Shown one piece after another: positions 1 through 64,000 of a stretch of 64,000 bases of DNA (the first letter of the stretch is position 1; the number at the start of each line of letters is the position of its first letter). Made by a program: the position numbers and the translations under genes. A model generated the notes under the pieces. It searched no databases and was not told where the DNA came from. It saw only the letters and a program-made list of their open reading frames with translations. The stretch is from Anatilimnocola floriformis (GTDB taxonomy: Bacteria; Planctomycetota; Planctomycetia; Pirellulales; Pirellulaceae), in the NCBI RefSeq assembly GCF_024256385.1, contig NZ_JAMLFW010000002.1, positions 806,001 to 870,000 on the forward strand, given 5' to 3'.

Positions 1-316
1 GTTCCGATACGTCAGTTGCGGCTGATTAGAGAGCCTAGCGCCACTGTACTATGAAAAATGAATCAATCTACGCGCCGAAGAAGTCAATTCGAGGGCAATG
101 ACCGACTCAGTAAAGATCCGTGCTCGCGTAGAGTCGGCCTGGCAGAATTTTTACCAGACCTCCCCGGGCGCTAAAAATCCCGGAATCATCTATTCCCGCT
201 GTTGCGCCCGACCAACATTCCACCACGTTGATTGAAATGGCAAGACTTCGGCAAACTAATCAACCCAGCGCTGGTTTTAGAGGTCTCAAACGACTCGCGC
301 CGTATTAATGTGCGAA
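1..316. other. gene-free stretch at window start
   Basis: No open reading frame here looks like a protein on either strand, and I see no RNA gene or clear repeat. It lies downstream of the small minus-strand membrane protein gene ending at 317. The real gene to the left, if any, starts outside the window. Confidence 0.5.
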
Positions 317-718
317 CTACGGCAAGTGCAGTTCCTTCTTGCCGGTGATCTGATCAACTTCGTGGGTCAGCCGAACAGCCTCACGTGCTCGCTGCTCATC
401 CTCAAATTTTTGCACCTTCGTGTACCAGAAGTACCCGCCGATGCCTGCGATTAACAGCCCTGCGAACGTGAATACTGCACACGAGTTCATAGCGAAGTAA
501 GCATTTCTCGACTCCGTCGCGAGATGTTTTTCCCAGAACTCTTTCTCCAATCCTTGCTGCTGCTGCGCACGCAGTAGATTTCCAACATTCTCACGAAGCG
601 ATCGATTGAAATAGGCGGAATTGCTCCAGATGCCTATCGCGCTGGCCACGGCCAGCAATGTGCCGCATGTGGTAATCCACTGGTAGAGATGTCCGTTGGG
701 AAGGTTGGGCAACATCAC
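317..718 (-). CDS. small two-span membrane protein, unknown function
   Basis: A 133-residue protein with two hydrophobic segments, about residues 14-31 (starting WITTCGTLL) and 79-99 (starting SCAVFTFAG). Between them is a charged, Gln-rich linker that may form a short coiled coil (residues about 35-75). The tail after the second span is charged and should lie in the cytoplasm if both ends face inward. I do not recognise a family. It stands alone, divergent from the large surface-protein gene at 1096 and separated from it by about 380 bases. The start at 718 is the first ATG of the frame. It is accepted as a gene because of its length, coherent membrane topology and lack of any competing frame. 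Confidence 0.6.
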   Translation of the reverse strand: MMLPNLPNGHLYQWITTCGTLLAVASAIGIWSNSAYFNRSLRENVGNLLRAQQQQGLEKEFWEKHLATESRNAYFAMNSCAVFTFAGLLIAGIGGYFWYTKVQKFEDEQRAREAVRLTHEVDQITGKKELHLP

Positions 719-1095
719 GAGCCTCCATTGCTGCGAAAGTAAAATCTTTAGAAACGATTAATCGACGAGCGGCATGACGCGTCCCGAAAGGTGATGAGAG
801 CAGGCACATGCTAGCGGCGATAAGTTCATGCGGTCTTAACACATCCGTCTCTTTAATAATAGCAAACGAACCATATAATATATTTCGATTCCGCAATTCA
901 TTTATTTGACAAGGTATGGCGTCATATAAGAAACCCAACCGGAGGATTATCGAGACTCCCAGCCGGTTTGGACGCCGGTGCTCCTACCACAGAAGGCGAC
1001 TTAGGAACGAGCTGCCTTCACTCAGTGGCCTCACTTGAAGCCCACTGCGAATAAACCCCGCCTCATTTTTCTCTTGATTGCAGATGGGTTGAACC
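719..1095. other. intergenic leader before the 2287-residue surface protein
   Basis: A divergent intergenic region. It is locally AT-rich around 850-930 and contains a perfect TATAAT at 874-879, but no convincing -35 box lies at the right distance. At 935-971 an imperfect inverted repeat (CCAACCGG pairing with CCGGTTTGG across a 20-base loop) could form a hairpin in the leader of the downstream gene. I see no coding potential and treat both signals as tentative. Confidence 0.3.
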
Positions 1096-4000
1096 ATGTT
1101 AAATCGCCGAAGTTGCATTGCGCGCACACGTCGCCTGTTCCTCGAGTCTCTGGAGACTCGACTTCCTTTGGCAACATTAAGCGACTCAGGTGGACCGACA
1201 CTATTGATGACGCTGAGTGCAAACGAAGGGCTGACCTTATCGTCCGCAGGGGGCAACTATTCATTTATCAGCAATCAGACATTTGTGAATGGCGGAGTCA
1301 GTCAAGTCGCAGACTTTTCGGCGTTCTCGAGTTCGACCCTGAGTCTGAACGATCTAGCCCAGTATTCAGCGATCAATATTTTCGACGCCGATGCTAACGC
1401 CTCAGTGACATTCGCTAATAGCGGATCGAACAGCTTTGCAAGTGGCATCGCGGTCGTTCTCGATCATCCTGCAGCCGGCTCGATTGTATTCGAGGGCACG
1501 ACCGCTCTTTCAGGATCGAACTATCTGAGTGTTTCTACGAGCAGGAATATCGAAGTTCATAGCGGCGCTAGCGTAAGCACATTCGACGGAAGCTTATCAC
1601 TTCTCGCAAATCAGCAACTTACCCCGACTGCTGGTTCGTTCGTCGGCGTCCAAATCTCAAATTCTCAAGTCAAAAGCACGGGTGTCGGAAGCGTAACCGT
1701 TAAGGGGCGAGGTGGCACAAGCAGTGCGAATCTCAATCATGGCGTGTTTCTAGAATCGAGCGGATCTCTGATCACATCGCAAGGCGGTGCGATCGCAGTG
1801 GATGGGGCCGGGGGAGGAAACGGGACCAGCGTTTCAAACCATGGAGTTTTTGTCGAAGGAACGATTTTCAATGCGAGCGCTAGCGGGACGGTGACTGTCC
1901 GAGGTATCGGTGGGAACACAACTGGATCCGACAGCGATAGCAACATTGGAGTTTTTGTTCCGCGCGCCGACGCTCGCATTTCGTCGAATGGCGGAGCCGT
2001 CGCCATCGAAGGAACTGCCGGTGGAGCAGGAAGCGGGATCGGCAATTTCGGTGTCCAACTCGGCGGCACGATCAGCAGCAGCGGTACCAGCACCTCGTCT
2101 ACCGTGACCGTGACGGGCACTGGTGGGCGCACAAGTGGGTATACGAACCATGGTGTCGTGCTATCGGCGCCTGCCGCACACATTACCTCCAGTGCGGGAG
2201 CTGTGCTTGTTGTAGGAACAGGAGGCGGGGTGGGGGCGAGCACTAGCAATCACGGTGTGTATTTCGACGCAGTGGGCGTGATTGACAGCTCCGGGCCGTT
2301 GGCCACTGTCACTGTTCGGGGATTTGGCGGCAATACCACGGGCACGGGCGGATTCAACGATGGAGTGGTAGTTGTCGGGCCGGCATCCCACATAAGCTCG
2401 AGTGGCGGCTCTGTCTCCGTTGAAGGGTACGGTGGCGGAGCTGGAGCGAGCACCGACAACATCGGAGTGTTGGTCGTCAACGGTGCAGCGATTACTAGCG
2501 AGGGCACCGCGGCACCTGTGAATGTTATGGGCGGCGGCGGCAATATTTCCGGGAGCGGCGGGCGCAATTTTGGTGTTTCGCTGATTGCTGCAGCTGCGCA
2601 GATTTCTTCCGCAGGAGGTGCAATTGCAGTTACCGGGACGAGCGGAAGTGGGGCAACCAGTTCCGCAGTTCGCACAGAGCTTGGCGGAAAGTTCATCGGT
2701 GTAGCGTCTGCAGTGATCACCGTGACTGCTGATTCGATCGAATTCCTTTCTTCAACCTCGATCGACGCTGGCAACAGTCCAGTCGTTCTCAGGCCCAAGA
2801 CTGCCGCATTCGCGATCGATTTAGGAGGAGCTGATGTTCTTGCTGGGAGTGGATCTGGTGCGTTGGGATTGACCGATGGCGAGCTCGGTTCCGTGGTGGC
2901 GGGAACAGTCCAAATTGGTGACTCAGGCACTGGAGCGATTGTCGTGAGCGCGCAACTCACATCGGTGAATGACCTGACGCTGGTCACAAGCGCACAGCTA
3001 ACCTCGAGTCAAGGCATCCTGATGGCACTCAACAAGAGTCTTGTCGTCAATGCCGGCGGAACGATCAGTTTGCCGAGTAGTACGAGCGATCTCATAGCTA
3101 GTGGGACCGGATCGATCTCATTGACCACGACGAGAAACATTTCGCTGGGCCTATTTGCGAGTATCACTACAGCAAGTGGTGACCTGTCGTTGAGTGCCAA
3201 TCAGCAAGTTGCTCCGTCGACCGGATCCTTTGTTGGTATCGAGATCATCGGTGGAACGATCAACGTCGGTAACGGTAACTTATCCATCAAAGGTCGTGGC
3301 GGGGACAACTCGTCGAACAACTACGGCGTCTTCGTGAGAGGATCCCAAGGGCAAGTGATGTCGACTGGCGGCGCAATCCTCGTGGAGGGGAGGGCTGGGG
3401 GAAGTGGCGGCGGCAACTCGAATTTTGGCGTGTACCTCCTCTCCGGCGCAGGAATCTCTAGCGCGGGGAGCATGTCGACAGCGACGGTCACTGTGAAGGG
3501 CTACGGCGGCAATTTCAATGGCAATGGTGGCAGTAACAACGGAGTGGTAGTTGAACAGTCTGACGCGTTCATCAGATCAAATGGTGGCGCGTTGCTCGTT
3601 GAGGGAACGGGAGGGGGTGGCGGTGGTAGCGGGAACAACTACGGCGTCCACGCAATGGGCGGAGTGATCGAAAGTACGGCGGCGGCCGTCACCGTCAAGG
3701 GATACGGAGGAAATCTGAGTGGAGCGGTCGGTTCGGACAACTACGGTGTGCTTGTCCGCGGTTCCTCGGGACTAATCTCGGCGTTCAGTTCTGTAGTCGT
3801 ACAAGGCACCGGGGGAGGGACCGGCAACAGCTTCAACAATTTCGGCGTCTACTTGTTGTCGGGCGGGACAATCACGAGCACTGGCACTGTGGCCAGTTCA
3901 ACTGTTGCTGTCTCGGGAAATGGCGGGAACAGTACGGGGGCTGGAAATACCAATTTTGGAGTCTTCATCGAAAACTCTGCCGCGACGGTCAGTTCTAGCG

Positions 4001-7000
4001 GTGGGGCAATCGAAATCACTGGGATCAGCGGGAGCGGCGCTACTAGTCCCGCAATTTCACTGCAAAACACTGGCAGAATATTGGGGACGTCAGCTAACGC
4101 GATGGTGACCCTAGTCGGGGATTCGATGGATTTTCTGCCCAGCACATCCATCAATGCGGGATCCAATTTCGTCACTCTCAAGCCGCGGACTGCAGGCACT
4201 CTGATCAATTTAGGAGGCGACGACGGTTTGATTGGAAGCCCCTTAGTTCTTGGGCTAACTGATGCTGCGATTGATCGCGTTACTGCGGGAACACTCCAGA
4301 TTGGGGTTCCGAGTAGTGGCACGATCAACGTCACTTCCGCAATCAGCTATGAGGGCAACCTCACGTTGGTGACGGGTGGCGGATTGTCTGGAAGCGCCGG
4401 CCTAACGACCGGATCTGCGACCGCCACAACGCTTCGAGTTCAACAAACCGGCAATTCGACTTACACCGGTGTCCTCGGTGGCAACACTACGAATGCAAAC
4501 AACTTCCGCCTGATAAAGGAAGGTGCTGGCAGCTTAATTTTGACAGCCGCTCACACGTATGCGGGTAACACGTTGGTGAACGCAGGCGAATTGCGAATCA
4601 ACGGTTCGCTCGCGGACACAAGCGAAACTCTAGCGCAGACCGGCGGAACTGTGGGCGGAACGGGGGTGCTCAACAATTTACTCAATGCAAGTTCCCTGAG
4701 TACTATTTCACCGGGCAACGGCATGATCGGTACGTTGACGGTAAACCATTCTGCACTCTCAGGGTTGCAAATGGGCAGCCCGAGTCAACTAAACATTGAG
4801 CTCGGCGGAATCGCGTCTTACGACAAATTGATCGTGAACGGCACCATTTCTCTTTCTGCTGGCGCTACACTCAACCTGTCTTCATTCAATGGCTATGCAC
4901 CCGCGCCAAACTCTACATTCGTGTTCGTCGTTAACGACTCTAGCGACCCGATTGTCGGGACTTTTGTGGCAGGAGCTGGGAGTAGTCTTGTTCCGGGCAC
5001 CGTGCTAACCGAGGGCACGCTTGTCAGTTCGAACTTCCTGGGAAGCGGCTTGCCTGCCTATATCACTTATCTAGGAGGCGATGGCAATGACGCTGCGATC
5101 ACTCTCGCTGGCGGACAAATCGAAATCACGAGCGGTGCAACGGCGAGTATTCCAGAAAACAGCGTGGCGGCCGCTTACACGATTCATGCCGAGTTCCTCG
5201 GCCCGGGAGGTACGATTGCCTACGGCATTTCTGGAGTCGATGCGGCGCGATTCCAGGTGAATGGCAGTTCGGGAGCAATCACATTCGTAGCACCTCCCAA
5301 CTTTGAGAATCCCGTCGACTCTGGATTCAACAATACCTACGACATCGTTGTGGTTGCATCAGCAGGACAATTGACCGCCACTAAGCCAGTGGTCATCACC
5401 GTTACCGATGTCAATGAGTCTCCGATGATCGCCGCACAAACTTTCTCGATTCCAGAGAGTGTTTCGATCGTAGTTAACGGGACCTTCGAATATCCCCATA
5501 CGAATCCGGCAAATGGCCTTCCTTTCGGCTGGCAAAGAACAGGCAGCGTCGAAGTAATCGGGGAGGACTCTACTTCGGGCGCCGGTCCGGCATTCGATGG
5601 TGAACAATTCGTGGATCTGAACGGCGAGGGAACCGGCGGCGTTTCTCAAGTGCTGGCAACGGTTCCCGGCCACTCGTACTCCTTGACGTTTAGTTATGCC
5701 AACAATTACGTGTGGACAAGTCCGTCCAATCCTGCGACTGCGCTCGTTAGCATTCGAAACAATTCGACCGACCTAGTTCCGGCGTTCTCTATTTCTCATG
5801 GCTCATCTAACAGCTTAGGCCTGAATTGGACGCTTCATGCGGTCAACTTTACCGCTGCTGGCTCAAGCACCACTTTGCAATTTCTATCGACGATTCCGAT
5901 CGGTGACGGCGGCATTTACATCGATGGGGTCTCTGTTGTCGACCAGACAATGGGCACCGTGAACGGCAGTGTTGTCGGCACCGTCAGCAGCAGCGACGTC
6001 GACATCAGCGATACCAAGACTTTCGCAATCACTGGCGGAAATTCATCTAACGCTTTCGCGATTCACCCCACCACGGGATTGCTCACGGTCACAAATGGCT
6101 CACTGCTGAACTTTGAGGAGAGGCCGACGTATGTCTTGATGGTTTCCGTGACTGACGCCGGTGGGTTGACTGCGACAAATAATGTGACGATCAACGTTAC
6201 GAACCTCAATGAGGCTCCTATCGTTGCCTCGCAATCATTTTCAATCGCCGAAAACTCGCCCAATGGCACATTGGTCGGCACTGTCCTCGCGTTCGACATG
6301 GACCAGGCAGATTCGAGGACTTTCGCAATTACAGCCGGAAATCTGACCGGTGCTTTCACGATTACCGCGAACACTGGCGCAATTAGGGTGGCCGATAGCG
6401 TGCTCCTGGACTACGAGTCCGTTTCCAGCTTTGCGCTGACGGTGCGAGTCACCGACAGTGGTGGTCTTTCGAGCACCAGCGTAGTGACTGTGCTGCTCAC
6501 GGATGTACGCTACGATCCGGCGCTGCTGAACGTCACTTCCTTCTCTTTGAATCCGGTACTGGCTGCCGCAGGGGTAGTCGCCACTCCTCATTTCAGCGCG
6601 GCGGGCTCTGTGGTTATGGACATCAGCGCAGGAACGACATTCAGCACTACTCCAGGCGGATTGTCGCTGGGCGCGTTCACGGCTGTGGTCCCGGCAACTG
6701 CCGGCTATCGCACCAAGGGCACGCTCAACCTTGGCAATGTTGCCGTCAACGGAGGCGCGCTGACTGCAGTTGGCGACGACGGGGTGCTCGTAGTTGCATA
6801 TTTCGGCGATGTGACCGGGAATGGCACCTACACTGGACAAGATGCTTCGTATCTCGCACGGGTTTCTGTTGGCATCGATAACGGCTTCGAGCAATTCAAG
6901 TTGCTCGACCCAAATCTCATTGGAGACATCACTGGAAACGGCGACATAACGGCCCAAGATGTGTCATACGCAATGCGGACAGCTGTAGGCATATCCGTTG

Positions 7001-7959
7001 CAGAAGTTCCCGCGCCGCTGCCAACTGTTTCCTTGGTGCAGGGAGGACCAGACCCGAAACTTTCCGTGCCGCAAACGTTGGCCGCGTCACCAGGTGAATC
7101 ACTGGTTATTCCCGTCGACATCGATAGCATCGTAAACCTCACAGGCAACGGTTTGATGTCGGCCGATCTGGTCATATACTTCGATCCCTCGGTGCTAGAG
7201 ATCACTGAGGTTGCGCTGGGTAGCCTCATTGCGAGTCGGGGCTGGTCCATTTCTTCACAGATCAATCCTCTCGCAGGTCGGATCGACCTTTCGCTGGCAG
7301 GCACGAGCCCGATCGAGGGCGTATTCCGCGGGCAACTCGTTCAGTTGCATGCAAACGTGAAGTCAGACGCACGTTCGGGATCATTCGCTATCAATCTCGC
7401 CGCAAGTTCTCGCTATCGAACAACTCAGCTCAACGAAGGTTTCCTCACGCTGATTCCGGCGCCGACGGACGATCCGAATGACCCAATCGATGGTCGTCTC
7501 ACCGTTCAAAGCCGGGAGCCAGGGGGCTCTCAGCAGGGCCAAGCCAGGCTATCCGGGGATCACCTTCTCATCACAGGGACAGACGGAGACGATAGTATTA
7601 TCGTTGGACAGCTGCTCGATGGCCGCTTTCGAGTGCGTCTCGGACGCCAACACCTCGGGGACTTCGTAGCAGCTGGAGTCGCAATTGATTCCTTGAGAGG
7701 AGAGGACTTTGTCTACGCCTCTCCATTTGCATCGGCCGTCGTTGTAACAGGAGAATTGACGGAGAGTGACCACGTCTTCGGTGGAGAGAACACACAAATT
7801 GTGAACTCACAAACCCCTGAAGTGAGTCAACAAGGAGCGAGCAGCGGCACGCTAAATGATTCGGCACTTTTGCAACTCATTTCAAACTGGAGCAATGAGT
7901 TCAGTGACATTAATCCAAACGGACATTCCTCGCGTACTGGACTGTCACGCAGGCGATGA
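1096..7959 (+). CDS. giant exported multidomain surface protein with cadherin, dockerin and cohesin domains
   Basis: A 2287-residue extracellular protein, probably adhesive or structural. It starts with an Arg-rich segment and a LESLETRLPLA motif of the LEPR-XLL type (about residues 17-27). Residues about 144-625 and 675-1085 are two copies of a Gly/Ser/Thr-rich beta-helix region with recurring NHGVF/NFGVY and GGAI phrases, like filamentous haemagglutinin repeats. An autotransporter-associated strand repeat follows (about 1112-1195), then cadherin-like domains (about 1338-1443 and 1709-1805). A second cadherin is interrupted by a DUF642-like jelly-roll (about 1459-1618). A dockerin with two GD(V/I)TGNG calcium loops (about 1902-1968) precedes a cohesin-like domain (about 1989-2122). 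The domain assignments are by eye. Gene ends are clear; there is no strong Shine-Dalgarno sequence, which is common in this phylum. The ligand is unknown. Confidence 0.88.
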   Translation: MLNRRSCIARTRRLFLESLETRLPLATLSDSGGPTLLMTLSANEGLTLSSAGGNYSFISNQTFVNGGVSQVADFSAFSSSTLSLNDLAQYSAINIFDADANASVTFANSGSNSFASGIAVVLDHPAAGSIVFEGTTALSGSNYLSVSTSRNIEVHSGASVSTFDGSLSLLANQQLTPTAGSFVGVQISNSQVKSTGVGSVTVKGRGGTSSANLNHGVFLESSGSLITSQGGAIAVDGAGGGNGTSVSNHGVFVEGTIFNASASGTVTVRGIGGNTTGSDSDSNIGVFVPRADARISSNGGAVAIEGTAGGAGSGIGNFGVQLGGTISSSGTSTSSTVTVTGTGGRTSGYTNHGVVLSAPAAHITSSAGAVLVVGTGGGVGASTSNHGVYFDAVGVIDSSGPLATVTVRGFGGNTTGTGGFNDGVVVVGPASHISSSGGSVSVEGYGGGAGASTDNIGVLVVNGAAITSEGTAAPVNVMGGGGNISGSGGRNFGVSLIAAAAQISSAGGAIAVTGTSGSGATSSAVRTELGGKFIGVASAVITVTADSIEFLSSTSIDAGNSPVVLRPKTAAFAIDLGGADVLAGSGSGALGLTDGELGSVVAGTVQIGDSGTGAIVVSAQLTSVNDLTLVTSAQLTSSQGILMALNKSLVVNAGGTISLPSSTSDLIASGTGSISLTTTRNISLGLFASITTASGDLSLSANQQVAPSTGSFVGIEIIGGTINVGNGNLSIKGRGGDNSSNNYGVFVRGSQGQVMSTGGAILVEGRAGGSGGGNSNFGVYLLSGAGISSAGSMSTATVTVKGYGGNFNGNGGSNNGVVVEQSDAFIRSNGGALLVEGTGGGGGGSGNNYGVHAMGGVIESTAAAVTVKGYGGNLSGAVGSDNYGVLVRGSSGLISAFSSVVVQGTGGGTGNSFNNFGVYLLSGGTITSTGTVASSTVAVSGNGGNSTGAGNTNFGVFIENSAATVSSSGGAIEITGISGSGATSPAISLQNTGRILGTSANAMVTLVGDSMDFLPSTSINAGSNFVTLKPRTAGTLINLGGDDGLIGSPLVLGLTDAAIDRVTAGTLQIGVPSSGTINVTSAISYEGNLTLVTGGGLSGSAGLTTGSATATTLRVQQTGNSTYTGVLGGNTTNANNFRLIKEGAGSLILTAAHTYAGNTLVNAGELRINGSLADTSETLAQTGGTVGGTGVLNNLLNASSLSTISPGNGMIGTLTVNHSALSGLQMGSPSQLNIELGGIASYDKLIVNGTISLSAGATLNLSSFNGYAPAPNSTFVFVVNDSSDPIVGTFVAGAGSSLVPGTVLTEGTLVSSNFLGSGLPAYITYLGGDGNDAAITLAGGQIEITSGATASIPENSVAAAYTIHAEFLGPGGTIAYGISGVDAARFQVNGSSGAITFVAPPNFENPVDSGFNNTYDIVVVASAGQLTATKPVVITVTDVNESPMIAAQTFSIPESVSIVVNGTFEYPHTNPANGLPFGWQRTGSVEVIGEDSTSGAGPAFDGEQFVDLNGEGTGGVSQVLATVPGHSYSLTFSYANNYVWTSPSNPATALVSIRNNSTDLVPAFSISHGSSNSLGLNWTLHAVNFTAAGSSTTLQFLSTIPIGDGGIYIDGVSVVDQTMGTVNGSVVGTVSSSDVDISDTKTFAITGGNSSNAFAIHPTTGLLTVTNGSLLNFEERPTYVLMVSVTDAGGLTATNNVTINVTNLNEAPIVASQSFSIAENSPNGTLVGTVLAFDMDQADSRTFAITAGNLTGAFTITANTGAIRVADSVLLDYESVSSFALTVRVTDSGGLSSTSVVTVLLTDVRYDPALLNVTSFSLNPVLAAAGVVATPHFSAAGSVVMDISAGTTFSTTPGGLSLGAFTAVVPATAGYRTKGTLNLGNVAVNGGALTAVGDDGVLVVAYFGDVTGNGTYTGQDASYLARVSVGIDNGFEQFKLLDPNLIGDITGNGDITAQDVSYAMRTAVGISVAEVPAPLPTVSLVQGGPDPKLSVPQTLAASPGESLVIPVDIDSIVNLTGNGLMSADLVIYFDPSVLEITEVALGSLIASRGWSISSQINPLAGRIDLSLAGTSPIEGVFRGQLVQLHANVKSDARSGSFAINLAASSRYRTTQLNEGFLTLIPAPTDDPNDPIDGRLTVQSREPGGSQQGQARLSGDHLLITGTDGDDSIIVGQLLDGRFRVRLGRQHLGDFVAAGVAIDSLRGEDFVYASPFASAVVVTGELTESDHVFGGENTQIVNSQTPEVSQQGASSGTLNDSALLQLISNWSNEFSDINPNGHSSRTGLSRRR

Positions 7960-8005
7960 GTCTTTTTGAACTGCAAACAAATATCCCGCCCGGTCGACGA
8001 ATAGC

Positions 8006-8377
8006 TTGCAATCAAATTGCCAAAGTAAGGTTGGTTTAGTTACATGCCTAAACTTTGGAGTATCGATCAGGGGCCGCGAGGTAAAGTCAGGCCCTAACAA
8101 GTCCGCCGCTATCCGCGATTACAAAGCCGCCAATCCGAAAGAGGTGTCTGAGGCGTTGAGCAAATCCGGATTCGACATCTTCGCTCAGTTTGTCAGCACG
8201 GTCCTATCTAATGCGAAGAAGAAGGGCGGCAAGGTTGGCAAGCGAGGCCGGAAACCGATGGCGGTTCCTGTGGATGGCCTGCAGCAATTGATCCAGGTGA
8301 AAAAGCTTGTGGATCAGATCGGCGGGTTGGAGAAGGCCAAGGCCGCGGTCGATGCACTTGCCCAGATCCTCGGGTAA
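8006..8377 (+). CDS. small basic protein resembling planctomycete DNA-binding-like proteins; start uncertain
   Basis: The body contains SGPNKSAAIRDY followed by NPKEVSEALSKSG, a pattern of small planctomycete proteins that look like a winged-helix or 'restart' type helical domain. A Lys/Arg-rich stretch (KKKGGKVGKRGRKP) and a helical C-terminus rich in Leu, Val and Lys follow. A nucleic-acid-binding role is inferred from charge and the resemblance, not demonstrated. The start is doubtful. The only in-frame initiator upstream is TTG at 8006, whereas an ATG at 8044 lies in another frame. The first 25 codons therefore may not be translated, or there may be a frameshift at the 5' end. It sits between the surface-protein gene and the sigma factor gene at 8435, in the same direction. 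Confidence 0.6.
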   Translation: MQSNCQSKVGLVTCLNFGVSIRGREVKSGPNKSAAIRDYKAANPKEVSEALSKSGFDIFAQFVSTVLSNAKKKGGKVGKRGRKPMAVPVDGLQQLIQVKKLVDQIGGLEKAKAAVDALAQILG

Positions 8378-8395
8378 GCAGTTCGCAGAAGATTT

Positions 8396-8422
8396 TTAGA
8401 CAAATCTGCTGTGGTCGCGCAT
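8396..8422 (+). promoter_or_regulatory. two-block promoter-like motif before the ECF sigma gene
   Basis: TTAGACAAAT and GTCGCGCAT are separated by 8 bases. An identical pair with the same 8-base gap occurs at 9345-9371 before the GspF operon, with an unrelated spacer sequence. Two conserved blocks at fixed spacing are what an ECF sigma factor recognises (-35 and -10). Placement before its own gene and before the putative target operon fits autoregulation. If this is the promoter, the sigma mRNA would be nearly leaderless, since ATG at 8435 lies 13 bases beyond the motif. Function is inferred. Confidence 0.6.
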
Positions 8423-8434
8423 CATGTAGGGCGC

Positions 8435-9001
8435 ATGAGTGCGACCCAAGCTTTTTCCGCGCGAGTTCGTGAGTGCACCGACCAGTTGGCGGTGACGGGC
8501 GTTGCTGCGCTGGGAATGCTGTATGACTTGACTGCGCAAAGACTTGTGCGGTTCGCGGTAACTGTATCCTATCACCAGCACGACGCCGAAGACGCGGTGC
8601 AAGCAGTTCTGGCCCGGCTGGCTACGAGCCCGCAGCAATTGAAGGACGTCGGCTGTCCCTGGGCTTATCTGCTGCGAATGGTTCGCAACGAAGTCATCGC
8701 CATCCACCGACGGCAAAAGCGCTGCACCGCAGCCGGCGATTTGTCGGATTTGATCACGCGCTGTCCCATTGATGAGGCTGAACGCGAAGAATCCCATCGC
8801 GCAGTCTGGGCTGCTCTTCGATCGCTGCCGGTTGATCAGGCCGAAGTGGTGGTTCTCAAAATCTGGGAGGAGATGACATTCGCCCAAATCGGCGAGATTC
8901 TCGAACTCTCGCTGAATACGGTTGCCAGCCGGTATCAGTATGGCATCGCCAAGTTGACCAGCCGACTGACCAAGCAACCCACGAGGGTGCGGCATGGATA
9001 A
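8435..9001 (+). CDS. ECF-family RNA polymerase sigma factor
   Basis: A 188-residue sigma-70-family protein of the extracytoplasmic-function type. Region 2 is visible in the first half (HDAEDAVQAVLARLA, then WAYLLRMVRNEVIAIHRR), and region 4 in the second half (LPVDQAEVVVLKIWEEMTFAQIGEIL, with the helix-turn-helix ending in LNTVASRYQYGIAKL). It should direct RNA polymerase to promoters such as the motif repeated at 8396 and 9345. I chose ATG at 8435 over GTG at 8411, because the GTG would lie inside the promoter-like motif. The stop overlaps the start of the next gene by 8 bases, so the two are translationally coupled. That is the usual arrangement for a sigma and its regulator. Confidence 0.9.
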   Translation: MSATQAFSARVRECTDQLAVTGVAALGMLYDLTAQRLVRFAVTVSYHQHDAEDAVQAVLARLATSPQQLKDVGCPWAYLLRMVRNEVIAIHRRQKRCTAAGDLSDLITRCPIDEAEREESHRAVWAALRSLPVDQAEVVVLKIWEEMTFAQIGEILELSLNTVASRYQYGIAKLTSRLTKQPTRVRHG

Positions 9002-9332
9002 CTTTGAATTCGAAGCGAACGAAATTGAGGAACTGCTGCGCTCCGCCGGCGAATATGTCCAGCCGTCTGACGATCTGCTGCCTGCGGTACTCGAGCAGGC
9101 CCGCTTGGCGCGCGCTGAATGGCGTGTGCAAAACTGGGTCTGGTTTGTGATGTTCAACATCGCGCTTTGCATCTTGCTTGTTGGTCACCTGCGTCTGGAG
9201 CCCTCGCGTGATTTTGAAATCATGGGCGCTCCCTCGTCGATCGCTCAGCAGGAGAATCCTGGCTGGCACGCGGTTGACCGCTTCACTGCACTTCGCCGTC
9301 GCCAGGCAGCTGTGCTGCCGTCGCCGAAGTAA
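8994..9332 (+). CDS. small single-span membrane protein, candidate anti-sigma factor
   Basis: A 112-residue protein with an acidic N-terminal cytoplasmic part (MDNFEFEANEIEELL, about residues 1-45). One membrane segment follows at about 48-64 (VWFVMFNIALCILLVGH), then a short outer tail. It overlaps the ECF sigma gene by 8 bases. Coupling to a sigma gene, small size and a single membrane span behind a cytoplasmic helix-rich region fit an anti-sigma factor. No zinc-binding HxxxCxxC motif of the ZAS class is present, so the assignment rests on context only. A second copy of the promoter-like motif lies right after it, separating it from the GspF genes. Confidence 0.7.
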   Translation: MDNFEFEANEIEELLRSAGEYVQPSDDLLPAVLEQARLARAEWRVQNWVWFVMFNIALCILLVGHLRLEPSRDFEIMGAPSSIAQQENPGWHAVDRFTALRRRQAAVLPSPK

Positions 9333-9344
9333 TCAGCAAAATTC

Positions 9345-9371
9345 TTAGACAAATTGGCGCCCGTCGCGCAT
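9345..9371 (+). promoter_or_regulatory. two-block promoter-like motif before the GspF/pseudopilin operon
   Basis: TTAGACAAAT, an 8-base spacer, then GTCGCGCAT: the same two blocks and spacing as at 8396-8422 before the sigma gene. It lies in the gap between the candidate anti-sigma gene and the first GspF-like gene, whose ATG is 49 bases further on. The simplest reading is that the neighbouring ECF sigma factor drives the operon from here. Confidence 0.6.
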
Positions 9372-9419
9372 CCGCTAATCAGTCCATGGCGGTTGAGTAC
9401 CAGCGAGACGCGGCGTCCG

Positions 9420-10448
9420 ATGAAGACGGCAACACTTCCAGACATCATTGCGTTGAACGATCGCCTCGCAGCGATGGCGGCTGCAGAGGTTCCGCTAAGT
9501 CGCGATTTAGTTCGTTCCAATGCGGAACTGCCGACAACGCTGCACGAGGTGAGCGCTGCCGTTTCGCGCCGCGTCGAAGCTGGGCAAACGCTAGAGCAAT
9601 CGCTGGCTGCCGAAGAACGCCTCACGCCTGCCTACCATTTGTTGTTGCAGATCAGCGCGAACAGCAACGATCGTGGCGGCGCCCTCAGCAGGCCGCAGCG
9701 ACTAGCCAACTCCAGTGAGAACTCTGCACAAATACTGTCGCGAGCGCTGACCTATCCTCTGATTGTTTGCAGCCTGGCTTATTGCGGATTGGCGCTCTTC
9801 TGCTTGTATCTTGTGCCTACGCTCGAGCAACTGTACGGGAATCTACGCATCCCCACGGGTTGGGCCCTGCGCCTGCTGACTGGCCTGCGAATAACGCTGC
9901 CATATTGGATCGCATTGCCGCCTGTGCTGCTGAGTTTGATCGTCTGGTTGCTCCGGCGCCAATCGAACTCAGGCGGCTGGCAGCAAGCAGGCGCATGGTT
10001 GCCGGGAATGCGACGCGTCATTCGCGAACAACAATGCAGCGCCTTCGCCGACTCGATCGCTAATTTGCTGGCAGCAGGAATGCCGTTTGAGAGTGCGCTG
10101 CGGCTCAACATCGAGACCAGCAACGATCCGATTTTTTCTCGCAGCCTCGGCGCGAGTGCGGCCTCGATGACGCGCAACGCACACACTGCCGTCGAAGACG
10201 CGTTCGTGCACTTGCCTCCATTCCTGCGCTGGGCCCTCTTTCGGAGTGAGCCCCTGCTGGATCGCGTAAGTGCGTTGCGTTTGGCAGCCGATCTGTATTA
10301 CGAAGCGGCGCAAAGGCGAATCTCGCGAATGCGAATTGCCGTTCCTATCGTGTTCAGCGCGGTGCTCGGCGGTGGTGTGACACTCCTCTATGCCCTGGCT
10401 TTGTTTGTACCCCTGGCCCATTTGCTGCGCTCGATCGCAGCGAGCTAA
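9420..10448 (+). CDS. type II secretion F-like (T2SF) inner-membrane platform protein, first of three
   Basis: A 342-residue polytopic protein of the GspF/PilC family, whose members form the inner-membrane platform linking the assembly ATPase to the pseudopilus. Two helical T2SF repeats are visible, the second around residues 195-320 (CSAFADSIANLLAAGMPFESALRL is the typical start of a repeat). Hydrophobic segments lie near residues 130-150 and 170-190 and at the C-terminus. ATG at 9420 is preferred to TTG at 9354, which falls inside the promoter-like motif. It is the first gene of an operon that continues through 14956. It lacks the YxYxA-type N-terminal strand region seen in the next gene, so it may be a shorter, specialised paralogue. 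Confidence 0.8.
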   Translation: MKTATLPDIIALNDRLAAMAAAEVPLSRDLVRSNAELPTTLHEVSAAVSRRVEAGQTLEQSLAAEERLTPAYHLLLQISANSNDRGGALSRPQRLANSSENSAQILSRALTYPLIVCSLAYCGLALFCLYLVPTLEQLYGNLRIPTGWALRLLTGLRITLPYWIALPPVLLSLIVWLLRRQSNSGGWQQAGAWLPGMRRVIREQQCSAFADSIANLLAAGMPFESALRLNIETSNDPIFSRSLGASAASMTRNAHTAVEDAFVHLPPFLRWALFRSEPLLDRVSALRLAADLYYEAAQRRISRMRIAVPIVFSAVLGGGVTLLYALALFVPLAHLLRSIAAS

Positions 10449-10471
10449 AAGCTCCTCGGCACGAAAGTCCA

Positions 10472-11656
10472 ATGCCTCAATATCGATACCAGGCCCTGAA
10501 CGCCAACCAGCAGCCAGTGAGCGGTGAGATTACCGCGGACGGCTTTGCGGACGCACTGAGCCAGCTGGCAGCGCAGGGCCTGGCCGTTCAAGCGCTGGTC
10601 GATATGGCGGTCTCGGAGCAAGCCGGATTGGCAGTATCGAGTGTCGAGGACCAAGTCGCCTGGCAACAGCAACTCTTAAAATTGCTCGAGCGCGGCCGTG
10701 AACTTCTGCCGCCACTCAAAGCTTTTGTGGAAGAGTTGCCAGTTGGACAGCGTCGCCGGCAATTGGAACTGCTGACGAGTACGCTCGAGCGCGGCAACAT
10801 TCCCGCCGATGCCATGGCCACCCTGCAATCGCTTCCTGGCTATTGGATACCGCTGTTGAGCGCCGCAACTGCCTCGCGCGATCCTGGCCGGATCCTGCGC
10901 GAGTTTCTCCGCGAGACCGAACAAGCCGAGCAACTACGCCGGCAGTGGCGGCAGACCCTGGCGTATCCATTGCTGCTGATAAGCTTGGCAGTAGCGGTGC
11001 TGATCGGACTTAGCATCATCGTCATCCCCATTTTTCGCAACATCTTCGATGGGTTCGGCATTCGCGTTCCGCTACCCACGCGTTTGGTACTGGTGATCTC
11101 GGAGTGGATCACCAGCGGCCGGGTTCTGGTGGTGATCGTTGTTGGCGGATTGCTCAGCTTCGGTCTTTATCGCGCCTGCCGTTGGTTGTCGCCGGCGTTG
11201 CGCGAATCGTGGGCCGATCGCTTCGCGCTGTGGATTGGTCACTCGACGGCAATTGCTCGCTTCGCGCAATTCACTGCCGACTTGCTCGAAGCAGAGGTCA
11301 GCCCTGAACATGCGTTGCGTCTTGCAGGCCTGGCGACCGGCAGCGGCCCGATTCAGCGCGCGGCCGTACGAGTTGCCGCGGGATTGACCAGCTCAACCGA
11401 AGAAGCCTGTGAAAAGAATCGACGTGTGCTGACGCGCACCGTGCATTACGCCCTGGTCACTCCCAACTCGAAAACCGGCCGCATGCGCTTGCTGCGTGAA
11501 ATCGGCGCGAGCTATGCCGAACGAATGAGTTGGCGACTGTCATGGGCCCGAGGTTTTGTCGAGCCGCTAGCGATCTGCCTTGTCGGCTTGATTGTTGGCG
11601 GCGTCGCGTTCGCTTTGTTTCTCCCGCTATTCAGTCTGTTACACGCACTTGCTTGA
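10472..11656 (+). CDS. type II secretion F-like (T2SF) platform protein, second of three
   Basis: A 394-residue GspF/PilC-family protein. The N-terminus (MPQYRYQALNANQQPVSGEI) is the characteristic small domain of this family, so this is the most canonical of the three copies. Two T2SF repeats follow, with membrane segments at about residues 165-190, 205-230 and 365-390. A large cytoplasmic part carries the AQFTADLLEAEVSPEHALRL repeat start. It lies 23 bases after the first copy and 2 bases before the third. Its role would be to couple pseudopilin polymerisation to an ATPase that must be encoded elsewhere, because no GspE-like gene is in the window. Confidence 0.85.
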   Translation: MPQYRYQALNANQQPVSGEITADGFADALSQLAAQGLAVQALVDMAVSEQAGLAVSSVEDQVAWQQQLLKLLERGRELLPPLKAFVEELPVGQRRRQLELLTSTLERGNIPADAMATLQSLPGYWIPLLSAATASRDPGRILREFLRETEQAEQLRRQWRQTLAYPLLLISLAVAVLIGLSIIVIPIFRNIFDGFGIRVPLPTRLVLVISEWITSGRVLVVIVVGGLLSFGLYRACRWLSPALRESWADRFALWIGHSTAIARFAQFTADLLEAEVSPEHALRLAGLATGSGPIQRAAVRVAAGLTSSTEEACEKNRRVLTRTVHYALVTPNSKTGRMRLLREIGASYAERMSWRLSWARGFVEPLAICLVGLIVGGVAFALFLPLFSLLHALA

Positions 11657-11658
11657 TC

Positions 11659-12747
11659 ATGGATACCTGGTTCCCCACTTTTTTTCGACTGGCGACGAGT
11701 GCGTCGTCGTTCACGCTCTTCTGGCCGTGGACGACTACGTTCGCGCAGCAGCGAGCATTACTGCGGCTCATTGCGGTTGCTCAAGAGGAGAACTTGCCGC
11801 TCGCGCCGTTGCTCGAGCAGTGGGCCGATGACGAATCAGGGCTGCAACAATTTCGCGTGCGGCGTTTGGCCAGGCTAATCGCTGGTGGGCGTTCTGTGGC
11901 GGATGCGGCCGAAGCTGTGCCGGGTGTGCTCCGAGATGAAGACATTCTGACGCTCCGATTCGACGCTCAATCAGGCACGCGCACGGCAGCCGTTCGCGCC
12001 AGCCTCGTTCATCCCGCTGCCGTCGGGTTCCAGGCTTGGCAATATTTCCGCAGCATGTTCATTTATTTCGGCACTGTGCTGCCCATTAGCCTGGCGTTGA
12101 TTCTGTTTGGCCAGTTACGGATCCTGCCGCGCCTGGATCGCATTTTCAGCGATTTTGGCAGACGCAGGCCAGCCATATTTGCCTGGTCTGTGAATTCGCT
12201 CGAGCCGTACTCGAACCTGCTGCTGATTTCGGCGCTACTCTTGTTGATTGTGATCATTTGGCTGTTTTCGACTCGCATGGGACGTCTGCTCCGCTGGTCG
12301 CTCGCCGGCAGCCTCTTTCGCTTCTTGCGCGAATGGCGTGCTGCCGATGTGCTGCAGAAATTGCAAGTTGCCGCCTCAGCCGGTCGGCCAATCCCAGGGG
12401 CACTATCGACACTCGCCCAGTTTCACCCAGATCCAAAGTTGCGCCATGAGTTGCTCGTGGTCCGCAACGACGTCGAGCAGGGATTGCCGGTTTGGCAAAG
12501 CATGTCGCAGGTTGGCTTGCTTTCGCCCGCCGAGGCAAACTTGATCGTTGTGGCCGAGCAACAAGGATCGCCGACTTGGGCGCTCGAACAACTCGTCGAA
12601 GTCAAACAGCGCCGCGTCGCCGCGCGCCTGGAAAAGGTAGGGGAGTTCTTACTGCCCGCATTCGTGCTGCTGATGGCTGGCCTGGTCATCTTTCAAGCCA
12701 GCCTGCTATTCGTGCCCCTGGTCACTCTTCTGGAAGGGTTGCTGTGA
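11659..12747 (+). CDS. type II secretion F-like (T2SF) platform protein, third of three
   Basis: A 362-residue T2SF-family protein. Features include an N-terminal helical domain with QQRALLRLIAVAQEENLPLAP, membrane segments at about residues 137-157, 188-208 and 335-360, and a second repeat with ADVLQKLQVAASAGRPIPGAL. The ATG at 11659 follows the previous stop by two bases, and the last four bases overlap the start of the next gene, so translation of the whole block is coupled. Three consecutive F-like genes are unusual, since most systems have one. They may form a hetero-oligomeric platform or result from local duplication and divergence. Confidence 0.83.
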   Translation: MDTWFPTFFRLATSASSFTLFWPWTTTFAQQRALLRLIAVAQEENLPLAPLLEQWADDESGLQQFRVRRLARLIAGGRSVADAAEAVPGVLRDEDILTLRFDAQSGTRTAAVRASLVHPAAVGFQAWQYFRSMFIYFGTVLPISLALILFGQLRILPRLDRIFSDFGRRRPAIFAWSVNSLEPYSNLLLISALLLLIVIIWLFSTRMGRLLRWSLAGSLFRFLREWRAADVLQKLQVAASAGRPIPGALSTLAQFHPDPKLRHELLVVRNDVEQGLPVWQSMSQVGLLSPAEANLIVVAEQQGSPTWALEQLVEVKQRRVAARLEKVGEFLLPAFVLLMAGLVIFQASLLFVPLVTLLEGLL

Positions 12748-13154
12748 GTCGTTTGTTCCGATTCAAAAATCGACGCCAGGGAACCAGTTCGCTGGAAGTA
12801 GTGGTGGCCTTCACGCTGCTCAGTGCAGCGCTGGTCGCGGCCGCTCCTTTGATTGTCGCGCACAACCGGCTGATGGTTGCTCAGCGGCACCACCGGATAG
12901 CAATGGCGGAAATTTCCAACCAGATGGAAAGCTTGAGTCTGTTGGCAACGGGGGAATTGCCCACGGCCGTCGAACGATTAACGCCGTCGGAATTTGCCGT
13001 GCAGCGATTGCCGGGGGTTGTTATCCGCGGCGAACTGAGCACGTCGTCGTTCGGTCAGCATGTCGCGCTCGAACTGTCGTGGGACGAAGTTAACCGGCAA
13101 GCAGCGCCAGTGCGTTTGACGACTTGGCTCTTCCCTGAGGAGTCATCGCCATGA
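12744..13154 (+). CDS. GspI-like minor pseudopilin
   Basis: A 136-residue protein with a short basic leader and a type IV prepilin signal: RRQG, then TSSLEVVVAFTLL, with Gly at -1 and Glu at +5 relative to the cleavage point. A single N-terminal hydrophobic helix is followed by a beta-rich globular tail. GTG at 12744 overlaps the preceding stop by 4 bases. Position and signal fit a GspI-type minor pseudopilin, the first member of the GspI-J-K tip complex. Family assignment relies on the N-terminus and gene order, because the C-terminal halves of these proteins diverge strongly. Confidence 0.72.
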   Translation: MSRLFRFKNRRQGTSSLEVVVAFTLLSAALVAAAPLIVAHNRLMVAQRHHRIAMAEISNQMESLSLLATGELPTAVERLTPSEFAVQRLPGVVIRGELSTSSFGQHVALELSWDEVNRQAAPVRLTTWLFPEESSP

Positions 13155-13672
13155 AACATCGACGCGGTATTAGTTTGGTGGAACTAATCGTGGTTATGTC
13201 GGGATGCGCTGTGCTGCTCAGCTTGAGCGCTGCCTTGTTGCAGCGCGTGATGCAGGCACAAATTCGCTCACGAGCCGATGCTGATTTGCAGCGTACGCTG
13301 CTCCGTCTCGATCAAATCGTTCGCAACGATGTGCACACTGCTGCGGATGCCGAAGTCGATCCTACAAAACTCCCGGCCGGCGTTGTACTGCGGCTCGTGT
13401 TGCCAGATTCAGTAATCGAGTATCGCCATCAGAAAACCGAATTCCAGCGAGTGCAACTCAGCGGCAACGACGTCAAATCGCGCGAGACATTTTCATTACC
13501 ACGCGAGATTGAGCTGGAAATCAAGCGTCCTCGTCCACGACTGATTGTGCTTTCGATCCGAACCGATGATGAGCCCTTCATCGACGTGCCGCCGGTCTAC
13601 GCACAGATCGAAGCTGCTTTGCCAGACAATCGGCTGCGCGCAGCTAAGCATGCGGAGACCAATGATGAGTAA
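13151..13672 (+). CDS. GspJ-like minor pseudopilin
   Basis: A 173-residue protein with the prepilin signal RRG followed by ISLVELIVVMSG: Gly at -1, Glu at +5, then a hydrophobic helix of about 20 residues. The remainder is beta-rich, with a GspJ-like pattern (regularly spaced charged strands such as RETFSLPREIELEI). ATG overlaps the previous stop in an ATGA arrangement. It would be inserted in the inner membrane, processed by prepilin peptidase and built into the pseudopilus tip with its neighbours. Confidence 0.72.
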   Translation: MKHRRGISLVELIVVMSGCAVLLSLSAALLQRVMQAQIRSRADADLQRTLLRLDQIVRNDVHTAADAEVDPTKLPAGVVLRLVLPDSVIEYRHQKTEFQRVQLSGNDVKSRETFSLPREIELEIKRPRPRLIVLSIRTDDEPFIDVPPVYAQIEAALPDNRLRAAKHAETNDE

Positions 13673-14069
13673 AACGTTGCGCCACAATCGTCGCGGAGCA
13701 ATTCTCATCGTGGCCCTGCTGTGCCTGCTGGTGATCATGTCGCTGCTGGGCACGATGCTGTTGGCAGCGCTGCAGAGCACTCGGCAACTGCATGCCGAGC
13801 GTGACTTGCGGCAGTGTGAATTGCTGCTCCAAGCCGGGATCGATCGAGCCTTGACTCAGATTGCCAAACAGCCCGATTACCGCGGCGAAACGCACGAGTT
13901 TTCTGCAGCCGACATTATCGATCAGGGGCCAGGACGCCTCGTCATCGAAGTCACGCCGGCCACCGCCGATTCGCGCGTGCAAATCCACATCGACGCTGAG
14001 TATCCGGCTGACAGCGAATTTTCTGTCCGCCGTTCGCGCACTCTTTCCATCCCAACTAATACCAATTAA
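13662..14069 (+). CDS. GspK/PilX-like minor pseudopilin
   Basis: A 135-residue protein starting at ATG 13662 (a second ATG follows directly), overlapping the preceding gene by 11 bases. The leader RHNRRG is followed by AILIVALLCLLVIMSLL. There is no Glu at +5, which is a hallmark of GspK and PilX among pseudopilins. A helix with LHAERDLRQCELLLQAGIDR follows, a typical PilX/GspK phrase after the membrane helix. The protein is shorter than classical GspK (about 300 residues), so it is closer to PilX-type N-terminal proteins. Together with the two genes before it, it completes an I-J-K-like set. Confidence 0.68.
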   Translation: MMSKTLRHNRRGAILIVALLCLLVIMSLLGTMLLAALQSTRQLHAERDLRQCELLLQAGIDRALTQIAKQPDYRGETHEFSAADIIDQGPGRLVIEVTPATADSRVQIHIDAEYPADSEFSVRRSRTLSIPTNTN

Positions 14070-14095
14070 TTCATTCGATCGCCGAGGAGAAGACC

Positions 14096-14956
14096 ATGGT
14101 CACCCGTTCCAACCGCCGAGCATTCACGCTGATCGAGCTACTCGTGGTAATCGCCATCATTGGTGTGCTGATCGCTCTGCTGCTGCCCGCAGTGCAGGCT
14201 GCGAGAGAAGCGGCGAGGCGCACTTCGTGCCTCAATAACGTCACGCAACTGGGACTCGCCGTGCACAACTTCGAATTCCATTTTGAAAAGCTTCCGCCGG
14301 GCACTGTCAACGACGAGGGGCCGGTGCGGAATGAAGCCAAGGGAACTCATGTGAGCTGGATTGTGAAGATCCTCCCTTACCTGGAACAAAGAGCGCTGGC
14401 CAAACGCTTCCATGAAGCCGACGGCGCTTATGCCGATGTGAACGCACCCGTACGAGGAGCACAGATCCGCGTCTTGCAATGCGCCTCGGACGGCGTGCCG
14501 ATGACGAACCAGGCCGGAACGATTGCCCGCAGCAACTATGCCGGCTGTCATCACGATGCCGAAGCTCCGATCGACAAAGACAATCGCGGCTTGCTCTTTC
14601 TCAACAGCCAGGTACGGCACTCGCAGATTTTCGACGGCAGCTCGTCGACCTTGTTGATTGGTGAGATGCTCGATTCGCCGGACGGCTTGGGATGGGTCTC
14701 GGGAACTCGCGCCACGCTGCGGAACACGGGCGCACTGGAAACCGGAGAGGCATACCTGGCCGCGGGGAACTCACTTGGCGGCGACAAGCAAAAACTCGGA
14801 CCACTCTATGTGGGCGGTTTTGGGAGTTATCACCCGGGTGGAGTGAACATCGGACTTGCTGATGGCTGCACGAGGTTTCTGTCGCTGCAGATTGATCCAC
14901 AAACGTTACGCCAGCTTGGAAATCGTGCGGACGGGGAGATCATGAAGCTCTATTGA
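14096..14956 (+). CDS. DUF1559 prepilin-like protein
   Basis: A 286-residue member of the DUF1559 family, which is greatly expanded in planctomycetes. The N-terminus shows the type IV prepilin signal (RRAFTLIELLVVIAIIGVL, with Glu at +5 and Ala instead of the usual Gly at -1). It continues with the conserved LLPAVQAAREAARR helix and the SCLNNVTQLGLAVHNFE segment. The C-terminal part contains the family phrase around FGSYHPGGVNIGLADG. A GAGGAG Shine-Dalgarno sequence lies at 14083-14088. As last gene of the operon it may provide the main pilin-like subunit for the three platform proteins and the minor pseudopilins, although DUF1559 function is not established. Confidence 0.9.
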   Translation: MVTRSNRRAFTLIELLVVIAIIGVLIALLLPAVQAAREAARRTSCLNNVTQLGLAVHNFEFHFEKLPPGTVNDEGPVRNEAKGTHVSWIVKILPYLEQRALAKRFHEADGAYADVNAPVRGAQIRVLQCASDGVPMTNQAGTIARSNYAGCHHDAEAPIDKDNRGLLFLNSQVRHSQIFDGSSSTLLIGEMLDSPDGLGWVSGTRATLRNTGALETGEAYLAAGNSLGGDKQKLGPLYVGGFGSYHPGGVNIGLADGCTRFLSLQIDPQTLRQLGNRADGEIMKLY

Positions 14957-15426
14957 TCAAATGGAGTTTCATACTGCCCAGCTAGTCGTTTTGAGATAGG
15001 CTCTAAGATATGCGACACGTTGACGCACTGAGGTGACATTGCTTGTCAGACTCCACGGAGTACTTAAGGTTACTCGCAAGCTTTTGTGAAATAATCTCTC
15101 TCAAATAGTTGACATTCACGCTTGAGAGTCAGTAGAACCTACGCCGCATCAAAGATGCACTGGGGCGATCTGAGGGATCAAGCTGCATGATATGCAGCTA
15201 ACGGAATGAACGCCGTGAATGTGTTACAGGCTGGCGTTGTCATTATTTCACTCGACCGGCGTGAAGCTGGTTTGTTTGATATTTTCTTTTCAGATTTTCT
15301 GCGAGTTGATTGACCCAAGTTGTCAATCAGTGCGTGTCTTATCTGTAACTCGGGTTTGAAGTCCGAGTGTCGTCATTTCTTTTGTTAACTGGGTTGTCGC
15401 GCGCTTAAGCATAAGGATATTGCACC
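14957..15426. other. 470-base leader region of the RHS gene
   Basis: No coding potential on either strand. It is AT-richer than the flanking genes. It contains one plausible promoter (15109-15138) and a weak AAGGAT ribosome-binding sequence about 10 bases before the ATG at 15427. No terminator hairpin was found after the DUF1559 gene. Confidence 0.4.
15109..15138 (+). promoter_or_regulatory. possible sigma-70-type promoter of the RHS gene
   Basis: TTGACA at 15109-15114 and TAGAAC at 15133-15138 are separated by 18 bases. This would give a leader of roughly 280 bases before the giant gene. The -35 box is perfect but the -10 box matches only partly, so this is a weak prediction. Confidence 0.3.
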
Positions 15427-18400
15427 ATGAATCGATCTTCTTCGCGTCGTGATGTTGGTTCCCGCCTGGAAAACTCTCGTCGTCGTGAGGCCGCCACTGC
15501 ACAGAGACTGGTGCGGCGGCGGATGTTGCTGGAGCAACTCGAAGACCGTTCGCTGATGGCGACGTTCAATGTGACGGCGGGTGTAGCGGATGGCGCCGCG
15601 GGTAGTCTGAGAGCTGCGATCACGGCAGCCAATTCCAACGGTCAGAATGACACTATCAATCTGGCGGCTGGCACATACGTGTTGTCGTCGGCGCTGCCAC
15701 AGCTTTCCGAGATGGGAAAGAGCATCACGTTTCAAGGCGATACGGCAGCCAATACGATCGTCGATGCCAACAACACAGGACGGGTGTTCGATGCGTATTG
15801 GACAGTGACCGCGACGTTTAATGATTTGACAATCAAAAACGGTGGTTCCACAGGGAGTCGTCCTTCGGGTGCGGGCATCCAGGGCTACAACTCAACGATC
15901 ACCATCGACGACTGCGTTATCGAGGATAATATCGGCTATCAAGGAGGTGGTATCGCGGCAACGTCGGGCGGGTCGCTTACGATCACCGACACGATCATCC
16001 GCGATAACAACACGTCGCGATTTGGTGCTGGCCTGTATTTGAACGGCGTGACGGTTTCGATCTCGAATTCCGAGATCTCGGGTAATTCAACTGCGAGCGG
16101 CTACGATGGCGGCGGCCTCTACATGTCGGGCGGTTCACTCACACTTGATTCAGTTGCGGTCGACGATAACTACGCGGGCCAAGATGGTGGTGGCGTGGCA
16201 GTGAGTAGCGTGAGTCTTGCCATCACTGGCGGCTCCATAACCAACAATGAAGCCGTCCGCCAAGGCGGCGGTTTGTATGTCAATGCTCCTTCATCAGCTG
16301 TTGGCATTACAGGACTGACGATTAGCAACAACACGGCCGGTACGGGCGGCGGTTTGTATCGGACTGGTGGCAGCGCGGCGATCACGCTAACCGAGTCTAC
16401 CGTCTCTGGAAACACAGCCCCTTCCACAAACGTCAATCTCGGTGAAGGCGGCGGCATCTTTACGTACCAACCGCTCAGTCTTGTCCGCTCGACACTTTCG
16501 GGTAATAGCGCCTATCGCAATGGTGGCGGCCTGTGGAACACGACTTCTGCGATCTCCTTCTCGAACTCGACGGTCTCTGGAAACTCTGCCGCCACGGGAG
16601 GCGGCGTTTATCTCAGCAGCGGCAACACGACGTCTTCGTCTGTGAACAGCACGTTCGCCAACAATAGCGCGTCGGGCGCGGGTGGCGCCTTCTATGTGGG
16701 CGGCTTCTCATCGGTGGCGATGAAGAACACGATCATGGCGGGGAGTACCGCAGGCAGCGGCACGTCCGCAGACCTGGGAGGCTCGGGCGGCCACACCATC
16801 AACAGCGGTGGCTACAACCTCTTCAGCCTCTCTTCGATCAGTTCGTTCATCACCGGGACCACGACAGGCAACCAGCTGGGGGTTAACCCTCAGATCGGTT
16901 CACTCGCGAACAATGGCGGTCCGACGTATACCCACGCGCTGGCCAGCAATAGCCCAGCCATCGATGCGGGCACCTCATCGGGTGCGCCTGGCGTGGATCA
17001 GCGCAACGAGTTGCGTCCGCAGGATGGTGATTCGAGCGGCACGGCGCAGTACGACATCGGCGCGTACGAGTACATCGTACCGCCGCCGCCAGAAGTCGAG
17101 GTGACTGGCTTCTACGCAGATGGCTCCAACTGGAAGGTTGATTACGTTGTGACCGTGAGCCAAACACCGGTCGCGATTCCCCTCAAGATCTATACGACTT
17201 CAGATGGCACGACTCCGGGTACACTGCTTGCTTCAACGACCACGCCGGGCAACGTGACGCTGGGAGCCACCCAGACCGCAACGGTAACTCCGACCGGAGT
17301 GAATAGCCTGTCAGACTACCGTTTGCTCGTCGTGCTCGACGATACAGCCGTGACGGGAGACACCACCACTGCCAACAATAAGCTGCTCTTCGAAGGTGGC
17401 ATCTTCCAGACAAGTGCGTCGGGGACCACCTACATTCACGTTCATGGCAGCGATACCGCTGCCGACACCGTGACGATCACGAAGAGCGGGAGTAATACGC
17501 ACGTCGAAACCAACCTCGACACGACGGGTATCACGGGGTTGACGTCGAGTGTGGAGTTCCGCATCGAGACGCACGGCGGTAATGACACAATCGCGACCGA
17601 TAGTGACGTGGCCGCGGTCATTCGCGCCTACGGTGGAACCGGGAACGACACGATCACGGGTGGTGCTGCCAACGACTTACTCTACGGCGGCGACGGCGAT
17701 GACACGCTGACGGGTGGCGGGGGCAATGACACGTTAGAAGGCGGAGCTGGCAACGACAGCCTGTCGGGCGGCGACGGCGAAGACTCGCTGACTGGTGGCA
17801 CGGGCAACGATACACTGCGAGGCGGTGCTGCGGTCGATGCGTTTCCTGGTTACGACAGCGGTACCGATACCGTGCTCGTCGATCCGCCGGAGGCAGTCAA
17901 CGACAGCTATTCAACGAATGAAGACGCCGATCCTTTCAGCTCTTCGACCGGCTTTGAGTTGAATGCCAACGACATCACTGACCTCGGCCAAAGCAGAACC
18001 CCAGTTCCGGCCGTGTTGACCAGTGCGTTGGGAGCGAAGGTTGTCGTTCGATCGAATGGAACCTTCGATTACTATCCGCAGACTTCGCAGACGCTGCAGG
18101 CGCTGAACGGCTCACAGTCGGCGAACGACTCCTTTACTTACACGCTGCGCAATTCGCTGCTGGAGACTGATACGGCAACCGTGACGATCACGGTGTCGGG
18201 CATTGACGACGATCTGGATGCGCAGGATCTGCTGTATGTGGTGCAGGAACCTTTGGAACTGGGCCAAGTGTTGGGGACAGTCCCGGTCTTAGACGATGAT
18301 GGCGATACCCATTCTTTCCAGTTCGTTTCGGAAGCTGTGGCGGGTGGGCTGGCGATCAGCTCCACGGGCGTCATTACGGTGATCGATCCCAATGTGTTCA

Positions 18401-21400
18401 CGTTCCTGGCAACAACCAATTACGTGTTCGAGATTGAGACCAGCAATGGCTTAGACGTCGATACGTCGTACTTCGCGCTGGCGATCCCGGCCGCGTTCCA
18501 AGTGTCAGGAGCGGCGACAGCCACTCAAGGTCACTCGTACGAACTCACCTTGAGTTCGGACATCCCGTTTATCGATTACGTGATCGACTGGGATGATTCG
18601 GTCGATCCCCTGGATCCGGACGAACCGACCTTGGTGCCCGGTGAGGGTGGTGATCCCATTGGAATCGGCCATGGGTTTCAGGTGCCGGGCGATGTTACTC
18701 CCACGATCGGAATCTCGGTTGGTGGTACCAGCAGCTACACCTTTACGTTTACTACAGTCCATGTGACGCAGGTGAACGGCGTGAATCTGGTCGTCAACGG
18801 GAGCTTTGAAGAAGTTGGCAGCGAAGGATTCCGTGGTTATTCCTGGAACATCTTTTATGGATTGCCTGGGTGGAATCTGGTGTCGGGCCCTCGGATTGAA
18901 GTCCAGCATGAAACGGTGACTTCTACTCCTTACGGTGACAACTACATCGAACTGGACGCCGATGAAGATGGCCCAGCAGGAGGTGGTCAAAATGCCGATG
19001 GCGAAAATGGCGCTTCGGCGATCGAACAATCGATCTCCACGATTGTGGACCAGACTTATGTTCTGTCGTTCGCTCTGGCAGCGCGGACAGGCACAGACTC
19101 GGAAGATAACACAATGCGTGTAACTGTCAGTAGCGGCGGCACGTTCTACAGCGACAAGTTTGAAGCCGACTCGACTGACTGGGGTACTTATACGATTTCA
19201 TTCGTGGCTAAAAGCACCACTACGAAAATCAAGTTCGCGGACGTCAGTGAAAATCCATACGCAGAGCCAACGCCACCATTTCCCGAATACCGAGACACGC
19301 TAGGAACCTTCCTGGACAACGTGACGATGTACGCGGCGGGCGGTCAAACCGGCACGAAGACAACGGTCACTGTCGAGATATCGAACCCGGTCTGTGCCTG
19401 CCTGGCAACGCCGGACGGCTCACAGAGCAGTGAAAATCTGCAAACTGGCAACAACGTGGTGACGCCACCAAGTCCATCGGCGATGGCCGCGATGTACATG
19501 CCGCGTTATTCGACGAATGAGTTCCGCCCGGCGGTCATGTCTTTGGACATGTCTTTCTTGGAAGGTGCGTTAGTTCCAGACACGGTGGAAGTGAATGGGC
19601 AGGTGTATTCCACTGCCGGTATCTCACCAGGCCAGGGATTTCGCGTCAGCGATTTGCTCGACATCACAGCGCTCGATACTGGGCTGGCCGAGTGGAGCAT
19701 CCCGATCACCGAAAATTACGCCGGCGGCCACACGGTGTCCTACGACGTGACTGGAAATTCCTTGGTCTCGGGTCCTTCGAATGCGTTGCTCAGTGCTGGT
19801 TGGTCGATTGCCGCCATCGACCGACTGACCATCACCCCTGAAGGTGCGCTGTGGCAGCATATGGGCGATCGCCTCCTGTGGTTTAAGAAAGACGGAGCTA
19901 ACTTCAAGCGTCCCCAGGGTGATCAGGATTTCTCGGAGCTGGTCGACAATTCCGATGGCACCTTCACGATCTCAGATCGCTGGGGAAATGAGCTACTGTT
20001 TAACTCGTTGGGTCTGGTAACGGAAAAGACTGATACGCAGGGAAGAAAAACGACCTTCGTTTACACGAATGCGGATGGCGACTCGAAAGCAGATGACCTG
20101 TTGGAGGTCGAAGAATACGATGGGCGCACGCTCACCTACGACTATGTCGATCAACGACTAGCTGGCCTCACGGACTTCGACGGCCGCAGTGTCGCATTCG
20201 GCTACGAAGATGATCAGCTGAAAACGATTACCTATCCTGATCCAGACGGTGGCGGCCCACTCAGTGCCTTAGTGACTAGCTTCACATACGAAGATGGCTA
20301 CTTGAAAACGGTCGCCGATGGCAGCGACACGATGACGTTTACCTATGATTCCGCCGGCGCCTTGACCGCACGCGAAAATCAAGATGGTTCCACAGAAACA
20401 TTTGTAAATTCACTGACGTCCACGCTGCCACGCGCCGGGTACGGAACATCCCTAAATCCCGAGAGCCTCAAGCCGGCCAGTGACGTCGTGGCTACTTCCG
20501 AGGATGAAAATGGCGAACTCACGACTTACGTGTTGGGCGCGCTGGGTCTGCCAGTGCAGATGACGGATGCTGAAGGAAACGTGACGCTCTACGAGCGGGA
20601 TGCTAACGGGCGGATCACGAAGCAAACAGATCCGGATCCAGATGGCGCTGGTCCCGAAACGATGATCACCCGCTATCAGTACGATACGCAGGGGAATCTT
20701 CTGAAGATGACGTTGCCCAACTCGGGCGTGCGGACTTGGGAATACGATGCGACCTGGAATGTACCCACCTCCTATGTCAATGAACGCGGACTGACGACGC
20801 TTTACACGATTGATCCGCTCACAGGTTTCAACACCGAAGTGCGCCAAGTGATCGGCGAAGTTGACGATCTCGTCAATCTCGAAACGGACGACATCATCAC
20901 AGGTTACACGTACACTGCAGCGCCCAGCGATCCAGCCGATCCACCGGCGGGGCTGGTCGAGACCATGACCGACCCATTGGGGCGTGTGACGGTCTATACC
21001 TACAACGCTCGGGGCGATGTCACCTCGGTTACCTATGCCGAGGGTACGGCCGACGAAGCGACGGCCTACACGTACTACAACGCGGATGGGACCGTCGATT
21101 ATGAACTCGACGAATTATCGCGGCGGACGGATTACGACTATGACTTGCTGGGGCGGCTGACCAAAACCACTCTGCCCGATCCGGATGGTGGTGACCCACT
21201 GGCTCGCCCCGAATGGAAGTATGAATACGACGCGCGCAATCGCCGCACCAAAGAAATCGATCCGCTTGATCGGGAGACGATCTACACGTACGACAAGCGG
21301 AGCCGCGTCACCAAAGTGGAACGTCCCGATCACGACGGTGATAGCGAACTGACCACCACGACCACGACGTATGATGACCGCGGGCTCGTGATCTCGGCCA

Positions 21401-24400
21401 CCGATCCGCTGCACCGGGAAACGATCTTCACGTATGACAAGCTGGGACGCCAGACCAAGGTCACGTTGCCCGAGGTCGCCGATCCAACCACCGCAGTCAA
21501 CGAAGTGCAGATCATCGATTTCGACAGTGGCACCGTGGGAACCTTCAAGCTCAACGGCAACAGCAATTCCGCGGTCGTGGACCTGACGGATCTGAGTGGG
21601 CTGCAGGCAGCGCTCGACAGCCTGTGGGGCGTTGGCAATACCAAAGTGACCCATACCAGCACGGCAGCGACCGTCACGTTCCGCGGCAATCTAGCGGGTA
21701 CGAATGTGGCGCAGATGACCGTTTCGGACATCACGGGAACTCTTGGCGCTACTCCTTCGGTGAGCACCGACACGGCCGGCGTGGCCGCGGATCTGGTGAA
21801 TCCCACCACGCAGACCGCCTATGACGTTCTGGGGCGAGTGAGCTCCACGACCGATGCCCTAGGGAACGTCACGACCTATGAGTACACGAACTTCGGGCAG
21901 AATCTCAAGATCACGCTGCCCGATCCCGATGGTGTGGGGCTGCAGACCTCACCGATCATGTCTCAGGTGTTCGACGTATCGGGGAATCTGATCAGCGAGA
22001 CCGACGCCAATGGCGGTGTGACGACACGTGAATACGATCTGCTTGGCCGGTTGGTGAGAGTCACGCAGCCCGATCCCGATGGTGGTGGTTCGCTCACGGC
22101 GCCGGTGACCGAGTATGCGTATGACCTGGCCGGGCACCTGCTGGCGGTCACCGATCCGCTGGGCAACGTCACCAGCTACGAATACGACAACCGCGATCGT
22201 CAGGTGAAGATCACTACGGCTGATCCGGATGGCGCTGGCGGCTTGACTGCGCTCGTGACGGCATACGAGTTCGATGCTGCGGGTCAGTTGACGAAGATGA
22301 CAGCGCCGGGAAGCCGGGTAACTGAGTACGTCTACGATGACCTGGGGCGGTTGACGGTCACGAAACTTCCTGATCCGGATGGCGCTGGTGGCTTGGCTCG
22401 GCCGCAGCTGGAAGCGACCTACGATGTGGCCAGCCGGAAAGAGACGGACAAGGACGCGCTGGGCAACATCACGACGTATGACTACGACGATCTCGACAAC
22501 TTGATCAAGGTCACGCAACCCGATCCGGATGGCGTGGGTGGTTTACCGGCGCCGGTCAGCGAATGGGAATATGATGCAGCAGGCCAGTTGCTCAACGCTA
22601 CCTATGCTCTCGGCAATACCACAACCTATGAATACGACAATCTCGGTCGGACGCTCGCCGTTACGCAACCTGATCCGGATGCTGGTGGTGGTCAAACTGC
22701 TCCGGTGACCCAGTATCAATACTCGCTGACGGGGAACTTGGTGCAAGTCCTCGATCCGCTCTTGCATGCCACGAACTACGAGTACGACGCGCTGAATCGG
22801 CGCACTTCCAGCCAGGATGCGTTGCAGGGAGCGACGACCTACCAGTACGACAGCGCCGGGAACCTGAAGTTCCTGACCGATCCTGTGAATAATACTACCG
22901 AGTGGGTTTACGACAAACTGAACCGGATGGTCGAAGAGAAGAACCAACTCGGCGACAGCCGCTCCTTCGTGTACGACGCGGCGGGAAATCTTCTGCAGCG
23001 TACCGACCGCAATGAGCGGGTGATGATCTATGAATACGACCATCTCAACCGGCAGACAGCGGAAGAATGGTGGGGCGGAGCACGTCCCAGTGTCGGTGTC
23101 TCGACTTCCGACGGCTCGATGACTAACGAGGTGCAGCGCGTCGGCTTCTCGGATTCGACGGCCTTCCAATCGGGGACGTTCACGCTGACTTATGGCGGCC
23201 AGACGACTGCGGCGATTCCTTACAGCGCGAGTGCAGTTGCGGTGCAGGCGGCGTTGGTGGCTCTCAGCAACATCGACAGCGGTGACGTGTCGGTGGTGAA
23301 GGTCGCCAACAGCATCACGCACCAGGAGTGGCAGATTACCTTTACCGGCGCCCTGGCCGGAACCAACGTCTCGCAAATTAGCATTGACGCGGCGTCGGTC
23401 TATAATGGAATCGGCGCTCCGGGGACGGAGGTGGAAGCCACTGATACGACCGGCGCGAAGGTAGACGAGGTTCAGGTGGTCACGCTCAGCAATACAACCG
23501 GCGGTACGTTCACGCTCGGCTTCGGCGGAGCGAGCACGGCGGCGCTCGATTGGGATGCGACCACCGGCGAAGTCGATGCGGCGCTCGAGGCGTTATCCGG
23601 CGTCGGGACCGTTTCGGTCTCCGGCTCGACCGGCGGGCCTTGGACGATCACCTTCACCGGCGCTTACTCGGGCGCCAACCTCGCGCCGCTGCAGTCACAG
23701 GCAGGCAATCTCACCAACAGCAACCTGGTGCGGACGATTGCTTCGACCTTCAACGCCGACGGTGATCTGGAGCAGACCAGCGATCCCGATGCGACCTATG
23801 AGTACACGTACGACGACTTGGGACGCGTGACTGGCTACGTGCAGAACCTGGCCGGGCTGACGCCGGAGATTGAGTTCGTCAGCCAGTACAACTCGGCCAG
23901 TCGGCGTGAACTCTTGCAAGCGATTCTCGATGGGGATGAAGACTTCCAGAACACGTATGCCTACGACGACCTGCAACGGCTCTCGACGCTAATTCAGCAG
24001 AGTGGTGCTGACAACGTGGTGGCTGCCAAGCGGATCGACTTCAATTACAACTCGCTGGGGCAATACACGCGTCTTGATCGTTACGCGTCGGCCGACCAGT
24101 CGGAGTTCGTGGCCAGCTCGCATTACAGCTACGACAACCTAAACCGTCTGCTCAAGTTGGTGCATGCGGAAACGACCACCACGCCGACCGGTTGGGGAAC
24201 CGATCCTCTGGCCGGTTATCAGTACGCCTACGATGCAGCCAGCCGGATTCTGTCGATCGATTCGTATCTCGATGGTTTGAGCAACTACACACACGACGAC
24301 ACGAACCAGCTCACGGGTGCCGACCACAGCACGGCGACGGATGAGTCGTACGAGTACGACGAGAACGGCAACCGGATCATGTCGGGTTACCACGTCAATC

Positions 24401-25728
24401 CAAACAATCAGGTCGATACCGACGGAATCTATAACTACACGTACGACGACGAAGGGAACCGGCTCACCCGGACGGCGATCAGCAACGGCTACGTCACCGA
24501 GTATGAATGGGACTTCCGCAACCGCCTGACGAAGGTGATCGAGAAAGACAGCTCGAACAACATCCTGCAAGTCACCACCAACAGCTACGACGCCTTCAAC
24601 CAATGGATCCGCCGTCGCTTCGACGCGGATGGCCCCGGAGGCGCGGCCGCGGTCGACACTTTCTTTGTTTACGAGAACGGGCAGATTGTCCTGCAATTCG
24701 ATGGAGACGACGACAGCGACCTCTCGCATCGGTATCTTTGGGGCGAACAGGTCGACCAGCTCTTCGCGGATGAGAAAGTGACTAGCCTCGGCAGTGCGGG
24801 TACAGTCATCTGGCCACTCGGCGATCAGATCGGCACCTTGCGCGACTTGGTCAGTTACAACAGCGGCACTAACGATGCCACTGTCGCCAACCACCGCGAG
24901 TACGACTCCTACGGCAATCTCACCAACGAGTCCAACCCCGCCGTCGATCTCCTCTTCGGCTTCACGGGCCGGCCGTTAGACGAAACCTCTGGCTTGCAGA
25001 ACAATCTCGCCCGATGGTATGACCCTATAACGGGAAGTTGGCTAAGCAATGATCCTATTGGCTTTGAAGCGGGTGATGCTAACACTCGACGCTACGTAAA
25101 CAATTCGCCAGTTGAGTTTAGGGATCCGTTTGGTACTCAGGCACAAGGGGGTCAACTAGCTCTACTTCCAAACACTCTGCCGGGAAGTTGGGGGCAAGTT
25201 CGCTTCCCGTCAGTATTTCATTTCAACACCGCCGGCATTCCTCGAGACATTCAAAGAAGATTCGATGCGGATTACGCGTCCATCTTAGCAGCATATCCGA
25301 ACCTTAGTTTTTATCAGCAATCTTGGACTCTAACGAGTGTCCTGGTTTCAATTCGGCCCAGTGACGAGGGTTTTTTGGGACCTGCTTTTAGTACGTTCCG
25401 AGGCCGTGTCACTGGTTTTGCAGCCAGTACTCTAATGTCTGACTTTAGCGCGGTGCCGCGCACACACAGGCGGGGGGCGATTAACGATTGCCTAGAAGTT
25501 TTTGTGAAAAACACCAGAGCTACATTAGAATACCAACTAAGTGGAGGAGATACCGAGCGCATCATAAGAGCCCACGACCACGATTGGGGGTCTATATGGG
25601 GTGAACGTCCAAACAGGCTCGGCGATTTCTATACCACATCTATCACAATGACCTTTCTTGTCCAGACAACTGCTCAGCGTCGCGATAGACTAAGGCTACC
25701 AGACACAGACAATGGAAACATAGCATGA
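15427..25728 (+). CDS. giant RHS/YD-repeat surface protein with beta-helix, calcium-binding repeats and exchangeable C-terminal tip
   Basis: A 3433-residue exported protein. An Arg-rich start and LEQLEDRSLMA (about residues 35-45) form a LEPR-XLL-type N-terminus. A right-handed beta-helix with recurring GGGLY/ISNNTA phrases (about 49-551) is followed by a CARDB-like beta domain (557-658). Next come RTX-type GGxGxDxL calcium-binding repeats (735-812), a VCBS/Ig-like domain (821-928) and a DUF642-like jelly-roll (1118-1305). YD repeats (about 1479-3158) should form the RHS cocoon. The RHS core ends in LARWYDPITGSWLSNDPIGF...RDPFG near residue 3236. The last 197 residues are an unrecognised, AT-rich tip that would be released in a polymorphic-toxin model. 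The stop overlaps the next gene by 4 bases. The tip has no catalytic motif I know, so toxicity is only a hypothesis. Confidence 0.92.
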   Translation: MNRSSSRRDVGSRLENSRRREAATAQRLVRRRMLLEQLEDRSLMATFNVTAGVADGAAGSLRAAITAANSNGQNDTINLAAGTYVLSSALPQLSEMGKSITFQGDTAANTIVDANNTGRVFDAYWTVTATFNDLTIKNGGSTGSRPSGAGIQGYNSTITIDDCVIEDNIGYQGGGIAATSGGSLTITDTIIRDNNTSRFGAGLYLNGVTVSISNSEISGNSTASGYDGGGLYMSGGSLTLDSVAVDDNYAGQDGGGVAVSSVSLAITGGSITNNEAVRQGGGLYVNAPSSAVGITGLTISNNTAGTGGGLYRTGGSAAITLTESTVSGNTAPSTNVNLGEGGGIFTYQPLSLVRSTLSGNSAYRNGGGLWNTTSAISFSNSTVSGNSAATGGGVYLSSGNTTSSSVNSTFANNSASGAGGAFYVGGFSSVAMKNTIMAGSTAGSGTSADLGGSGGHTINSGGYNLFSLSSISSFITGTTTGNQLGVNPQIGSLANNGGPTYTHALASNSPAIDAGTSSGAPGVDQRNELRPQDGDSSGTAQYDIGAYEYIVPPPPEVEVTGFYADGSNWKVDYVVTVSQTPVAIPLKIYTTSDGTTPGTLLASTTTPGNVTLGATQTATVTPTGVNSLSDYRLLVVLDDTAVTGDTTTANNKLLFEGGIFQTSASGTTYIHVHGSDTAADTVTITKSGSNTHVETNLDTTGITGLTSSVEFRIETHGGNDTIATDSDVAAVIRAYGGTGNDTITGGAANDLLYGGDGDDTLTGGGGNDTLEGGAGNDSLSGGDGEDSLTGGTGNDTLRGGAAVDAFPGYDSGTDTVLVDPPEAVNDSYSTNEDADPFSSSTGFELNANDITDLGQSRTPVPAVLTSALGAKVVVRSNGTFDYYPQTSQTLQALNGSQSANDSFTYTLRNSLLETDTATVTITVSGIDDDLDAQDLLYVVQEPLELGQVLGTVPVLDDDGDTHSFQFVSEAVAGGLAISSTGVITVIDPNVFTFLATTNYVFEIETSNGLDVDTSYFALAIPAAFQVSGAATATQGHSYELTLSSDIPFIDYVIDWDDSVDPLDPDEPTLVPGEGGDPIGIGHGFQVPGDVTPTIGISVGGTSSYTFTFTTVHVTQVNGVNLVVNGSFEEVGSEGFRGYSWNIFYGLPGWNLVSGPRIEVQHETVTSTPYGDNYIELDADEDGPAGGGQNADGENGASAIEQSISTIVDQTYVLSFALAARTGTDSEDNTMRVTVSSGGTFYSDKFEADSTDWGTYTISFVAKSTTTKIKFADVSENPYAEPTPPFPEYRDTLGTFLDNVTMYAAGGQTGTKTTVTVEISNPVCACLATPDGSQSSENLQTGNNVVTPPSPSAMAAMYMPRYSTNEFRPAVMSLDMSFLEGALVPDTVEVNGQVYSTAGISPGQGFRVSDLLDITALDTGLAEWSIPITENYAGGHTVSYDVTGNSLVSGPSNALLSAGWSIAAIDRLTITPEGALWQHMGDRLLWFKKDGANFKRPQGDQDFSELVDNSDGTFTISDRWGNELLFNSLGLVTEKTDTQGRKTTFVYTNADGDSKADDLLEVEEYDGRTLTYDYVDQRLAGLTDFDGRSVAFGYEDDQLKTITYPDPDGGGPLSALVTSFTYEDGYLKTVADGSDTMTFTYDSAGALTARENQDGSTETFVNSLTSTLPRAGYGTSLNPESLKPASDVVATSEDENGELTTYVLGALGLPVQMTDAEGNVTLYERDANGRITKQTDPDPDGAGPETMITRYQYDTQGNLLKMTLPNSGVRTWEYDATWNVPTSYVNERGLTTLYTIDPLTGFNTEVRQVIGEVDDLVNLETDDIITGYTYTAAPSDPADPPAGLVETMTDPLGRVTVYTYNARGDVTSVTYAEGTADEATAYTYYNADGTVDYELDELSRRTDYDYDLLGRLTKTTLPDPDGGDPLARPEWKYEYDARNRRTKEIDPLDRETIYTYDKRSRVTKVERPDHDGDSELTTTTTTYDDRGLVISATDPLHRETIFTYDKLGRQTKVTLPEVADPTTAVNEVQIIDFDSGTVGTFKLNGNSNSAVVDLTDLSGLQAALDSLWGVGNTKVTHTSTAATVTFRGNLAGTNVAQMTVSDITGTLGATPSVSTDTAGVAADLVNPTTQTAYDVLGRVSSTTDALGNVTTYEYTNFGQNLKITLPDPDGVGLQTSPIMSQVFDVSGNLISETDANGGVTTREYDLLGRLVRVTQPDPDGGGSLTAPVTEYAYDLAGHLLAVTDPLGNVTSYEYDNRDRQVKITTADPDGAGGLTALVTAYEFDAAGQLTKMTAPGSRVTEYVYDDLGRLTVTKLPDPDGAGGLARPQLEATYDVASRKETDKDALGNITTYDYDDLDNLIKVTQPDPDGVGGLPAPVSEWEYDAAGQLLNATYALGNTTTYEYDNLGRTLAVTQPDPDAGGGQTAPVTQYQYSLTGNLVQVLDPLLHATNYEYDALNRRTSSQDALQGATTYQYDSAGNLKFLTDPVNNTTEWVYDKLNRMVEEKNQLGDSRSFVYDAAGNLLQRTDRNERVMIYEYDHLNRQTAEEWWGGARPSVGVSTSDGSMTNEVQRVGFSDSTAFQSGTFTLTYGGQTTAAIPYSASAVAVQAALVALSNIDSGDVSVVKVANSITHQEWQITFTGALAGTNVSQISIDAASVYNGIGAPGTEVEATDTTGAKVDEVQVVTLSNTTGGTFTLGFGGASTAALDWDATTGEVDAALEALSGVGTVSVSGSTGGPWTITFTGAYSGANLAPLQSQAGNLTNSNLVRTIASTFNADGDLEQTSDPDATYEYTYDDLGRVTGYVQNLAGLTPEIEFVSQYNSASRRELLQAILDGDEDFQNTYAYDDLQRLSTLIQQSGADNVVAAKRIDFNYNSLGQYTRLDRYASADQSEFVASSHYSYDNLNRLLKLVHAETTTTPTGWGTDPLAGYQYAYDAASRILSIDSYLDGLSNYTHDDTNQLTGADHSTATDESYEYDENGNRIMSGYHVNPNNQVDTDGIYNYTYDDEGNRLTRTAISNGYVTEYEWDFRNRLTKVIEKDSSNNILQVTTNSYDAFNQWIRRRFDADGPGGAAAVDTFFVYENGQIVLQFDGDDDSDLSHRYLWGEQVDQLFADEKVTSLGSAGTVIWPLGDQIGTLRDLVSYNSGTNDATVANHREYDSYGNLTNESNPAVDLLFGFTGRPLDETSGLQNNLARWYDPITGSWLSNDPIGFEAGDANTRRYVNNSPVEFRDPFGTQAQGGQLALLPNTLPGSWGQVRFPSVFHFNTAGIPRDIQRRFDADYASILAAYPNLSFYQQSWTLTSVLVSIRPSDEGFLGPAFSTFRGRVTGFAASTLMSDFSAVPRTHRRGAINDCLEVFVKNTRATLEYQLSGGDTERIIRAHDHDWGSIWGERPNRLGDFYTTSITMTFLVQTTAQRRDRLRLPDTDNGNIA

Positions 25729-27173
25729 AACTCATAGCGACACTGCAATTTGAATTGCGCCGACGAGTCCCATCTATATTTTTGATGATCGCGTTCTGTA
25801 CCAGCGCTTTCGGAGTTGAATTGAACGGCGCACCGCCGGCCGATCCGTTTGGTGATGTACCGCCTGCTCCTGCCGATGCTGTTCCGTCCGCAGCTTGGCG
25901 AGAAAAGATCCCCAAGAAAAAACACCCGCTGGAAGTGAAGTCTCTAGATCTATCTTCTACAGATTTTGATGATCTATGGGATCTTTCCGGCTATTCAAAT
26001 CTTACCGCACTGCACTTGCGCAAGACAAAACTGACTAGCCTCGATGGAATCGGACAATTTAAACACTTGCAGGATCTCGTAGTCGACGAAACTGCAATTC
26101 GTGAAATTGGGCCTCTCCGCGCTTGCAGGGAACTGCGAACACTCAGCCTGCAAAACTGTCCGGTTAAAGACCTTTCGGCGATTTCCTCGCTTCGCTTGAA
26201 CTTCCTCTGCATTGACAATACCAAAGTTGAAGTGCTGGCGACGATGGATTCTCTGACGGGAATCTCGTTGAAAAACACGGGCGTTGCTGATCTTACGCCG
26301 GTATCAAAGTCCATGAGCTTGAGACTTTTCGTGGCGAGCGGATCGAGCGTGGCTGATCTTTCACCTCTGTCAAATTGCGCCAGCATAGATTATATGGATC
26401 TACGATCTACATTAGTTTCCGACCTCTCCCCAACGGCAAACTTTCGTGAACTCCGCAATTTGATTGTTGCCCATACGCCTGTTGGCAGCTTGGATCCGTT
26501 AAAAAAACTCACCAAGCTATACCATGTCGATATTTCTGAAACGAAAGTAGTCGACCTGAAGCCACTCGAAGGATTACATTTACTTCAAATGCTCGTGTTG
26601 GACGACACGGGCGTAAGTGACCTAACGCCGCTCAGAAACTGCAAACGCTTGTCTAGCTTGTACTGCAGCCAAACGGCGGTTTCAGATATTTCTGTTTTGG
26701 CCAACTTTCCTGGCATGTCTTTCTTCCGTTTTCGACGCGCACGCCTCAAGCCGCCCCCGACGATCAGTTTAAAATCACTTTCTTTCTGCAAATCCCTAAC
26801 TGTCCTTGATCTCAGTAACGTCGTGGTCGACAACCTGGAGCCTCTCGCAAGGTGTGAGCGATTGCAAGGTCTGCACTTGCAAGACGTGCCCGTCAACAAC
26901 TTGTCTCCCCTTTCCAAACTGCAACACCTTGAAACATTGCACATACAGAATGCAGCAGTTACTGATTTGACTCCTCTCGAATCATGTCATAAATTGTCCC
27001 ACTTGCATATTGACAAGATTCCGGTCTCTGATCTGACTACATTACTTCGGATGAAGAAATTGAGGTATGTGGTAATCGCGGATATTCCCATTGAGGAACC
27101 TCTCTTTAACGAACTAAGATCTCAGATTGGAGAAGTGTTTTTAGAGGGAGCGTTTCAGAAATGGCGCCGATAG
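25725..27173 (+). CDS. exported leucine-rich-repeat protein coupled to the RHS tip
   Basis: A 482-residue protein. A likely signal peptide (hydrophobic IFLMIAFCTSAFG at about residues 18-30) precedes a Pro/Ala-rich linker. About 15 or more leucine-rich repeats of roughly 22-23 residues follow, with the pattern LxxLxxLxLxxTxVxDLxPL, as in internalins. ATG overlaps the stop of the RHS gene by 4 bases, so the two are coupled. The gene shares the AT-richer composition of the RHS tip. By analogy with polymorphic toxin loci it occupies the position of an immunity gene, but export and an LRR fold are atypical for immunity. It could instead be a partner or binding module of the tip. Confidence 0.85.
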   Translation: MKLIATLQFELRRRVPSIFLMIAFCTSAFGVELNGAPPADPFGDVPPAPADAVPSAAWREKIPKKKHPLEVKSLDLSSTDFDDLWDLSGYSNLTALHLRKTKLTSLDGIGQFKHLQDLVVDETAIREIGPLRACRELRTLSLQNCPVKDLSAISSLRLNFLCIDNTKVEVLATMDSLTGISLKNTGVADLTPVSKSMSLRLFVASGSSVADLSPLSNCASIDYMDLRSTLVSDLSPTANFRELRNLIVAHTPVGSLDPLKKLTKLYHVDISETKVVDLKPLEGLHLLQMLVLDDTGVSDLTPLRNCKRLSSLYCSQTAVSDISVLANFPGMSFFRFRRARLKPPPTISLKSLSFCKSLTVLDLSNVVVDNLEPLARCERLQGLHLQDVPVNNLSPLSKLQHLETLHIQNAAVTDLTPLESCHKLSHLHIDKIPVSDLTTLLRMKKLRYVVIADIPIEEPLFNELRSQIGEVFLEGAFQKWRR

Positions 27174-27290
27174 TTCATCTCATCGTGCCATCCGTCCGTT
27201 TGGTCGATGGCTTGGCGTACCGCGGTGACGAGAAAAGTTTTCAAATCGATCCGCGGCGAGAAAATCTTCTTCGCCCGCGCTGATTCGTCG

Positions 27291-27932
27291 CTACTCACCA
27301 GACTCGAACAAGTATTTATCAAAAACCACAATCGCCGCGGCAACGTTCGTGCCTTCGGACTTGAACGATCCTGGCGGCAGTTCGATCCAGCACGTGGCCA
27401 TCAGTTGCAGTTTCTCGCGCTACTTGGGGCCGTTGGCGCAGATTGAGACGAGGCGGCCGCCGGGCTTGGGCCATTCGAGAGCGTGCATAATGTGCTTGAT
27501 GTCCATGCCCATCTTGAACGGCGGGTTCATCACCACGCGGTCGACCTGGCCAACGGTTAGCGTCAGGAAGTCGCAGCACTCCACCGCAAAGCCCTGATCA
27601 ATCGGGTAGTTCGCCATCGGCAAATCAATCTCGACGCACTCGACAGCCCCACCGGCCTCTCTGGCGGCAGTTGCCAGCGCGCCCATCCCGGCCGATGGTT
27701 CGAGCACCGTCAACCCGCCGTGGATGTTCGCGATCTCGATGACCTGCTCGGCCAGCATCGGCGGTGTCGGGAACAGGTTGAACGACGAGAACACCTGTGG
27801 CCTGGCGGCATCGCCTTTAAGGCGGTCAAAGCGCTGGCGCTCCGCCCATCTCCTTGCCTGCCTGTTGTCTTCGCGCAAACCGCGCAGTTGAGAATTCTCT
27901 GCCTGCGTACAGGCAACAACGGGTATTCCCAA
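27291..27932 (-). pseudogene. DNA N6-adenine-type methyltransferase remnant with in-frame amber codon
   Basis: The frame encodes motif I (VLEPSAGMGALA) and motif IV (VVMNPPFKMG) of class I SAM-dependent DNA methyltransferases of the phage/plasmid type. After ICANGPK a TAG at 27420-27422 replaces what looks like a Gln codon. Beyond it the same frame continues with REKLQ and GSFKSEGTNVAAAIVVFDKY to a true stop at 27291. A single nonsense mutation has therefore cut off about 42 C-terminal residues. The first 25 or so residues do not look like the family and may come from a rearranged junction with the fragment at 27915, which runs the opposite way. Probably a decayed mobile-element gene. Confidence 0.75.
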
Positions 27933-28322
27933 CGCAAGTTGCTAGAAGTGATTTCGCGATTTGACGGCAAGGTCACTCAGCGGCAAATCCACCAGTTCCG
28001 CCGCTGGCTGCGCGAACCTTACAACAGCTACACGCGGATCGAACAGGCGTTGGAAGAGTTGGCGAACCTCGGCTTTGGAACGTGGGAGTTGACACCGGCA
28101 GGTTCACGAGGATCGCCAACTTTGTACTTCCGCTTATACGACGCTCGCGCGATTGGAACTGCGGCGGGGCAACCCGTTGACGTAGATGCTTCAAATTTTG
28201 ACACACCGACGCGGGAGTCCGATCCCGTAGACGTAGACAGACCTGCGGTCACCGAGCAGGGGATTCAACTGGCTGAAGATCGCGACCACACGCGAAATTG
28301 GGTTAAAGCGAAGGTAGCTTAG
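27915..28322 (+). pseudogene. C-terminal winged-helix-like fragment of a phage/plasmid replication protein
   Basis: The open frame from about 27915 encodes NNGYSQRKLLEVISRFDG followed by helical and turn segments (RQIHQFRRWLREPYNSY, IEQALEELANLGFGTWEL). This looks like a winged-helix domain at the end of a DUF3987- or primase-like protein. No start codon or upstream domain is present in this frame, and upstream bases are the antisense of the methyltransferase remnant. I read it as a truncated tail left after rearrangement. Family assignment is tentative. It lies between the methyltransferase remnant and a tRNA gene. Confidence 0.5.
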
Positions 28323-28454
28323 CCAGCAAAAAGCGACCGTGGTTGTGGAATATTTCGATAGCCCGCGTTACCCGCGCGAGAATTTGGGTCCAGGCCAGAG
28401 CCCCCACACGCCGGTTTTCTCCGACGAATTCTCCGAAATAAACTCTCCGAAACG

Positions 28455-28482
28455 AAAAAAGCCACAACTTGCGTTGTGGCTT
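28455..28482 (-). terminator. rho-independent terminator after tRNA-Val
   Basis: A perfect 9-base stem (AAGCCACAA and TTGTGGCTT) with a 6-base loop is followed on the minus strand by a run of six T. It begins 12 bases beyond the mature 3' end of the tRNA, so it fits as its terminator. Confidence 0.85.
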
Positions 28483-28493
28483 AGGGTTACCAA

Positions 28494-28567
28494 TGGGCCG
28501 TGCTGGACTCGAACCAGTGACCTCAACGATGTCAACGTTGCGCTCTAACCAACTGAGCTAACGGCCC
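28494..28567 (-). tRNA. tRNA-Val (anticodon GAC)
   Basis: The minus strand folds into a full cloverleaf of 74 bases: acceptor GGGCCGT pairing with ACGGCCC and discriminator A, a D arm with AGCTCAGTTGGTTAGAGC, anticodon stem CAACG/CGTTG enclosing TTGACAT (anticodon GAC, reading GUC), and a T arm with GGTTCGAGTCC. The CCA end is not encoded. It has its own promoter and terminator. The side facing its 3' end carries mobile-element remnants, consistent with past integration at this tRNA. Confidence 0.95.
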
Positions 28568-28579
28568 GGTCAGCATTTA

Positions 28580-28608
28580 AGATTAGTCCTGGGCCGCGAT
28601 TCCTGCAA
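28580..28608 (-). promoter_or_regulatory. promoter of tRNA-Val
   Basis: On the minus strand TTGCAG (28608-28603) and TAATCT (28585-28580) are separated by exactly 17 bases. The -10 box ends 12 bases before the mature tRNA 5' end. This spacing suits a short 5' leader removed by RNase P. Confidence 0.55.
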
Positions 28609-28718
28609 GACCCGGTTTTTGGCCCGCCCGCCACGAAACCGCCGCTGCTGCTCGCGAAACGAGGTGGGGATCACTAAACTTCTCCTTTCCACTTCTTCTC
28701 TCCTGCCGCTGCTCGCCC

Positions 28719-29921
28719 ATGAATCGTCAGCCTTATCAAACCCCGCCGCGCTGGTGGGAGCCGATGATGACTCCCTGGATCGTCAAGCTTTGGCGGCCGT
28801 TCATCAACCGCGAGCTCCGCCGCGGTCAGAAGATCACCAACATCGAAGTTCAAGGAATCGAGCATCCGCAGCAAGCCTTGCGCGATGGTTGCGGCGTGAT
28901 GGTGACGCCCAATCATTCGTTTCATTACGACTCGTATGTGATGATCGAAACGGCCCATCGGGTGGGCCAGCCGTTTCATTTTCTCAGCGCGTGGCAAGTC
29001 TTCGCGATGAGCAAGCCCTACGAACAACGCGTGCTGCAATGGCATGGTTGCTTCAGCATCAATCGCGAAGCAGCCGACCTGAAGGCCTTCAAGCAATCGG
29101 TCGATATCGTCGCCAACTCGCCACAGCCGCTGGTCGTCTTTCCTGAAGGGGACATCTATCACAGCAACGATCACGTCACGCCCTTTCGCGACGGCGCGGC
29201 TGCCATCGCCATGTCGGCGGCGAAGAAAGCCGATCGCAAGGTCGTGTGCATTCCGGCAGCGTTGAAGTGCTTTTATGTGAAAGACCCCAGCGACGATCTC
29301 ACGAAAGTGATGACTCGGCTCGAAGAGCGGATGAACTGGAAGCCACGCACCGGCAAGCCGCTGGCCGAACGCATTCTCGCGTACGCCGATGGCTTGCTCG
29401 CGCTGAAGGAAATCGAATACATCGGCAAGCAGCAGAACGGCAGCATCCCGGAGCGGATTCAAAATCTCGCGAATCATGTGCTGAGCAAGCACGAGCAGAC
29501 CTACGAAGTGAAGAGCAACGGCGCGATCGTGCCGGAACGAGTAAAAGAAGTTCGCCGGGCCGTGATCAAACTGCTCGAGCAAGAGAAGATCACCGAGGAA
29601 GCCCGCCGACCGCTCGTCGATGCGATGGAAGACATGTTCTTCGTCGTGCAACTCTACAGCTATCCGGGCAACTATCTTCACGAAAATCCGCCGCTCGAAC
29701 GGATCGCCGAAACCCTCGATAAGTTCGAAGAAGACGTCCTCGGCCAGGCGTTCCCCGGCATCCGCGGCGAACGCCGCGCCATCGTCCGCTTCGGCCCGCC
29801 GATCGAGATTCCGAAAGAACGCGGCGCTCGCGACGCAGTGCAGCAGTTGACCGATCAGCTGGAAAAGTCGGTGCAGGGGCTGCTTGATGGAATTAATCGG
29901 GAGAGGGGAGGAAAGTTTTGA
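28719..29921 (+). CDS. 1-acylglycerol-3-phosphate O-acyltransferase family protein (PlsC-like)
   Basis: A 400-residue protein with the acyltransferase signature. The catalytic NHxxxxD box is NHSFHYD at about residues 66-72, and the later substrate-binding FPEG is in LVVFPEGDIYHSND (about 143-156). Such enzymes move an acyl chain from acyl-ACP or acyl-CoA to a lysophospholipid or similar acceptor at the inner membrane. The C-terminal ~200 residues are helical and longer than in PlsC (about 245 residues), so acceptor specificity may differ. No obvious membrane span is present; association would be peripheral. The stop codon lies inside a palindromic repeat element (29914-29992). Confidence 0.82.
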   Translation: MNRQPYQTPPRWWEPMMTPWIVKLWRPFINRELRRGQKITNIEVQGIEHPQQALRDGCGVMVTPNHSFHYDSYVMIETAHRVGQPFHFLSAWQVFAMSKPYEQRVLQWHGCFSINREAADLKAFKQSVDIVANSPQPLVVFPEGDIYHSNDHVTPFRDGAAAIAMSAAKKADRKVVCIPAALKCFYVKDPSDDLTKVMTRLEERMNWKPRTGKPLAERILAYADGLLALKEIEYIGKQQNGSIPERIQNLANHVLSKHEQTYEVKSNGAIVPERVKEVRRAVIKLLEQEKITEEARRPLVDAMEDMFFVVQLYSYPGNYLHENPPLERIAETLDKFEEDVLGQAFPGIRGERRAIVRFGPPIEIPKERGARDAVQQLTDQLEKSVQGLLDGINRERGGKF

Positions 29922-29992
29922 GTTTTGAGTTTTGAGACAGGATTGAGAATCGATCTCCTGTCTCAGAACTCAGAACCTCTCAACTCAAAACT
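29914..29992. repeat. imperfect palindromic repeat with GAGTTTT iterations
   Basis: The left arm is three AGTTTTG-type iterations ending GAGACAGGA. The right arm is TCCTGTCTCAGAACTCAG...CTCAAAACT. The two arms are largely complementary around a 13-base centre. The element overlaps the stop codon of the acyltransferase gene and ends 10 bases before the next gene. It could act as a transcription or mRNA-stability hairpin. Confidence 0.7.
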
Positions 29993-30001
29993 ACGTCACA
30001 C

Positions 30002-30742
30002 ATGATTGAACTCAAAAACGTCTCCAAATCCTTCGGTGCTCTCCAAGTCCTACAACCGACATCGCTCGTGGTCACGCCGGGGCGCTGCACCGTGTTGATC
30101 GGGCCGAGCGGTTGCGGCAAGAGCACGTTGCTGCGCCTGATGATCGGTCTGCTGGAGCCCGACACCGGCGAAGTGCTGTTCGATGGCGAGCGAATCACGG
30201 CGGCAAACATTCTGGAATGTCGGCGGCGGATGGGTTACGTCATTCAAGATGGCGGGCTCTTTCCACATCTCACGGCCCGCGACAATACCAGCCTGCTCGC
30301 CCGGCACTTGGGCTGGAGCCGCAAAGAAGCCGATAAAAAGGTCGACGAACTAGCCGACCTGACGCGTTTGCCGAAGATCGCGCTCGACAAGTTTCCGGCG
30401 CAACTTTCCGGCGGCCAGCGACAGCGCGTGGGGATAATGCGAGGACTGATGCTCGACCCGAATGTGGTCCTGCTCGATGAGCCGATGGGTGCGCTCGACC
30501 CGCTCGTGCGTTACGATTTGCAGGAAGACCTCCGCGGCATTTTCAAATCACTCAACAAGACCGTCGTCCTCGTCACGCACGACATGGGCGAAGCCGGTTT
30601 CTTTGGCGACGATGTGATCCTGCTCGGCGGCGGTCGCATTGTGCAACGCGGCACGCTCGACGATCTCATTCGCCGACCTGCCGATGAGTTCGTCGCCAAG
30701 TTTGTTCGCTCGCAGCGCCTTCCCGAGACCACAGCTAACTAA
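30002..30742 (+). CDS. ABC transporter ATP-binding protein (osmoprotectant/glycine-betaine type)
   Basis: A 246-residue ATPase subunit with all catalytic motifs: Walker A GPSGCGKST (about residues 37-45), Q-loop VIQDGGLFPHLT, signature LSGGQRQRVGI, Walker B NVVLLDEPMGALDP and the switch His in LVTHDMGEAG. The VIQDGGLFPHLT wording and the LDP(L/V)VRYDLQ segment resemble OpuCA/ProV-like importers of quaternary amines. However, the CBS domains typical of OpuCA are absent. No permease or binding-protein gene is adjacent, so the substrate is unproven. The start is 6 bases before the end of a short spacer, and larC follows after 6 bases, suggesting co-transcription. Confidence 0.88.
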   Translation: MIELKNVSKSFGALQVLQPTSLVVTPGRCTVLIGPSGCGKSTLLRLMIGLLEPDTGEVLFDGERITAANILECRRRMGYVIQDGGLFPHLTARDNTSLLARHLGWSRKEADKKVDELADLTRLPKIALDKFPAQLSGGQRQRVGIMRGLMLDPNVVLLDEPMGALDPLVRYDLQEDLRGIFKSLNKTVVLVTHDMGEAGFFGDDVILLGGGRIVQRGTLDDLIRRPADEFVAKFVRSQRLPETTAN

Positions 30743-30748
30743 TCCACC

Positions 30749-31927
30749 ATGAAAATTGCTTACTTCGATTGTCCCAGCGGTATCAGCGGCGACATGATGC
30801 TCGGCGCCCTCGTCGATTGCGGCGTCGATCTCGCCGCCATCCAAGCCGGCGTCGACTCCCTCGGCTTTACACAAATCAACTTCTCCGCGACCGAGGTCAA
30901 GCGGAAGGGATTTCGCGGCCAGAAGGTCAGCATCGACCATCCCAAGGAACAAGCCCACCGCCATCTGCATCACATTGTCGACAAGATCGAAGCGAGCACG
31001 GTCCTCACACCGGCGCAAAAAGATCTCGCGACGCGCATTTTCACCTGCGTGGGTGTCGCCGAAGCCCGCGTGCATGGCAGCACGTTGCGCAAGGTTCACT
31101 TTCACGAAGTGGGCGCGGTCGATTCGATCGCCGACATCGTCGGCAGCGCGATCGGCTTGTCGCTGCTCGGCGTCGATCGCATCGTTTGCTCGCCCATTCC
31201 CGTTGGCACCGGCTTTATCGAAATCGAGCATGGCCGAGTGAGCGTTCCGGCGCCTGCTGTTGCCGAAATTCTCAAGGGTATTCCGATTTCGCCGTCGGCA
31301 GTGCCGTTTGAATTGACCACGCCGACGGGGGCTGCAATTGTCGCGACCGTTGCCGATGAATTCGGGCCGCTGCCGGCCATGAAGATCCGTTCGATCGGCC
31401 TCGGCGCCGGCGATCGCGATCTGAAGGAACAGCCGAACCTGCTGCGACTCATCGTCGGCGAAGTCGATGAGCATCTTCTCAGCGATCAGGTGTGGGTGCT
31501 GGAGACCAACCTCGACGACATCAGCGGCGAAGTGATTGGCCATACCACGACGAAGCTGCTGGAAGCGGGTGCGCTCGATGTCTACACCACCGCGATTCAA
31601 ATGAAAAAGAACCGCCCGGGCACGCTCGTGACGGTTCTCTGCTCGCCAGAGTTAATCGCCAAGAGCGAAAAGATTCTCTTCAAAGAAACCGGCACCCTCG
31701 GCATCCGCCGCTGGCCCGCGAGCCGCCATAAGCTCGAGCGGCGAGCCCACAACATCATCACGCCCTGGGGCGAAATCCAAGGCAAACTCGCGGTCCTTAG
31801 CGACGGCAGTTTGAGCTTCTCGCCGGAGTTTGAGAGCTGCAAAAAGATCGCCGCCGAGAAGAACGTGCCGTTGAAGGACGTTTACGATCTCGCCCTGCGA
31901 ACTTGGGGTGAGGCCAGTCCTTCGTAA
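30749..31927 (+). CDS. larC: nickel-pincer cofactor biosynthesis protein LarC
   Basis: A 392-residue LarC-family protein. The N-terminal MKIAYFDCPSGISGDMMLGAL, the FHEVGAVDSIADIVG segment and the central GAGDRD region are family hallmarks. Residue patterns from VLETNLDDISGEVIGHTT onward belong to the C-terminal domain. LarC inserts nickel into the thiocarboxylated pyridinium cofactor precursor made by LarB and LarE, for use by lactate racemase and related enzymes. The protein is full length in one frame, whereas in some bacteria it is made by frameshifting from larC1/larC2. LarB and LarE are not in the window. It follows the ABC ATPase gene after 6 bases. Confidence 0.92.
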   Translation: MKIAYFDCPSGISGDMMLGALVDCGVDLAAIQAGVDSLGFTQINFSATEVKRKGFRGQKVSIDHPKEQAHRHLHHIVDKIEASTVLTPAQKDLATRIFTCVGVAEARVHGSTLRKVHFHEVGAVDSIADIVGSAIGLSLLGVDRIVCSPIPVGTGFIEIEHGRVSVPAPAVAEILKGIPISPSAVPFELTTPTGAAIVATVADEFGPLPAMKIRSIGLGAGDRDLKEQPNLLRLIVGEVDEHLLSDQVWVLETNLDDISGEVIGHTTTKLLEAGALDVYTTAIQMKKNRPGTLVTVLCSPELIAKSEKILFKETGTLGIRRWPASRHKLERRAHNIITPWGEIQGKLAVLSDGSLSFSPEFESCKKIAAEKNVPLKDVYDLALRTWGEASPS

Positions 31928-31939
31928 CGTCCGAAAAAC

Positions 31940-32848
31940 TTACTTCAGCGGCTTCCCTTCAATGGGCTTGCCGTTGGTAGTGAGGACTTGCAGTTCGTGC
32001 GCGCGGAATGGGCCTTCGTATTGCCAGACGATTTTCTTCTCGGGCGAGACTTCGAAGACTTTGATCCCCTTCGTCGCGGCGTAGCTGGCGATCATCGTGT
32101 TGCCGTTCGGCAGGCGATGCGCGCCGCATGGATCGGCAAACGGTTTCAGCTCGGGGAAGTCTTCGTTGCTGATCTTCCACACCACTTTGCCCGCCGAGTC
32201 GAACTCGACGACGCGGTTGCTGTGCGTGAGCGTGACCAGCGTGTTGCCGCTAGCGAGGCGGATGGCGGTGAAGGGCCAGGTCTCGGCTTTGCGACCGCCC
32301 AGTTCATCGAAATCGGTGGCGATCTGCGACACGACTTTGCCGTCGGGTGAATATTCTTTCACTTTGAAGGCGAGCAGATGCGGCACCAGGTAGTTGCCGC
32401 CGGCGAGTTTGCGGGCCATGCGAGTTTGCATGTGAGCGTTGTCGGTTTCGGGCTGCAGCGGAAACTCGACCGCGATCTTTCCCTCCGCCGTCACTTCCAA
32501 CAGTCGCGGCTTGGGGCCGAGCTCGGTCAGCAACGTGTTGCCGTTCTCGAGTCGCTCGAGTGTGCCGATCTCGCGGTTCTCGGGCGAGAGCTTGTATTCC
32601 CACACGACCTTCTTATCGCGCGTGAATTCCTTGGCTTCGCTGCTCCAGGCAATCAGCACATTGCCGCTCGGCAACACAAAGCCATCACGGGCGCCGTTCT
32701 TCCCCGAGTTCCAGATCTCCTTTCCCTCTTCATCGATGATGCCGGTGAAATTCGGCCCGGCAATAAAGAGCGAATGGCGAATCGGCTCTTGAGCGATCAG
32801 AGGAGCACAGCACGCGAGACAAACAATCAGCCAGGCAATCCGCGACAT
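31940..32848 (-). CDS. exported beta-propeller protein (PQQ-like repeats)
   Basis: A 302-residue protein starting MSRIAWLIVCLACCAPLIAQE, a clear signal peptide with a probable cleavage after IA. The rest consists of repeated strands with 'NGNTLLTE', 'SGNTLVTL' and 'NGNTMIAS' phrases, each following a 'GKVVW' or 'KKIVW' strand. This is the pattern of PQQ-type or arylsulfotransferase-like beta-propellers. The frame extends upstream to 33088, but that part overlaps the sigma gene and lacks a signal peptide, so ATG at 32848 is chosen. Location should be periplasmic. Ligand and enzymatic activity are not evident. It is divergent from the sigma factor gene at 32952. Confidence 0.82.
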   Translation of the reverse strand: MSRIAWLIVCLACCAPLIAQEPIRHSLFIAGPNFTGIIDEEGKEIWNSGKNGARDGFVLPSGNVLIAWSSEAKEFTRDKKVVWEYKLSPENREIGTLERLENGNTLLTELGPKPRLLEVTAEGKIAVEFPLQPETDNAHMQTRMARKLAGGNYLVPHLLAFKVKEYSPDGKVVSQIATDFDELGGRKAETWPFTAIRLASGNTLVTLTHSNRVVEFDSAGKVVWKISNEDFPELKPFADPCGAHRLPNGNTMIASYAATKGIKVFEVSPEKKIVWQYEGPFRAHELQVLTTNGKPIEGKPLK

Positions 32849-32906
32849 AAACGCATCTCCAGGGGTGAAATCCGCAGCACATGATAGTTGCCGCCGCGCG
32901 AGGAAT

Positions 32907-32933
32907 CGAGATGACGCAAAACGAGATGACGCA
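32907..32933. promoter_or_regulatory. direct repeat upstream of an ECF sigma gene
   Basis: CGAGATGACGCA occurs twice, at 32907-32918 and 32922-32933, so the copies are offset by 15 bases. It lies between the divergent propeller gene and the sigma gene, 19 bases before the latter's ATG. It could be an operator or simply a small tandem duplication. Confidence 0.35.
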
Positions 32934-32951
32934 GCGATGCAGCGACGTACA

Positions 32952-33698
32952 ATGGAAGCCATGAGCAGCAGCGCGTCTTCTTCGAATCCACCGGCTTCAT
33001 TTGCCACGACGCACTGGAGCATCGTGCTCGAAGCGGGCCAAGGCAAAGATGCCGACGGTGCGATCGCGCTCGCCGAGCTCTGCCGCAAATACTGGTTGCC
33101 GCTCTATGCCTATGTTCGTCGTCGTGTGCCCGATGCCAACGAAGCCCAGGATCTGACACAGGAATTCTTCGCGCGGCTGCTCGAGAAAGAATTGCTCGCC
33201 CAAGCCGCTCCCGAGCGAGGCCGCTTTCGCAGCTTTCTGCTGACGGCGATGCAGAACTTTCTGACGAACGAATGGCGGAAAGCGCACGCCAGTAAACGGG
33301 GTGGCGGCCAACGAACTCTCTCACTCGATTTCACGGCCGGCGATTCGAAACTGAACTTCGAGCCAGGTCACGACTGGACGGCCGAGCGAATCTTCGAGCG
33401 CAATTGGTGCATCACGCTCCTCGACCATGTTCTCACGCAACTGCGCGATGAATTTACTGCGTCGGGAAAAGCTGAGCTCTTCACCGCCCTCCGGCCATTC
33501 ATCAGCAGCAATCGGCAGGAAGGTTCATTCGCCGCGCTGGCAGAACAGCTCAACATGACCGAAGGGGCCGTGAAAGTCGCGGCCCATCGCTTGCGCAAGC
33601 GCTATCGCGAATTGCTTCGTGCCGAACTGGCCCAAACCGTCGCCGACCCAGCCGATGTCGACGACGAGATTGCCTGGTTATTCAGCGCGCTTGCGTAA
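32952..33698 (+). CDS. ECF-type RNA polymerase sigma factor, planctomycete 'TTHWSIVL' group
   Basis: A 248-residue sigma factor. The N-terminal phrase FATTHWSIVLEAG is typical of a planctomycete sigma group. Region 2 follows (CRKYWLPLYAYVRRRVPDANEAQDLTQEFFARLLE), then FRSFLLTAMQNFLTNEWRKA. Region 4 is near the end (FAALAEQLNMTEGAVKVAAHRLRKRYRELL). Members of this group are often next to a protein kinase gene, but no kinase is adjacent here. I selected ATG 32952; ATG 32961 is also possible. The downstream gene runs the opposite way and starts 6 bases from the stop, so the gene is monocistronic. Confidence 0.88.
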   Translation: MEAMSSSASSSNPPASFATTHWSIVLEAGQGKDADGAIALAELCRKYWLPLYAYVRRRVPDANEAQDLTQEFFARLLEKELLAQAAPERGRFRSFLLTAMQNFLTNEWRKAHASKRGGGQRTLSLDFTAGDSKLNFEPGHDWTAERIFERNWCITLLDHVLTQLRDEFTASGKAELFTALRPFISSNRQEGSFAALAEQLNMTEGAVKVAAHRLRKRYRELLRAELAQTVADPADVDDEIAWLFSALA

Positions 33699-33704
33699 GA
33701 GCAA

Positions 33705-34706
33705 CTATTTATCCTTCAGCTTGGCGATCAAAAACTTCGTCACGTTGCCGTACTTCGTATCCTTTTTCGACGGATACGACACCACGCATTCCACGCCCGT
33801 CGGTTCCATTCGCTCGGCGAGCTTTACACCGTAGAGGGCCGAGTGCGTCGGGTCATCCTGCTTTTCGCCAATCACCGGCGGCTTGGCTCCGCCAAATTCC
33901 ATGTAGATCGGCGGATCGTTTTTGTCGACGAGTTCGATCGGCGAGTATTCCTTGATCCACGGCAGCACCTTTTCGCGATTTTCTATCAGCAGGTCAAACT
34001 CTTCAGGCCGCTTCCGATCTTTCGCTGCAAAACCAAACGCATGCCCGCCGTAGATGGCGTTGGGCATCCACTCGCGGAGCTCCTTGGGATCGAGCGAAGT
34101 CTGCGCGCCGGTCACGGCGGCGACTTGCAACTTGGTCGATTGCTGCGCGATCGGATCGCTGCTCTTGGGATCGGCCAGATCGTCGTGCAGCGCGAGCCAC
34201 AGCGAGGTACACGCGCCCGCTGAACCGCCAGTCGCGCCGACCTTCTTCACGTCGATATTCCACTCCTTGGCCTTCGAGCGGATCGTTTGCAGCGCGCGGG
34301 CCGCATCGTGCAGCGGCGCCTTCACCGGCGGCACGACCTTTTGTTCCATGGCTTGATTGATGAAGCGATAGTTGAGCGCGGCGACGGAAATCCCTTCGTC
34401 GAGAAACGGCTTGATCGTGGTCGTGCCGTAGCCCGTCTTGTCGCCGTTCTGCCAACCGCCGCCGTGAATCAGCAGCACGAGAGGCGTGGGGCGATCGGAC
34501 TTGGCTTGCCAGAAATCAAAGACCTGCCGTTCGCTCTCGGTGCCATATTTGAAGTTAGCCACGGTTGGATCGAGGCGCGGCGGCGGGGCTTTCTTCTCGG
34601 CCGGTTTGGCTTCGGTTTTCTTCGGTTCGGGCTTGGCCTCCTGGGCGGAAGCGAGCGAGCAAAATGCCAACAAGCAAACCAGGGTGGGCCAGATACGCAT
34701 GAGCAT
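33705..34706 (-). CDS. exported alpha/beta-hydrolase (BD-FAE/esterase-like)
   Basis: A 333-residue protein with a signal peptide (hydrophobic IWPTLVCLLAFCSLASA at about residues 5-21) and a Lys/Pro/Glu-rich linker. The hydrolase domain follows: oxyanion-hole HGGGW at about residue 81, nucleophile elbow GGSAGA around residue 160, and conserved LNYRF and HDAARAL segments. Asp and His of the triad should lie in the C-terminal third (the HSALYG segment is a candidate for His). It belongs to the group of carbohydrate-ester or lipid esterases exported by planctomycetes that degrade polysaccharides. Substrate is unknown. Confidence 0.85.
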   Translation of the reverse strand: MLMRIWPTLVCLLAFCSLASAQEAKPEPKKTEAKPAEKKAPPPRLDPTVANFKYGTESERQVFDFWQAKSDRPTPLVLLIHGGGWQNGDKTGYGTTTIKPFLDEGISVAALNYRFINQAMEQKVVPPVKAPLHDAARALQTIRSKAKEWNIDVKKVGATGGSAGACTSLWLALHDDLADPKSSDPIAQQSTKLQVAAVTGAQTSLDPKELREWMPNAIYGGHAFGFAAKDRKRPEEFDLLIENREKVLPWIKEYSPIELVDKNDPPIYMEFGGAKPPVIGEKQDDPTHSALYGVKLAERMEPTGVECVVSYPSKKDTKYGNVTKFLIAKLKDK

Positions 34707-34802
34707 CGCGAGAACTCCAAAGCGAGGGTGAGGCGGGAGCCCGTTAGTCTCGGCACGCGCGGCAGAGAAGTCAATCGACGGGATTGCGGCGAGTTTTTTT
34801 CA

Positions 34803-34873
34803 GTAGCTGAATTCGCCAGAATTCAGAGTTCTGCGTTGGCCGTCACCATCTGAATTCTGGCGAATTCAGCTAC
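34803..34873. repeat. perfect 24-base inverted repeat with 23-base loop
   Basis: The arms 34803-34826 and 34850-34873 are exactly complementary; each carries GAATTCGCCAGAATTC. The whole 71-base element lies in the divergent region between the esterase and the serine hydrolase genes. Arms of this length without a gene look like a small REP-type or miniature mobile element, although a bidirectional terminator or regulator role is possible. Confidence 0.85.
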
Positions 34874-34913
34874 ATTGTTTTCGATCTGAGATTTTTCTAT
34901 CGAGGGAACAACG

Positions 34914-36140
34914 ATGGCTCTTCGACATACCGGCTCGCTCGCGCTGCTCCTTTTTGTTGCTCTCGTCAACTTCACCAGCGCGCAATCGCCTATGTCATTG
35001 CCGGTGGTTGCGCCGGCGGAACTGGGTTTCGACACCGACAAGCTGATCGCCATTGACGGCATTGTGGCGAAGGGAATCGAAGACAAAAAAATGCCGGGCT
35101 GCGTGGTCGCCTTCGGCAGAAAAAACAAATTGGCCTGGCTCAAAGCATATGGCAACAAGCGAGTTGAATGGGAAGGTGAACCCGCGGCTGCGATGACCGT
35201 CGATACGGTGTTCGACCTGGCTTCGCTCACCAAGCCGATTGCGACGGCGACGAGCGTAATGCATTTCTTTCAGAAGAATCCGCGCGACATTCAAAAGACG
35301 GTCGGCTCGTTTCTGCCGGAGTTCAACGAGACCGGCGATGAAAAAATGAATGAGCAAAAGCGAAAGCTCACCGTCGAGAACTTACTGACGCACTGCACGG
35401 GCCTGATCGCCGATAATCCGATCGGCGACTATCAGCAGGGCGTCGACGAATCGCGCCGGCGGTTGCTCGCGCTCAAGCTGACGAATGAAAAGAAGTTCTT
35501 GTATAGCGACGTCAACTTCCTGGTGCTTGGCTTGTTGTTGGAGAAGGTGAGCGGGCAAAACGTACATGAGTATTCGCAGCAGCACATTTTTAAGCCGCTG
35601 GGCATGCAGGAGACGACGTACATCCCTGGCGACGAGCTGAAGAAGCGCTGCGCACCGACAGAGCGTCGTGATGGCAATTGGATGCAAGGAGAAGTGCACG
35701 ACCCGCGGGCTTACAAGCTGAACGGCATTGCGGGGCACGCCGGGCTCTTTTCTACGGCCAGCGATTTGTCGCGCTATGCTGCGGCGATGCTGAACGAGGG
35801 TGAGTACGAAGGCCAACGCTTTCTCAACGACAGTGCCTGGAAAATGATGACCACGCCGATCGCGTTGCCCGGCGTGCGGAACGATGGCTCGGCGTACGAA
35901 GCCTGGCGGGCACAGGGCTGGGACTCGAACACGGGCTTTTCGACCAACGGTGGCAAGGGCCGGTCGAAAAAAGCCTTTGGTCACGGCGGGTTTACGGGCA
36001 CGGTGATCTGGATCGATCCCGAGCAGGATTGGTTCTTCATTTTCCTCAGTAACCGCGTGCATCCCAATGGTAAGGGGCTGGTGAATCCGCTCGCGGGCGA
36101 GATCGCCACGGTGATCAGCGCCGCGGCCACTAGGAAGTGA
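34914..36140 (+). CDS. exported serine hydrolase, class C beta-lactamase family
   Basis: A 408-residue protein with a signal peptide (LALLLFVALVNFTSAQS). The three active-site motifs of the family are in place: SLTK at residues 104-107 (SxxK), YSDVN near 197 (YxN) and HGG near 357 (HxG). The family includes beta-lactamases, D-Ala-D-Ala-carboxypeptidases and esterases. The broad sequence and the planctomycete context favour a peptidase or esterase acting in the periplasm or on the cell surface, and do not show antibiotic resistance. The nearest downstream gene begins 78 bases later. Confidence 0.86.
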   Translation: MALRHTGSLALLLFVALVNFTSAQSPMSLPVVAPAELGFDTDKLIAIDGIVAKGIEDKKMPGCVVAFGRKNKLAWLKAYGNKRVEWEGEPAAAMTVDTVFDLASLTKPIATATSVMHFFQKNPRDIQKTVGSFLPEFNETGDEKMNEQKRKLTVENLLTHCTGLIADNPIGDYQQGVDESRRRLLALKLTNEKKFLYSDVNFLVLGLLLEKVSGQNVHEYSQQHIFKPLGMQETTYIPGDELKKRCAPTERRDGNWMQGEVHDPRAYKLNGIAGHAGLFSTASDLSRYAAAMLNEGEYEGQRFLNDSAWKMMTTPIALPGVRNDGSAYEAWRAQGWDSNTGFSTNGGKGRSKKAFGHGGFTGTVIWIDPEQDWFFIFLSNRVHPNGKGLVNPLAGEIATVISAAATRK

Positions 36141-36218
36141 GCGACCGGCCATGCCCAAGTGGCGCTGGGTGGGTAGAATAGGTGGATTGCTCCGCCCCGT
36201 CCTTTCTCCATTCCGCCG

Positions 36219-37622
36219 ATGACCAACTACGATACTCTGATCATCGGCGCGGGCATGTCGGGGTTGGCCGCGGGCATTCGGCTGGCGTATTACGACCAGA
36301 AGGTTTGCATCTGCGAGCGGCACAACACCATCGGCGGACTGAATTCGTTCTATCGCCTGCGCGGGCGCGACTTCGACGTCGGCTTGCATGCGGTGACCAA
36401 CTTCACGCCGAAGGGGGCGAAGAAAGGGCCGCTGGCGATTTTGCTGCGGCAGCTGCGAATGGCTTGGGAAGACATGGCCCTCGCGCCGCAGATCGGTTCC
36501 GCCGTGGCGTTTCCCGGCATCGAGCTGCGGTTCAATAACGACCCGAAGTATTTTCAAAGCGAAGTCGAACGGCTGTTCCCGCAGCAGAAAGATAATTTTC
36601 AGCGGCTGCTCGACAAGATCGCCGGCTACGACGATCTGAATGCCGAGATGTTCACGATCTCGACGCGGCAAGTCTTGAACGAAACGATCAGCGATCCGCT
36701 GCTGATCGAAATGCTCCTCTGCCCGCTGATGTGGTACGGCAACGCCCGCGAAGAGGACATGGACTGGGGCCAGTTCAGCATCATGTTTCGGGCAATTTTT
36801 CTGGAAGGGATGGCCCGGCCGTTTCGCGGCGTGCGGCTGATCCTGAAAAACCTGGTGCGGAAATTTCGCGAGCTCGGCGGCGAACTGAAACTTCGCAGCG
36901 GCATTTCGAAAATTCACGTCGATGGCCAGCGCGCTGCGGGCGTAGTGCTCGACAACGGTCAGGAGCTAACGGCGAATGTGATTTTATCGTCGGCTGGCGT
37001 CGTGGAAACTTTGCGACTGTGCGATGACCTGTCGCAAGCCGAGCCGGCGCGGGCGGGTGAATTGTCGTTTGTCGAAACGGTCTCGGTCCTCGATCGGCCG
37101 CCGCAAGCGATGGGCTATGACCGGACGATTGTGTTCTACAACGACTCGCCAAAGTTCGATTGGCAACGCCCACGCGATCGGTTGATCGATGCGCGAACGG
37201 GCGTGATCTGTTCGCCGAACAATTTCCGCTACGCGCCCGATGAAGGGGAGCTGCCAGACAACATGATCCGGATTACCGCGCTCGCCGATTTCGATCTGTG
37301 GGCCAACTTGTCGCCGGAAAAATACACGCTCGAGAAGCTCCGCGGCTACGACCAGGTCGTGGCTTCGGCAGTGCGGTTCATTCCCGATTTTCGGCATTAC
37401 GTCGTCGACACCGACATGTTCACGCCGACGACCATCCGCCGCTTCACTTGGCACGACAACGGCGCGGTGTATGGCGCGCCCGAGAAGCGACTCGATGGCG
37501 AGACGCACCTGAAGAATCTATTTCTTTGCGGCACCGATCAGGGCTACGTCGGCATCATCGGCTCGATCATCAGCGGCATTTCCATGGCGAATCGGCATTG
37601 CTTGCAAGCTGGTCCGAGCTAA
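36219..37622 (+). CDS. FAD-dependent phytoene desaturase-like oxidoreductase
   Basis: A 467-residue protein with an N-terminal Rossmann dinucleotide-binding motif (TLIIGAGMSGLAAGIRLA at about residues 6-23, then CERHNTIGGLNSFY). A C-terminal FAD-contacting segment is visible at FLCGTDQGYVGIIGSIISGI (about 434-453). This matches the CrtI/phytoene desaturase superfamily, whose members dehydrogenate or isomerise isoprenoids. The exact substrate cannot be read from sequence. It lies about 20 kb from the terpene cyclase and prenyl synthase genes, so a functional link is possible but not supported by an operon. Confidence 0.82.
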   Translation: MTNYDTLIIGAGMSGLAAGIRLAYYDQKVCICERHNTIGGLNSFYRLRGRDFDVGLHAVTNFTPKGAKKGPLAILLRQLRMAWEDMALAPQIGSAVAFPGIELRFNNDPKYFQSEVERLFPQQKDNFQRLLDKIAGYDDLNAEMFTISTRQVLNETISDPLLIEMLLCPLMWYGNAREEDMDWGQFSIMFRAIFLEGMARPFRGVRLILKNLVRKFRELGGELKLRSGISKIHVDGQRAAGVVLDNGQELTANVILSSAGVVETLRLCDDLSQAEPARAGELSFVETVSVLDRPPQAMGYDRTIVFYNDSPKFDWQRPRDRLIDARTGVICSPNNFRYAPDEGELPDNMIRITALADFDLWANLSPEKYTLEKLRGYDQVVASAVRFIPDFRHYVVDTDMFTPTTIRRFTWHDNGAVYGAPEKRLDGETHLKNLFLCGTDQGYVGIIGSIISGISMANRHCLQAGPS

Positions 37623-37628
37623 TCGTAT

Positions 37629-37943
37629 TCAAGACCGCGGTGCTCGCTTGCGATTGCGCGTCGCAGTTTTCTCTTCCAGATTGCCGGCGTCGGAATCAAA
37701 CGACTCCGTTGTCGCCTGGCCGTCCTCGTCGACATTTGTCAGCAGTTCGATTTTCTGCTCGGCAGCGTCGAGCAGCTGGTAGCAGCGCTGCAAATGTTGA
37801 ATGCCCTGTTCGTAAAGTTGCAACGAAGCGCCGAGCCCCTGCTGGCCGTCTTCCAGACCACGGACGACTTTTTCGAGCGAGGTGAGCGATTGCTCGAAGG
37901 TGATCTCTTCGGCGTTGTCCTGTGTAGCTTGCGCTTGTGTCAT
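37629..37943 (-). CDS. xseB: exodeoxyribonuclease VII small subunit
   Basis: A 104-residue protein with the XseB core ITFEQSLTSLEKVVRGLEDG, then LGASLQLYEQGIQHLQRC, a two-helix hairpin that binds the long coiled coil of XseA. The C-terminal tail is charged and variable. Its start overlaps the stop of xseA by 4 bases (ATGA), so both subunits are translated together. With XseA it forms exonuclease VII, which degrades single-stranded DNA from both ends. The length is within the family range. Confidence 0.95.
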   Translation of the reverse strand: MTQAQATQDNAEEITFEQSLTSLEKVVRGLEDGQQGLGASLQLYEQGIQHLQRCYQLLDAAEQKIELLTNVDEDGQATTESFDSDAGNLEEKTATRNRKRAPRS

Positions 37944-39340
37944 TTTTTCTTCTCCGGTTTGACTTGTTCGACGCGGCTCGTGACTTCGCCACTGCTGAGT
38001 CGGGTGCGGATGGTATCGCCAACGGCCAAGTCAGACGCAGAGCGCACGAGCGAATCATCACTCTTTTGCGTCACGCTGTAACCGCGCGAAAGAACTTGCA
38101 ACGGGCTGAGCGCTTCGAGCTGCGCGGCGATGGCGACCAGTGCATCGCGGCTCCGCTGCGCGCGGCGGCGAATTGCGTGGTCCATGGTTTGCGAAAGTTC
38201 GTCGAGCCGACGCGCTCGGTCGTGAATGCGATCGAGCGGATGGGTCAGTACTCGACGGCTGGCGAGGAGTTCCAATTGTCGCCGGGCGGAATTGAGTTGC
38301 CCTTGCAGCGACATCTTCATCCGCCGGCCGATGGTCGCGAGTTGCATTCGCAGATCTTCCGCCGAAGGAACGATTCGTTCGGCTGCCTCGGTCGGCGTAA
38401 GTGCCCGCACATCAGCCACCAGATCGGCGAGCGTCACGTCAACTTCATGCCCGACCGCAGAAACAACCGGCACGAGCGAGGCGAAGATCGCGCGCACGAC
38501 GGGCTCTTCGTTGAAGCACCACAGATCCTCAATGCTGCCACCGCCGCGACCGACCACGAGCACATCGAGCGCCGGCTGCAACTGATTCGCGAGCTGAATG
38601 CCGCGAACGACATCTGCGGCTGCACCGGGGCCTTGCACTTTGGCTGGAATGACCAGCACATGCACGTTCGGCCAACGACGGCGGATGACTTGTAGAAAGT
38701 CGTGAATCGCGGCGCCACTCGGACTCGTGACAAATCCGATCCGCTGCGGAAACCGCGGCAACGAGCGCTTGCGCCCTGGATGAAACAGTCCTTCTTTCGC
38801 GAGCCGTTCTTGCAATTGCTTGAACGCGAGTTGCAGTGCGCCGATCCCTTGCGGTTCGATGCGCTGCACGATGAGTTGATACGTGCCGCGGGGCGGATAG
38901 ACATCGAGATCGCCGTGAACGATCACTTTCTGCCCTTCCTCCAGTTCAAACTTCAGCCGCTGGGCCGAAGTCTTCCAGAGGATGCATTTGATCTGCGACG
39001 TTTCGTCCTTCAGCGTGAAATAGATGTGACCCGAATGAGGCCGCGAGACTTCCGAGATTTCACCACTCACGCCGATGCCGGCGAAGGTGTTTTGCAGCGT
39101 GCTCTGTATCGAGTTCGTGAGCTGCGAGACGGTGAGAACTTTGGGCTTCGGCTCAACCGGTTTGGGCAGCGGTGGCGGCGGAGCTGCGATTGGTTCCGGT
39201 GTGGGCGTTTTCTCTGCCGGTTTGCGTGCAGCAGTTTTGGGCGCAGCCGATTTCTCCCTCGCTAACGCTACGGGCTTCCTCGGCGGCTGTGCCGCTGGTT
39301 CCGCCGATTCGTCATCGCCAAATAGCCAGCCCTTTGCCAT
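37940..39340 (-). CDS. xseA: exodeoxyribonuclease VII large subunit
   Basis: A 466-residue protein. Residues about 1-68 are a Pro/Ala/Lys-rich extension not found in typical XseA. The OB-fold domain follows (VSRPHSGHIYFTLKDETSQI, about 98-117). The catalytic region has RIGFVTSPSGAAIHDFL and the VLVVGRGGGSIEDLWCFNE segment, then a long helical coiled coil ending with LSRGYSVT. The extension may be a disordered localisation or interaction tail. It is the first gene of the xseA-xseB operon, and dapF lies upstream in the same direction, about 60 bases away. Confidence 0.94.
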   Translation of the reverse strand: MAKGWLFGDDESAEPAAQPPRKPVALAREKSAAPKTAARKPAEKTPTPEPIAAPPPPLPKPVEPKPKVLTVSQLTNSIQSTLQNTFAGIGVSGEISEVSRPHSGHIYFTLKDETSQIKCILWKTSAQRLKFELEEGQKVIVHGDLDVYPPRGTYQLIVQRIEPQGIGALQLAFKQLQERLAKEGLFHPGRKRSLPRFPQRIGFVTSPSGAAIHDFLQVIRRRWPNVHVLVIPAKVQGPGAAADVVRGIQLANQLQPALDVLVVGRGGGSIEDLWCFNEEPVVRAIFASLVPVVSAVGHEVDVTLADLVADVRALTPTEAAERIVPSAEDLRMQLATIGRRMKMSLQGQLNSARRQLELLASRRVLTHPLDRIHDRARRLDELSQTMDHAIRRRAQRSRDALVAIAAQLEALSPLQVLSRGYSVTQKSDDSLVRSASDLAVGDTIRTRLSSGEVTSRVEQVKPEKKK

Positions 39341-39400
39341 CGCAATCCTTTACTCAACTTCGCTCCGTCGCTCCCTCGCTCTCTATCTCCCTCTCGGCAT

Positions 39401-40240
39401 TTACTCCGGCCAATCGCCCGAGAAGACTTCCACCGCAGCGCCGGTCTTGTAGACACAGCCGTCGGCTTCACTCCATTCGAGTTCGAGATCGCCGCCAAGT
39501 AGATGGTTGACGATCTTCCGCTCCGTGCGACCGGTCAGCACGCCCGCGACACAAACGGCGCTCGCGCCGGTGCCGCAAGCCAATGTTTCGCCGCTGCCGC
39601 GCTCCCAGGTGCGCTGGCGAACTTCGGTTCGGCTGAGGACTTCGACGAACTCGACATTCACCCGCTTGGGAAACATCGGCGAGTTTTCGAAATACTTGCC
39701 CAAGCCGAGAACGAGAGCATCGGTGGCTTCGGGGACGAAGACGATGCAGTGCGGGTTGCCCATCGAGACCGCAGTGACCTCGAATGTCTTGCCTTCGACT
39801 TCGAGTTTCACATTGGTCGGCGGCGTGCCGACGAGCTTGGTCGGAATTTTTTCCGCTTCCAAAATCGGCTTGCCCATATTCACGCGCACGCGCTCAGCCT
39901 TCCCATTCTTCACTTCCAGATCGACGGTGAGAATGCCGTTGCCGGTTTGCAAGCGCAGCCGCGGATCGCGCTTGATGCCGTGGTCGTAAACGTACTTCGC
40001 CACGCAACGCAGGCCGTTGCCGCACATCTCCGATTCGCTGCCGTCGGCATTGAACATCCGCATGCGGGCATCGGCGCCTTGATCGCTCGGGCAGATCAAA
40101 ATCAGCCCGTCGCCGCCGACGCCAAAGTGCCGGTCGGCAATCCGCACCGCCAGCGAAGCCGGATCCTTGGGCACCGGCACGTCGAAACAATTGACGTAAA
40201 CATAGTCGTTGCCGATGCCGTGCATTTTGGTGAATTTCAT
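39401..40240 (-). CDS. dapF: diaminopimelate epimerase
   Basis: A 279-residue enzyme that interconverts LL- and meso-diaminopimelate for lysine and peptidoglycan synthesis. The two active-site cysteines are in MCGNGLRC (near residue 73) and ACGTGASA (near residue 221). The start [19 protein letters not shown] is typical of the family, and the length is normal. Presence of dapF fits the finding that planctomycetes make peptidoglycan. The gene heads a block with xseA and xseB. A palindromic repeat lies between its start and the divergent pepT gene. Confidence 0.96.
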
Positions 40241-40321
40241 TGGGTCTCGCCTGTGGTGGTGGGATTTTGCATTTTACTAGCTGCGGGCGATTTGCAGAAT
40301 GGCGGGCGTGTGCACGATGAG

Positions 40322-40397
40322 GAGGCGGGGAGATTGGGCGATGGGGAGACCAATTCGAAATCAGTTGCCCCACCTCCCGATCGCCCCATCTCCCTAC
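40322..40397. repeat. imperfect inverted repeat between dapF and pepT
   Basis: GGGGAGATTGGGCGATGGGGAG on the left and the complement of GGGAGATGGGGCGATCGGGAGG on the right form a long stem with about two mismatches. It lies in the divergent spacer of the dapF and pepT genes. The composition (GGGAGAT phrases) recalls other short palindromic repeats in the window. Confidence 0.65.
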
Positions 40398-40457
40398 CTG
40401 GCAACAACGTTAAACTGAAGTCATCCAAAACTAAGCCAACTCGCAGCGTACACATCC

Positions 40458-41708
40458 ATGATCAACCCCGAACGCCTCCTCGCCCGTTTTCTCAGCTACG
40501 TGCAACTCGACACTACCGCCGGCGAACCTGGCGGCGTGTATCCGAGCTCGCCAGGCCAACTGCTGCTCGGCAAAATCCTCGCCGATGAACTTCGCGCCAT
40601 GGGCGCTGCCGATGTCGAGTTCACTGACAAAGGCTTGGTTTATGCCACCGTGCCGAGCACGCTCGATGCTGCCGCGACGAAGAGTGCGCCGGTGGTGACT
40701 TTCAATGCCCACGTCGATACTTCGCCCGAGACAACCGGCAAGGACGTGAAGCCGCAGGTCATTCGTAACTACGTCGGCGGCGACATCGTGCTGCCGAAAG
40801 ATACGAGCCGCGTGATTCGCGTGGCACAGAATCCCGAGCTCGCTGGTCTCAAGGGAAAAACGCTCGTCACGACCGACGGCACGACGTTGCTCGGTGCTGA
40901 TGACAAGTCCGGCATCGCCGTGATCATGGAAATGGCGCAGCATCTGATCGAACAACCGGAGCTAAAGCATGGCCCGGTCCGGATTCTCTTCACTTGCGAT
41001 GAAGAAATCGGCCATGGCATCGATCATGTCGATTTGAAAAAACTCGGCGCCACGGTTTGTTACACGCTCGACGGCGCCGGGGCTGGCGAAGTCGACGTCG
41101 AAACGTTTTCCGCCGATCTCGCCACGGTGAAGATCACCGGCATCAACATTCATCCGTCGATTGCCAAGGACCGCATGGTGAACTCACTGCGGGCCCTCGG
41201 CACTTTTCTCGATCGCTTGCCGCGGGCCGGGCATTCGCCGGAAACGACCGACGGCCGCAGCGGCTTTTTGCATCCCTACGATCTGCACGGCGGAGTCGCT
41301 GAATCTACAGTGCGCGTGCTGCTGCGCGACTTCGATACGGCGGGCCTCGGCGTGAAGGCCGAGTTGCTGAAGAAGCTCGGCAAAGAGGTCGAGGCAGAAC
41401 ATCCGGGCTGCAAAGTGGATGTTCAAATCAAGAAGCAATATCGCAATCTCGGCGATGGCCTGGCGAAAGAACCGCGGGCCGCTGCGTACGCAGTGGAAGC
41501 TCATCGCCGCCTGGGCCGCGAAGCCAAACTGACGATCATCCGCGGCGGCACCGACGGCTCGCAGTTGACCGAGCGCGGCCTGCCGACGCCGAATCTTTCG
41601 ACCGGCGAACACAATCCGCACTCGCCGCTCGAATGGACCTGCCTGGAAGAGATGGTCGCTGCCACGGAAGTTTGCACCGAACTCGTGCAAGTTTGGGCGA
41701 AGGGCTAA
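40458..41708 (+). CDS. pepT: peptidase T (aminotripeptidase)
   Basis: A 416-residue M20-family metallopeptidase that releases the N-terminal residue of tripeptides in the cytoplasm. Visible are FNAHVDTSPETTGKD (zinc-binding His and Asp), LLGADDKSGIAVI (bridging Asp), FTCDEEIGHGI (Glu pair), YTLDGAGAGEVD and the dimerisation-domain segment IHPSIAKDRMVNSL. The C-terminus has GGTDGSQLTERGLPTPNLSTG with a further metal-binding region. Length and motif order are normal for PepT. The gene is monocistronic; its 5' spacer holds the inverted repeat at 40322. Confidence 0.93.
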   Translation: MINPERLLARFLSYVQLDTTAGEPGGVYPSSPGQLLLGKILADELRAMGAADVEFTDKGLVYATVPSTLDAAATKSAPVVTFNAHVDTSPETTGKDVKPQVIRNYVGGDIVLPKDTSRVIRVAQNPELAGLKGKTLVTTDGTTLLGADDKSGIAVIMEMAQHLIEQPELKHGPVRILFTCDEEIGHGIDHVDLKKLGATVCYTLDGAGAGEVDVETFSADLATVKITGINIHPSIAKDRMVNSLRALGTFLDRLPRAGHSPETTDGRSGFLHPYDLHGGVAESTVRVLLRDFDTAGLGVKAELLKKLGKEVEAEHPGCKVDVQIKKQYRNLGDGLAKEPRAAAYAVEAHRRLGREAKLTIIRGGTDGSQLTERGLPTPNLSTGEHNPHSPLEWTCLEEMVAATEVCTELVQVWAKG

Positions 41709-41736
41709 TTTCGGCGACGCAGGATACAATGTGATT

Positions 41737-42000
41737 ATGCGCGCCGGACAGTTTTCACTGAAGTATTTGTTCCAAATGATCCTGTGCGCAGCGATCACCG
41801 TTTGGTTTGGCTTGCAGGCTGGTTCGGTGTTGACGCTGCCGATCGGCTTTCACACGATCGTCCTTATCGGCGGATTCACGATCTGTCTGGGCGCGTTCGC
41901 CGGCGGTTTGATTGGCCACTTTGTGCCCGGCGCTATTGTCGGGCTGCTGACCTTCTTGCCACTCGGGGCACTATTTCTGAACGAATTTTTCCGGCATTAG
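41737..42000 (+). CDS. small polytopic membrane protein, unknown function
   Basis: An 87-residue protein beginning MRAGQFSLKYLFQMILCA, the same type of start as many short planctomycete membrane proteins. Three hydrophobic segments cover most of the chain (about residues 8-26, 31-54 and 58-77). ATG at 41737 is taken instead of GTG 41731. It lies 28 bases after pepT and converges with a minus-strand gene ending two bases later. No function can be deduced. Confidence 0.65.
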   Translation: MRAGQFSLKYLFQMILCAAITVWFGLQAGSVLTLPIGFHTIVLIGGFTICLGAFAGGLIGHFVPGAIVGLLTFLPLGALFLNEFFRH

Positions 42001-42001
42001 C

Positions 42002-42265
42002 TCAGTGGTGCGCTTCGCACGTGTTAGGGGTTGCCGCATCCATCGTTTGTGGCGTTTTGCTTTGGCTGAAAAACCTCGCGTTTGCGCGCTGCATTTCGGC
42101 GCGCATTTGGTCCGCGATGGTCGAAAAAAGTTGGCGGCGTTCCTGTTCCCATTCTGCCTGAACCTGAAGACGCTCGGCTTTCATTCTGCGATCGTGCGCA
42201 TGCCAACCCAATGTGAGGGCCACGATCACAGTCAGCAGAAACAGCTCTCGCAAAGTAATCTTCAT
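42002..42265 (-). CDS. small single-span membrane protein with LRELFLL start
   Basis: An 87-residue protein starting MKITLRELFLLTVIVALTLGW. A membrane helix at about residues 5-21 is followed by a charged, coiled-coil-like cytoplasmic or periplasmic part (RRMKAERLQVQAEWEQERRQ). ATG 42265 is preferred to the GTG 33 bases upstream, because the LRELFLL start is recurrent in planctomycetes. Function unknown. It converges with the gene at 41737. Confidence 0.68.
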   Translation of the reverse strand: MKITLRELFLLTVIVALTLGWHAHDRRMKAERLQVQAEWEQERRQLFSTIADQMRAEMQRANARFFSQSKTPQTMDAATPNTCEAHH

Positions 42266-42718
42266 CGGGGCCCTTTGGGCAGCTGGTGAGCTGTTCACAA
42301 AATACGCAGTTGCTGGCTGCGATCCCTCGGGAATCCAAGTTCATTTCCAACCGGAGCGATGCGCTAACATCCTGCGGGATGCTTAAGAGTTCTGCATGGA
42401 TACTTGGGTTTAGGGGCGTTTGTATGCTATCTGAATTGGCGAGTGTTATGTTTGTTCTTTGAATGGCATGGCGGCTAATTGCGAGCCAATCTTTCCCGCC
42501 TCAGATGCTCGGGTACTCGCACCGGCCGGCAAACGAGGCTTCGCTGCCTAGCCTCAATCTTTTTCCCTGCAAATTGCCGCGATTTCTCTTGCATGGCAGA
42601 TCGTGCATTCTTGCGAACGACGATGCGCTTTCGCCTCGCTCTGCTGCAGCGACGAAACTAAAATGTCGGCTTCAGAGCCGCTCCATCGATCTACTGCTCA
42701 ACCTTGTTTTTGCATCTC
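42266..42718. other. gene-free leader of the 1557-residue surface protein
   Basis: No open frame here looks genuine. There is no ribosome-binding sequence near the ATG at 42719, and I could not identify a convincing promoter. No palindromic repeat is evident in this stretch. Confidence 0.35.
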
Positions 42719-45700
42719 ATGAGCCAGCGCAAATCTTCCTCCATTCGTCGCCGCAATTTCCCGACGCCGCTTCGCAATGGACGCAGCAAGCTCCATTTCG
42801 AAAACCTAGAGCCTAGGCTCTGCCTGGCCGCGGAACTTGATTGGGTGATGACGACTGGCGCCGCGGGTTATGAGACCTACGACGGGATCGAGGTTGATCA
42901 GCAAGGAAATATGTATGTCACCACCGAAACCGAACTGATCAAGTTCTCGGCGGACCGCGCGAAACTGTGGAGCGTGAAGCTCGACGACGCCTGGCAGATT
43001 GATCTCGATGCGGCTGGCAATGTTTATGTAACGGGCGAGTTTTTCGGCGGCACGATCACCGTGCCGGGTGTCAACGGTAACGTGGTGGTGACCGAACACG
43101 GCCGAACGGACCTGTACCTGTTCAAGTTCAACCCGGAGGGAAAGGCGCTGTGGGGCCGCGTGATGGGCGGTGCGGGTGACGAACGGGCTGGACATTTTGC
43201 CGTCGATGGCCCCGGCAACGTCTACATCGGTGGCATGTTCTTCGAAACATCTACGTTCGGCGACACCCAACTCACCAGCGCAGGCGTGGGCGATGGTTTT
43301 ATTTCGAAGCTCACTACCGATGGCGACTTTATCTGGACTCGCGCGATCGTAGGGAGGCATTACGAATCGGTGGTGGGCGTCGATGCTGACAACGATGGCA
43401 ATGTCTATATCACGGGCTCGTACTATGGGCAGGTTTCACTGCCGGGTGTGGCAGGTAGCACGCTGACGCTGGATGATCCGGGCACTTACTCTTCGACGTT
43501 CGTGGCCAAGTTGAATACGTCCGGCGAGTTTGTGTGGGCGCATGGGGAGTATGGCGGAACAAACACGTATGCGGGGCTCTTGAAATTTGATCCTGCGGGC
43601 AGCATCGTGCTCAGCGGACGTTATTTGGGGCCTGTTGATTTCGATCCGGGGCCCGATGTTTCGTGGCTGCACTACATGGACTACGGTTCTGGCGGTTACG
43701 ACCTGTACGTCGTCAAGTTGAATCTCGATGGCCAACTGGTCTGGGCCAAGAGTCTGGGGGGCGATGCTTCGGAGTTTATTGGCGAAACGGCGATCGGGCC
43801 CCAGGGGCAAATCTTTATTGCCGGCACGATAAGCGGCGAAGGTGATTTTGACCCTTCTTCGTTCGACTACTTTTTGAACACACCTGGCAACGATGCGTTT
43901 TTAGCCGCACTCGACTCCAACGGCGAATTCATCAGCGTGCGAACGTGGGGCGGCCCGAGTTTGGATTCCGGAATCGGCGTCGCTAACGATGCGGCGGGCA
44001 ACGTCTACGTGACGGGTAAATTCTACGGCCAAACAGCCGCCGATTTTGATCCCGGTCCCGGCACGCTGCTGCGCAACAGTGTGGGGACACAAGATGGCTA
44101 CCTGATGAAATTCAAGGCAGCGACCGGCGTGATTGCGAGTCGCCTGTGGAATGATTTGGATGGCGATGGTTTGCAAGAAGCGGGCGAACCAGGCTTAGCC
44201 GGCGCCGTGGTGGAATTGTTCGCCACCACCGACGCGACGATCGACAATTTGTACGATGGCCGCCGAGCCAGTGTGATCACCGATGAAACGGGTGAGGTGC
44301 GCTTCGAGGGGCTGGCCAGCGGCAACTATTTTATTAAGGTCCACGCGCCAATCGGCTTCGCTGTTTCCCCACTGAATGTGGGCAACGATGACGATGACGC
44401 TGTCGACAGCGACTTGCTCTCGACTGGAACGACTGCGCTCATCACCTTGCAGACTGGTGAACAGCAGACGCAGGTCGGCTTCGGATTGACGGGCGCCAAG
44501 CCGGAATTTGGCATTGCGGCTGCTTTGCGTAGCGCTGGCAGCGATACGGTGAACAAAGTGGTCGCTGATCGCGATGGCAACCTCTACGTCGCCGGCAGTT
44601 TTCAAAATGCGTTGGATTTCGATCCCGGTCCCGCCACCGTCAAATTGACGCCTAGGTTTGACGTGGACGCCTTCGTCGCCAAGTACACCGCGACCGGCGC
44701 GCTCGTGTGGGTGCGAAACTTTGGTCACAGCGGAACTTCGACAGGCGTTGATCTGGCAGTCGATGACGATGGCAATGTGGTGGTAGCTGTCGACTTCAGC
44801 ACTTCGATCGATGCCGACCCGAGCTACTACGTCGATCGCTATCTGAACAGTCGCGGCAGCAGCGATTCGCTGCTGGTCAAGCTCGATCAGGCGGGAACCA
44901 TGCAGTGGTACACTGTCCTGGGTGGCAATGGCAGCGACAACGTCAGCGCGCTCACAACCGATGCAGCAGGAAACCTGCTGATTGCCGGCTCATTTTCAGG
45001 GACGCGCACTTTTGATCCCTTGTTCATTGCGCCAGACAAAGTGACCTCGGCAGGCAGTACCGATGCTTACGTGCTGAAGTTGACTGCGGACGGCCGCTTT
45101 ATGTGGGTGAAAACTTGGGGTGGCACCGGCGCTGATGCGATTCGTGATCTGGCCGTCGATGCGGACGGAAACATCGTTTCGATTGGCAATTTTGCTGGAA
45201 CGGTCGACTTTGATCCTGCTGCTACGACACTCAATCTGGTTTCCGCCGGCAACTCCGATGCCTTCATCTCGAAGCTGACTGCCAGTGGCGGCTTGGCCTG
45301 GGCGAAGCGTTTTGGTAACAGCGGCAACGATGTGGAGAACAACGAGATCGCTGTCGACGCCGACGGCAATGTGTTCGCCGGCGGCGCATTTCAGGGCACG
45401 TTCAACTTCGGCGGCTCGCAGATCAGTACCAACGGCAACAACTTGGATGGCTACGTGGCCAAATGGAACGCGGCCGGACAGTTGGCTTGGGTCCGTCAGT
45501 TTGGTGGCAGTGGCGCCGACGGCGTGTATGGGCTCACGGTCGACGCCGAGGGGGCAGCTTACGCCACTGGTTCTTACACCGGAACGGCTTATTTTTCCGA
45601 TCCCACGAAAACGGTTGTCCGAACCAGTCAGGCCGATACCGATGCGTTCGTGCAGAAGTGGGCCAGCGATGGAAAGATGGTGGCCTTCTACAACTTGCCC

Positions 45701-47392
45701 GGCAGTGGCAGCAACCGCGGCAACGATGTCAATCTGGATCCGGAAGGTCTGCTGCTCGTGGGGGGCAACTTCACGAACACCGCCGATCTCGATCCCACCT
45801 CGAACAGCTTCTCGGTCACTGCCCAAGGTACAGATGGATTCATTACGAAGTTTCGTCCCGATCTGATGTCGCAACCTTGGATCTCGCTGGCCGCGCAACC
45901 GGTCACCGAGAACCAAGGGATGCAAATCGTAGGGCAAATCACTTTGCACGACCTGCCGCTGGATGATCCGTTCACGCTGCAACTGTTCCAGACGCCGGCC
46001 GGTGTGTTCACGATTGAAGACGGCAATCTGCTGCTGGCCGATACCGATCTGCTCGATTATGAAATGCCGCCGTCGCTCACCATCGGCATTCGCGCCACTA
46101 GCCAAGCTGGGCGACTGGTCGAGCAGCTCTTTACGATCACGCTGCAAAATGCCAACGAACGGCCGACGATCGCGCCGCTCAGCGATGCGCTGGTGACATA
46201 CGGTTCTCCCTTCACTCGCGTGGGATCGTTCACCGATCCCGATGCGGGCGATACTTGGACGGCCACGGTCGATTACGGCGCCGGCGGCGGCGTGGTGCCG
46301 CTGACACTCGCGGCGAATCGTACGTTTACGCTGTCATACGCGTATGCCAATGCTGGAAAATATCCCGTGACGGTAACCGTCACCGATGCCGGTGGGCTGA
46401 GCCATACGCGCACGATGAACGTGGAAATGGCCTACCTGCCGCTCCCCACTCTCGTGATCAACGGCAATCAAGCCGGCGTGCGTGGCGAGACGCTCAAGTT
46501 CGAGGGTGGAATTATCGGTGCCTTACCCGCTGGCGTGAATACGATCACGTGGAATTTCGGCGATGGCTCGACACCGATCGAAGTGCCCATCACGGGAGCC
46601 TGGCAAAACCAATCGCACATCTTCACCGACGTCGGCGACTATAAGGTGACCATGCGGTTGCAACTAGCCGACGGCCGCAGTGTTACTCAACAAATGCCGG
46701 TCGAAGTTACCAGCACCAGCGTGCGAGTCGATCAGGCCGATCATTCGTTCACCACACTCGTTATCGGTGGCACGACTCAAGGCGACGTCATCCGTCTCCG
46801 CACGAGCGAAACTGGACTGCAAGCCTTTTGGCAGCGAGCACTACTGGGAACCTACAAGGATATTGACCGCGTGATTGTGTATGGTCAGGCGGGCAACGAT
46901 TTCATCATGGGCGCAGCCGCAGCCGGCATCGAGCTGTGGTCGTTTGGCGGCAGTGGCAACGACTTCCTCATCGGCAGCGACGGCCACGATGTGCTGATGG
47001 GCGACAGCGGCAACGACTTGATGATTGGCCGCGGCGGCCGCGATCTCTCGGTTGGCGGCAGCGGCAGCGATGTGCTGCTTGATGACGGCGGAGATGACAT
47101 TCAGATTGCCGGCACGCTCACGCTGCCAGACCTGCCGATCGGCTTGGGCAACATCATGAGAGAATGGACGTCAACGCGTTCGTTCGTCGATCGGGTGAAT
47201 AACCTGAAGGGTGATCTGTCGGGCACCTATGCGAACGACAAAACGCTGCTGCTGGTGAATCAGACCGTCTTCAACGACAACAGTGCTGATTTTCTCTGGG
47301 GAGGCTCGACCAGCGATTGGTTCTTTGCCGACGAAAACGACGACCTGATCGCCGATCACTGGTTCAATGACTTCGTCGACCTGCTGGAGTAA
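42719..47392 (+). CDS. giant exported beta-propeller/SdrD-B/cadherin/PKD surface protein with calcium-binding tail
   Basis: A 1557-residue protein. A basic start and FENLEPRLCLAAE (about residues 27-39) give a clear LEPR-XLL N-terminus. Two long blocks of SBBP-like propeller repeats (about 41-464 and 598-1041) contain phrases such as DADGNVYVTG and WAKSLGG. Between them is a SdrD B-like domain (about 466-554: LWNDLDGDGLQEAGEPGLAG). Then come a cadherin-like segment (about 1058-1147), two PKD-like domains (up to about 1331) and RTX-type GGSGNDFLIG repeats. The protein ends in a module with REWTS...R..NL, then DW, shared with the DJ-1-type proteins at 54400 and 56571. Location should be the cell surface; a binding or structural role is likely. 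TTG at 42704 is a less likely start. Confidence 0.9.
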   Translation: MSQRKSSSIRRRNFPTPLRNGRSKLHFENLEPRLCLAAELDWVMTTGAAGYETYDGIEVDQQGNMYVTTETELIKFSADRAKLWSVKLDDAWQIDLDAAGNVYVTGEFFGGTITVPGVNGNVVVTEHGRTDLYLFKFNPEGKALWGRVMGGAGDERAGHFAVDGPGNVYIGGMFFETSTFGDTQLTSAGVGDGFISKLTTDGDFIWTRAIVGRHYESVVGVDADNDGNVYITGSYYGQVSLPGVAGSTLTLDDPGTYSSTFVAKLNTSGEFVWAHGEYGGTNTYAGLLKFDPAGSIVLSGRYLGPVDFDPGPDVSWLHYMDYGSGGYDLYVVKLNLDGQLVWAKSLGGDASEFIGETAIGPQGQIFIAGTISGEGDFDPSSFDYFLNTPGNDAFLAALDSNGEFISVRTWGGPSLDSGIGVANDAAGNVYVTGKFYGQTAADFDPGPGTLLRNSVGTQDGYLMKFKAATGVIASRLWNDLDGDGLQEAGEPGLAGAVVELFATTDATIDNLYDGRRASVITDETGEVRFEGLASGNYFIKVHAPIGFAVSPLNVGNDDDDAVDSDLLSTGTTALITLQTGEQQTQVGFGLTGAKPEFGIAAALRSAGSDTVNKVVADRDGNLYVAGSFQNALDFDPGPATVKLTPRFDVDAFVAKYTATGALVWVRNFGHSGTSTGVDLAVDDDGNVVVAVDFSTSIDADPSYYVDRYLNSRGSSDSLLVKLDQAGTMQWYTVLGGNGSDNVSALTTDAAGNLLIAGSFSGTRTFDPLFIAPDKVTSAGSTDAYVLKLTADGRFMWVKTWGGTGADAIRDLAVDADGNIVSIGNFAGTVDFDPAATTLNLVSAGNSDAFISKLTASGGLAWAKRFGNSGNDVENNEIAVDADGNVFAGGAFQGTFNFGGSQISTNGNNLDGYVAKWNAAGQLAWVRQFGGSGADGVYGLTVDAEGAAYATGSYTGTAYFSDPTKTVVRTSQADTDAFVQKWASDGKMVAFYNLPGSGSNRGNDVNLDPEGLLLVGGNFTNTADLDPTSNSFSVTAQGTDGFITKFRPDLMSQPWISLAAQPVTENQGMQIVGQITLHDLPLDDPFTLQLFQTPAGVFTIEDGNLLLADTDLLDYEMPPSLTIGIRATSQAGRLVEQLFTITLQNANERPTIAPLSDALVTYGSPFTRVGSFTDPDAGDTWTATVDYGAGGGVVPLTLAANRTFTLSYAYANAGKYPVTVTVTDAGGLSHTRTMNVEMAYLPLPTLVINGNQAGVRGETLKFEGGIIGALPAGVNTITWNFGDGSTPIEVPITGAWQNQSHIFTDVGDYKVTMRLQLADGRSVTQQMPVEVTSTSVRVDQADHSFTTLVIGGTTQGDVIRLRTSETGLQAFWQRALLGTYKDIDRVIVYGQAGNDFIMGAAAAGIELWSFGGSGNDFLIGSDGHDVLMGDSGNDLMIGRGGRDLSVGGSGSDVLLDDGGDDIQIAGTLTLPDLPIGLGNIMREWTSTRSFVDRVNNLKGDLSGTYANDKTLLLVNQTVFNDNSADFLWGGSTSDWFFADENDDLIADHWFNDFVDLLE

Positions 47393-47404
47393 GGCCGGCG
47401 CCAA

Positions 47405-47455
47405 AGTGTAGTCGCCACACTCCGTGTGGCGTTATCCCACGGAGCGTGAGAACGA
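47405..47455. repeat. short palindrome after the 1557-residue protein gene
   Basis: CGCCACACTCCGTGTGGCG forms a 7-base stem with a five-base loop at about 47413-47431. It is followed by a partial second arm (CCCACGGAGCGTG). This could be a terminator-like or dispersed repeat; there is no T-run after it on either strand. Confidence 0.5.
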
Positions 47456-47468
47456 CGCGAAGAGCACG

Positions 47469-47810
47469 CTACGACTTTTGCCACTGCAGCTGATGCGAGC
47501 GCGTCTTTGCTTCTTCGGCTTTGAGGATAAACATTCGATCCTGCGTCGCTTCGAAAGCCTTTTGATAGGTCTCGCTGAGCGCGGTCCAGTTGAAGACTTC
47601 GTTCGGCTCGAGTTGGCAGGCCTGTTCGCTGTGCGGCACGCCGTCTAGGGGCCGATTGGCTTTGCACAGCAGGCGGGCCAGTGTCATGTGGGCCAGCACG
47701 TGGCTGTTGTCGAGCTTCAGCACTTCTTCGAGCGCAGTGATGGCTTCGGCCGATTTGCCTTCGCGGCGGAATTGTTCGGACTGCTTGTAAATTTCGTCGA
47801 CGGTAGGCAT
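47469..47810 (-). CDS. TPR-repeat protein, small
   Basis: A 113-residue protein starting MPTVDEIYKQSEQFRREGKS. Two tetratricopeptide repeats are visible: QSEQFRREGKSAEAITALEE with NSHVLAHMTLARLLCKAN, then a second pair with QLEPNEVFNWTALSETYQ. ATG 47810 is chosen; the frame extends 11 codons upstream without family features. It is soluble and cytoplasmic and probably mediates protein contacts. It is encoded downstream of top6A on the same strand but more than 100 bases away, so linkage is uncertain. Confidence 0.75.
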   Translation of the reverse strand: MPTVDEIYKQSEQFRREGKSAEAITALEEVLKLDNSHVLAHMTLARLLCKANRPLDGVPHSEQACQLEPNEVFNWTALSETYQKAFEATQDRMFILKAEEAKTRSHQLQWQKS

Positions 47811-47922
47811 GGCTGGACTCGAGCTAAGAGGAAGAACCGCCATTCATTTTAGCGACGGATTCGCCGTGAGGTAGTCCGTCGCCGGGCGGTGGGCATGAGT
47901 CGAGCTGAGCACACAGCCAGCA

Positions 47923-49065
47923 CTAGTCCAGGAAGTCGCCATCCTTGAGGCGATCCGGAACGTAGACTTCCGTCACGTAGCTGATGTCCTTGCTGATGAG
48001 TGATTCGACTTCCAGCTTGAAGCCATTCTTCAACATCAGGTCGATTTCCTTTTGCCAGTCCTTCTTCTTTTCGAACCAAGGATAGCCAGCGATTTGCTTG
48101 GCGCGCTTCACGTCCTGCTCGCTGAGCGAAAGCTTGACTGACTTCGACAGTTGGCAGCGCTCGAAATCCTTGCTCCGTAGGCCGATGTACTTGGCGTCTG
48201 GAATGCCCATCCGCTGGCTCTCAAAGGCCAGGTTGATCGAGCCCTGCTTGAGCACGCTGTAGATGTAGTATCCCCACGGATCGTTATCGAGGAGGCAATA
48301 CACCGGCAGCTTCAGTTCGTTGTGCATGCGATGCAACAAACGGCGGACACCGCGCGGCGGCTGACCGCTGCCGTGGGTCACGAGGCAGTTGTGCTTTTGC
48401 CAGAACTTGTCTTCGTGAAAGCGGCGGAAGATCGTGTCCTTTTCGACATGCAGGATGAACTTCGCACTGCACTTCTTGAATTGAATGACGTCGGGCTCAA
48501 CGATCGAGGGAATGCTGTAGCCCGCCGAGCCCATGCGCGTGCAGTCAAGCTCATCGCCGTTGTCGTTGAGCGTGATGGGACCCACGAGGTTGCCGCGGTT
48601 GCTCGCGTAGAGATGCATCTCTTCGCGGAGCGAATCAAGCGTCACTTCGACGTCTTCGATGATCGTGTCCGACTCCGACTGATCTTCGAATTTCTTCTCG
48701 GTCGTTCCTTCGACTTCGCCCAGCATCTTATAGAACAAACCCCGGAGGCTGAGGGTTTTGCCGGCGTGGATCAGGTCCTTGCAACCCTGGCCGACGAGCA
48801 GCATCTGCATGTAGCTCTTGGCTTGCGACAGATTGAAGAGCTCGCGGCGGTTCGTGGCGTTGCCCATTTCGAGCACGCCCTTGCTGCGGTTGTACTTCAC
48901 GTTCGACAACGACCGCGAAGGAATATCCATATGCGGCGGCCGCTTCTTCTCTGCCGACTCGATCACATCGGTCGCCATGTCGAGCAGCGACGCGATCGTC
49001 TTTTTGTCCTTGGCAGTGAGGACCACGTTTTCAGATTTTTCGGTGCGGGAGGTTTTCTTGGCCAT
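47923..49065 (-). CDS. top6A: DNA topoisomerase VI subunit A (Spo11-like)
   Basis: A 380-residue protein with the domain order of Top6A: an N-terminal helical part, a winged-helix domain with catalytic Tyr in LRGLFYKMLGE (near residue 112), then a Toprim domain with DNDPWGYYIYS (metal-binding Asp residues near 260). The family cleaves both DNA strands through 5'-phosphotyrosyl links; together with subunit B it relaxes and decatenates DNA. Such type IIB enzymes are standard in archaea and plants and sparse in bacteria. Subunit B is encoded at 50005, with a different gene between them. Confidence 0.93.
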   Translation of the reverse strand: MAKKTSRTEKSENVVLTAKDKKTIASLLDMATDVIESAEKKRPPHMDIPSRSLSNVKYNRSKGVLEMGNATNRRELFNLSQAKSYMQMLLVGQGCKDLIHAGKTLSLRGLFYKMLGEVEGTTEKKFEDQSESDTIIEDVEVTLDSLREEMHLYASNRGNLVGPITLNDNGDELDCTRMGSAGYSIPSIVEPDVIQFKKCSAKFILHVEKDTIFRRFHEDKFWQKHNCLVTHGSGQPPRGVRRLLHRMHNELKLPVYCLLDNDPWGYYIYSVLKQGSINLAFESQRMGIPDAKYIGLRSKDFERCQLSKSVKLSLSEQDVKRAKQIAGYPWFEKKKDWQKEIDLMLKNGFKLEVESLISKDISYVTEVYVPDRLKDGDFLD

Positions 49066-49123
49066 GATGCGTCCGTGACGGGCGTGAAAAGTTCGTTGAG
49101 TTCGAGCGAGTTACAAGAAAAAT

Positions 49124-49993
49124 CTAGTAGTCGTCAATTCGGAAGTGTTCATCCTCTAGGTGCATGTCATATTTCTCGGCAAGGTCGTAATCGATCGTAG
49201 TGAGCATTGCCTTCCCACTGGCCCGACGCTCCAAAACTAGTCCAGCATGAATCATTTCAGTACTCTGCTCCGCCGAAAATCCACACTTCTGCAAGAGTGC
49301 TTCGGGGGCATCTAAACTCTCGAGACAGCCGGGTGAACGCAACGGCCGAATATATTTAGGCGGTGGAACATTCAATTCTGTCCAGTAGCTGATGTACTTC
49401 GGTTGAACGAGCTGATGCATCCGATCCGCAAAGTCTCGCGGTAGTCGCAACACGCGGATCAACTCGACGACATCGATGCATTCACGTTCGTAATTATTTT
49501 CAGCCAGCCCCATCGCCAATCGCAGTTCGATCATTGGAATGAGCGAAATGACCGGTAAACCTTCGACGAGCGTGCTGCAATCGCTTGGTTCAGGAATTAT
49601 CAAATGCGGATGTGAATTTCCAGGTCTCGGGGTGCCGGCGAAGTGTAGACGAATTTTCACATGCGTCAGCGAGTCGCGAACCGAGGTGGCTGCCGGAAAG
49701 TCCTTGCAAACGCCAAGCTCTTCTAAGTGCTGGTGAATGTACGCCAAGCCTTCCCGATTAACGATCAGCTCGACGATACTCGTGACACGGCGATAGCCAT
49801 GCAAAAACATCGAGAGGTCGCCGACTAGAACGGAGTCAATCTCGCGTTCTCGCAATGCCTCAATAAAACGCCGCGCTGTACCCCAAACTTTTCCTTTGCC
49901 GCCAAAGTGCAAGTCACATTCGCGCGCGCCAAAGTCGAAGTCTTTGACGGCAGCGATTTCAAACCTCTGCTCTTTGGAGATCGGCTCGCTCAT
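49124..49993 (-). CDS. nucleotidyltransferase-like protein with degenerate active site, inside the topoisomerase VI locus
   Basis: A 289-residue protein. The segment VLVGDLSMFLHGYRRVTSIVELIVNREG matches the start of AbiEii-type or MNT-like nucleotidyltransferase domains (VLIGGLAxxxHGxxRxTxDxDLLV). However, the Asp-x-Asp metal ligands appear as Ile-Val-Glu, so catalysis is doubtful. The later LPRDFADRMHQLVQPKYISYW fits the same family's C-terminal helices. About 80 residues of unrecognised sequence follow. It is located between top6A and top6B, 58 bases before one and 11 bases after the other. It looks AT-richer than both, which suggests later insertion. It could be a regulator of the topoisomerase, an abandoned toxin or antitoxin, or a passenger. 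Confidence 0.7.
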   Translation of the reverse strand: MSEPISKEQRFEIAAVKDFDFGARECDLHFGGKGKVWGTARRFIEALREREIDSVLVGDLSMFLHGYRRVTSIVELIVNREGLAYIHQHLEELGVCKDFPAATSVRDSLTHVKIRLHFAGTPRPGNSHPHLIIPEPSDCSTLVEGLPVISLIPMIELRLAMGLAENNYERECIDVVELIRVLRLPRDFADRMHQLVQPKYISYWTELNVPPPKYIRPLRSPGCLESLDAPEALLQKCGFSAEQSTEMIHAGLVLERRASGKAMLTTIDYDLAEKYDMHLEDEHFRIDDY

Positions 49994-50004
49994 CGAAATG
50001 CTCG

Positions 50005-52167
50005 CTACTCCGCCTCATCCCCCTGCGGCACGATCAGCACCTTGCTGTCGTCGGCCAGCGATTGCTGGTCATCTTGTTGCTGGATCTTCTTGCCGCGCTC
50101 GTCGAGTTTGACGTCGGCTTCGGCGGTTTTCTTTTTCGCAACGACCAGCAGCTTTTCGTAAAGGTCCTTTTTCTTCTTGTCGTCGTATTCCTTGATCGAA
50201 CTCACCGCGCCGGCGACTTCGTTCAAGTACCGCAGAAAGACGCTGCGGCGTTCGCCTTCTTGCTTCACGCGGTTGCGGGCGTTGAGATACATCTGCAGGC
50301 GACGACCAACGGCTTGCAAGCCGAGGCGGAGTTCCTTTTGAATCTCGGGATAGCCGGCGATGGCTTCTTTCGATTCGCTGGTGAACGGCACCCAGACGCT
50401 GGCCATGTGCACCATCACGCTCACCGGTCCGGTGGGCAAACCGCCGCGACTTTGGTTCAGACCATAAGCCCGCCAGTTCGTCGCCATCACGGCTTGGGTG
50501 ATCGCGCAGGCACTCATCGAGAACTGCAGCGGCACGCGGTTGGCGTACCGCATGACTTGCATCGTCTGGCCTTCGGTGAGGTTGACGTTCTTCATCGCGG
50601 CATGCAGCGCGGCGATCTCTTTCTTGTCCAGCTTGCCCGGGCTTTGCCGCGTGCCGATACCCGATTCGGCGATGATCTTATCTGCGCCGTCGCCGCCGAC
50701 ACCGTCGAACGTGTTCATCAGGAACTGACGAATCGTGCGAGCGTCGCTCTCGGCGAGGAAGTCGACGAGGGCTTCGTGCGAAACTTTCTGCACGCTCGCG
50801 CCGCCACCGAAGGCCAACCCCACTTCAATTTGAAAGGGATTGCCGCGATAAACGGCCGGTGGCCGAGTATCAGCCGTATAGAACATGCCGGGCACGACGT
50901 GTGCCAAGCCTTTGAGAATCAACGGTTCGCCGATTGGACACAAGCAATCGGTCGCTGGCGCGCTGATCTTCGTGCTTTGAATGGCCTGGTAGAGCGCATC
51001 CGCTTCTTGTCGGCCGATCCGTTTGGGATGGGCCCGCGAACTGATCTTGGCCGCTTCGCAAATGCTACTGGCCACGGCGTTGCTGACGCGCGAGAACGAC
51101 TCGGTGAGGAACTGCGTGATCGTGCTGAAGCTATTGTCCTGCAGCATCGTCATCAGCCGGCCGAGTTCCACGCCGTACGGATGCGGTTTGATTTCCTTCG
51201 GTTCGGCCGGCAGATCGGTGGTCGAGCGGTTGTAGTGCGATTCCTGCCCTTCGGGATCCTTGTAATGGATCGTGACGTGCGGATTGGCGATGGCCGTTTG
51301 TTCGAGATATTCGTCGACGCTGCCGCGGCCGCGAATGTACTTGGCTTCGAGCTCGATGGTCACACGCGTGCCGCTCTTCACTTCTTGCGGCGTCTTCCCT
51401 TCTGCGGCGGGATAGAACGCGGCCCAGTCGATGCCCTGGTCGAGCATCTGCTGGTGGCCTTTTTCACCGGCTTCGATATCAACCCCTTCACCCTTGCCGT
51501 TGGTGATTTCGGGGTGATTGCGTTTGGTGTCGATCTGCAGCTCGAAGTAGTGAGCCTTTTGCTTGGCGCCGGTTTTCGAAATGATCTTCACCGGCTTGCC
51601 GGTCGTGAGCACGCCATACATGCCGGCCGCGCTAATGCCGATGCCCTGTTGGCCGCGGCTCATCCGCAGACGGTGAAACTTCGAGCCGTACAGCAGCTTG
51701 CCGAAGATCAGCGGGATCTGCTTTTTGACAATGCCCGGGCCGTTGTCCTGAATGCTGACCTTGTAGCGGTTGTTGGTCGTCGGCTCGAGCGTGACCCAAA
51801 TTTCGGGGACGATGCCGGCTTCTTCGCAGGCGTCGAGCGAGTTGTCGACGGCTTCCTTCACCGTGGTAAGGAGAGCTTTGCGCGGATTGTCGAAGCCCAG
51901 AAGGTGGCGGTTCTTGGCAAAGAACTCGCTGACGGAGATTTCCTTCTGCTTCGTCGCCATGGCTTCTGCCGTGGAGCGACGTTTGCCCCCCGCTTCGGCA
52001 GGATGGGCTTCGGACTGGCCGTTAGCCTCGGCAGCGCCATCTGCTGCGGCGCTACTTTCCGCTGCCTTATCGGCGCCTTTTTTCACAGCCCGTTTGTTGA
52101 CGAAGTCTTCCGATTCCGTTGCATCGAAATCGAGCGATTTCTGAGCGCTCGCAGCCTTGGCGGTCAA
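50005..52167 (-). CDS. top6B: DNA topoisomerase VI subunit B (GHKL ATPase)
   Basis: A 720-residue protein. Residues about 1-68 are a charged, low-complexity extension. The GHKL ATPase domain follows with [15 protein letters not shown] (N box), [21 protein letters not shown] and [16 protein letters not shown]. Then come the H2TH-like and transducer domains. ATP-driven dimerisation of this subunit captures the second DNA segment in the type IIB reaction. The start TTG at 52167 is supported by an AAGGAG Shine-Dalgarno sequence a few bases upstream; ATG at about residue 69 is an alternative. It is probably transcribed with the inserted nucleotidyltransferase-like gene and top6A. Confidence 0.93.
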
Positions 52168-52684
52168 TTCGTACTCCTTTACACCTGCATCAAACGGGAG
52201 AGGGTTGGGGTGAGGGGCTGAAGTGGTTTCGACACGACCACGCGCCTCGCTGCACTCCCGCGCTCACGTCACGGCTACCTGCGGGGAGCCGCGCTTCAAA
52301 CTGCGTGGATTGTAGCGACTTTGCGGGCGCGCTTGAAGTCGGGATTTGACGGTGTTGCGGGCGGTGCCTGCGCCCACCATTGCAGTTGTTTTCTACAGCA
52401 CATTATGACTCACCGTTGCGTTGAGTCGTCGCCGAGAAAACCCCTACGGAATGGATTCAAACGTCGATGTGCCCTTGACTCCGCCAGTGCTGAACAGCGA
52501 TCCAACTTGCCTGACAAGCTCGACTGGACACCGAATGGCACTGGCAAAGCCAATGGCACGCGACGCATCCCTCCGCCCCGCCTGATTGCCCACCAAAAAC
52601 TGTCCCACCCCCGCTGCCGAGCGCCGCAACAGGATGTTGCTGCCGTGCTCGCAGATCCGCATTTGCTGTCGGAAGGAGTCGACC
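52168..52684. other. gene-free region upstream of top6B and the small exported protein
   Basis: A divergent spacer. It contains one copy of a dispersed repeat (52196-52221) next to the top6B start. I see no good gene on either strand, and no clear promoter. Confidence 0.4.
52196..52221. repeat. dispersed repeat copy 1 (GGGAGAGGGTTGGGGTGAGGGGC type)
   Basis: This short sequence recurs with small changes at 53732, 56396 and, inverted, at 56514. Only the right-hand half of the element is present here. Confidence 0.65.
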
Positions 52685-53170
52685 ATGTTGCGCTCGATCA
52701 CCGGTCTAGCCTTTGTCGTGGCTGCCTTGTGCGCCGCGCCGGCGTTTGCCCTCGATACCGGATTCGCCTTCGGCGACAGCAGCTGTGGCCCCAACGGCTG
52801 CGGCCCGCACGGCGTGCGGTTGCACAGCGCCCACCACGATCACATCGACTCGCGCTACTACGCCGGCGCTGGCGGCTGCCGCACCTGCAGCAACGGCGAT
52901 TGCCAATATCGCTTCTACGGCCAACCCGATCTGTTTTACAACTACTACGTGCCGCCAACCTGCGGCGGCGTCGGCGCCGAGCTCTATCTCTCGCCCCGCC
53001 CGGTGCCGGCCCACGTCGGCCACACATACATCACCTATCAACCCCTCATGCCGCATGAGTTCATGTACAAGCACGACCGGACGTACCACCGCTACTACAA
53101 CGGCGGCCAAGGTTTGACCCGGACCCACGTGCACTACGGCACGAGCATCCTGCCGAACTGGCGCTGGTAA
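52685..53170 (+). CDS. small exported His/Tyr/Gly-rich protein
   Basis: A 161-residue protein with a signal peptide (LRSITGLAFVVAALCAAPAFA, about residues 2-22). The mature part is rich in His, Tyr, Gly and Cys (SSCGPNGCGPHG, GCRTCSNGDC), giving six or more cysteines that may form disulfides or bind metal. ATG 52685 is chosen because it has a GGAAGGAG ribosome-binding sequence just upstream; upstream codons lack a signal peptide. No family was recognised. The gene at 53314 has a similar character, so the two may belong to one secreted set. Confidence 0.75.
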   Translation: MLRSITGLAFVVAALCAAPAFALDTGFAFGDSSCGPNGCGPHGVRLHSAHHDHIDSRYYAGAGGCRTCSNGDCQYRFYGQPDLFYNYYVPPTCGGVGAELYLSPRPVPAHVGHTYITYQPLMPHEFMYKHDRTYHRYYNGGQGLTRTHVHYGTSILPNWRW

Positions 53171-53174
53171 ACGA

Positions 53175-53280
53175 AACAATTGCAGATCGAAGATTGCAGA
53201 TTGCAGATTGAAAGAAAATGCAATTTGAAAATCCTCCCTCAATCTGCAATCTGAAATCATCAATCTGCAATCTAAAATCC
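53175..53280. repeat. ATTGCAGATTGCAGATT-type palindromic repeat
   Basis: Direct iterations of GATTGCA near 53180-53210 are mirrored by CAATCTGCAATCTGAAAT further on, ending before the ribosome-binding site of the next gene at 53301. The arms can pair in several registers. It separates two small exported-protein genes. Confidence 0.7.
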
Positions 53281-53313
53281 CACCTGACCTTCGTCCCCCC
53301 GGAGGATATTCCT

Positions 53314-53682
53314 GTGAAAGCCCTCGTGATGTTTGCCGCCGGTGCGGCGCTGCTGCTCATCGGCAGCCAATGCTCGGCCGGCGGCCCCCGGACCCGCGCC
53401 GATCGCATTGCCCGCTACTACTCGGCCCAGCGCCCCTGGCATGGCCCGTACGCCTATACGCAAACCGGCGAACCCACGCCCCTCGTCGTGCCGCCCACCT
53501 CGGTGATGCACAACAGCTGGAGCTGGGGCGTCGCGCAGTCAGAAATGGTGCCCATCTATCACCAGTTCCACCGCGACTACCAACCCGGCGCTGGCTACGG
53601 CGGCTCGCCGATCCTGCCCACACCCCTCTGGCCGAGCCACACCGATCAGCTCGGTGTGTATCCGATCCGCGGACCGTGGTAG
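53314..53682 (+). CDS. small exported Pro/Tyr-rich protein
   Basis: A 122-residue protein. GTG at 53314 is the best start, as GGAGGA lies at 53301-53306 and a signal peptide (ALVMFAAGAALLLIGSQCSAG) follows. The Cys in the signal region could allow lipidation, but the lipobox is not perfect. The mature part is rich in Tyr, Trp, Pro and Gly, with PLVVPPTSVMHNSWSWG. I do not recognise the family. It is downstream of the exported protein at 52685 and separated from it by a palindromic repeat. Confidence 0.72.
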   Translation: MKALVMFAAGAALLLIGSQCSAGGPRTRADRIARYYSAQRPWHGPYAYTQTGEPTPLVVPPTSVMHNSWSWGVAQSEMVPIYHQFHRDYQPGAGYGGSPILPTPLWPSHTDQLGVYPIRGPW

Positions 53683-53731
53683 TGGTGATGTAGGTAGTTG
53701 TCGCGTGAGTAAGTTGCGCAGCAACGCGCAC

Positions 53732-53777
53732 TACTCCCTCTCCTCGGTACTCCGGGGAGAGGGTCGGGGTGAGGGGC
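53732..53777. repeat. dispersed repeat copy 2 (CCCTCTCCTCGGTACTCCGGGGAGAGGG type)
   Basis: CCCTCTCC and GGAGAGGG can pair across TCGGTACTCCG, and GTCGGGGTGAGGGGC follows. The same unit is at 56396 and in inverse orientation at 56514. Confidence 0.8.
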
Positions 53778-53793
53778 CGATGCAGAACTGACC

Positions 53794-54336
53794 TCAGACT
53801 CGCGATCTCCACCCCCGCTTCTCGACGCGCCGAAAATCCGCGCACTCCGCCAGCGACAACAAATAAGTCGCTAGTCGCGGCAACTCTTCATCGGTGGCAT
53901 CTCCTTCGAACGGCCGAACGTAGACCGCGTTGCCGAAGTTGCGCTCCAGCTTGCTCGGCGTATCGTCCACCATCAGTACTCGGCTCAGGTCAAAGCCCAG
54001 GCGTTTGACCTTCTTCAGATCCTTCACCCAATATCGCTCCATCAACTCAAGATGGTAGCGAGGAGTGCAACGACTGCGCGACCAGACAAAGTCGAGTTCC
54101 ACTGGCGGTGCCATGCGCTCGACGATCACGGTCACATAATCGGCAGAGGCCGACGACCAGATCGCCAGGCGATATTGCTGCGCGACGGCAGCCAGAAACT
54201 CGCGCAACATTGGCCGTTGATAAACGGCAAACGGCCCCGCTTCAAAATCGGGCGGACGTTGCAGAGGCGATTCCCGCGCATGGATCAGGGTTTCGTCCAG
54301 ATCGAGGATCAACAAGGGTGACGAGATCGCTGGCAT
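53794..54336 (-). CDS. HAD-superfamily FCP1/NIF-like phosphatase
   Basis: A 180-residue protein with DLDETLIHA near the start (nucleophile Asp in the DxDx(T/V) motif, residues about 12-15), LAIWSSASADY and VLMVDDTP, the classical FCP1/SCP arrangement. In eukaryotes the family dephosphorylates phospho-Ser in proteins. In bacteria the substrate is usually unknown. Length agrees with the compact form of the family. It is encoded on the same strand as the DJ-1-type gene remnant that starts 64 bases upstream, with no evident coupling. Confidence 0.85.
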   Translation of the reverse strand: MPAISSPLLILDLDETLIHARESPLQRPPDFEAGPFAVYQRPMLREFLAAVAQQYRLAIWSSASADYVTVIVERMAPPVELDFVWSRSRCTPRYHLELMERYWVKDLKKVKRLGFDLSRVLMVDDTPSKLERNFGNAVYVRPFEGDATDEELPRLATYLLSLAECADFRRVEKRGWRSRV

Positions 54337-54399
54337 GCAGGAAGAGACTACTCTTTCCCGAATTGGTTCGCCATTCGCGCCAAATTCGCCGTGAGCGAA

Positions 54400-56195
54400 C
54401 TAAATCAAATCACCCGCCATCACGCGATAGGCGTAATCGCTCGCCTGCAACAGCAACCAATCATCTCCCTCGCCGCCGAGCAGGCAGTCGATCTGCTGGT
54501 CGTCGGTCACCGTATCGCCGACGGCGACCCGCACTCCGCCAGCCAAGCCAGTTTGCAGATTCGCACGCCGCGTGGCCAGCGCCGCCCCAGAGTTCCACTC
54601 AGCGAGAATGGCGGCGAGCGCCACAGAATTGGCATCGTAAGAGGTCCGGCCGCCGATCAGCAAATCTTCGCCCATGCCGCCATCGATGATGTCGCGACCC
54701 AGGCCGCCGATCAGCACATCGTTGCCGGTGAAACCAATCATTCGATCATCGCCATCGCCGCCGATGATCAAATCGTTCCCTTCGCGCCCTTCCAGAATGT
54801 CGGTGTCGGCGCCGCCGAAGAGAATGTCGGCGCCGAGGCCACCAATGAGACGATCGATCCCCGCGCCGCCGTCGAAAATGTCGTCGTTCGAACCGCCGAT
54901 GAGCACATCGTTGCCGTCTTCTCCGTAGACGGTCACCGGCGCAGTGCTGTTCGTCGCTGTCACGCGATCGCCACCGTCGCCGGCGTTCACAATCACGCGG
55001 CCGCCAGCGCCGAGCGTGAACGGCCCGTGAGCGACGCCGTTGAAACCAACGGTGACCAGCCCCAGTGGATTGGTCGCGATCGTAATCAGATCGCTGCCAC
55101 TCGTCCCTTGCACCAGAACGTTCGGCCCCGCGGCAGTCACCGCTTCGGCAATATCGCGCAGTGTGATCGTCGCGATGGCTTCGCCGCTGAGCGACGGCGT
55201 GGCGCTGTCGGTTGCACGAATCGTGAGCGCGAACGAAGGTGTCGTTTCAAAATTGATTGCGGCCACACTCGCGACCGTGATTCGTCCAGTCGCGGAGTTG
55301 ATCGCAAACGCGCCGTTGGTATTGCCACCGACGATCGAATAACTGAGCGTTTGCCCCGCATTGGCATCGGTCGCAATCACTTGACCGACAGCAGATCCCA
55401 GCTCGCTGTTTTCATCGATCGCAAAGCTCGCCGCGGTTACTACCGGCGCGACATTGGGCGGCGTATCTTCGGCCCACAGTCGCTGGGCGATCACTCGGCC
55501 AAACTGCCGGGCCGAAAAGTTGTTCTCGGCGGTGATGATCCGGCCATCGACGGTCACATCATCGGTATCCGTCGTCCGATCACCGACCGAGCCGTGCGGC
55601 AGCGGCGTCGCGCCATTGGCGGTCATTTGCACGCTCTGCAGCAGTTGCGTCGGGCTATAGCTCGTGCCGTTCCAATACACGCCCGGCGAACCATTCCAAG
55701 GAACCGAGACATTCTTGCCAGCGAGCGGACTCACTCCGTTCACGCGAGCCCAAGCCAACACCGTCGTCGCGTGGCACACGGCAGCGAGGTATTTGTTCTG
55801 TGTGGTGAATTGATTGATCAGATTGTTGAGGCATTGCCATCGTAGTGATCGTCGTAGTAGTTGCCGGTGAAGGCATACTGATACATCGACGAGCCCCAGC
55901 CGCCGACAAAGACGATGGCCGAGTAATCGGCCGAGTTGACGGCAGACAACGGCAGATCAGGCGTGACCACTCCACTGCTCGAACCCTGACCACTATTCGG
56001 ATGCGGCGTGCTCGGATTGGTCGTCCGCGCCGCCACGCGAACTGTGAGACCGGCTTCGACGAGCGACTGCCGCGTGTCGCCATACTCCTGATAGAAAAAG
56101 TCCCGCTGATCGGCGATCACCATCAGCACCGGCAGCGGCGCAAACACCTCACGGCGTTCGAGCGTCTCGAAGAAGGAACGGCGGTTGCGGTTCAT
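54400..56195 (-). pseudogene. exported DJ-1/PfpI-cadherin-RTX protein, broken by a frameshift
   Basis: The paralogue of the intact gene at 56571, split in two frames. The first part (56195-55818) has FFETLERREVFA, VLMVIADQRDFFYQEYGDT and the YSAIVFVGGWGSSMYQY core. Near 55830 it runs out of frame after YYDDHYDGNA. The second frame resumes with LNNLINQF, then the nucleophile-Cys segment VCHATTVLAWARVNGV and two cadherin-like domains, RTX-type repeats and the EWNSG...DW C-terminal module. Compared with the paralogue, about ten bases are missing at the break, so a genuine deletion is more likely than a one-base sequencing error. Translation would stop early, leaving a truncated protein. Confidence 0.8.
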
Positions 56196-56217
56196 GGCGG
56201 CGGTCCGGGTTGCGACA

Positions 56218-56308
56218 GGATCACGTAGGCCAAAGCCATGCTTCGGCCTACGTGATCCAACGCGGCTTGAGTGGTTCGTCGTCCCGCGATCGAAGCATGG
56301 CTTCGATC
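56218..56308. repeat. two adjacent palindromes
   Basis: At 56218-56258, GGATCACGTAGGCC and GGCCTACGTGATCC form a perfect 14-base stem with a 13-base loop. At 56288-56308, GATCGAAGC and GCTTCGATC pair around a 3-base centre. The loop of the first shares GCCATGCTTC, or its complement, with the second. Confidence 0.85.
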
Positions 56309-56395
56309 TACGGGCTCCTGACGATGCGGGCGACAGAGATAGATGTCACCCGCGGGGAAAACCTTTCAGCACTCAGCAAATTTGCGTAACTCCCA

Positions 56396-56441
56396 ACTCC
56401 CTCTCCTCGGTACGCCGGGGAGAGGGCCGGGGTGAGGGGCT
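56396..56441. repeat. dispersed repeat copy 3
   Basis: CTCCCTCTCCTCGGTACGCCGGGGAGAGGGCC and GGGGTGAGGGGC match copy 2 at 53732 apart from a few bases. Confidence 0.8.
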
Positions 56442-56513
56442 GCCCTGGGTACAGACACTGCCGTCGCAAGCAGACCGGAAGATCATTCAGCCAAAAGAGT
56501 TAGAACTCGCTTC

Positions 56514-56557
56514 AACCCCTCACCCTAACCCTCTCCCCGGAGTACCGAGGAGAGGGA
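56514..56557. repeat. dispersed repeat copy 4, inverted
   Basis: CCCCTCACCCTAACCCTCTC and CCCGGAGTACCGAGGAGAGGG are the reverse complement of the unit in copies 2 and 3. It ends 14 bases before the stop of the gene at 56571. Confidence 0.8.
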
Positions 56558-56570
56558 ACAGGATGCAAGA

Positions 56571-58724
56571 CTACTGATACGAGCAATCTCCCGCAAAAAC
56601 TTCCAGCCAATCTGCTCCATCGCCGCCGATCAGGCGGTCGTTCATGCCGTCGTTGATGAGCGAGCTGGTCAAGGTTTGTCGCGTGTTGCCGGCCAAGCCA
56701 CTGAGATTCCATTCGGCGAAGATCGATTGCAGGGCGAGCAGGTTCAAATCGAAGCTCGTGCCGCGGCCGATGAGAATGTCTTCGCCGGCGCCACCCTCGA
56801 GATTGTCGTGACCCTTGCCGCCGATGAGGATGTCGTTTCCATTGCCGCCGTAAAGTTGGTCATCGGCGTCGCCACCCACGAGCATGTCGTTGCCGTCGCC
56901 GCCGTCAAGCAGCGCGCCGTTCGGACCAGCGATGAGCAAGTCGTTGCCCCCCATCGCCCAGATGCGATCGTAGCCAGCGCCGCCGTCGAGAATGTCGCTC
57001 GCCGAGCCGCCGGTGATTTGATCGTGACCGCCTTCGCCGTAGATCGTCACCGGCGCGGTGCTGTCGGTCGCATAGATATAGTCGCCGCCGTCACCGCCAT
57101 AGACGATCACTCGGCCACCAGCGCCGAGCGTGAACGCGCCATACACCTGGCCGGCGAGCCACACCATCGGTTGGCCGGCAGCGTTCGTCCACACATAGAT
57201 GTAATCAGTCCCCGACGTTCCTTGCACAATCACATTCGGCCCGGAGCGGTAAACGGGTCCCGGCGGCGCTTCGTACACATCGGTCAAGTTCACCCGCACG
57301 ACCGCATCGGTGCTGAGGGCGGGATTGCCGTTGTCGGTGACGCGAATCGTCAGATCGAATGCCGGAGTGGTTTCGAAATCCACTGCAGCGAGATTCGCCA
57401 CGCTCAGTTGTCCCGTCGCGGCATTGATCGCAAAGGCGCCGTTCGTGTTGCCGCCGACAATGCTGTACGACAGCGTTTGTCCGACATCAGCGTCGCTGGC
57501 CACGACCGATCCCACGATGGTGCCCACCGCCGAATTCTCGGCAAGAGCAAATGTTTGTCCGGCAGCCACCGTGGGCGCGGTATTCACCGGCGGGGGCGGA
57601 GCGACGTAGTCGATATTCACCGTCACAATTGCATCGCTGAAGAGCGACGGCGTGCCGTTGTCGGTGACGCGAATCGTCAGTTGAAACTGCGGCGTCGTTT
57701 CGAAATCGATCGCACCAGGAAAGGCGACATTCAGCGCGCCCGTCAATGCGTCGATCGCAAAGGCAGCGTTCGTGTTGCCGGCGAGAATCTCATACGAAAA
57801 CTCCTGGCCCAGGTCGGGATCGCTGGCCACCACCATCCCCGCCGTCGTACCGATCGGCGAATCTTCGGCGAGCGAGAACGTTTGATTGCCGATCACCGGC
57901 GCGTGATTTACCGGCGGCGGGGGAACATCTTCGGCAATTAGCCGAGTCGCAATCACTCGGCCAAATTCGCGAGCGCTGATGTTGTCTTGCGCGGTGATGA
58001 TTCGGCCATCGACCACCACGTCGTCCCAAGAGGAACTTGGGTCGCCGATGGAGTTGCCGTTGGCGACGATGCCGCCATTCCATTCCATCATCGTGCGCTG
58101 CTGCAGCTGGAAATAGTTGTAGTTCACGCCATTGAGCGATAGCCCCGGGCCGCCAGTTCCCGTCGCGCCACCTTGCGGCGTGGTCACGTTCTTGCCGGCG
58201 ATTGGGCTCACGCCGTCGACGCGAGCATAGGCCAGCACCGTCGTCGCGTGGCAGATGGCAGTGACGTATTTGTCCTGGTCAACGAAATCGCTGATCAAGT
58301 TGTTGACGATGGCTTTCGTGGCTGGATCGCCGTTGTAGCGGGCATCGTAGTAGTTGCCGTTGATGGCGTACTGATACATCGACGAACCCCAGCCGCCGAC
58401 GAAGACAATGGCTGAGTAGTTCGAAGCATTGACGGCAGACAGCGGCAGATCGGGAGTGACCACGCCACCATTCGCCGGTTCACCGCTGCCCGAGTGGGGC
58501 CGGCTGGGTTGCGTGGTGGTCGCAGCCACTTGCACCGTGAGGCCCGCTTGTTCGATCGACAACTTGGTATCGCCGTATTCCTGATAGAAGAAGTCCTGCC
58601 GATCGGCAATTACCATCAGTACGGGGAGGGGTGCGAAAACTTCACGCTTCTCGAGCGTTTCAAAAAAACTACGTCGCCGCGTGGTCGCGCGGGGGCCTCG
58701 TTCGCGTTGCTTGTGCTGGGTCAT
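56571..58724 (-). CDS. exported DJ-1/PfpI-cadherin-calcium-repeat protein (intact copy)
   Basis: A 717-residue protein. The basic start and FFETLEKREVFA (about residues 20-31) form a LEPR-XLL-type N-terminus. A DJ-1/PfpI-like domain covers about residues 32-250: VLMVIADRQDFFYQEYGD, IVFVGGWGSSMYQY, and nucleophile Cys in AICHATTVLAYARVDG. Two cadherin-like domains follow (phrases 'QTFSLAEDSPIGT' and 'ALTGALNV', about residues 290-485). Then come RTX-type GGAGYDRIW and GGDGNDMLVGG repeats and a C-terminal module with FAEWNLSG...DW. DJ-1-like proteins are normally cytoplasmic, so an exported, calcium-repeat-carrying form is unusual. Hydrolase or thiol activity cannot be deduced. It is followed by the broken paralogue and is divergent from the terpene cyclase gene. 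Confidence 0.85.
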   Translation of the reverse strand: MTQHKQRERGPRATTRRRSFFETLEKREVFAPLPVLMVIADRQDFFYQEYGDTKLSIEQAGLTVQVAATTTQPSRPHSGSGEPANGGVVTPDLPLSAVNASNYSAIVFVGGWGSSMYQYAINGNYYDARYNGDPATKAIVNNLISDFVDQDKYVTAICHATTVLAYARVDGVSPIAGKNVTTPQGGATGTGGPGLSLNGVNYNYFQLQQRTMMEWNGGIVANGNSIGDPSSSWDDVVVDGRIITAQDNISAREFGRVIATRLIAEDVPPPPVNHAPVIGNQTFSLAEDSPIGTTAGMVVASDPDLGQEFSYEILAGNTNAAFAIDALTGALNVAFPGAIDFETTPQFQLTIRVTDNGTPSLFSDAIVTVNIDYVAPPPPVNTAPTVAAGQTFALAENSAVGTIVGSVVASDADVGQTLSYSIVGGNTNGAFAINAATGQLSVANLAAVDFETTPAFDLTIRVTDNGNPALSTDAVVRVNLTDVYEAPPGPVYRSGPNVIVQGTSGTDYIYVWTNAAGQPMVWLAGQVYGAFTLGAGGRVIVYGGDGGDYIYATDSTAPVTIYGEGGHDQITGGSASDILDGGAGYDRIWAMGGNDLLIAGPNGALLDGGDGNDMLVGGDADDQLYGGNGNDILIGGKGHDNLEGGAGEDILIGRGTSFDLNLLALQSIFAEWNLSGLAGNTRQTLTSSLINDGMNDRLIGGDGADWLEVFAGDCSYQ

Positions 58725-58868
58725 GTTGCTGCTCCGATTCTGCCGAATGTTCCGTAGAGAAGATCGTCAGCCAGACTGCTGACAAAAAGAGATGGCAGGC
58801 CGCTGACAAACCTTTCAGCAACTCCTGCAAAAAGTGTGTGCGGTTGTCAGCCAAGATCGCAGCGGAGT

Positions 58869-60611
58869 ATGTTGCCACCGATGGACTTCAACCGATTGCA
58901 AGCCGCTTATGAAACCGCCCGCGCCGATCTGCTCGCGGCCCGCGGTCCGCATGGCCATTGGGAAGGCCGGCTCGCCAGTTCCTCTCTCTCGACCGCCACA
59001 GCAATCAGCGCGCTGGCCATCGTCGCGCGGGAAACGAATGATGCGGAACTACAACCGCTCATCGACGCCGGCGTGAAATACCTGGCCCGTCAGCAGAACG
59101 AAGACGGCGGGTTCGGCGATACCGACAAGAGTCACTCGAACATCGCGACGACGTATCTCGTTATCGCTGCCGTGCATCTCGCCCAGCGCGAAGCAGAGTT
59201 CGCCGAGCTACTGTCGCGGGCTTGGAAATACATCGAGAGCAAAGGGGGAATTTCCGGCCTGAAGAAACGCTACGGCATCGACAAAACCTTTGTCGTGCCG
59301 ATCATGACGAACCTCGCGCTGGCTGGTTTGTGCGACTGGAAAGAGATTTCGCCGCTGCCGTTCGAGCTCGCTTGCATTCCGCAAAGTTGGTATCGCTTCG
59401 CGCAGATGCCGGTCGTGAGTTATGCGATTCCCGCACTCGTCGCCATCGGCCAAGCGCACTACTTTCATCGCCAGCCGTGGAATCCCTACTCGCGTTTCGT
59501 GCGCGGCTGGTGCGTAGAACCGAGCTTGCGCGTACTGCTGAAGATGCAACCGCAAAGCGGCGGATATCTCGAAGCAACGCCACTCACGAGCTTTGTCGTG
59601 ATGAGCCTGGCCGCGACGGGCCGCGCGAAGCACGCGGTCACGCAGGCCGGCGTGCGGTTTATCAAAGACAGTCTGCGCGAAGACGGTAGCTGGCCCATTG
59701 ATACCAATCTGGCGACGTGGGTGACTTCGTTGTCGATCAATGCACTGGGCGAAGAGGGCGTTAAGGACATCGATGAACGTTGCTGGGACTGGCTGCTGTC
59801 GTGTCAGCACAAACAGCGTCATCCGTTTACTGGCGCCGATCCGGGTGGTTGGGGCTGGACGGATCTGAGCGGCGCGGTTCCCGATGCGGATGATACGCCG
59901 GGGGCACTTTTGGCGATTAAATTGAGAAAGGTGGACACTGATCTAGAACCTCGAGATCGCTCGAAACCACCAGCCGCCAACGAGGGAACCCAATGGCTGC
60001 TCCGATTGCAAAATCGCGACGGAGGATGGCCAACGTTTTGTCGTGGCTGGGGAAAGTTGCCTTTCGACCGCAGTGGAACCGACCTCACGGCGCATGCGAT
60101 TCGCGCACTGACTGCCTGGGAATGGCCGATCTACGTGGCCAAGCCGATCGCTCGTGGCTTCGAGTTTCTCGCCCGCAAGCAAAACCCCGACGGCAGTTGG
60201 TCCCCCCTCTGGTTCGGCAATCAAGACCATCCCGAAGAAGACAACCCCATCTACGGCACGGCCAAGGTTTTGCTGGCCTATCGCGATACCGCGCGCATGT
60301 CGGATCCTGCCGCCCTGCGCGGATTGGAATGGCTAGCGCGCCAGCAAAATGCCGATGGTAGTTATGGCGGCAGTGTCGAAGAAACCGCGCTCGCTTTGGA
60401 GGGTTTATTGGCTTGTCCCGATCGCAGCCAGCACGCTGCTGCGGTTAACCGCGGCCTGGAATGGCTGATCGAACGAGTCGAGCGCGGCGAGCACCACCTC
60501 AGTTCGCCGATCGGCTTCTACTTTGCCAAACTGTGGTACTATGAAGCGTTGTATCCGCTGATCTTCACCGTAAGTACACTGAGACAAGCGCTGCAGCAGA
60601 AGCGTGCCTGA
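58869..60611 (+). CDS. class II terpene cyclase, squalene-hopene-cyclase-like
   Basis: A 580-residue protein of the squalene/oxidosqualene cyclase superfamily. The acid catalyst motif DxDD is present as DADD at residues 339-342. Several QW-type repeats (QNEDGGFGD, RLQNRDGGW, RKQNPDGSW, RQQNADGSYGG) form the double alpha/alpha-barrel. It is shorter than canonical SHC (about 630-650 residues), so the substrate could be squalene or a different polyprenyl chain. ATG 58869 is used here; 58881 is possible. The prenyl synthase gene follows after 61 bases on the same strand, suggesting a two-gene isoprenoid module. The enzyme should be monotopic in the membrane. Confidence 0.88.
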   Translation: MLPPMDFNRLQAAYETARADLLAARGPHGHWEGRLASSSLSTATAISALAIVARETNDAELQPLIDAGVKYLARQQNEDGGFGDTDKSHSNIATTYLVIAAVHLAQREAEFAELLSRAWKYIESKGGISGLKKRYGIDKTFVVPIMTNLALAGLCDWKEISPLPFELACIPQSWYRFAQMPVVSYAIPALVAIGQAHYFHRQPWNPYSRFVRGWCVEPSLRVLLKMQPQSGGYLEATPLTSFVVMSLAATGRAKHAVTQAGVRFIKDSLREDGSWPIDTNLATWVTSLSINALGEEGVKDIDERCWDWLLSCQHKQRHPFTGADPGGWGWTDLSGAVPDADDTPGALLAIKLRKVDTDLEPRDRSKPPAANEGTQWLLRLQNRDGGWPTFCRGWGKLPFDRSGTDLTAHAIRALTAWEWPIYVAKPIARGFEFLARKQNPDGSWSPLWFGNQDHPEEDNPIYGTAKVLLAYRDTARMSDPAALRGLEWLARQQNADGSYGGSVEETALALEGLLACPDRSQHAAAVNRGLEWLIERVERGEHHLSSPIGFYFAKLWYYEALYPLIFTVSTLRQALQQKRA

Positions 60612-60672
60612 CGATAGCGCCCCGCCTGACGCCATCCCGCCTGCGTGATCGACCGACTTTGAGGACCAACCG

Positions 60673-62559
60673 TTGTCTGATGCCCCCTCAATTGCGAACT
60701 CCGATGCCGGCCACGTTCATTTGGCCGACTCGCTGAATCCGCCTGAGATGCCACCCGAGTTGGCCGCGCCCCGCCGCAGCAAACGGCGGCAGACTTCGCA
60801 TTTGAAACTGGTGCCCGAATCCAAAGAGTTGCGCGAGCACTTGCAAAAGGAGTGCGTCGCGCTGGCGGCAACGCTCGACAAAGCCAACCCGATGACCATC
60901 GATCAGATGGAAGTCATCGCGCGGAAGTTGCTCGCCGACAACAATCAGCCCGAAGGTTTCCTCGGCTGGATCTTGGTCGTCCTCAGCAGCGAGTTTTGGC
61001 GCGACCAGGTAGCTGCAACCGATCCCGCGCGGCGGCTGTTCCTGCTGCCGCATTGCTTGAAGCATGCCGAAGGTTGCCCCGCCGATTACGACGAGTTCGG
61101 TCTGGAGTGCAAAACTTGCGGCGCGTGCAGCATCGCCGATTTTCGCGCCGAAGCCGAGAAGATGGGCTACAAAGTGCTCGTCGCCGAAGGCTCGCCGATT
61201 GTTTTGAAGATCATCGTCAGCGGCCACGTCGATGCGATCGTCGGCGTCGCTTGCTTGAACGTGCTGGAAAAAGCGATCGACAAGATTCTGCTCGCCGGCA
61301 TTCCTTGCATGGCCGTGCCGCTCCTCTCAAGCGACTGCCGCAACACCAGCGTCGATGAAGACTGGGTCATGGACATGATCCGCGTCAAACCGGCCACGCC
61401 CGCGCAGCAAACTCGCACCTACGTCCATCTGCTTCGCGCTGCAGCCAATCTATTCAAGCCCGATGAGCTGGAAGTTTTGTTGCCGCGGTTGCGCGGCGGC
61501 AAACGCTTGCAGTCCGGCGATAGCGCTGCCGCACTCGATCCGATTGCCGCGACTGAGCAGATCGCGCACGACTTTCTCGCCAAGGGCGGCAAGTACTCGC
61601 GGCCGTTCATCACGCTCGCGGTGCACGACGCGCTGACCGGCGGCCACGGCACGCTCGCGAATGGCGCCGAGCATCTGGCCGCGGTTCCGCTGGCCATTCG
61701 CCGCGCTGCTATGTCGATCGAAGCATTTCACAAAGCTTCGCTCGTGCACGACGACATCGAAGACGAAGACGCCTTCCGCTACGGCGAAGAAACCGTCCAT
61801 CGCCGCTTCGGCATTCCCACGGCGATCAACGTGGGCGATTATCTGATCGGCCTCGGTTATCGCCTCGTCAGCAAAGAAACCGCGACGCTCGGCGGCAACG
61901 CCGTCGCTGATATTTTGAACTGTCTCGCCGATGCCCACCTCCGCTTGAGCGAAGGCCAAGGCGCTGAGTTGCTTTGGCGTGATGCGCGCGACAAGCGACT
62001 CAAGCCCATCGATGCCCTCAAAATCTACGCCCTGAAAACATCCCCTGCTTTCGAAGCGGCTCTCTACAGCGGTTGCCGATTGGCGGGACCGGCCGAAGCC
62101 TACGCCGAGCCGATGAAGCAATTCGCCCGCAACCTGGGTGTCGCTTTTCAGATTCTGAATGATCTGAACGACTGGGACGGCGACAACCACAACAAGCTCG
62201 CAGCCGGCGGCGATACGCTCGGCGGCCGGCCAACGGTTCTCTGGGCTCTCGCGATCGAAGGGCTGAACGCGTCGAAGCAGGAAGAGCTGTTGTCGCTGGT
62301 TACGAATTCGCAACTCGATGGTCCAGCTCGTCTGGCCCGTGTGCGGCAGTTGTATAACGAAGCTGGGGCCTTTGAAAAAGCGGCCCGACTGATCGACAAG
62401 CATCGCGAGCGGGCCGAAGCGATCGCCGACGAAATTCAGCCGGAAGAACTTCGCCGCCTGCTCTACTATCTAATCGACAGCGTGCTCGATCACTCGTCTG
62501 CCGCGAGTGCACCGCCGCCGGTTCTGCAAATCACGCCGCAAATCAATCCGCAGAAGTAA
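60673..62559 (+). CDS. DUF116-polyprenyl diphosphate synthase fusion
   Basis: A 628-residue two-domain protein. The N-terminal ~260 residues contain a Cys-rich DUF116 domain: HCLKHAEGCPADYDEFGLEC is followed by KTCGAC, in the 125-153 region. The C-terminal half is a trans-isoprenyl synthase: the first Asp-rich motif is DDIED at residues 360-364, and the second is NDLND at 496-500, where the first Asp of the usual DDxxD is Asn. It should elongate allylic diphosphates with isopentenyl diphosphate. TTG 60673 is accepted as start because GAGGA lies seven bases upstream. The changed second motif may alter metal binding or product length. DUF116 in other organisms is a separate protein of unknown role. 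Confidence 0.88.
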   Translation: MSDAPSIANSDAGHVHLADSLNPPEMPPELAAPRRSKRRQTSHLKLVPESKELREHLQKECVALAATLDKANPMTIDQMEVIARKLLADNNQPEGFLGWILVVLSSEFWRDQVAATDPARRLFLLPHCLKHAEGCPADYDEFGLECKTCGACSIADFRAEAEKMGYKVLVAEGSPIVLKIIVSGHVDAIVGVACLNVLEKAIDKILLAGIPCMAVPLLSSDCRNTSVDEDWVMDMIRVKPATPAQQTRTYVHLLRAAANLFKPDELEVLLPRLRGGKRLQSGDSAAALDPIAATEQIAHDFLAKGGKYSRPFITLAVHDALTGGHGTLANGAEHLAAVPLAIRRAAMSIEAFHKASLVHDDIEDEDAFRYGEETVHRRFGIPTAINVGDYLIGLGYRLVSKETATLGGNAVADILNCLADAHLRLSEGQGAELLWRDARDKRLKPIDALKIYALKTSPAFEAALYSGCRLAGPAEAYAEPMKQFARNLGVAFQILNDLNDWDGDNHNKLAAGGDTLGGRPTVLWALAIEGLNASKQEELLSLVTNSQLDGPARLARVRQLYNEAGAFEKAARLIDKHRERAEAIADEIQPEELRRLLYYLIDSVLDHSSAASAPPPVLQITPQINPQK

Positions 62560-62574
62560 CGACGGGTCGCGGAC

Positions 62575-63126
62575 ATGCCAAGCCACGCCGATGTGACAGC
62601 CATTAAGTCGCTGACAGCATTCAAGCAATGGCTCGTTGAAGAGAGTGGCAAGTCGTCGCAATGGTTTGGATGTCGAGACAGCAGCTGCAGCAAATGTCTG
62701 CTCATTTCCGCCGCTCCCTCCTTCGAACAGCAGTTTGACTACGTCACGATCCAGCAAACACCTCTCTTTCCCTTGCAGCTGCCGAGTCTCAGCGACGCGC
62801 GCAACTGGTGGTTCGACTTATGGGAAGGAGAGATCGTTAGCTATTGGTTTGCACCCGACTTACGGATTCTGGTGGCGGCGAAAAACGCGATTTGGAAAGC
62901 CCTTCCTGATTTTCATCTGTTGCGACCGAAGTCCGACTTTGTCGAAATTCCGCTCGACGAGGTGCGACAAATCGTCGGCCATGACGAGATCGAACGCATG
63001 TGCAACGAAGTCTTTTTTGTCGGGATTTCGACGCGTGCTTTAGAACTCGCCGCGGCAGGCCGCATGGAGCAGTTCGTTCGCTCAATGAAGATTCCGCAAG
63101 CGGCCACACCCGCCAACACCCTTTGA
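62575..63126 (+). CDS. hypothetical protein with N-terminal cysteine cluster
   Basis: A 183-residue soluble protein of unknown family. CRDSSCSKC near residues 33-41 gives three cysteines close together, which may bind a metal. The C-terminal half is rich in Leu, Phe and acidic residues (LLRPKSDFVEIPLDEVRQIV). It follows the prenyl synthase gene after 15 bases and precedes the chorismate-lyase-like gene after 12, so all four are probably one transcript. Confidence 0.75.
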   Translation: MPSHADVTAIKSLTAFKQWLVEESGKSSQWFGCRDSSCSKCLLISAAPSFEQQFDYVTIQQTPLFPLQLPSLSDARNWWFDLWEGEIVSYWFAPDLRILVAAKNAIWKALPDFHLLRPKSDFVEIPLDEVRQIVGHDEIERMCNEVFFVGISTRALELAAAGRMEQFVRSMKIPQAATPANTL

Positions 63127-63138
63127 TAAACTGAAGTC

Positions 63139-63681
63139 ATGGCAGATCAAGTCAGCGACATTCCCGACCTGCAAGAACTGGCGGCGATTTTCTATGCTGA
63201 CCTGGCCGAGCTCGGTGTGTTCACCGCCGTCGCGCCGAATAAAATTCCGCAGGCCTATCGTGACCTGCTCGCGCACTATTCGCACATGACTGTGACGGTC
63301 GAGCATTACCATCACAGCCCCGTCGATGTCGTCGTGCTCGATCGCATCACCACCGGTCAACACTACAGCCGCAAGATTTTGCTCACCCGGCAGAGCGACA
63401 GCCGCGTGGTGCAGTTCGGCATCGTGCGGCTCGACTTCAACACCGTGAGTCCTGCCGTTCGCGACGAGATCCGCCAGGAACAAACGCCGCTCGGCCGCGT
63501 GCTGATCAAGCACAACGTGCTGCGCGAGGTCGAGCTCAAGCAGATCTATCGCATCACCTGTGGCGCGGAGCTGGCGCAGCATTTTCAATTGCCGGTAGGG
63601 AGCGAAGTCTTCGGCCGCACTGCCCTGATTTACTGCGATGGCGAACCAGCAGTGGAACTGCTGGAAATCGTCGTTTCTTAA
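63139..63681 (+). CDS. chorismate-lyase-like (DUF98/UbiC-fold) protein
   Basis: A 180-residue protein. TPLGRVLIKHNVL, and later FGRTALIYCDGEPAVELLEIVV, with conserved Gly-Arg and Glu positions, resemble the UbiC/DUF98 group of chorismate-lyase-like folds. UbiC makes 4-hydroxybenzoate from chorismate; DUF98 members are less characterised. The similarity is by eye and the enzyme activity is uncertain. It is the last gene of the cyclase-prenyl synthase block and converges with carB, 15 bases away. Confidence 0.62.
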   Translation: MADQVSDIPDLQELAAIFYADLAELGVFTAVAPNKIPQAYRDLLAHYSHMTVTVEHYHHSPVDVVVLDRITTGQHYSRKILLTRQSDSRVVQFGIVRLDFNTVSPAVRDEIRQEQTPLGRVLIKHNVLREVELKQIYRITCGAELAQHFQLPVGSEVFGRTALIYCDGEPAVELLEIVVS

Positions 63682-63696
63682 GCGTTCCTGCCGCGA

Positions 63697-64000
63697 TTAA
63701 ACCGTAGCAGGTTGCAATGCGGGACTTTCGTTCTTCTTCGCAGCAAAGCGATCCTGGAGGGATTGAACCTCCATCGATTCGTGACGCAGGGCCTCCATCG
63801 CTTTAACGGCTGCTTCAGCGGCCTGGATGGTGGTGATGCAGGGAACGCCCAGCTGCACGGCGGCGGCGCGGATGCGGCCTTCGTCGGTGCGGGCACCCTT
63901 GCCACTGGGCGTGTTGATGACCAGCGTGATCTGGCCGTCGTTCAAATGGTCGAGCAAGTTCGGTCGGCCTTCGGCGATCTTCTTCACTTGCGTGACTGGA
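63697..64000 (-). CDS. carB: carbamoyl-phosphate synthase large subunit, C-terminal part (cut by window end)
   Basis: The visible ~100 residues, read toward the left, are the C-terminal MGS-like regulatory domain of CarB: KKIAEGRPNLLDHLNDGQI, then LVINTPSGKGARTDEGRIRAAAV and CITTIQAAEAAVKAMEAL. The catalytic domains lie beyond 64000. CarB forms carbamoyl phosphate for pyrimidine and arginine synthesis. The end at 63697 follows a Glu/Ser-rich tail after the conserved domain. Confidence 0.93.
   Translation of the reverse strand, partial: PVTQVKKIAEGRPNLLDHLNDGQITLVINTPSGKGARTDEGRIRAAAVQLGVPCITTIQAAEAAVKAMEALRHESMEVQSLQDRFAAKKNESPALQPATV

What the first reader, a model, noticed from the sequence alone, without database searches (positions are those of the whole stretch)
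8396..9371. Same two-block promoter motif before the ECF sigma gene and before the GspF/pseudopilin operon
TTAGACAAAT-8 bases-GTCGCGCAT is present at 8396-8422 and 9345-9371 with identical blocks and identical spacing but unrelated spacers. This gives a concrete prediction: the sigma at 8435 autoregulates and directly controls the secretion-like operon at 9420-14956. That is an ECF-controlled pseudopilus system, not one I know described.
Basis: partly seen in the sequence, partly recalled or inferred. Interest (0 to 1): 0.78.

Follow-up and report, generated by a model that had tools for sequence, protein, structure and literature searches.

The report
Self-activating sigma factor controlling pseudopilus operon
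In this planctomycete, a specialised transcription switch (an ECF sigma factor) carries the same start signal in front of its own gene and in front of a gene set for a pilus-like envelope machine, and the pairing recurs in dozens of relatives, so the switch very probably turns on itself and that machine.

Summary
In the whole genome the only matches are these two and their twins in an inverted duplicate. Comparative sequence bears out the prediction. The sigma gene heads a conserved array (sigma, membrane protein, three GspF, three pseudopilin-like genes, DUF1559 pilin): F1 follows in 40 of 55 loci, all nine genes in order in 29. The motif (<=3 mismatches) precedes 50 of 59 sigma genes, against 0 of 3919 control windows. 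A matrix built only on sigma-upstream sites finds a site before F1 in 23 of 46 loci (18 of 40 without the window and loci picked for their motif) and before six later genes in 1 of 239, itself an F1 site misassigned. In 397 genomes all 17 strict sites precede the sigma gene or the cassette. In four genomes sigma and cassette are far apart or on different contigs, yet both carry the site. Transcription and the anti-sigma role are inferred. sigma-VreI/Hxc is a precedent.

The parts
8396..8422 (+). Promoter 1 (before sigma): -35-like TTAGACAAAT 8396-8405, -10-like GCGCAT 8417-8422; 12 nt between it and the sigma ATG
8435..9001 (+). ECF sigma factor, 188 aa (sigma2 and sigma4 domains)
   Evidence: Pfam Sigma70_r2 E 7.4e-10, Sigma70_r4_2 E 2e-11; three orthologues 51-59% identical
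8994..9332 (+). Putative anti-sigma factor, 112 aa, one predicted transmembrane helix, overlaps the sigma gene by 8 bases
   Evidence: gene place and conserved cytosolic LExxIRxAxxYVxPSDxLRPxxLExAR in 37 aligned members; helices 8-18, 29-65, 89-107 in a model of pLDDT 81, pTM 0.42; no convincing family match
9345..9371 (+). Promoter 2 (before the pseudopilus operon): TTAGACAAAT 9345-9354, GCGCAT 9366-9371; 48 nt between it and the F1 ATG
9420..10448 (+). F1, GspF-like inner-membrane protein, 342 aa
   Evidence: T2SSF E 1.7e-13
10472..11656 (+). F2, GspF-like, 394 aa
   Evidence: T2SSF E 2e-15
11659..12747 (+). F3, GspF-like, 362 aa
   Evidence: T2SSF E 5.3e-15
12744..13154 (+). I, minor pseudopilin-like, 136 aa (GTG start)
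   Evidence: no meaningful family match; N-terminal pilin-like stretch by eye; conserved position
13151..13672 (+). J, minor pseudopilin-like, 173 aa
   Evidence: N_methyl E 0.0029, below cut-off
13662..14069 (+). K, GspK-like minor pseudopilin, 135 aa
   Evidence: NCBIfam T2SS_GspK E 1.2e-4 and Pfam PilX_N E 0.0061, both below cut-off
14096..14956 (+). G, DUF1559 (SBP_bac_10) pilin-like protein with N_methyl and H-X9-DG C-terminus, 286 aa
   Evidence: SBP_bac_10 E 1.1e-49, N_methyl E 1.5e-8; pre_pil_HX9DG E 2.4e-6

Best explanation
The motif is the promoter of the ECF sigma factor encoded at 8435-9001. RNA polymerase carrying this sigma reads TTAGACAAAT as the -35 and GCGCAT as the -10 element (12 bases between TAGACAAA and GCGCAT). 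It transcribes the sigma/membrane-protein pair from promoter 1 (positive autoregulation, near-leaderless transcript) and F1-F2-F3-I-J-K-G from promoter 2. The co-encoded single-pass membrane protein most likely holds the sigma inactive until a signal at the envelope. The output is a dedicated pseudopilus / type-IV-pilus-like assembly cassette that must borrow its ATPase (perhaps an orphan GspE-like gene on contig C4), its prepilin peptidase and any outer-membrane part from elsewhere. Shown in sequence: motif, spacing, position, conservation, gene order, link in trans. Inferred: transcription, sigma-promoter recognition, the anti-sigma role, the signal, the ATPase partner, the machine's cargo.
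For: Motif before sigma in 50 of 59 loci at <=3 of 17 mismatches and 55 of 59 at <=5 (46 and 51 of 55 without the window and L203-L205, which were fetched for their motif); 46 of the 55 sites begin at -36 to -41; controls 0 of 3919 (<=3) and 29 of 3919 (<=5) non-overlapping 160-bp windows. Best spacer 12 in 54 loci; 9, 15 and 21 in 2, 2 and 1, ties counted more than once. Matrix from sigma-upstream sites scores >=10 before F1 in 23 of 46 loci (18 of 40 without the window, L202, L205, L048, L050, L053); before F2-G 1 of 239, and that one (L089) is the F1 site seen through a misplaced F2 start. Strict pattern in 397 genomes: 17 sites in 12 genomes, all 12 carrying the sigma, 11 sites before sigma and 6 before F1; reversed control 4. 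Split cases: G006 and G072 (one chromosome each, about 1.44 and 0.76 Mb apart), G126 and G124 (different contigs of draft assemblies): both ends carry the site, and G006 and G072 have no other strict site. In L075 F1 lies 3.7 kb past the membrane-protein gene and a site of score 31.7 lies 421 bp before F1. Neighbours are not conserved: no outside gene cluster spans more than 5 of 55 loci. The sigma4 helix reads T-A/V-A-S-R-Y where solved SigL has T-V-K-S-R-L, in keeping with a -35 box without the usual AAC (inference).
Against: No expression data. The strict pattern finds a site in only 12 of the 120 genomes that carry a sigma at E <= 1e-25. 23 of 46 F1-upstream regions score under 10; a short gap after the membrane-protein gene may explain some, but seven loci with gaps over 130 bp have no site >=10 (L074, L095, L097, L099, L101, L102, L103; L099 9.5). 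Four sigma loci have no good motif (L101, L109, L113, L114), and L187-L189 of the more distant family f19 keep the gene order without the motif. At <=3 mismatches genome-wide counts are near background: 245 v 197 reversed in 31 sigma genomes, 208 v 178 in 31 sigma-less ones (my sums; lists truncated). Two sigma-less genomes hold motif-like sites of good score, 25.9 (L247, G123) and 20.9 (L250, G090), away from any cassette. The boxes differ from the common ECF AAC/CGT (PMC8103513, passages). The membrane protein matches no anti-sigma family.
Confidence: 0.86

Rival explanations
1. The motif is an operator for another regulator (activator or repressor) that controls both genes, and the sigma is merely a target.
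For: No direct sigma-DNA evidence; the motif lacks the usual ECF AAC/CGT boxes; two sigma-less genomes hold motif-like sites.
Against: Two unlike, non-palindromic blocks with a fixed 12-base spacer at a mostly fixed distance from the start codon look like -35/-10 boxes; the strict motif occurs only in genomes with this sigma, 12 of 12; no other conserved neighbour gene was found that could be the regulator.
Confidence: 0.08
2. The sigma autoregulates, but the F1-G operon is driven mainly by read-through from promoter 1; promoter 2 is a minor or decaying copy.
For: Half the F1-upstream regions have no good site, more often where the membrane-protein gene and F1 lie close.
Against: In G006, G072, G126 and G124 the cassette is away from sigma and still has the site; in the window both copies are perfect, 949 bp apart.
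Confidence: 0.12
3. The repeat is a chance or mobile duplicate of a short stretch with no function.
For: The whole segment is duplicated in this genome, with identical tracts.
Against: Conservation before orthologous sigma genes whose proteins are 45-61% identical, with unrelated spacers; 0 of 3919 control windows.
Confidence: 0.01

Closest known systems
[quoted passage not shown]
   Same: ECF sigma with membrane sigma-factor regulator, encoded next to T2SS genes and raising their expression
   Different: VreI works with a receptor-like VreA and a broader regulon (Hxc, two-partner secretion, ExbBD); here no receptor-like gene is in the conserved array and the strict sites lead only to sigma and the cassette. 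VreI's own promoter was not compared here.
Typical autoregulated ECF sigma/anti-sigma operons (review PMC8103513, passages seen: about 55% established as autoregulated by prediction)
   Same: overlapping sigma and membrane-protein genes, the sigma's presumed promoter in front of its own gene
   Different: TAGACAAA and GCGCAT instead of AAC and CGT; no recognisable anti-sigma domain
Type II secretion / type IV pilus assembly (GspE, F, G-K)
   Same: GspF proteins, pilin-like proteins, and in relatives a GspE-like ATPase in the same array
   Different: three GspF genes in a row, a DUF1559 pilin last, no GspE at this place in the window; secretin, GspL, GspM and peptidase not looked for

Membership tests
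ECF (group IV) sigma factor | only sigma2 and sigma4 domains | tested here: met
   188 aa; Sigma70_r2 29-96, Sigma70_r4_2 122-174, no sigma1 or sigma3 family among the matches
ECF (group IV) sigma factor | adjacent, co-transcribed anti-sigma gene | tested here: inconclusive
   overlapping membrane-protein gene in a conserved place, but none of 37 members matches an anti-sigma family
ECF (group IV) sigma factor | autoregulation | tested here: inconclusive
   motif before sigma in 50 of 59 loci; transcription not testable here
ECF (group IV) sigma factor | AAC / CGT promoter boxes (older criterion, since relaxed; PMC8103513, passage) | tested here: not met
   consensus TAGACAAA - N12 - GCGCAT
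Class I anti-sigma factor | anti-sigma domain in the cytosolic part | tested here: inconclusive
   conserved short cytosolic part before one TM helix; no Pfam or PDB sequence match names an anti-sigma
Type II secretion / type IV pilus machine | GspF/PilC inner-membrane protein | tested here: met
   three T2SSF proteins over cut-off
Type II secretion / type IV pilus machine | pilin-like proteins with prepilin signal | tested here: inconclusive
   G over cut-off; J and K below cut-off; I no match
Type II secretion / type IV pilus machine | GspE/PilB ATPase in the operon | tested here: not met
   none among the ten window proteins scanned; an orphan of the same subfamily at G000:C4:158733-159941; present before F1 in relatives
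Type II secretion / type IV pilus machine | secretin, prepilin peptidase | not tested
   not searched

The most novel reading that the evidence does not exclude
A planctomycete sigma/anti-sigma pair wired only to itself and one pseudopilus cassette, in which the small membrane anti-sigma senses the state of the pseudopilus itself (assembly or load on the machine), so that the machine controls its own sigma, in the manner of flagellar FliA/FlgM feedback (named from recall).
Probability: 0.15. Interest if true: 0.78.

Novelty: new variant of a known kind. Interest (0 to 1): 0.58.

Why it matters
Planctomycetes carry many ECF sigma factors and large DUF1559 families (a group of 68 paralogues in Planctopirus limnophila, PMC10632474, passage), with few regulatory links known to me. 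Here a sigma, its promoter code (non-standard -35/-10) and its strict regulon can be read from sequence, and split genomes show the link acts in trans. That gives a directly testable switch for one pseudopilus machine, a way to look for its signal and cargo, and a sigma/promoter pair of possible use as an orthogonal part.

Tried and rejected
Chance or dispersed repeat: rejected. Wider regulon: loosening to 3 mismatches gives near-background counts (the printed lists are truncated, so not every weak site was seen). Seven weaker sites were read in context: five in sigma genomes (L241, L242, L243, L244, L246) and two in sigma-less ones (L247, L250); none has a cassette gene in the 5-8 kb held. 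The site shared by G010 and G074 lies near the end of a long open frame (1144 and 975 aa, both cut by the locus edge), so it may be coding conservation. Promoter of the GspE-like ATPase: among 20 ATPase hits (L251-L270; L271 is a wider view of L251) only L253, L260 and L270 have any site scoring 11 or more, best 16.2, so the ATPase is not shown to be in the regulon. Conserved neighbour or substrate gene: none in more than 5 of 55 loci (frames of 110 aa or more). Anti-sigma by family or PDB sequence: nothing; a fold search was not run, pTM being 0.42. Literature (library of open papers only): no paper with Planctomycetes + ECF sigma factor + pseudopilin or sigma factor + pseudopilin + Pirellula; some searches gave general or unrelated papers; passages of PMC7406223, PMC2754498 and PMC8567305 were seen and describe no such system. 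Two papers that I recall or saw cited on ECF groups were not held, so this ECF group and its motif may already be catalogued.

Full report
WHAT IS THERE. The two 27-base sites are exactly as described. They lie 949 bp apart on the + strand, before an ECF sigma gene (188 aa) and before three GspF genes, three pseudopilin-like genes and a DUF1559 pilin-like gene. A gene for a 112-aa single-pass membrane protein overlaps the end of the sigma gene by 8 bases. In the 8.93-Mb genome the only matches at up to 3 mismatches are these two and their twins in an inverted copy of the segment (window 318-14982 v C2:423413-439140; blocks at 98.4 and 98.2%, 6458-7566 unmatched). The copies are a mosaic: no difference from 7960 to 9419, in F3 or in I, but 5.0% in F2 and 5.9% in J, which looks like gene conversion. 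They add nothing to the conservation argument.

RELATIVES. F1 was sought in 149 genomes of the family and 20 neighbourhoods, mostly top hits, were read: 13 of 20 hold F1, F2, F3, I, J, K and G in order; several others are cut by contig ends. The sigma sits directly upstream in L043, L044 and L055. I used the 55 planctomycete loci L063-L116 and L118 (L117 left out) and dropped 25: all at E 4e-14 or weaker, 24 of them from other phyla and one a distant planctomycete sigma (L122). In the 55, F1 follows in 40 and all nine genes in order in 29; of the 15 without F1, 6 end within 2.4 kb. Carriers include Bythopirellula, Botrimarina, Rhodopirellula, Neorhodopirellula and Adhaeretor. Of 397 genomes of the class, 120 have a sigma match at E <= 1e-25, nearly all of them one.

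THE MOTIF IS CONSERVED. For 59 sigma loci (the 55 plus window, L203, L204, L205) the best match within 160 bp of the start has <=3 of 17 mismatches in 50 and <=5 in 55. L203-L205 were fetched for their motif; without them and the window the counts are 46 and 51 of 55. In 3919 non-overlapping control windows of 160 bp from the same loci 0 have <=3 and 29 have <=5. 46 of the 55 sites begin at -36 to -41, leaving 9-14 bases to the start codon, so the transcript would be almost leaderless (inference). The consensus is (T)TAGA(C/T)AAA(T) - N12 - GCGCAT; spacer 12 is best in 54 loci, others in 5 counts with ties. Some loci are near duplicates (L066/L068, L088/L090), and L064, L073 and L099 are the contigs read earlier as L043, L044 and L055, so not all are independent.

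THE SECOND SITE. A matrix made only from 54 distinct sigma-upstream sites was run on regions before F1: 23 of 46 score >=10, and for each of those 0 of 200 dinucleotide shuffles reach the score. Five of the 46 (L202, L205, L048, L050, L053) had come in for, or with knowledge of, their motif; without them and the window it is 18 of 40. Regions before F2, F3, I, J, K and G: 1 of 239, and that one is the F1 site of L089 seen through a misplaced F2 start. Over the whole gap after the membrane-protein gene, sites >=10 occur in 1 of 5 loci with gaps under 70 bp, 5 of 10 with 70-130 bp and 18 of 25 with more, as expected if a second promoter matters most where read-through is least. Seven loci with long gaps have no such site (L074, L095, L097, L099, L101, L102, L103); in L095 and L097 the F1 start is uncertain.

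LINK IN TRANS. The strict pattern TTAGAYAAA-N12-GCGCAT was sought in 397 class genomes: 17 sites in 12 genomes; the reversed pattern gives 4 by my count. All 12 genomes carry the sigma, but they are only 12 of 120 carriers, so the pattern is specific, not sensitive. By coordinates and gene calls, 11 sites lie before the sigma gene and 6 before F1 (the one in G037 558 bp before F1). In G006 and G072 sigma and cassette are about 1.44 and 0.76 Mb apart and the only two strict sites of the genome are before sigma and before F1. In G126 and G124 they are on different contigs of draft assemblies and both carry a site, that before F1 in G124 with score 19.1. In L075 the cassette starts 3.7 kb downstream and a site of score 31.7 is before F1. 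This is the strongest evidence that motif, sigma and cassette belong together, since shared operon position cannot explain it.

LIMITS. At <=3 mismatches counts are near background in sigma and sigma-less genomes alike (245 v 197 reversed; 208 v 178; my sums), so only strong sites mean much. Two sigma-less genomes hold lone sites of score 25.9 and 20.9. In the more distant family f19, several loci keep the TAGACAAA block before sigma with a changed second block (for example L190, L191, L193, L194), but others do not, and L187-L189 have the cassette and no motif. Nothing here measures transcription.

THE MACHINE. In f19 loci with the cassette a GspE-type ATPase gene stands between the membrane-protein gene and F1 (L187-L189, L193, L194, L198, L199; also L111, L112), and some cassettes without an adjacent sigma have it too (L046, L057, L059). 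The window operon lacks it. The genome has 17 T2SSE matches over cut-off; of the 8 whose DNA was held, one, an orphan on C4, belongs to this subfamily (score 542, the next 340), and no other protein of the genome matches it at E <= 1e-70. It has no promoter motif, so its partnership is inference. I read the ancestral unit as sigma-anti-E-F1-F2-F3-I-J-K-G. What it moves is unknown; no neighbour is conserved beyond 5 of 55 loci.

THE MEMBRANE PROTEIN. 37 aligned members share LExxIRxAxxYVxPSDxLRPxxLExAR before one hydrophobic helix and a W-x-L-x-E-A-F-like stretch after it. The model has three helices, the second spanning the membrane (pLDDT 81, pTM 0.42). No family names it. Its place, overlap and topology are those of a membrane anti-sigma; the LRPRVLEAAR stretch recalls, from memory, the last helix of class I anti-sigma domains. 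I hold this role at about 0.65.

KNOWN AND NEW. VreI of Pseudomonas (PMC2729926, passages) shows that an ECF factor controlling a T2SS is not new as a kind. New here, as far as the searches named in Tried and rejected show, are the sigma's promoter code, its strict regulon of itself and one cassette, and the planctomycete cassette itself. ECF classification papers were not held, so prior cataloguing of this group cannot be excluded.

Noticed in passing
window 318-14982 and G000:C2:423413-439140: Inverted duplicate of about 15 kb carrying the giant repeat-protein gene and the whole sigma/pseudopilus unit; identity is a mosaic of identical and 5-6% diverged tracts, as in gene conversion.
   Followed up: partly
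G000:C4:158733-159941 (L271:6734-7942): Orphan GspE-like ATPase of the subfamily that sits in this array in other planctomycetes.
   Followed up: partly
L187, L188, L189 upstream of sigma: Family f19 loci keep sigma, membrane protein, ATPase and F1-G but have lost or changed the promoter motif.
   Followed up: no
L069, +969 and +1154 from the sigma start: Two motif copies (2 and 3 mismatches) between the membrane-protein gene and F1.
   Followed up: no
L241:3349-3375 and L242 (reverse orientation) 2842-2868: A site of score 25.5 shared by two genomes of genus g11 near the end of a long open frame, with no cassette gene nearby: possible further target or coding conservation.
   Followed up: partly
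L247 (G123:C2:22394-22420) and L250 (G090:C8:310504-310530): Motif-like sites of score 25.9 and 20.9 in genomes without this sigma at E <= 1e-25.
   Followed up: partly
window 1096-7959 and 15427-25728: Open frames of 2287 and 3433 aa flank the unit; the first lies in the duplicated segment, the second looks like an RHS/YD-repeat protein by eye.
   Followed up: no
L115: The sigma match is split over two overlapping frames, a likely frameshift or assembly error.
   Followed up: no
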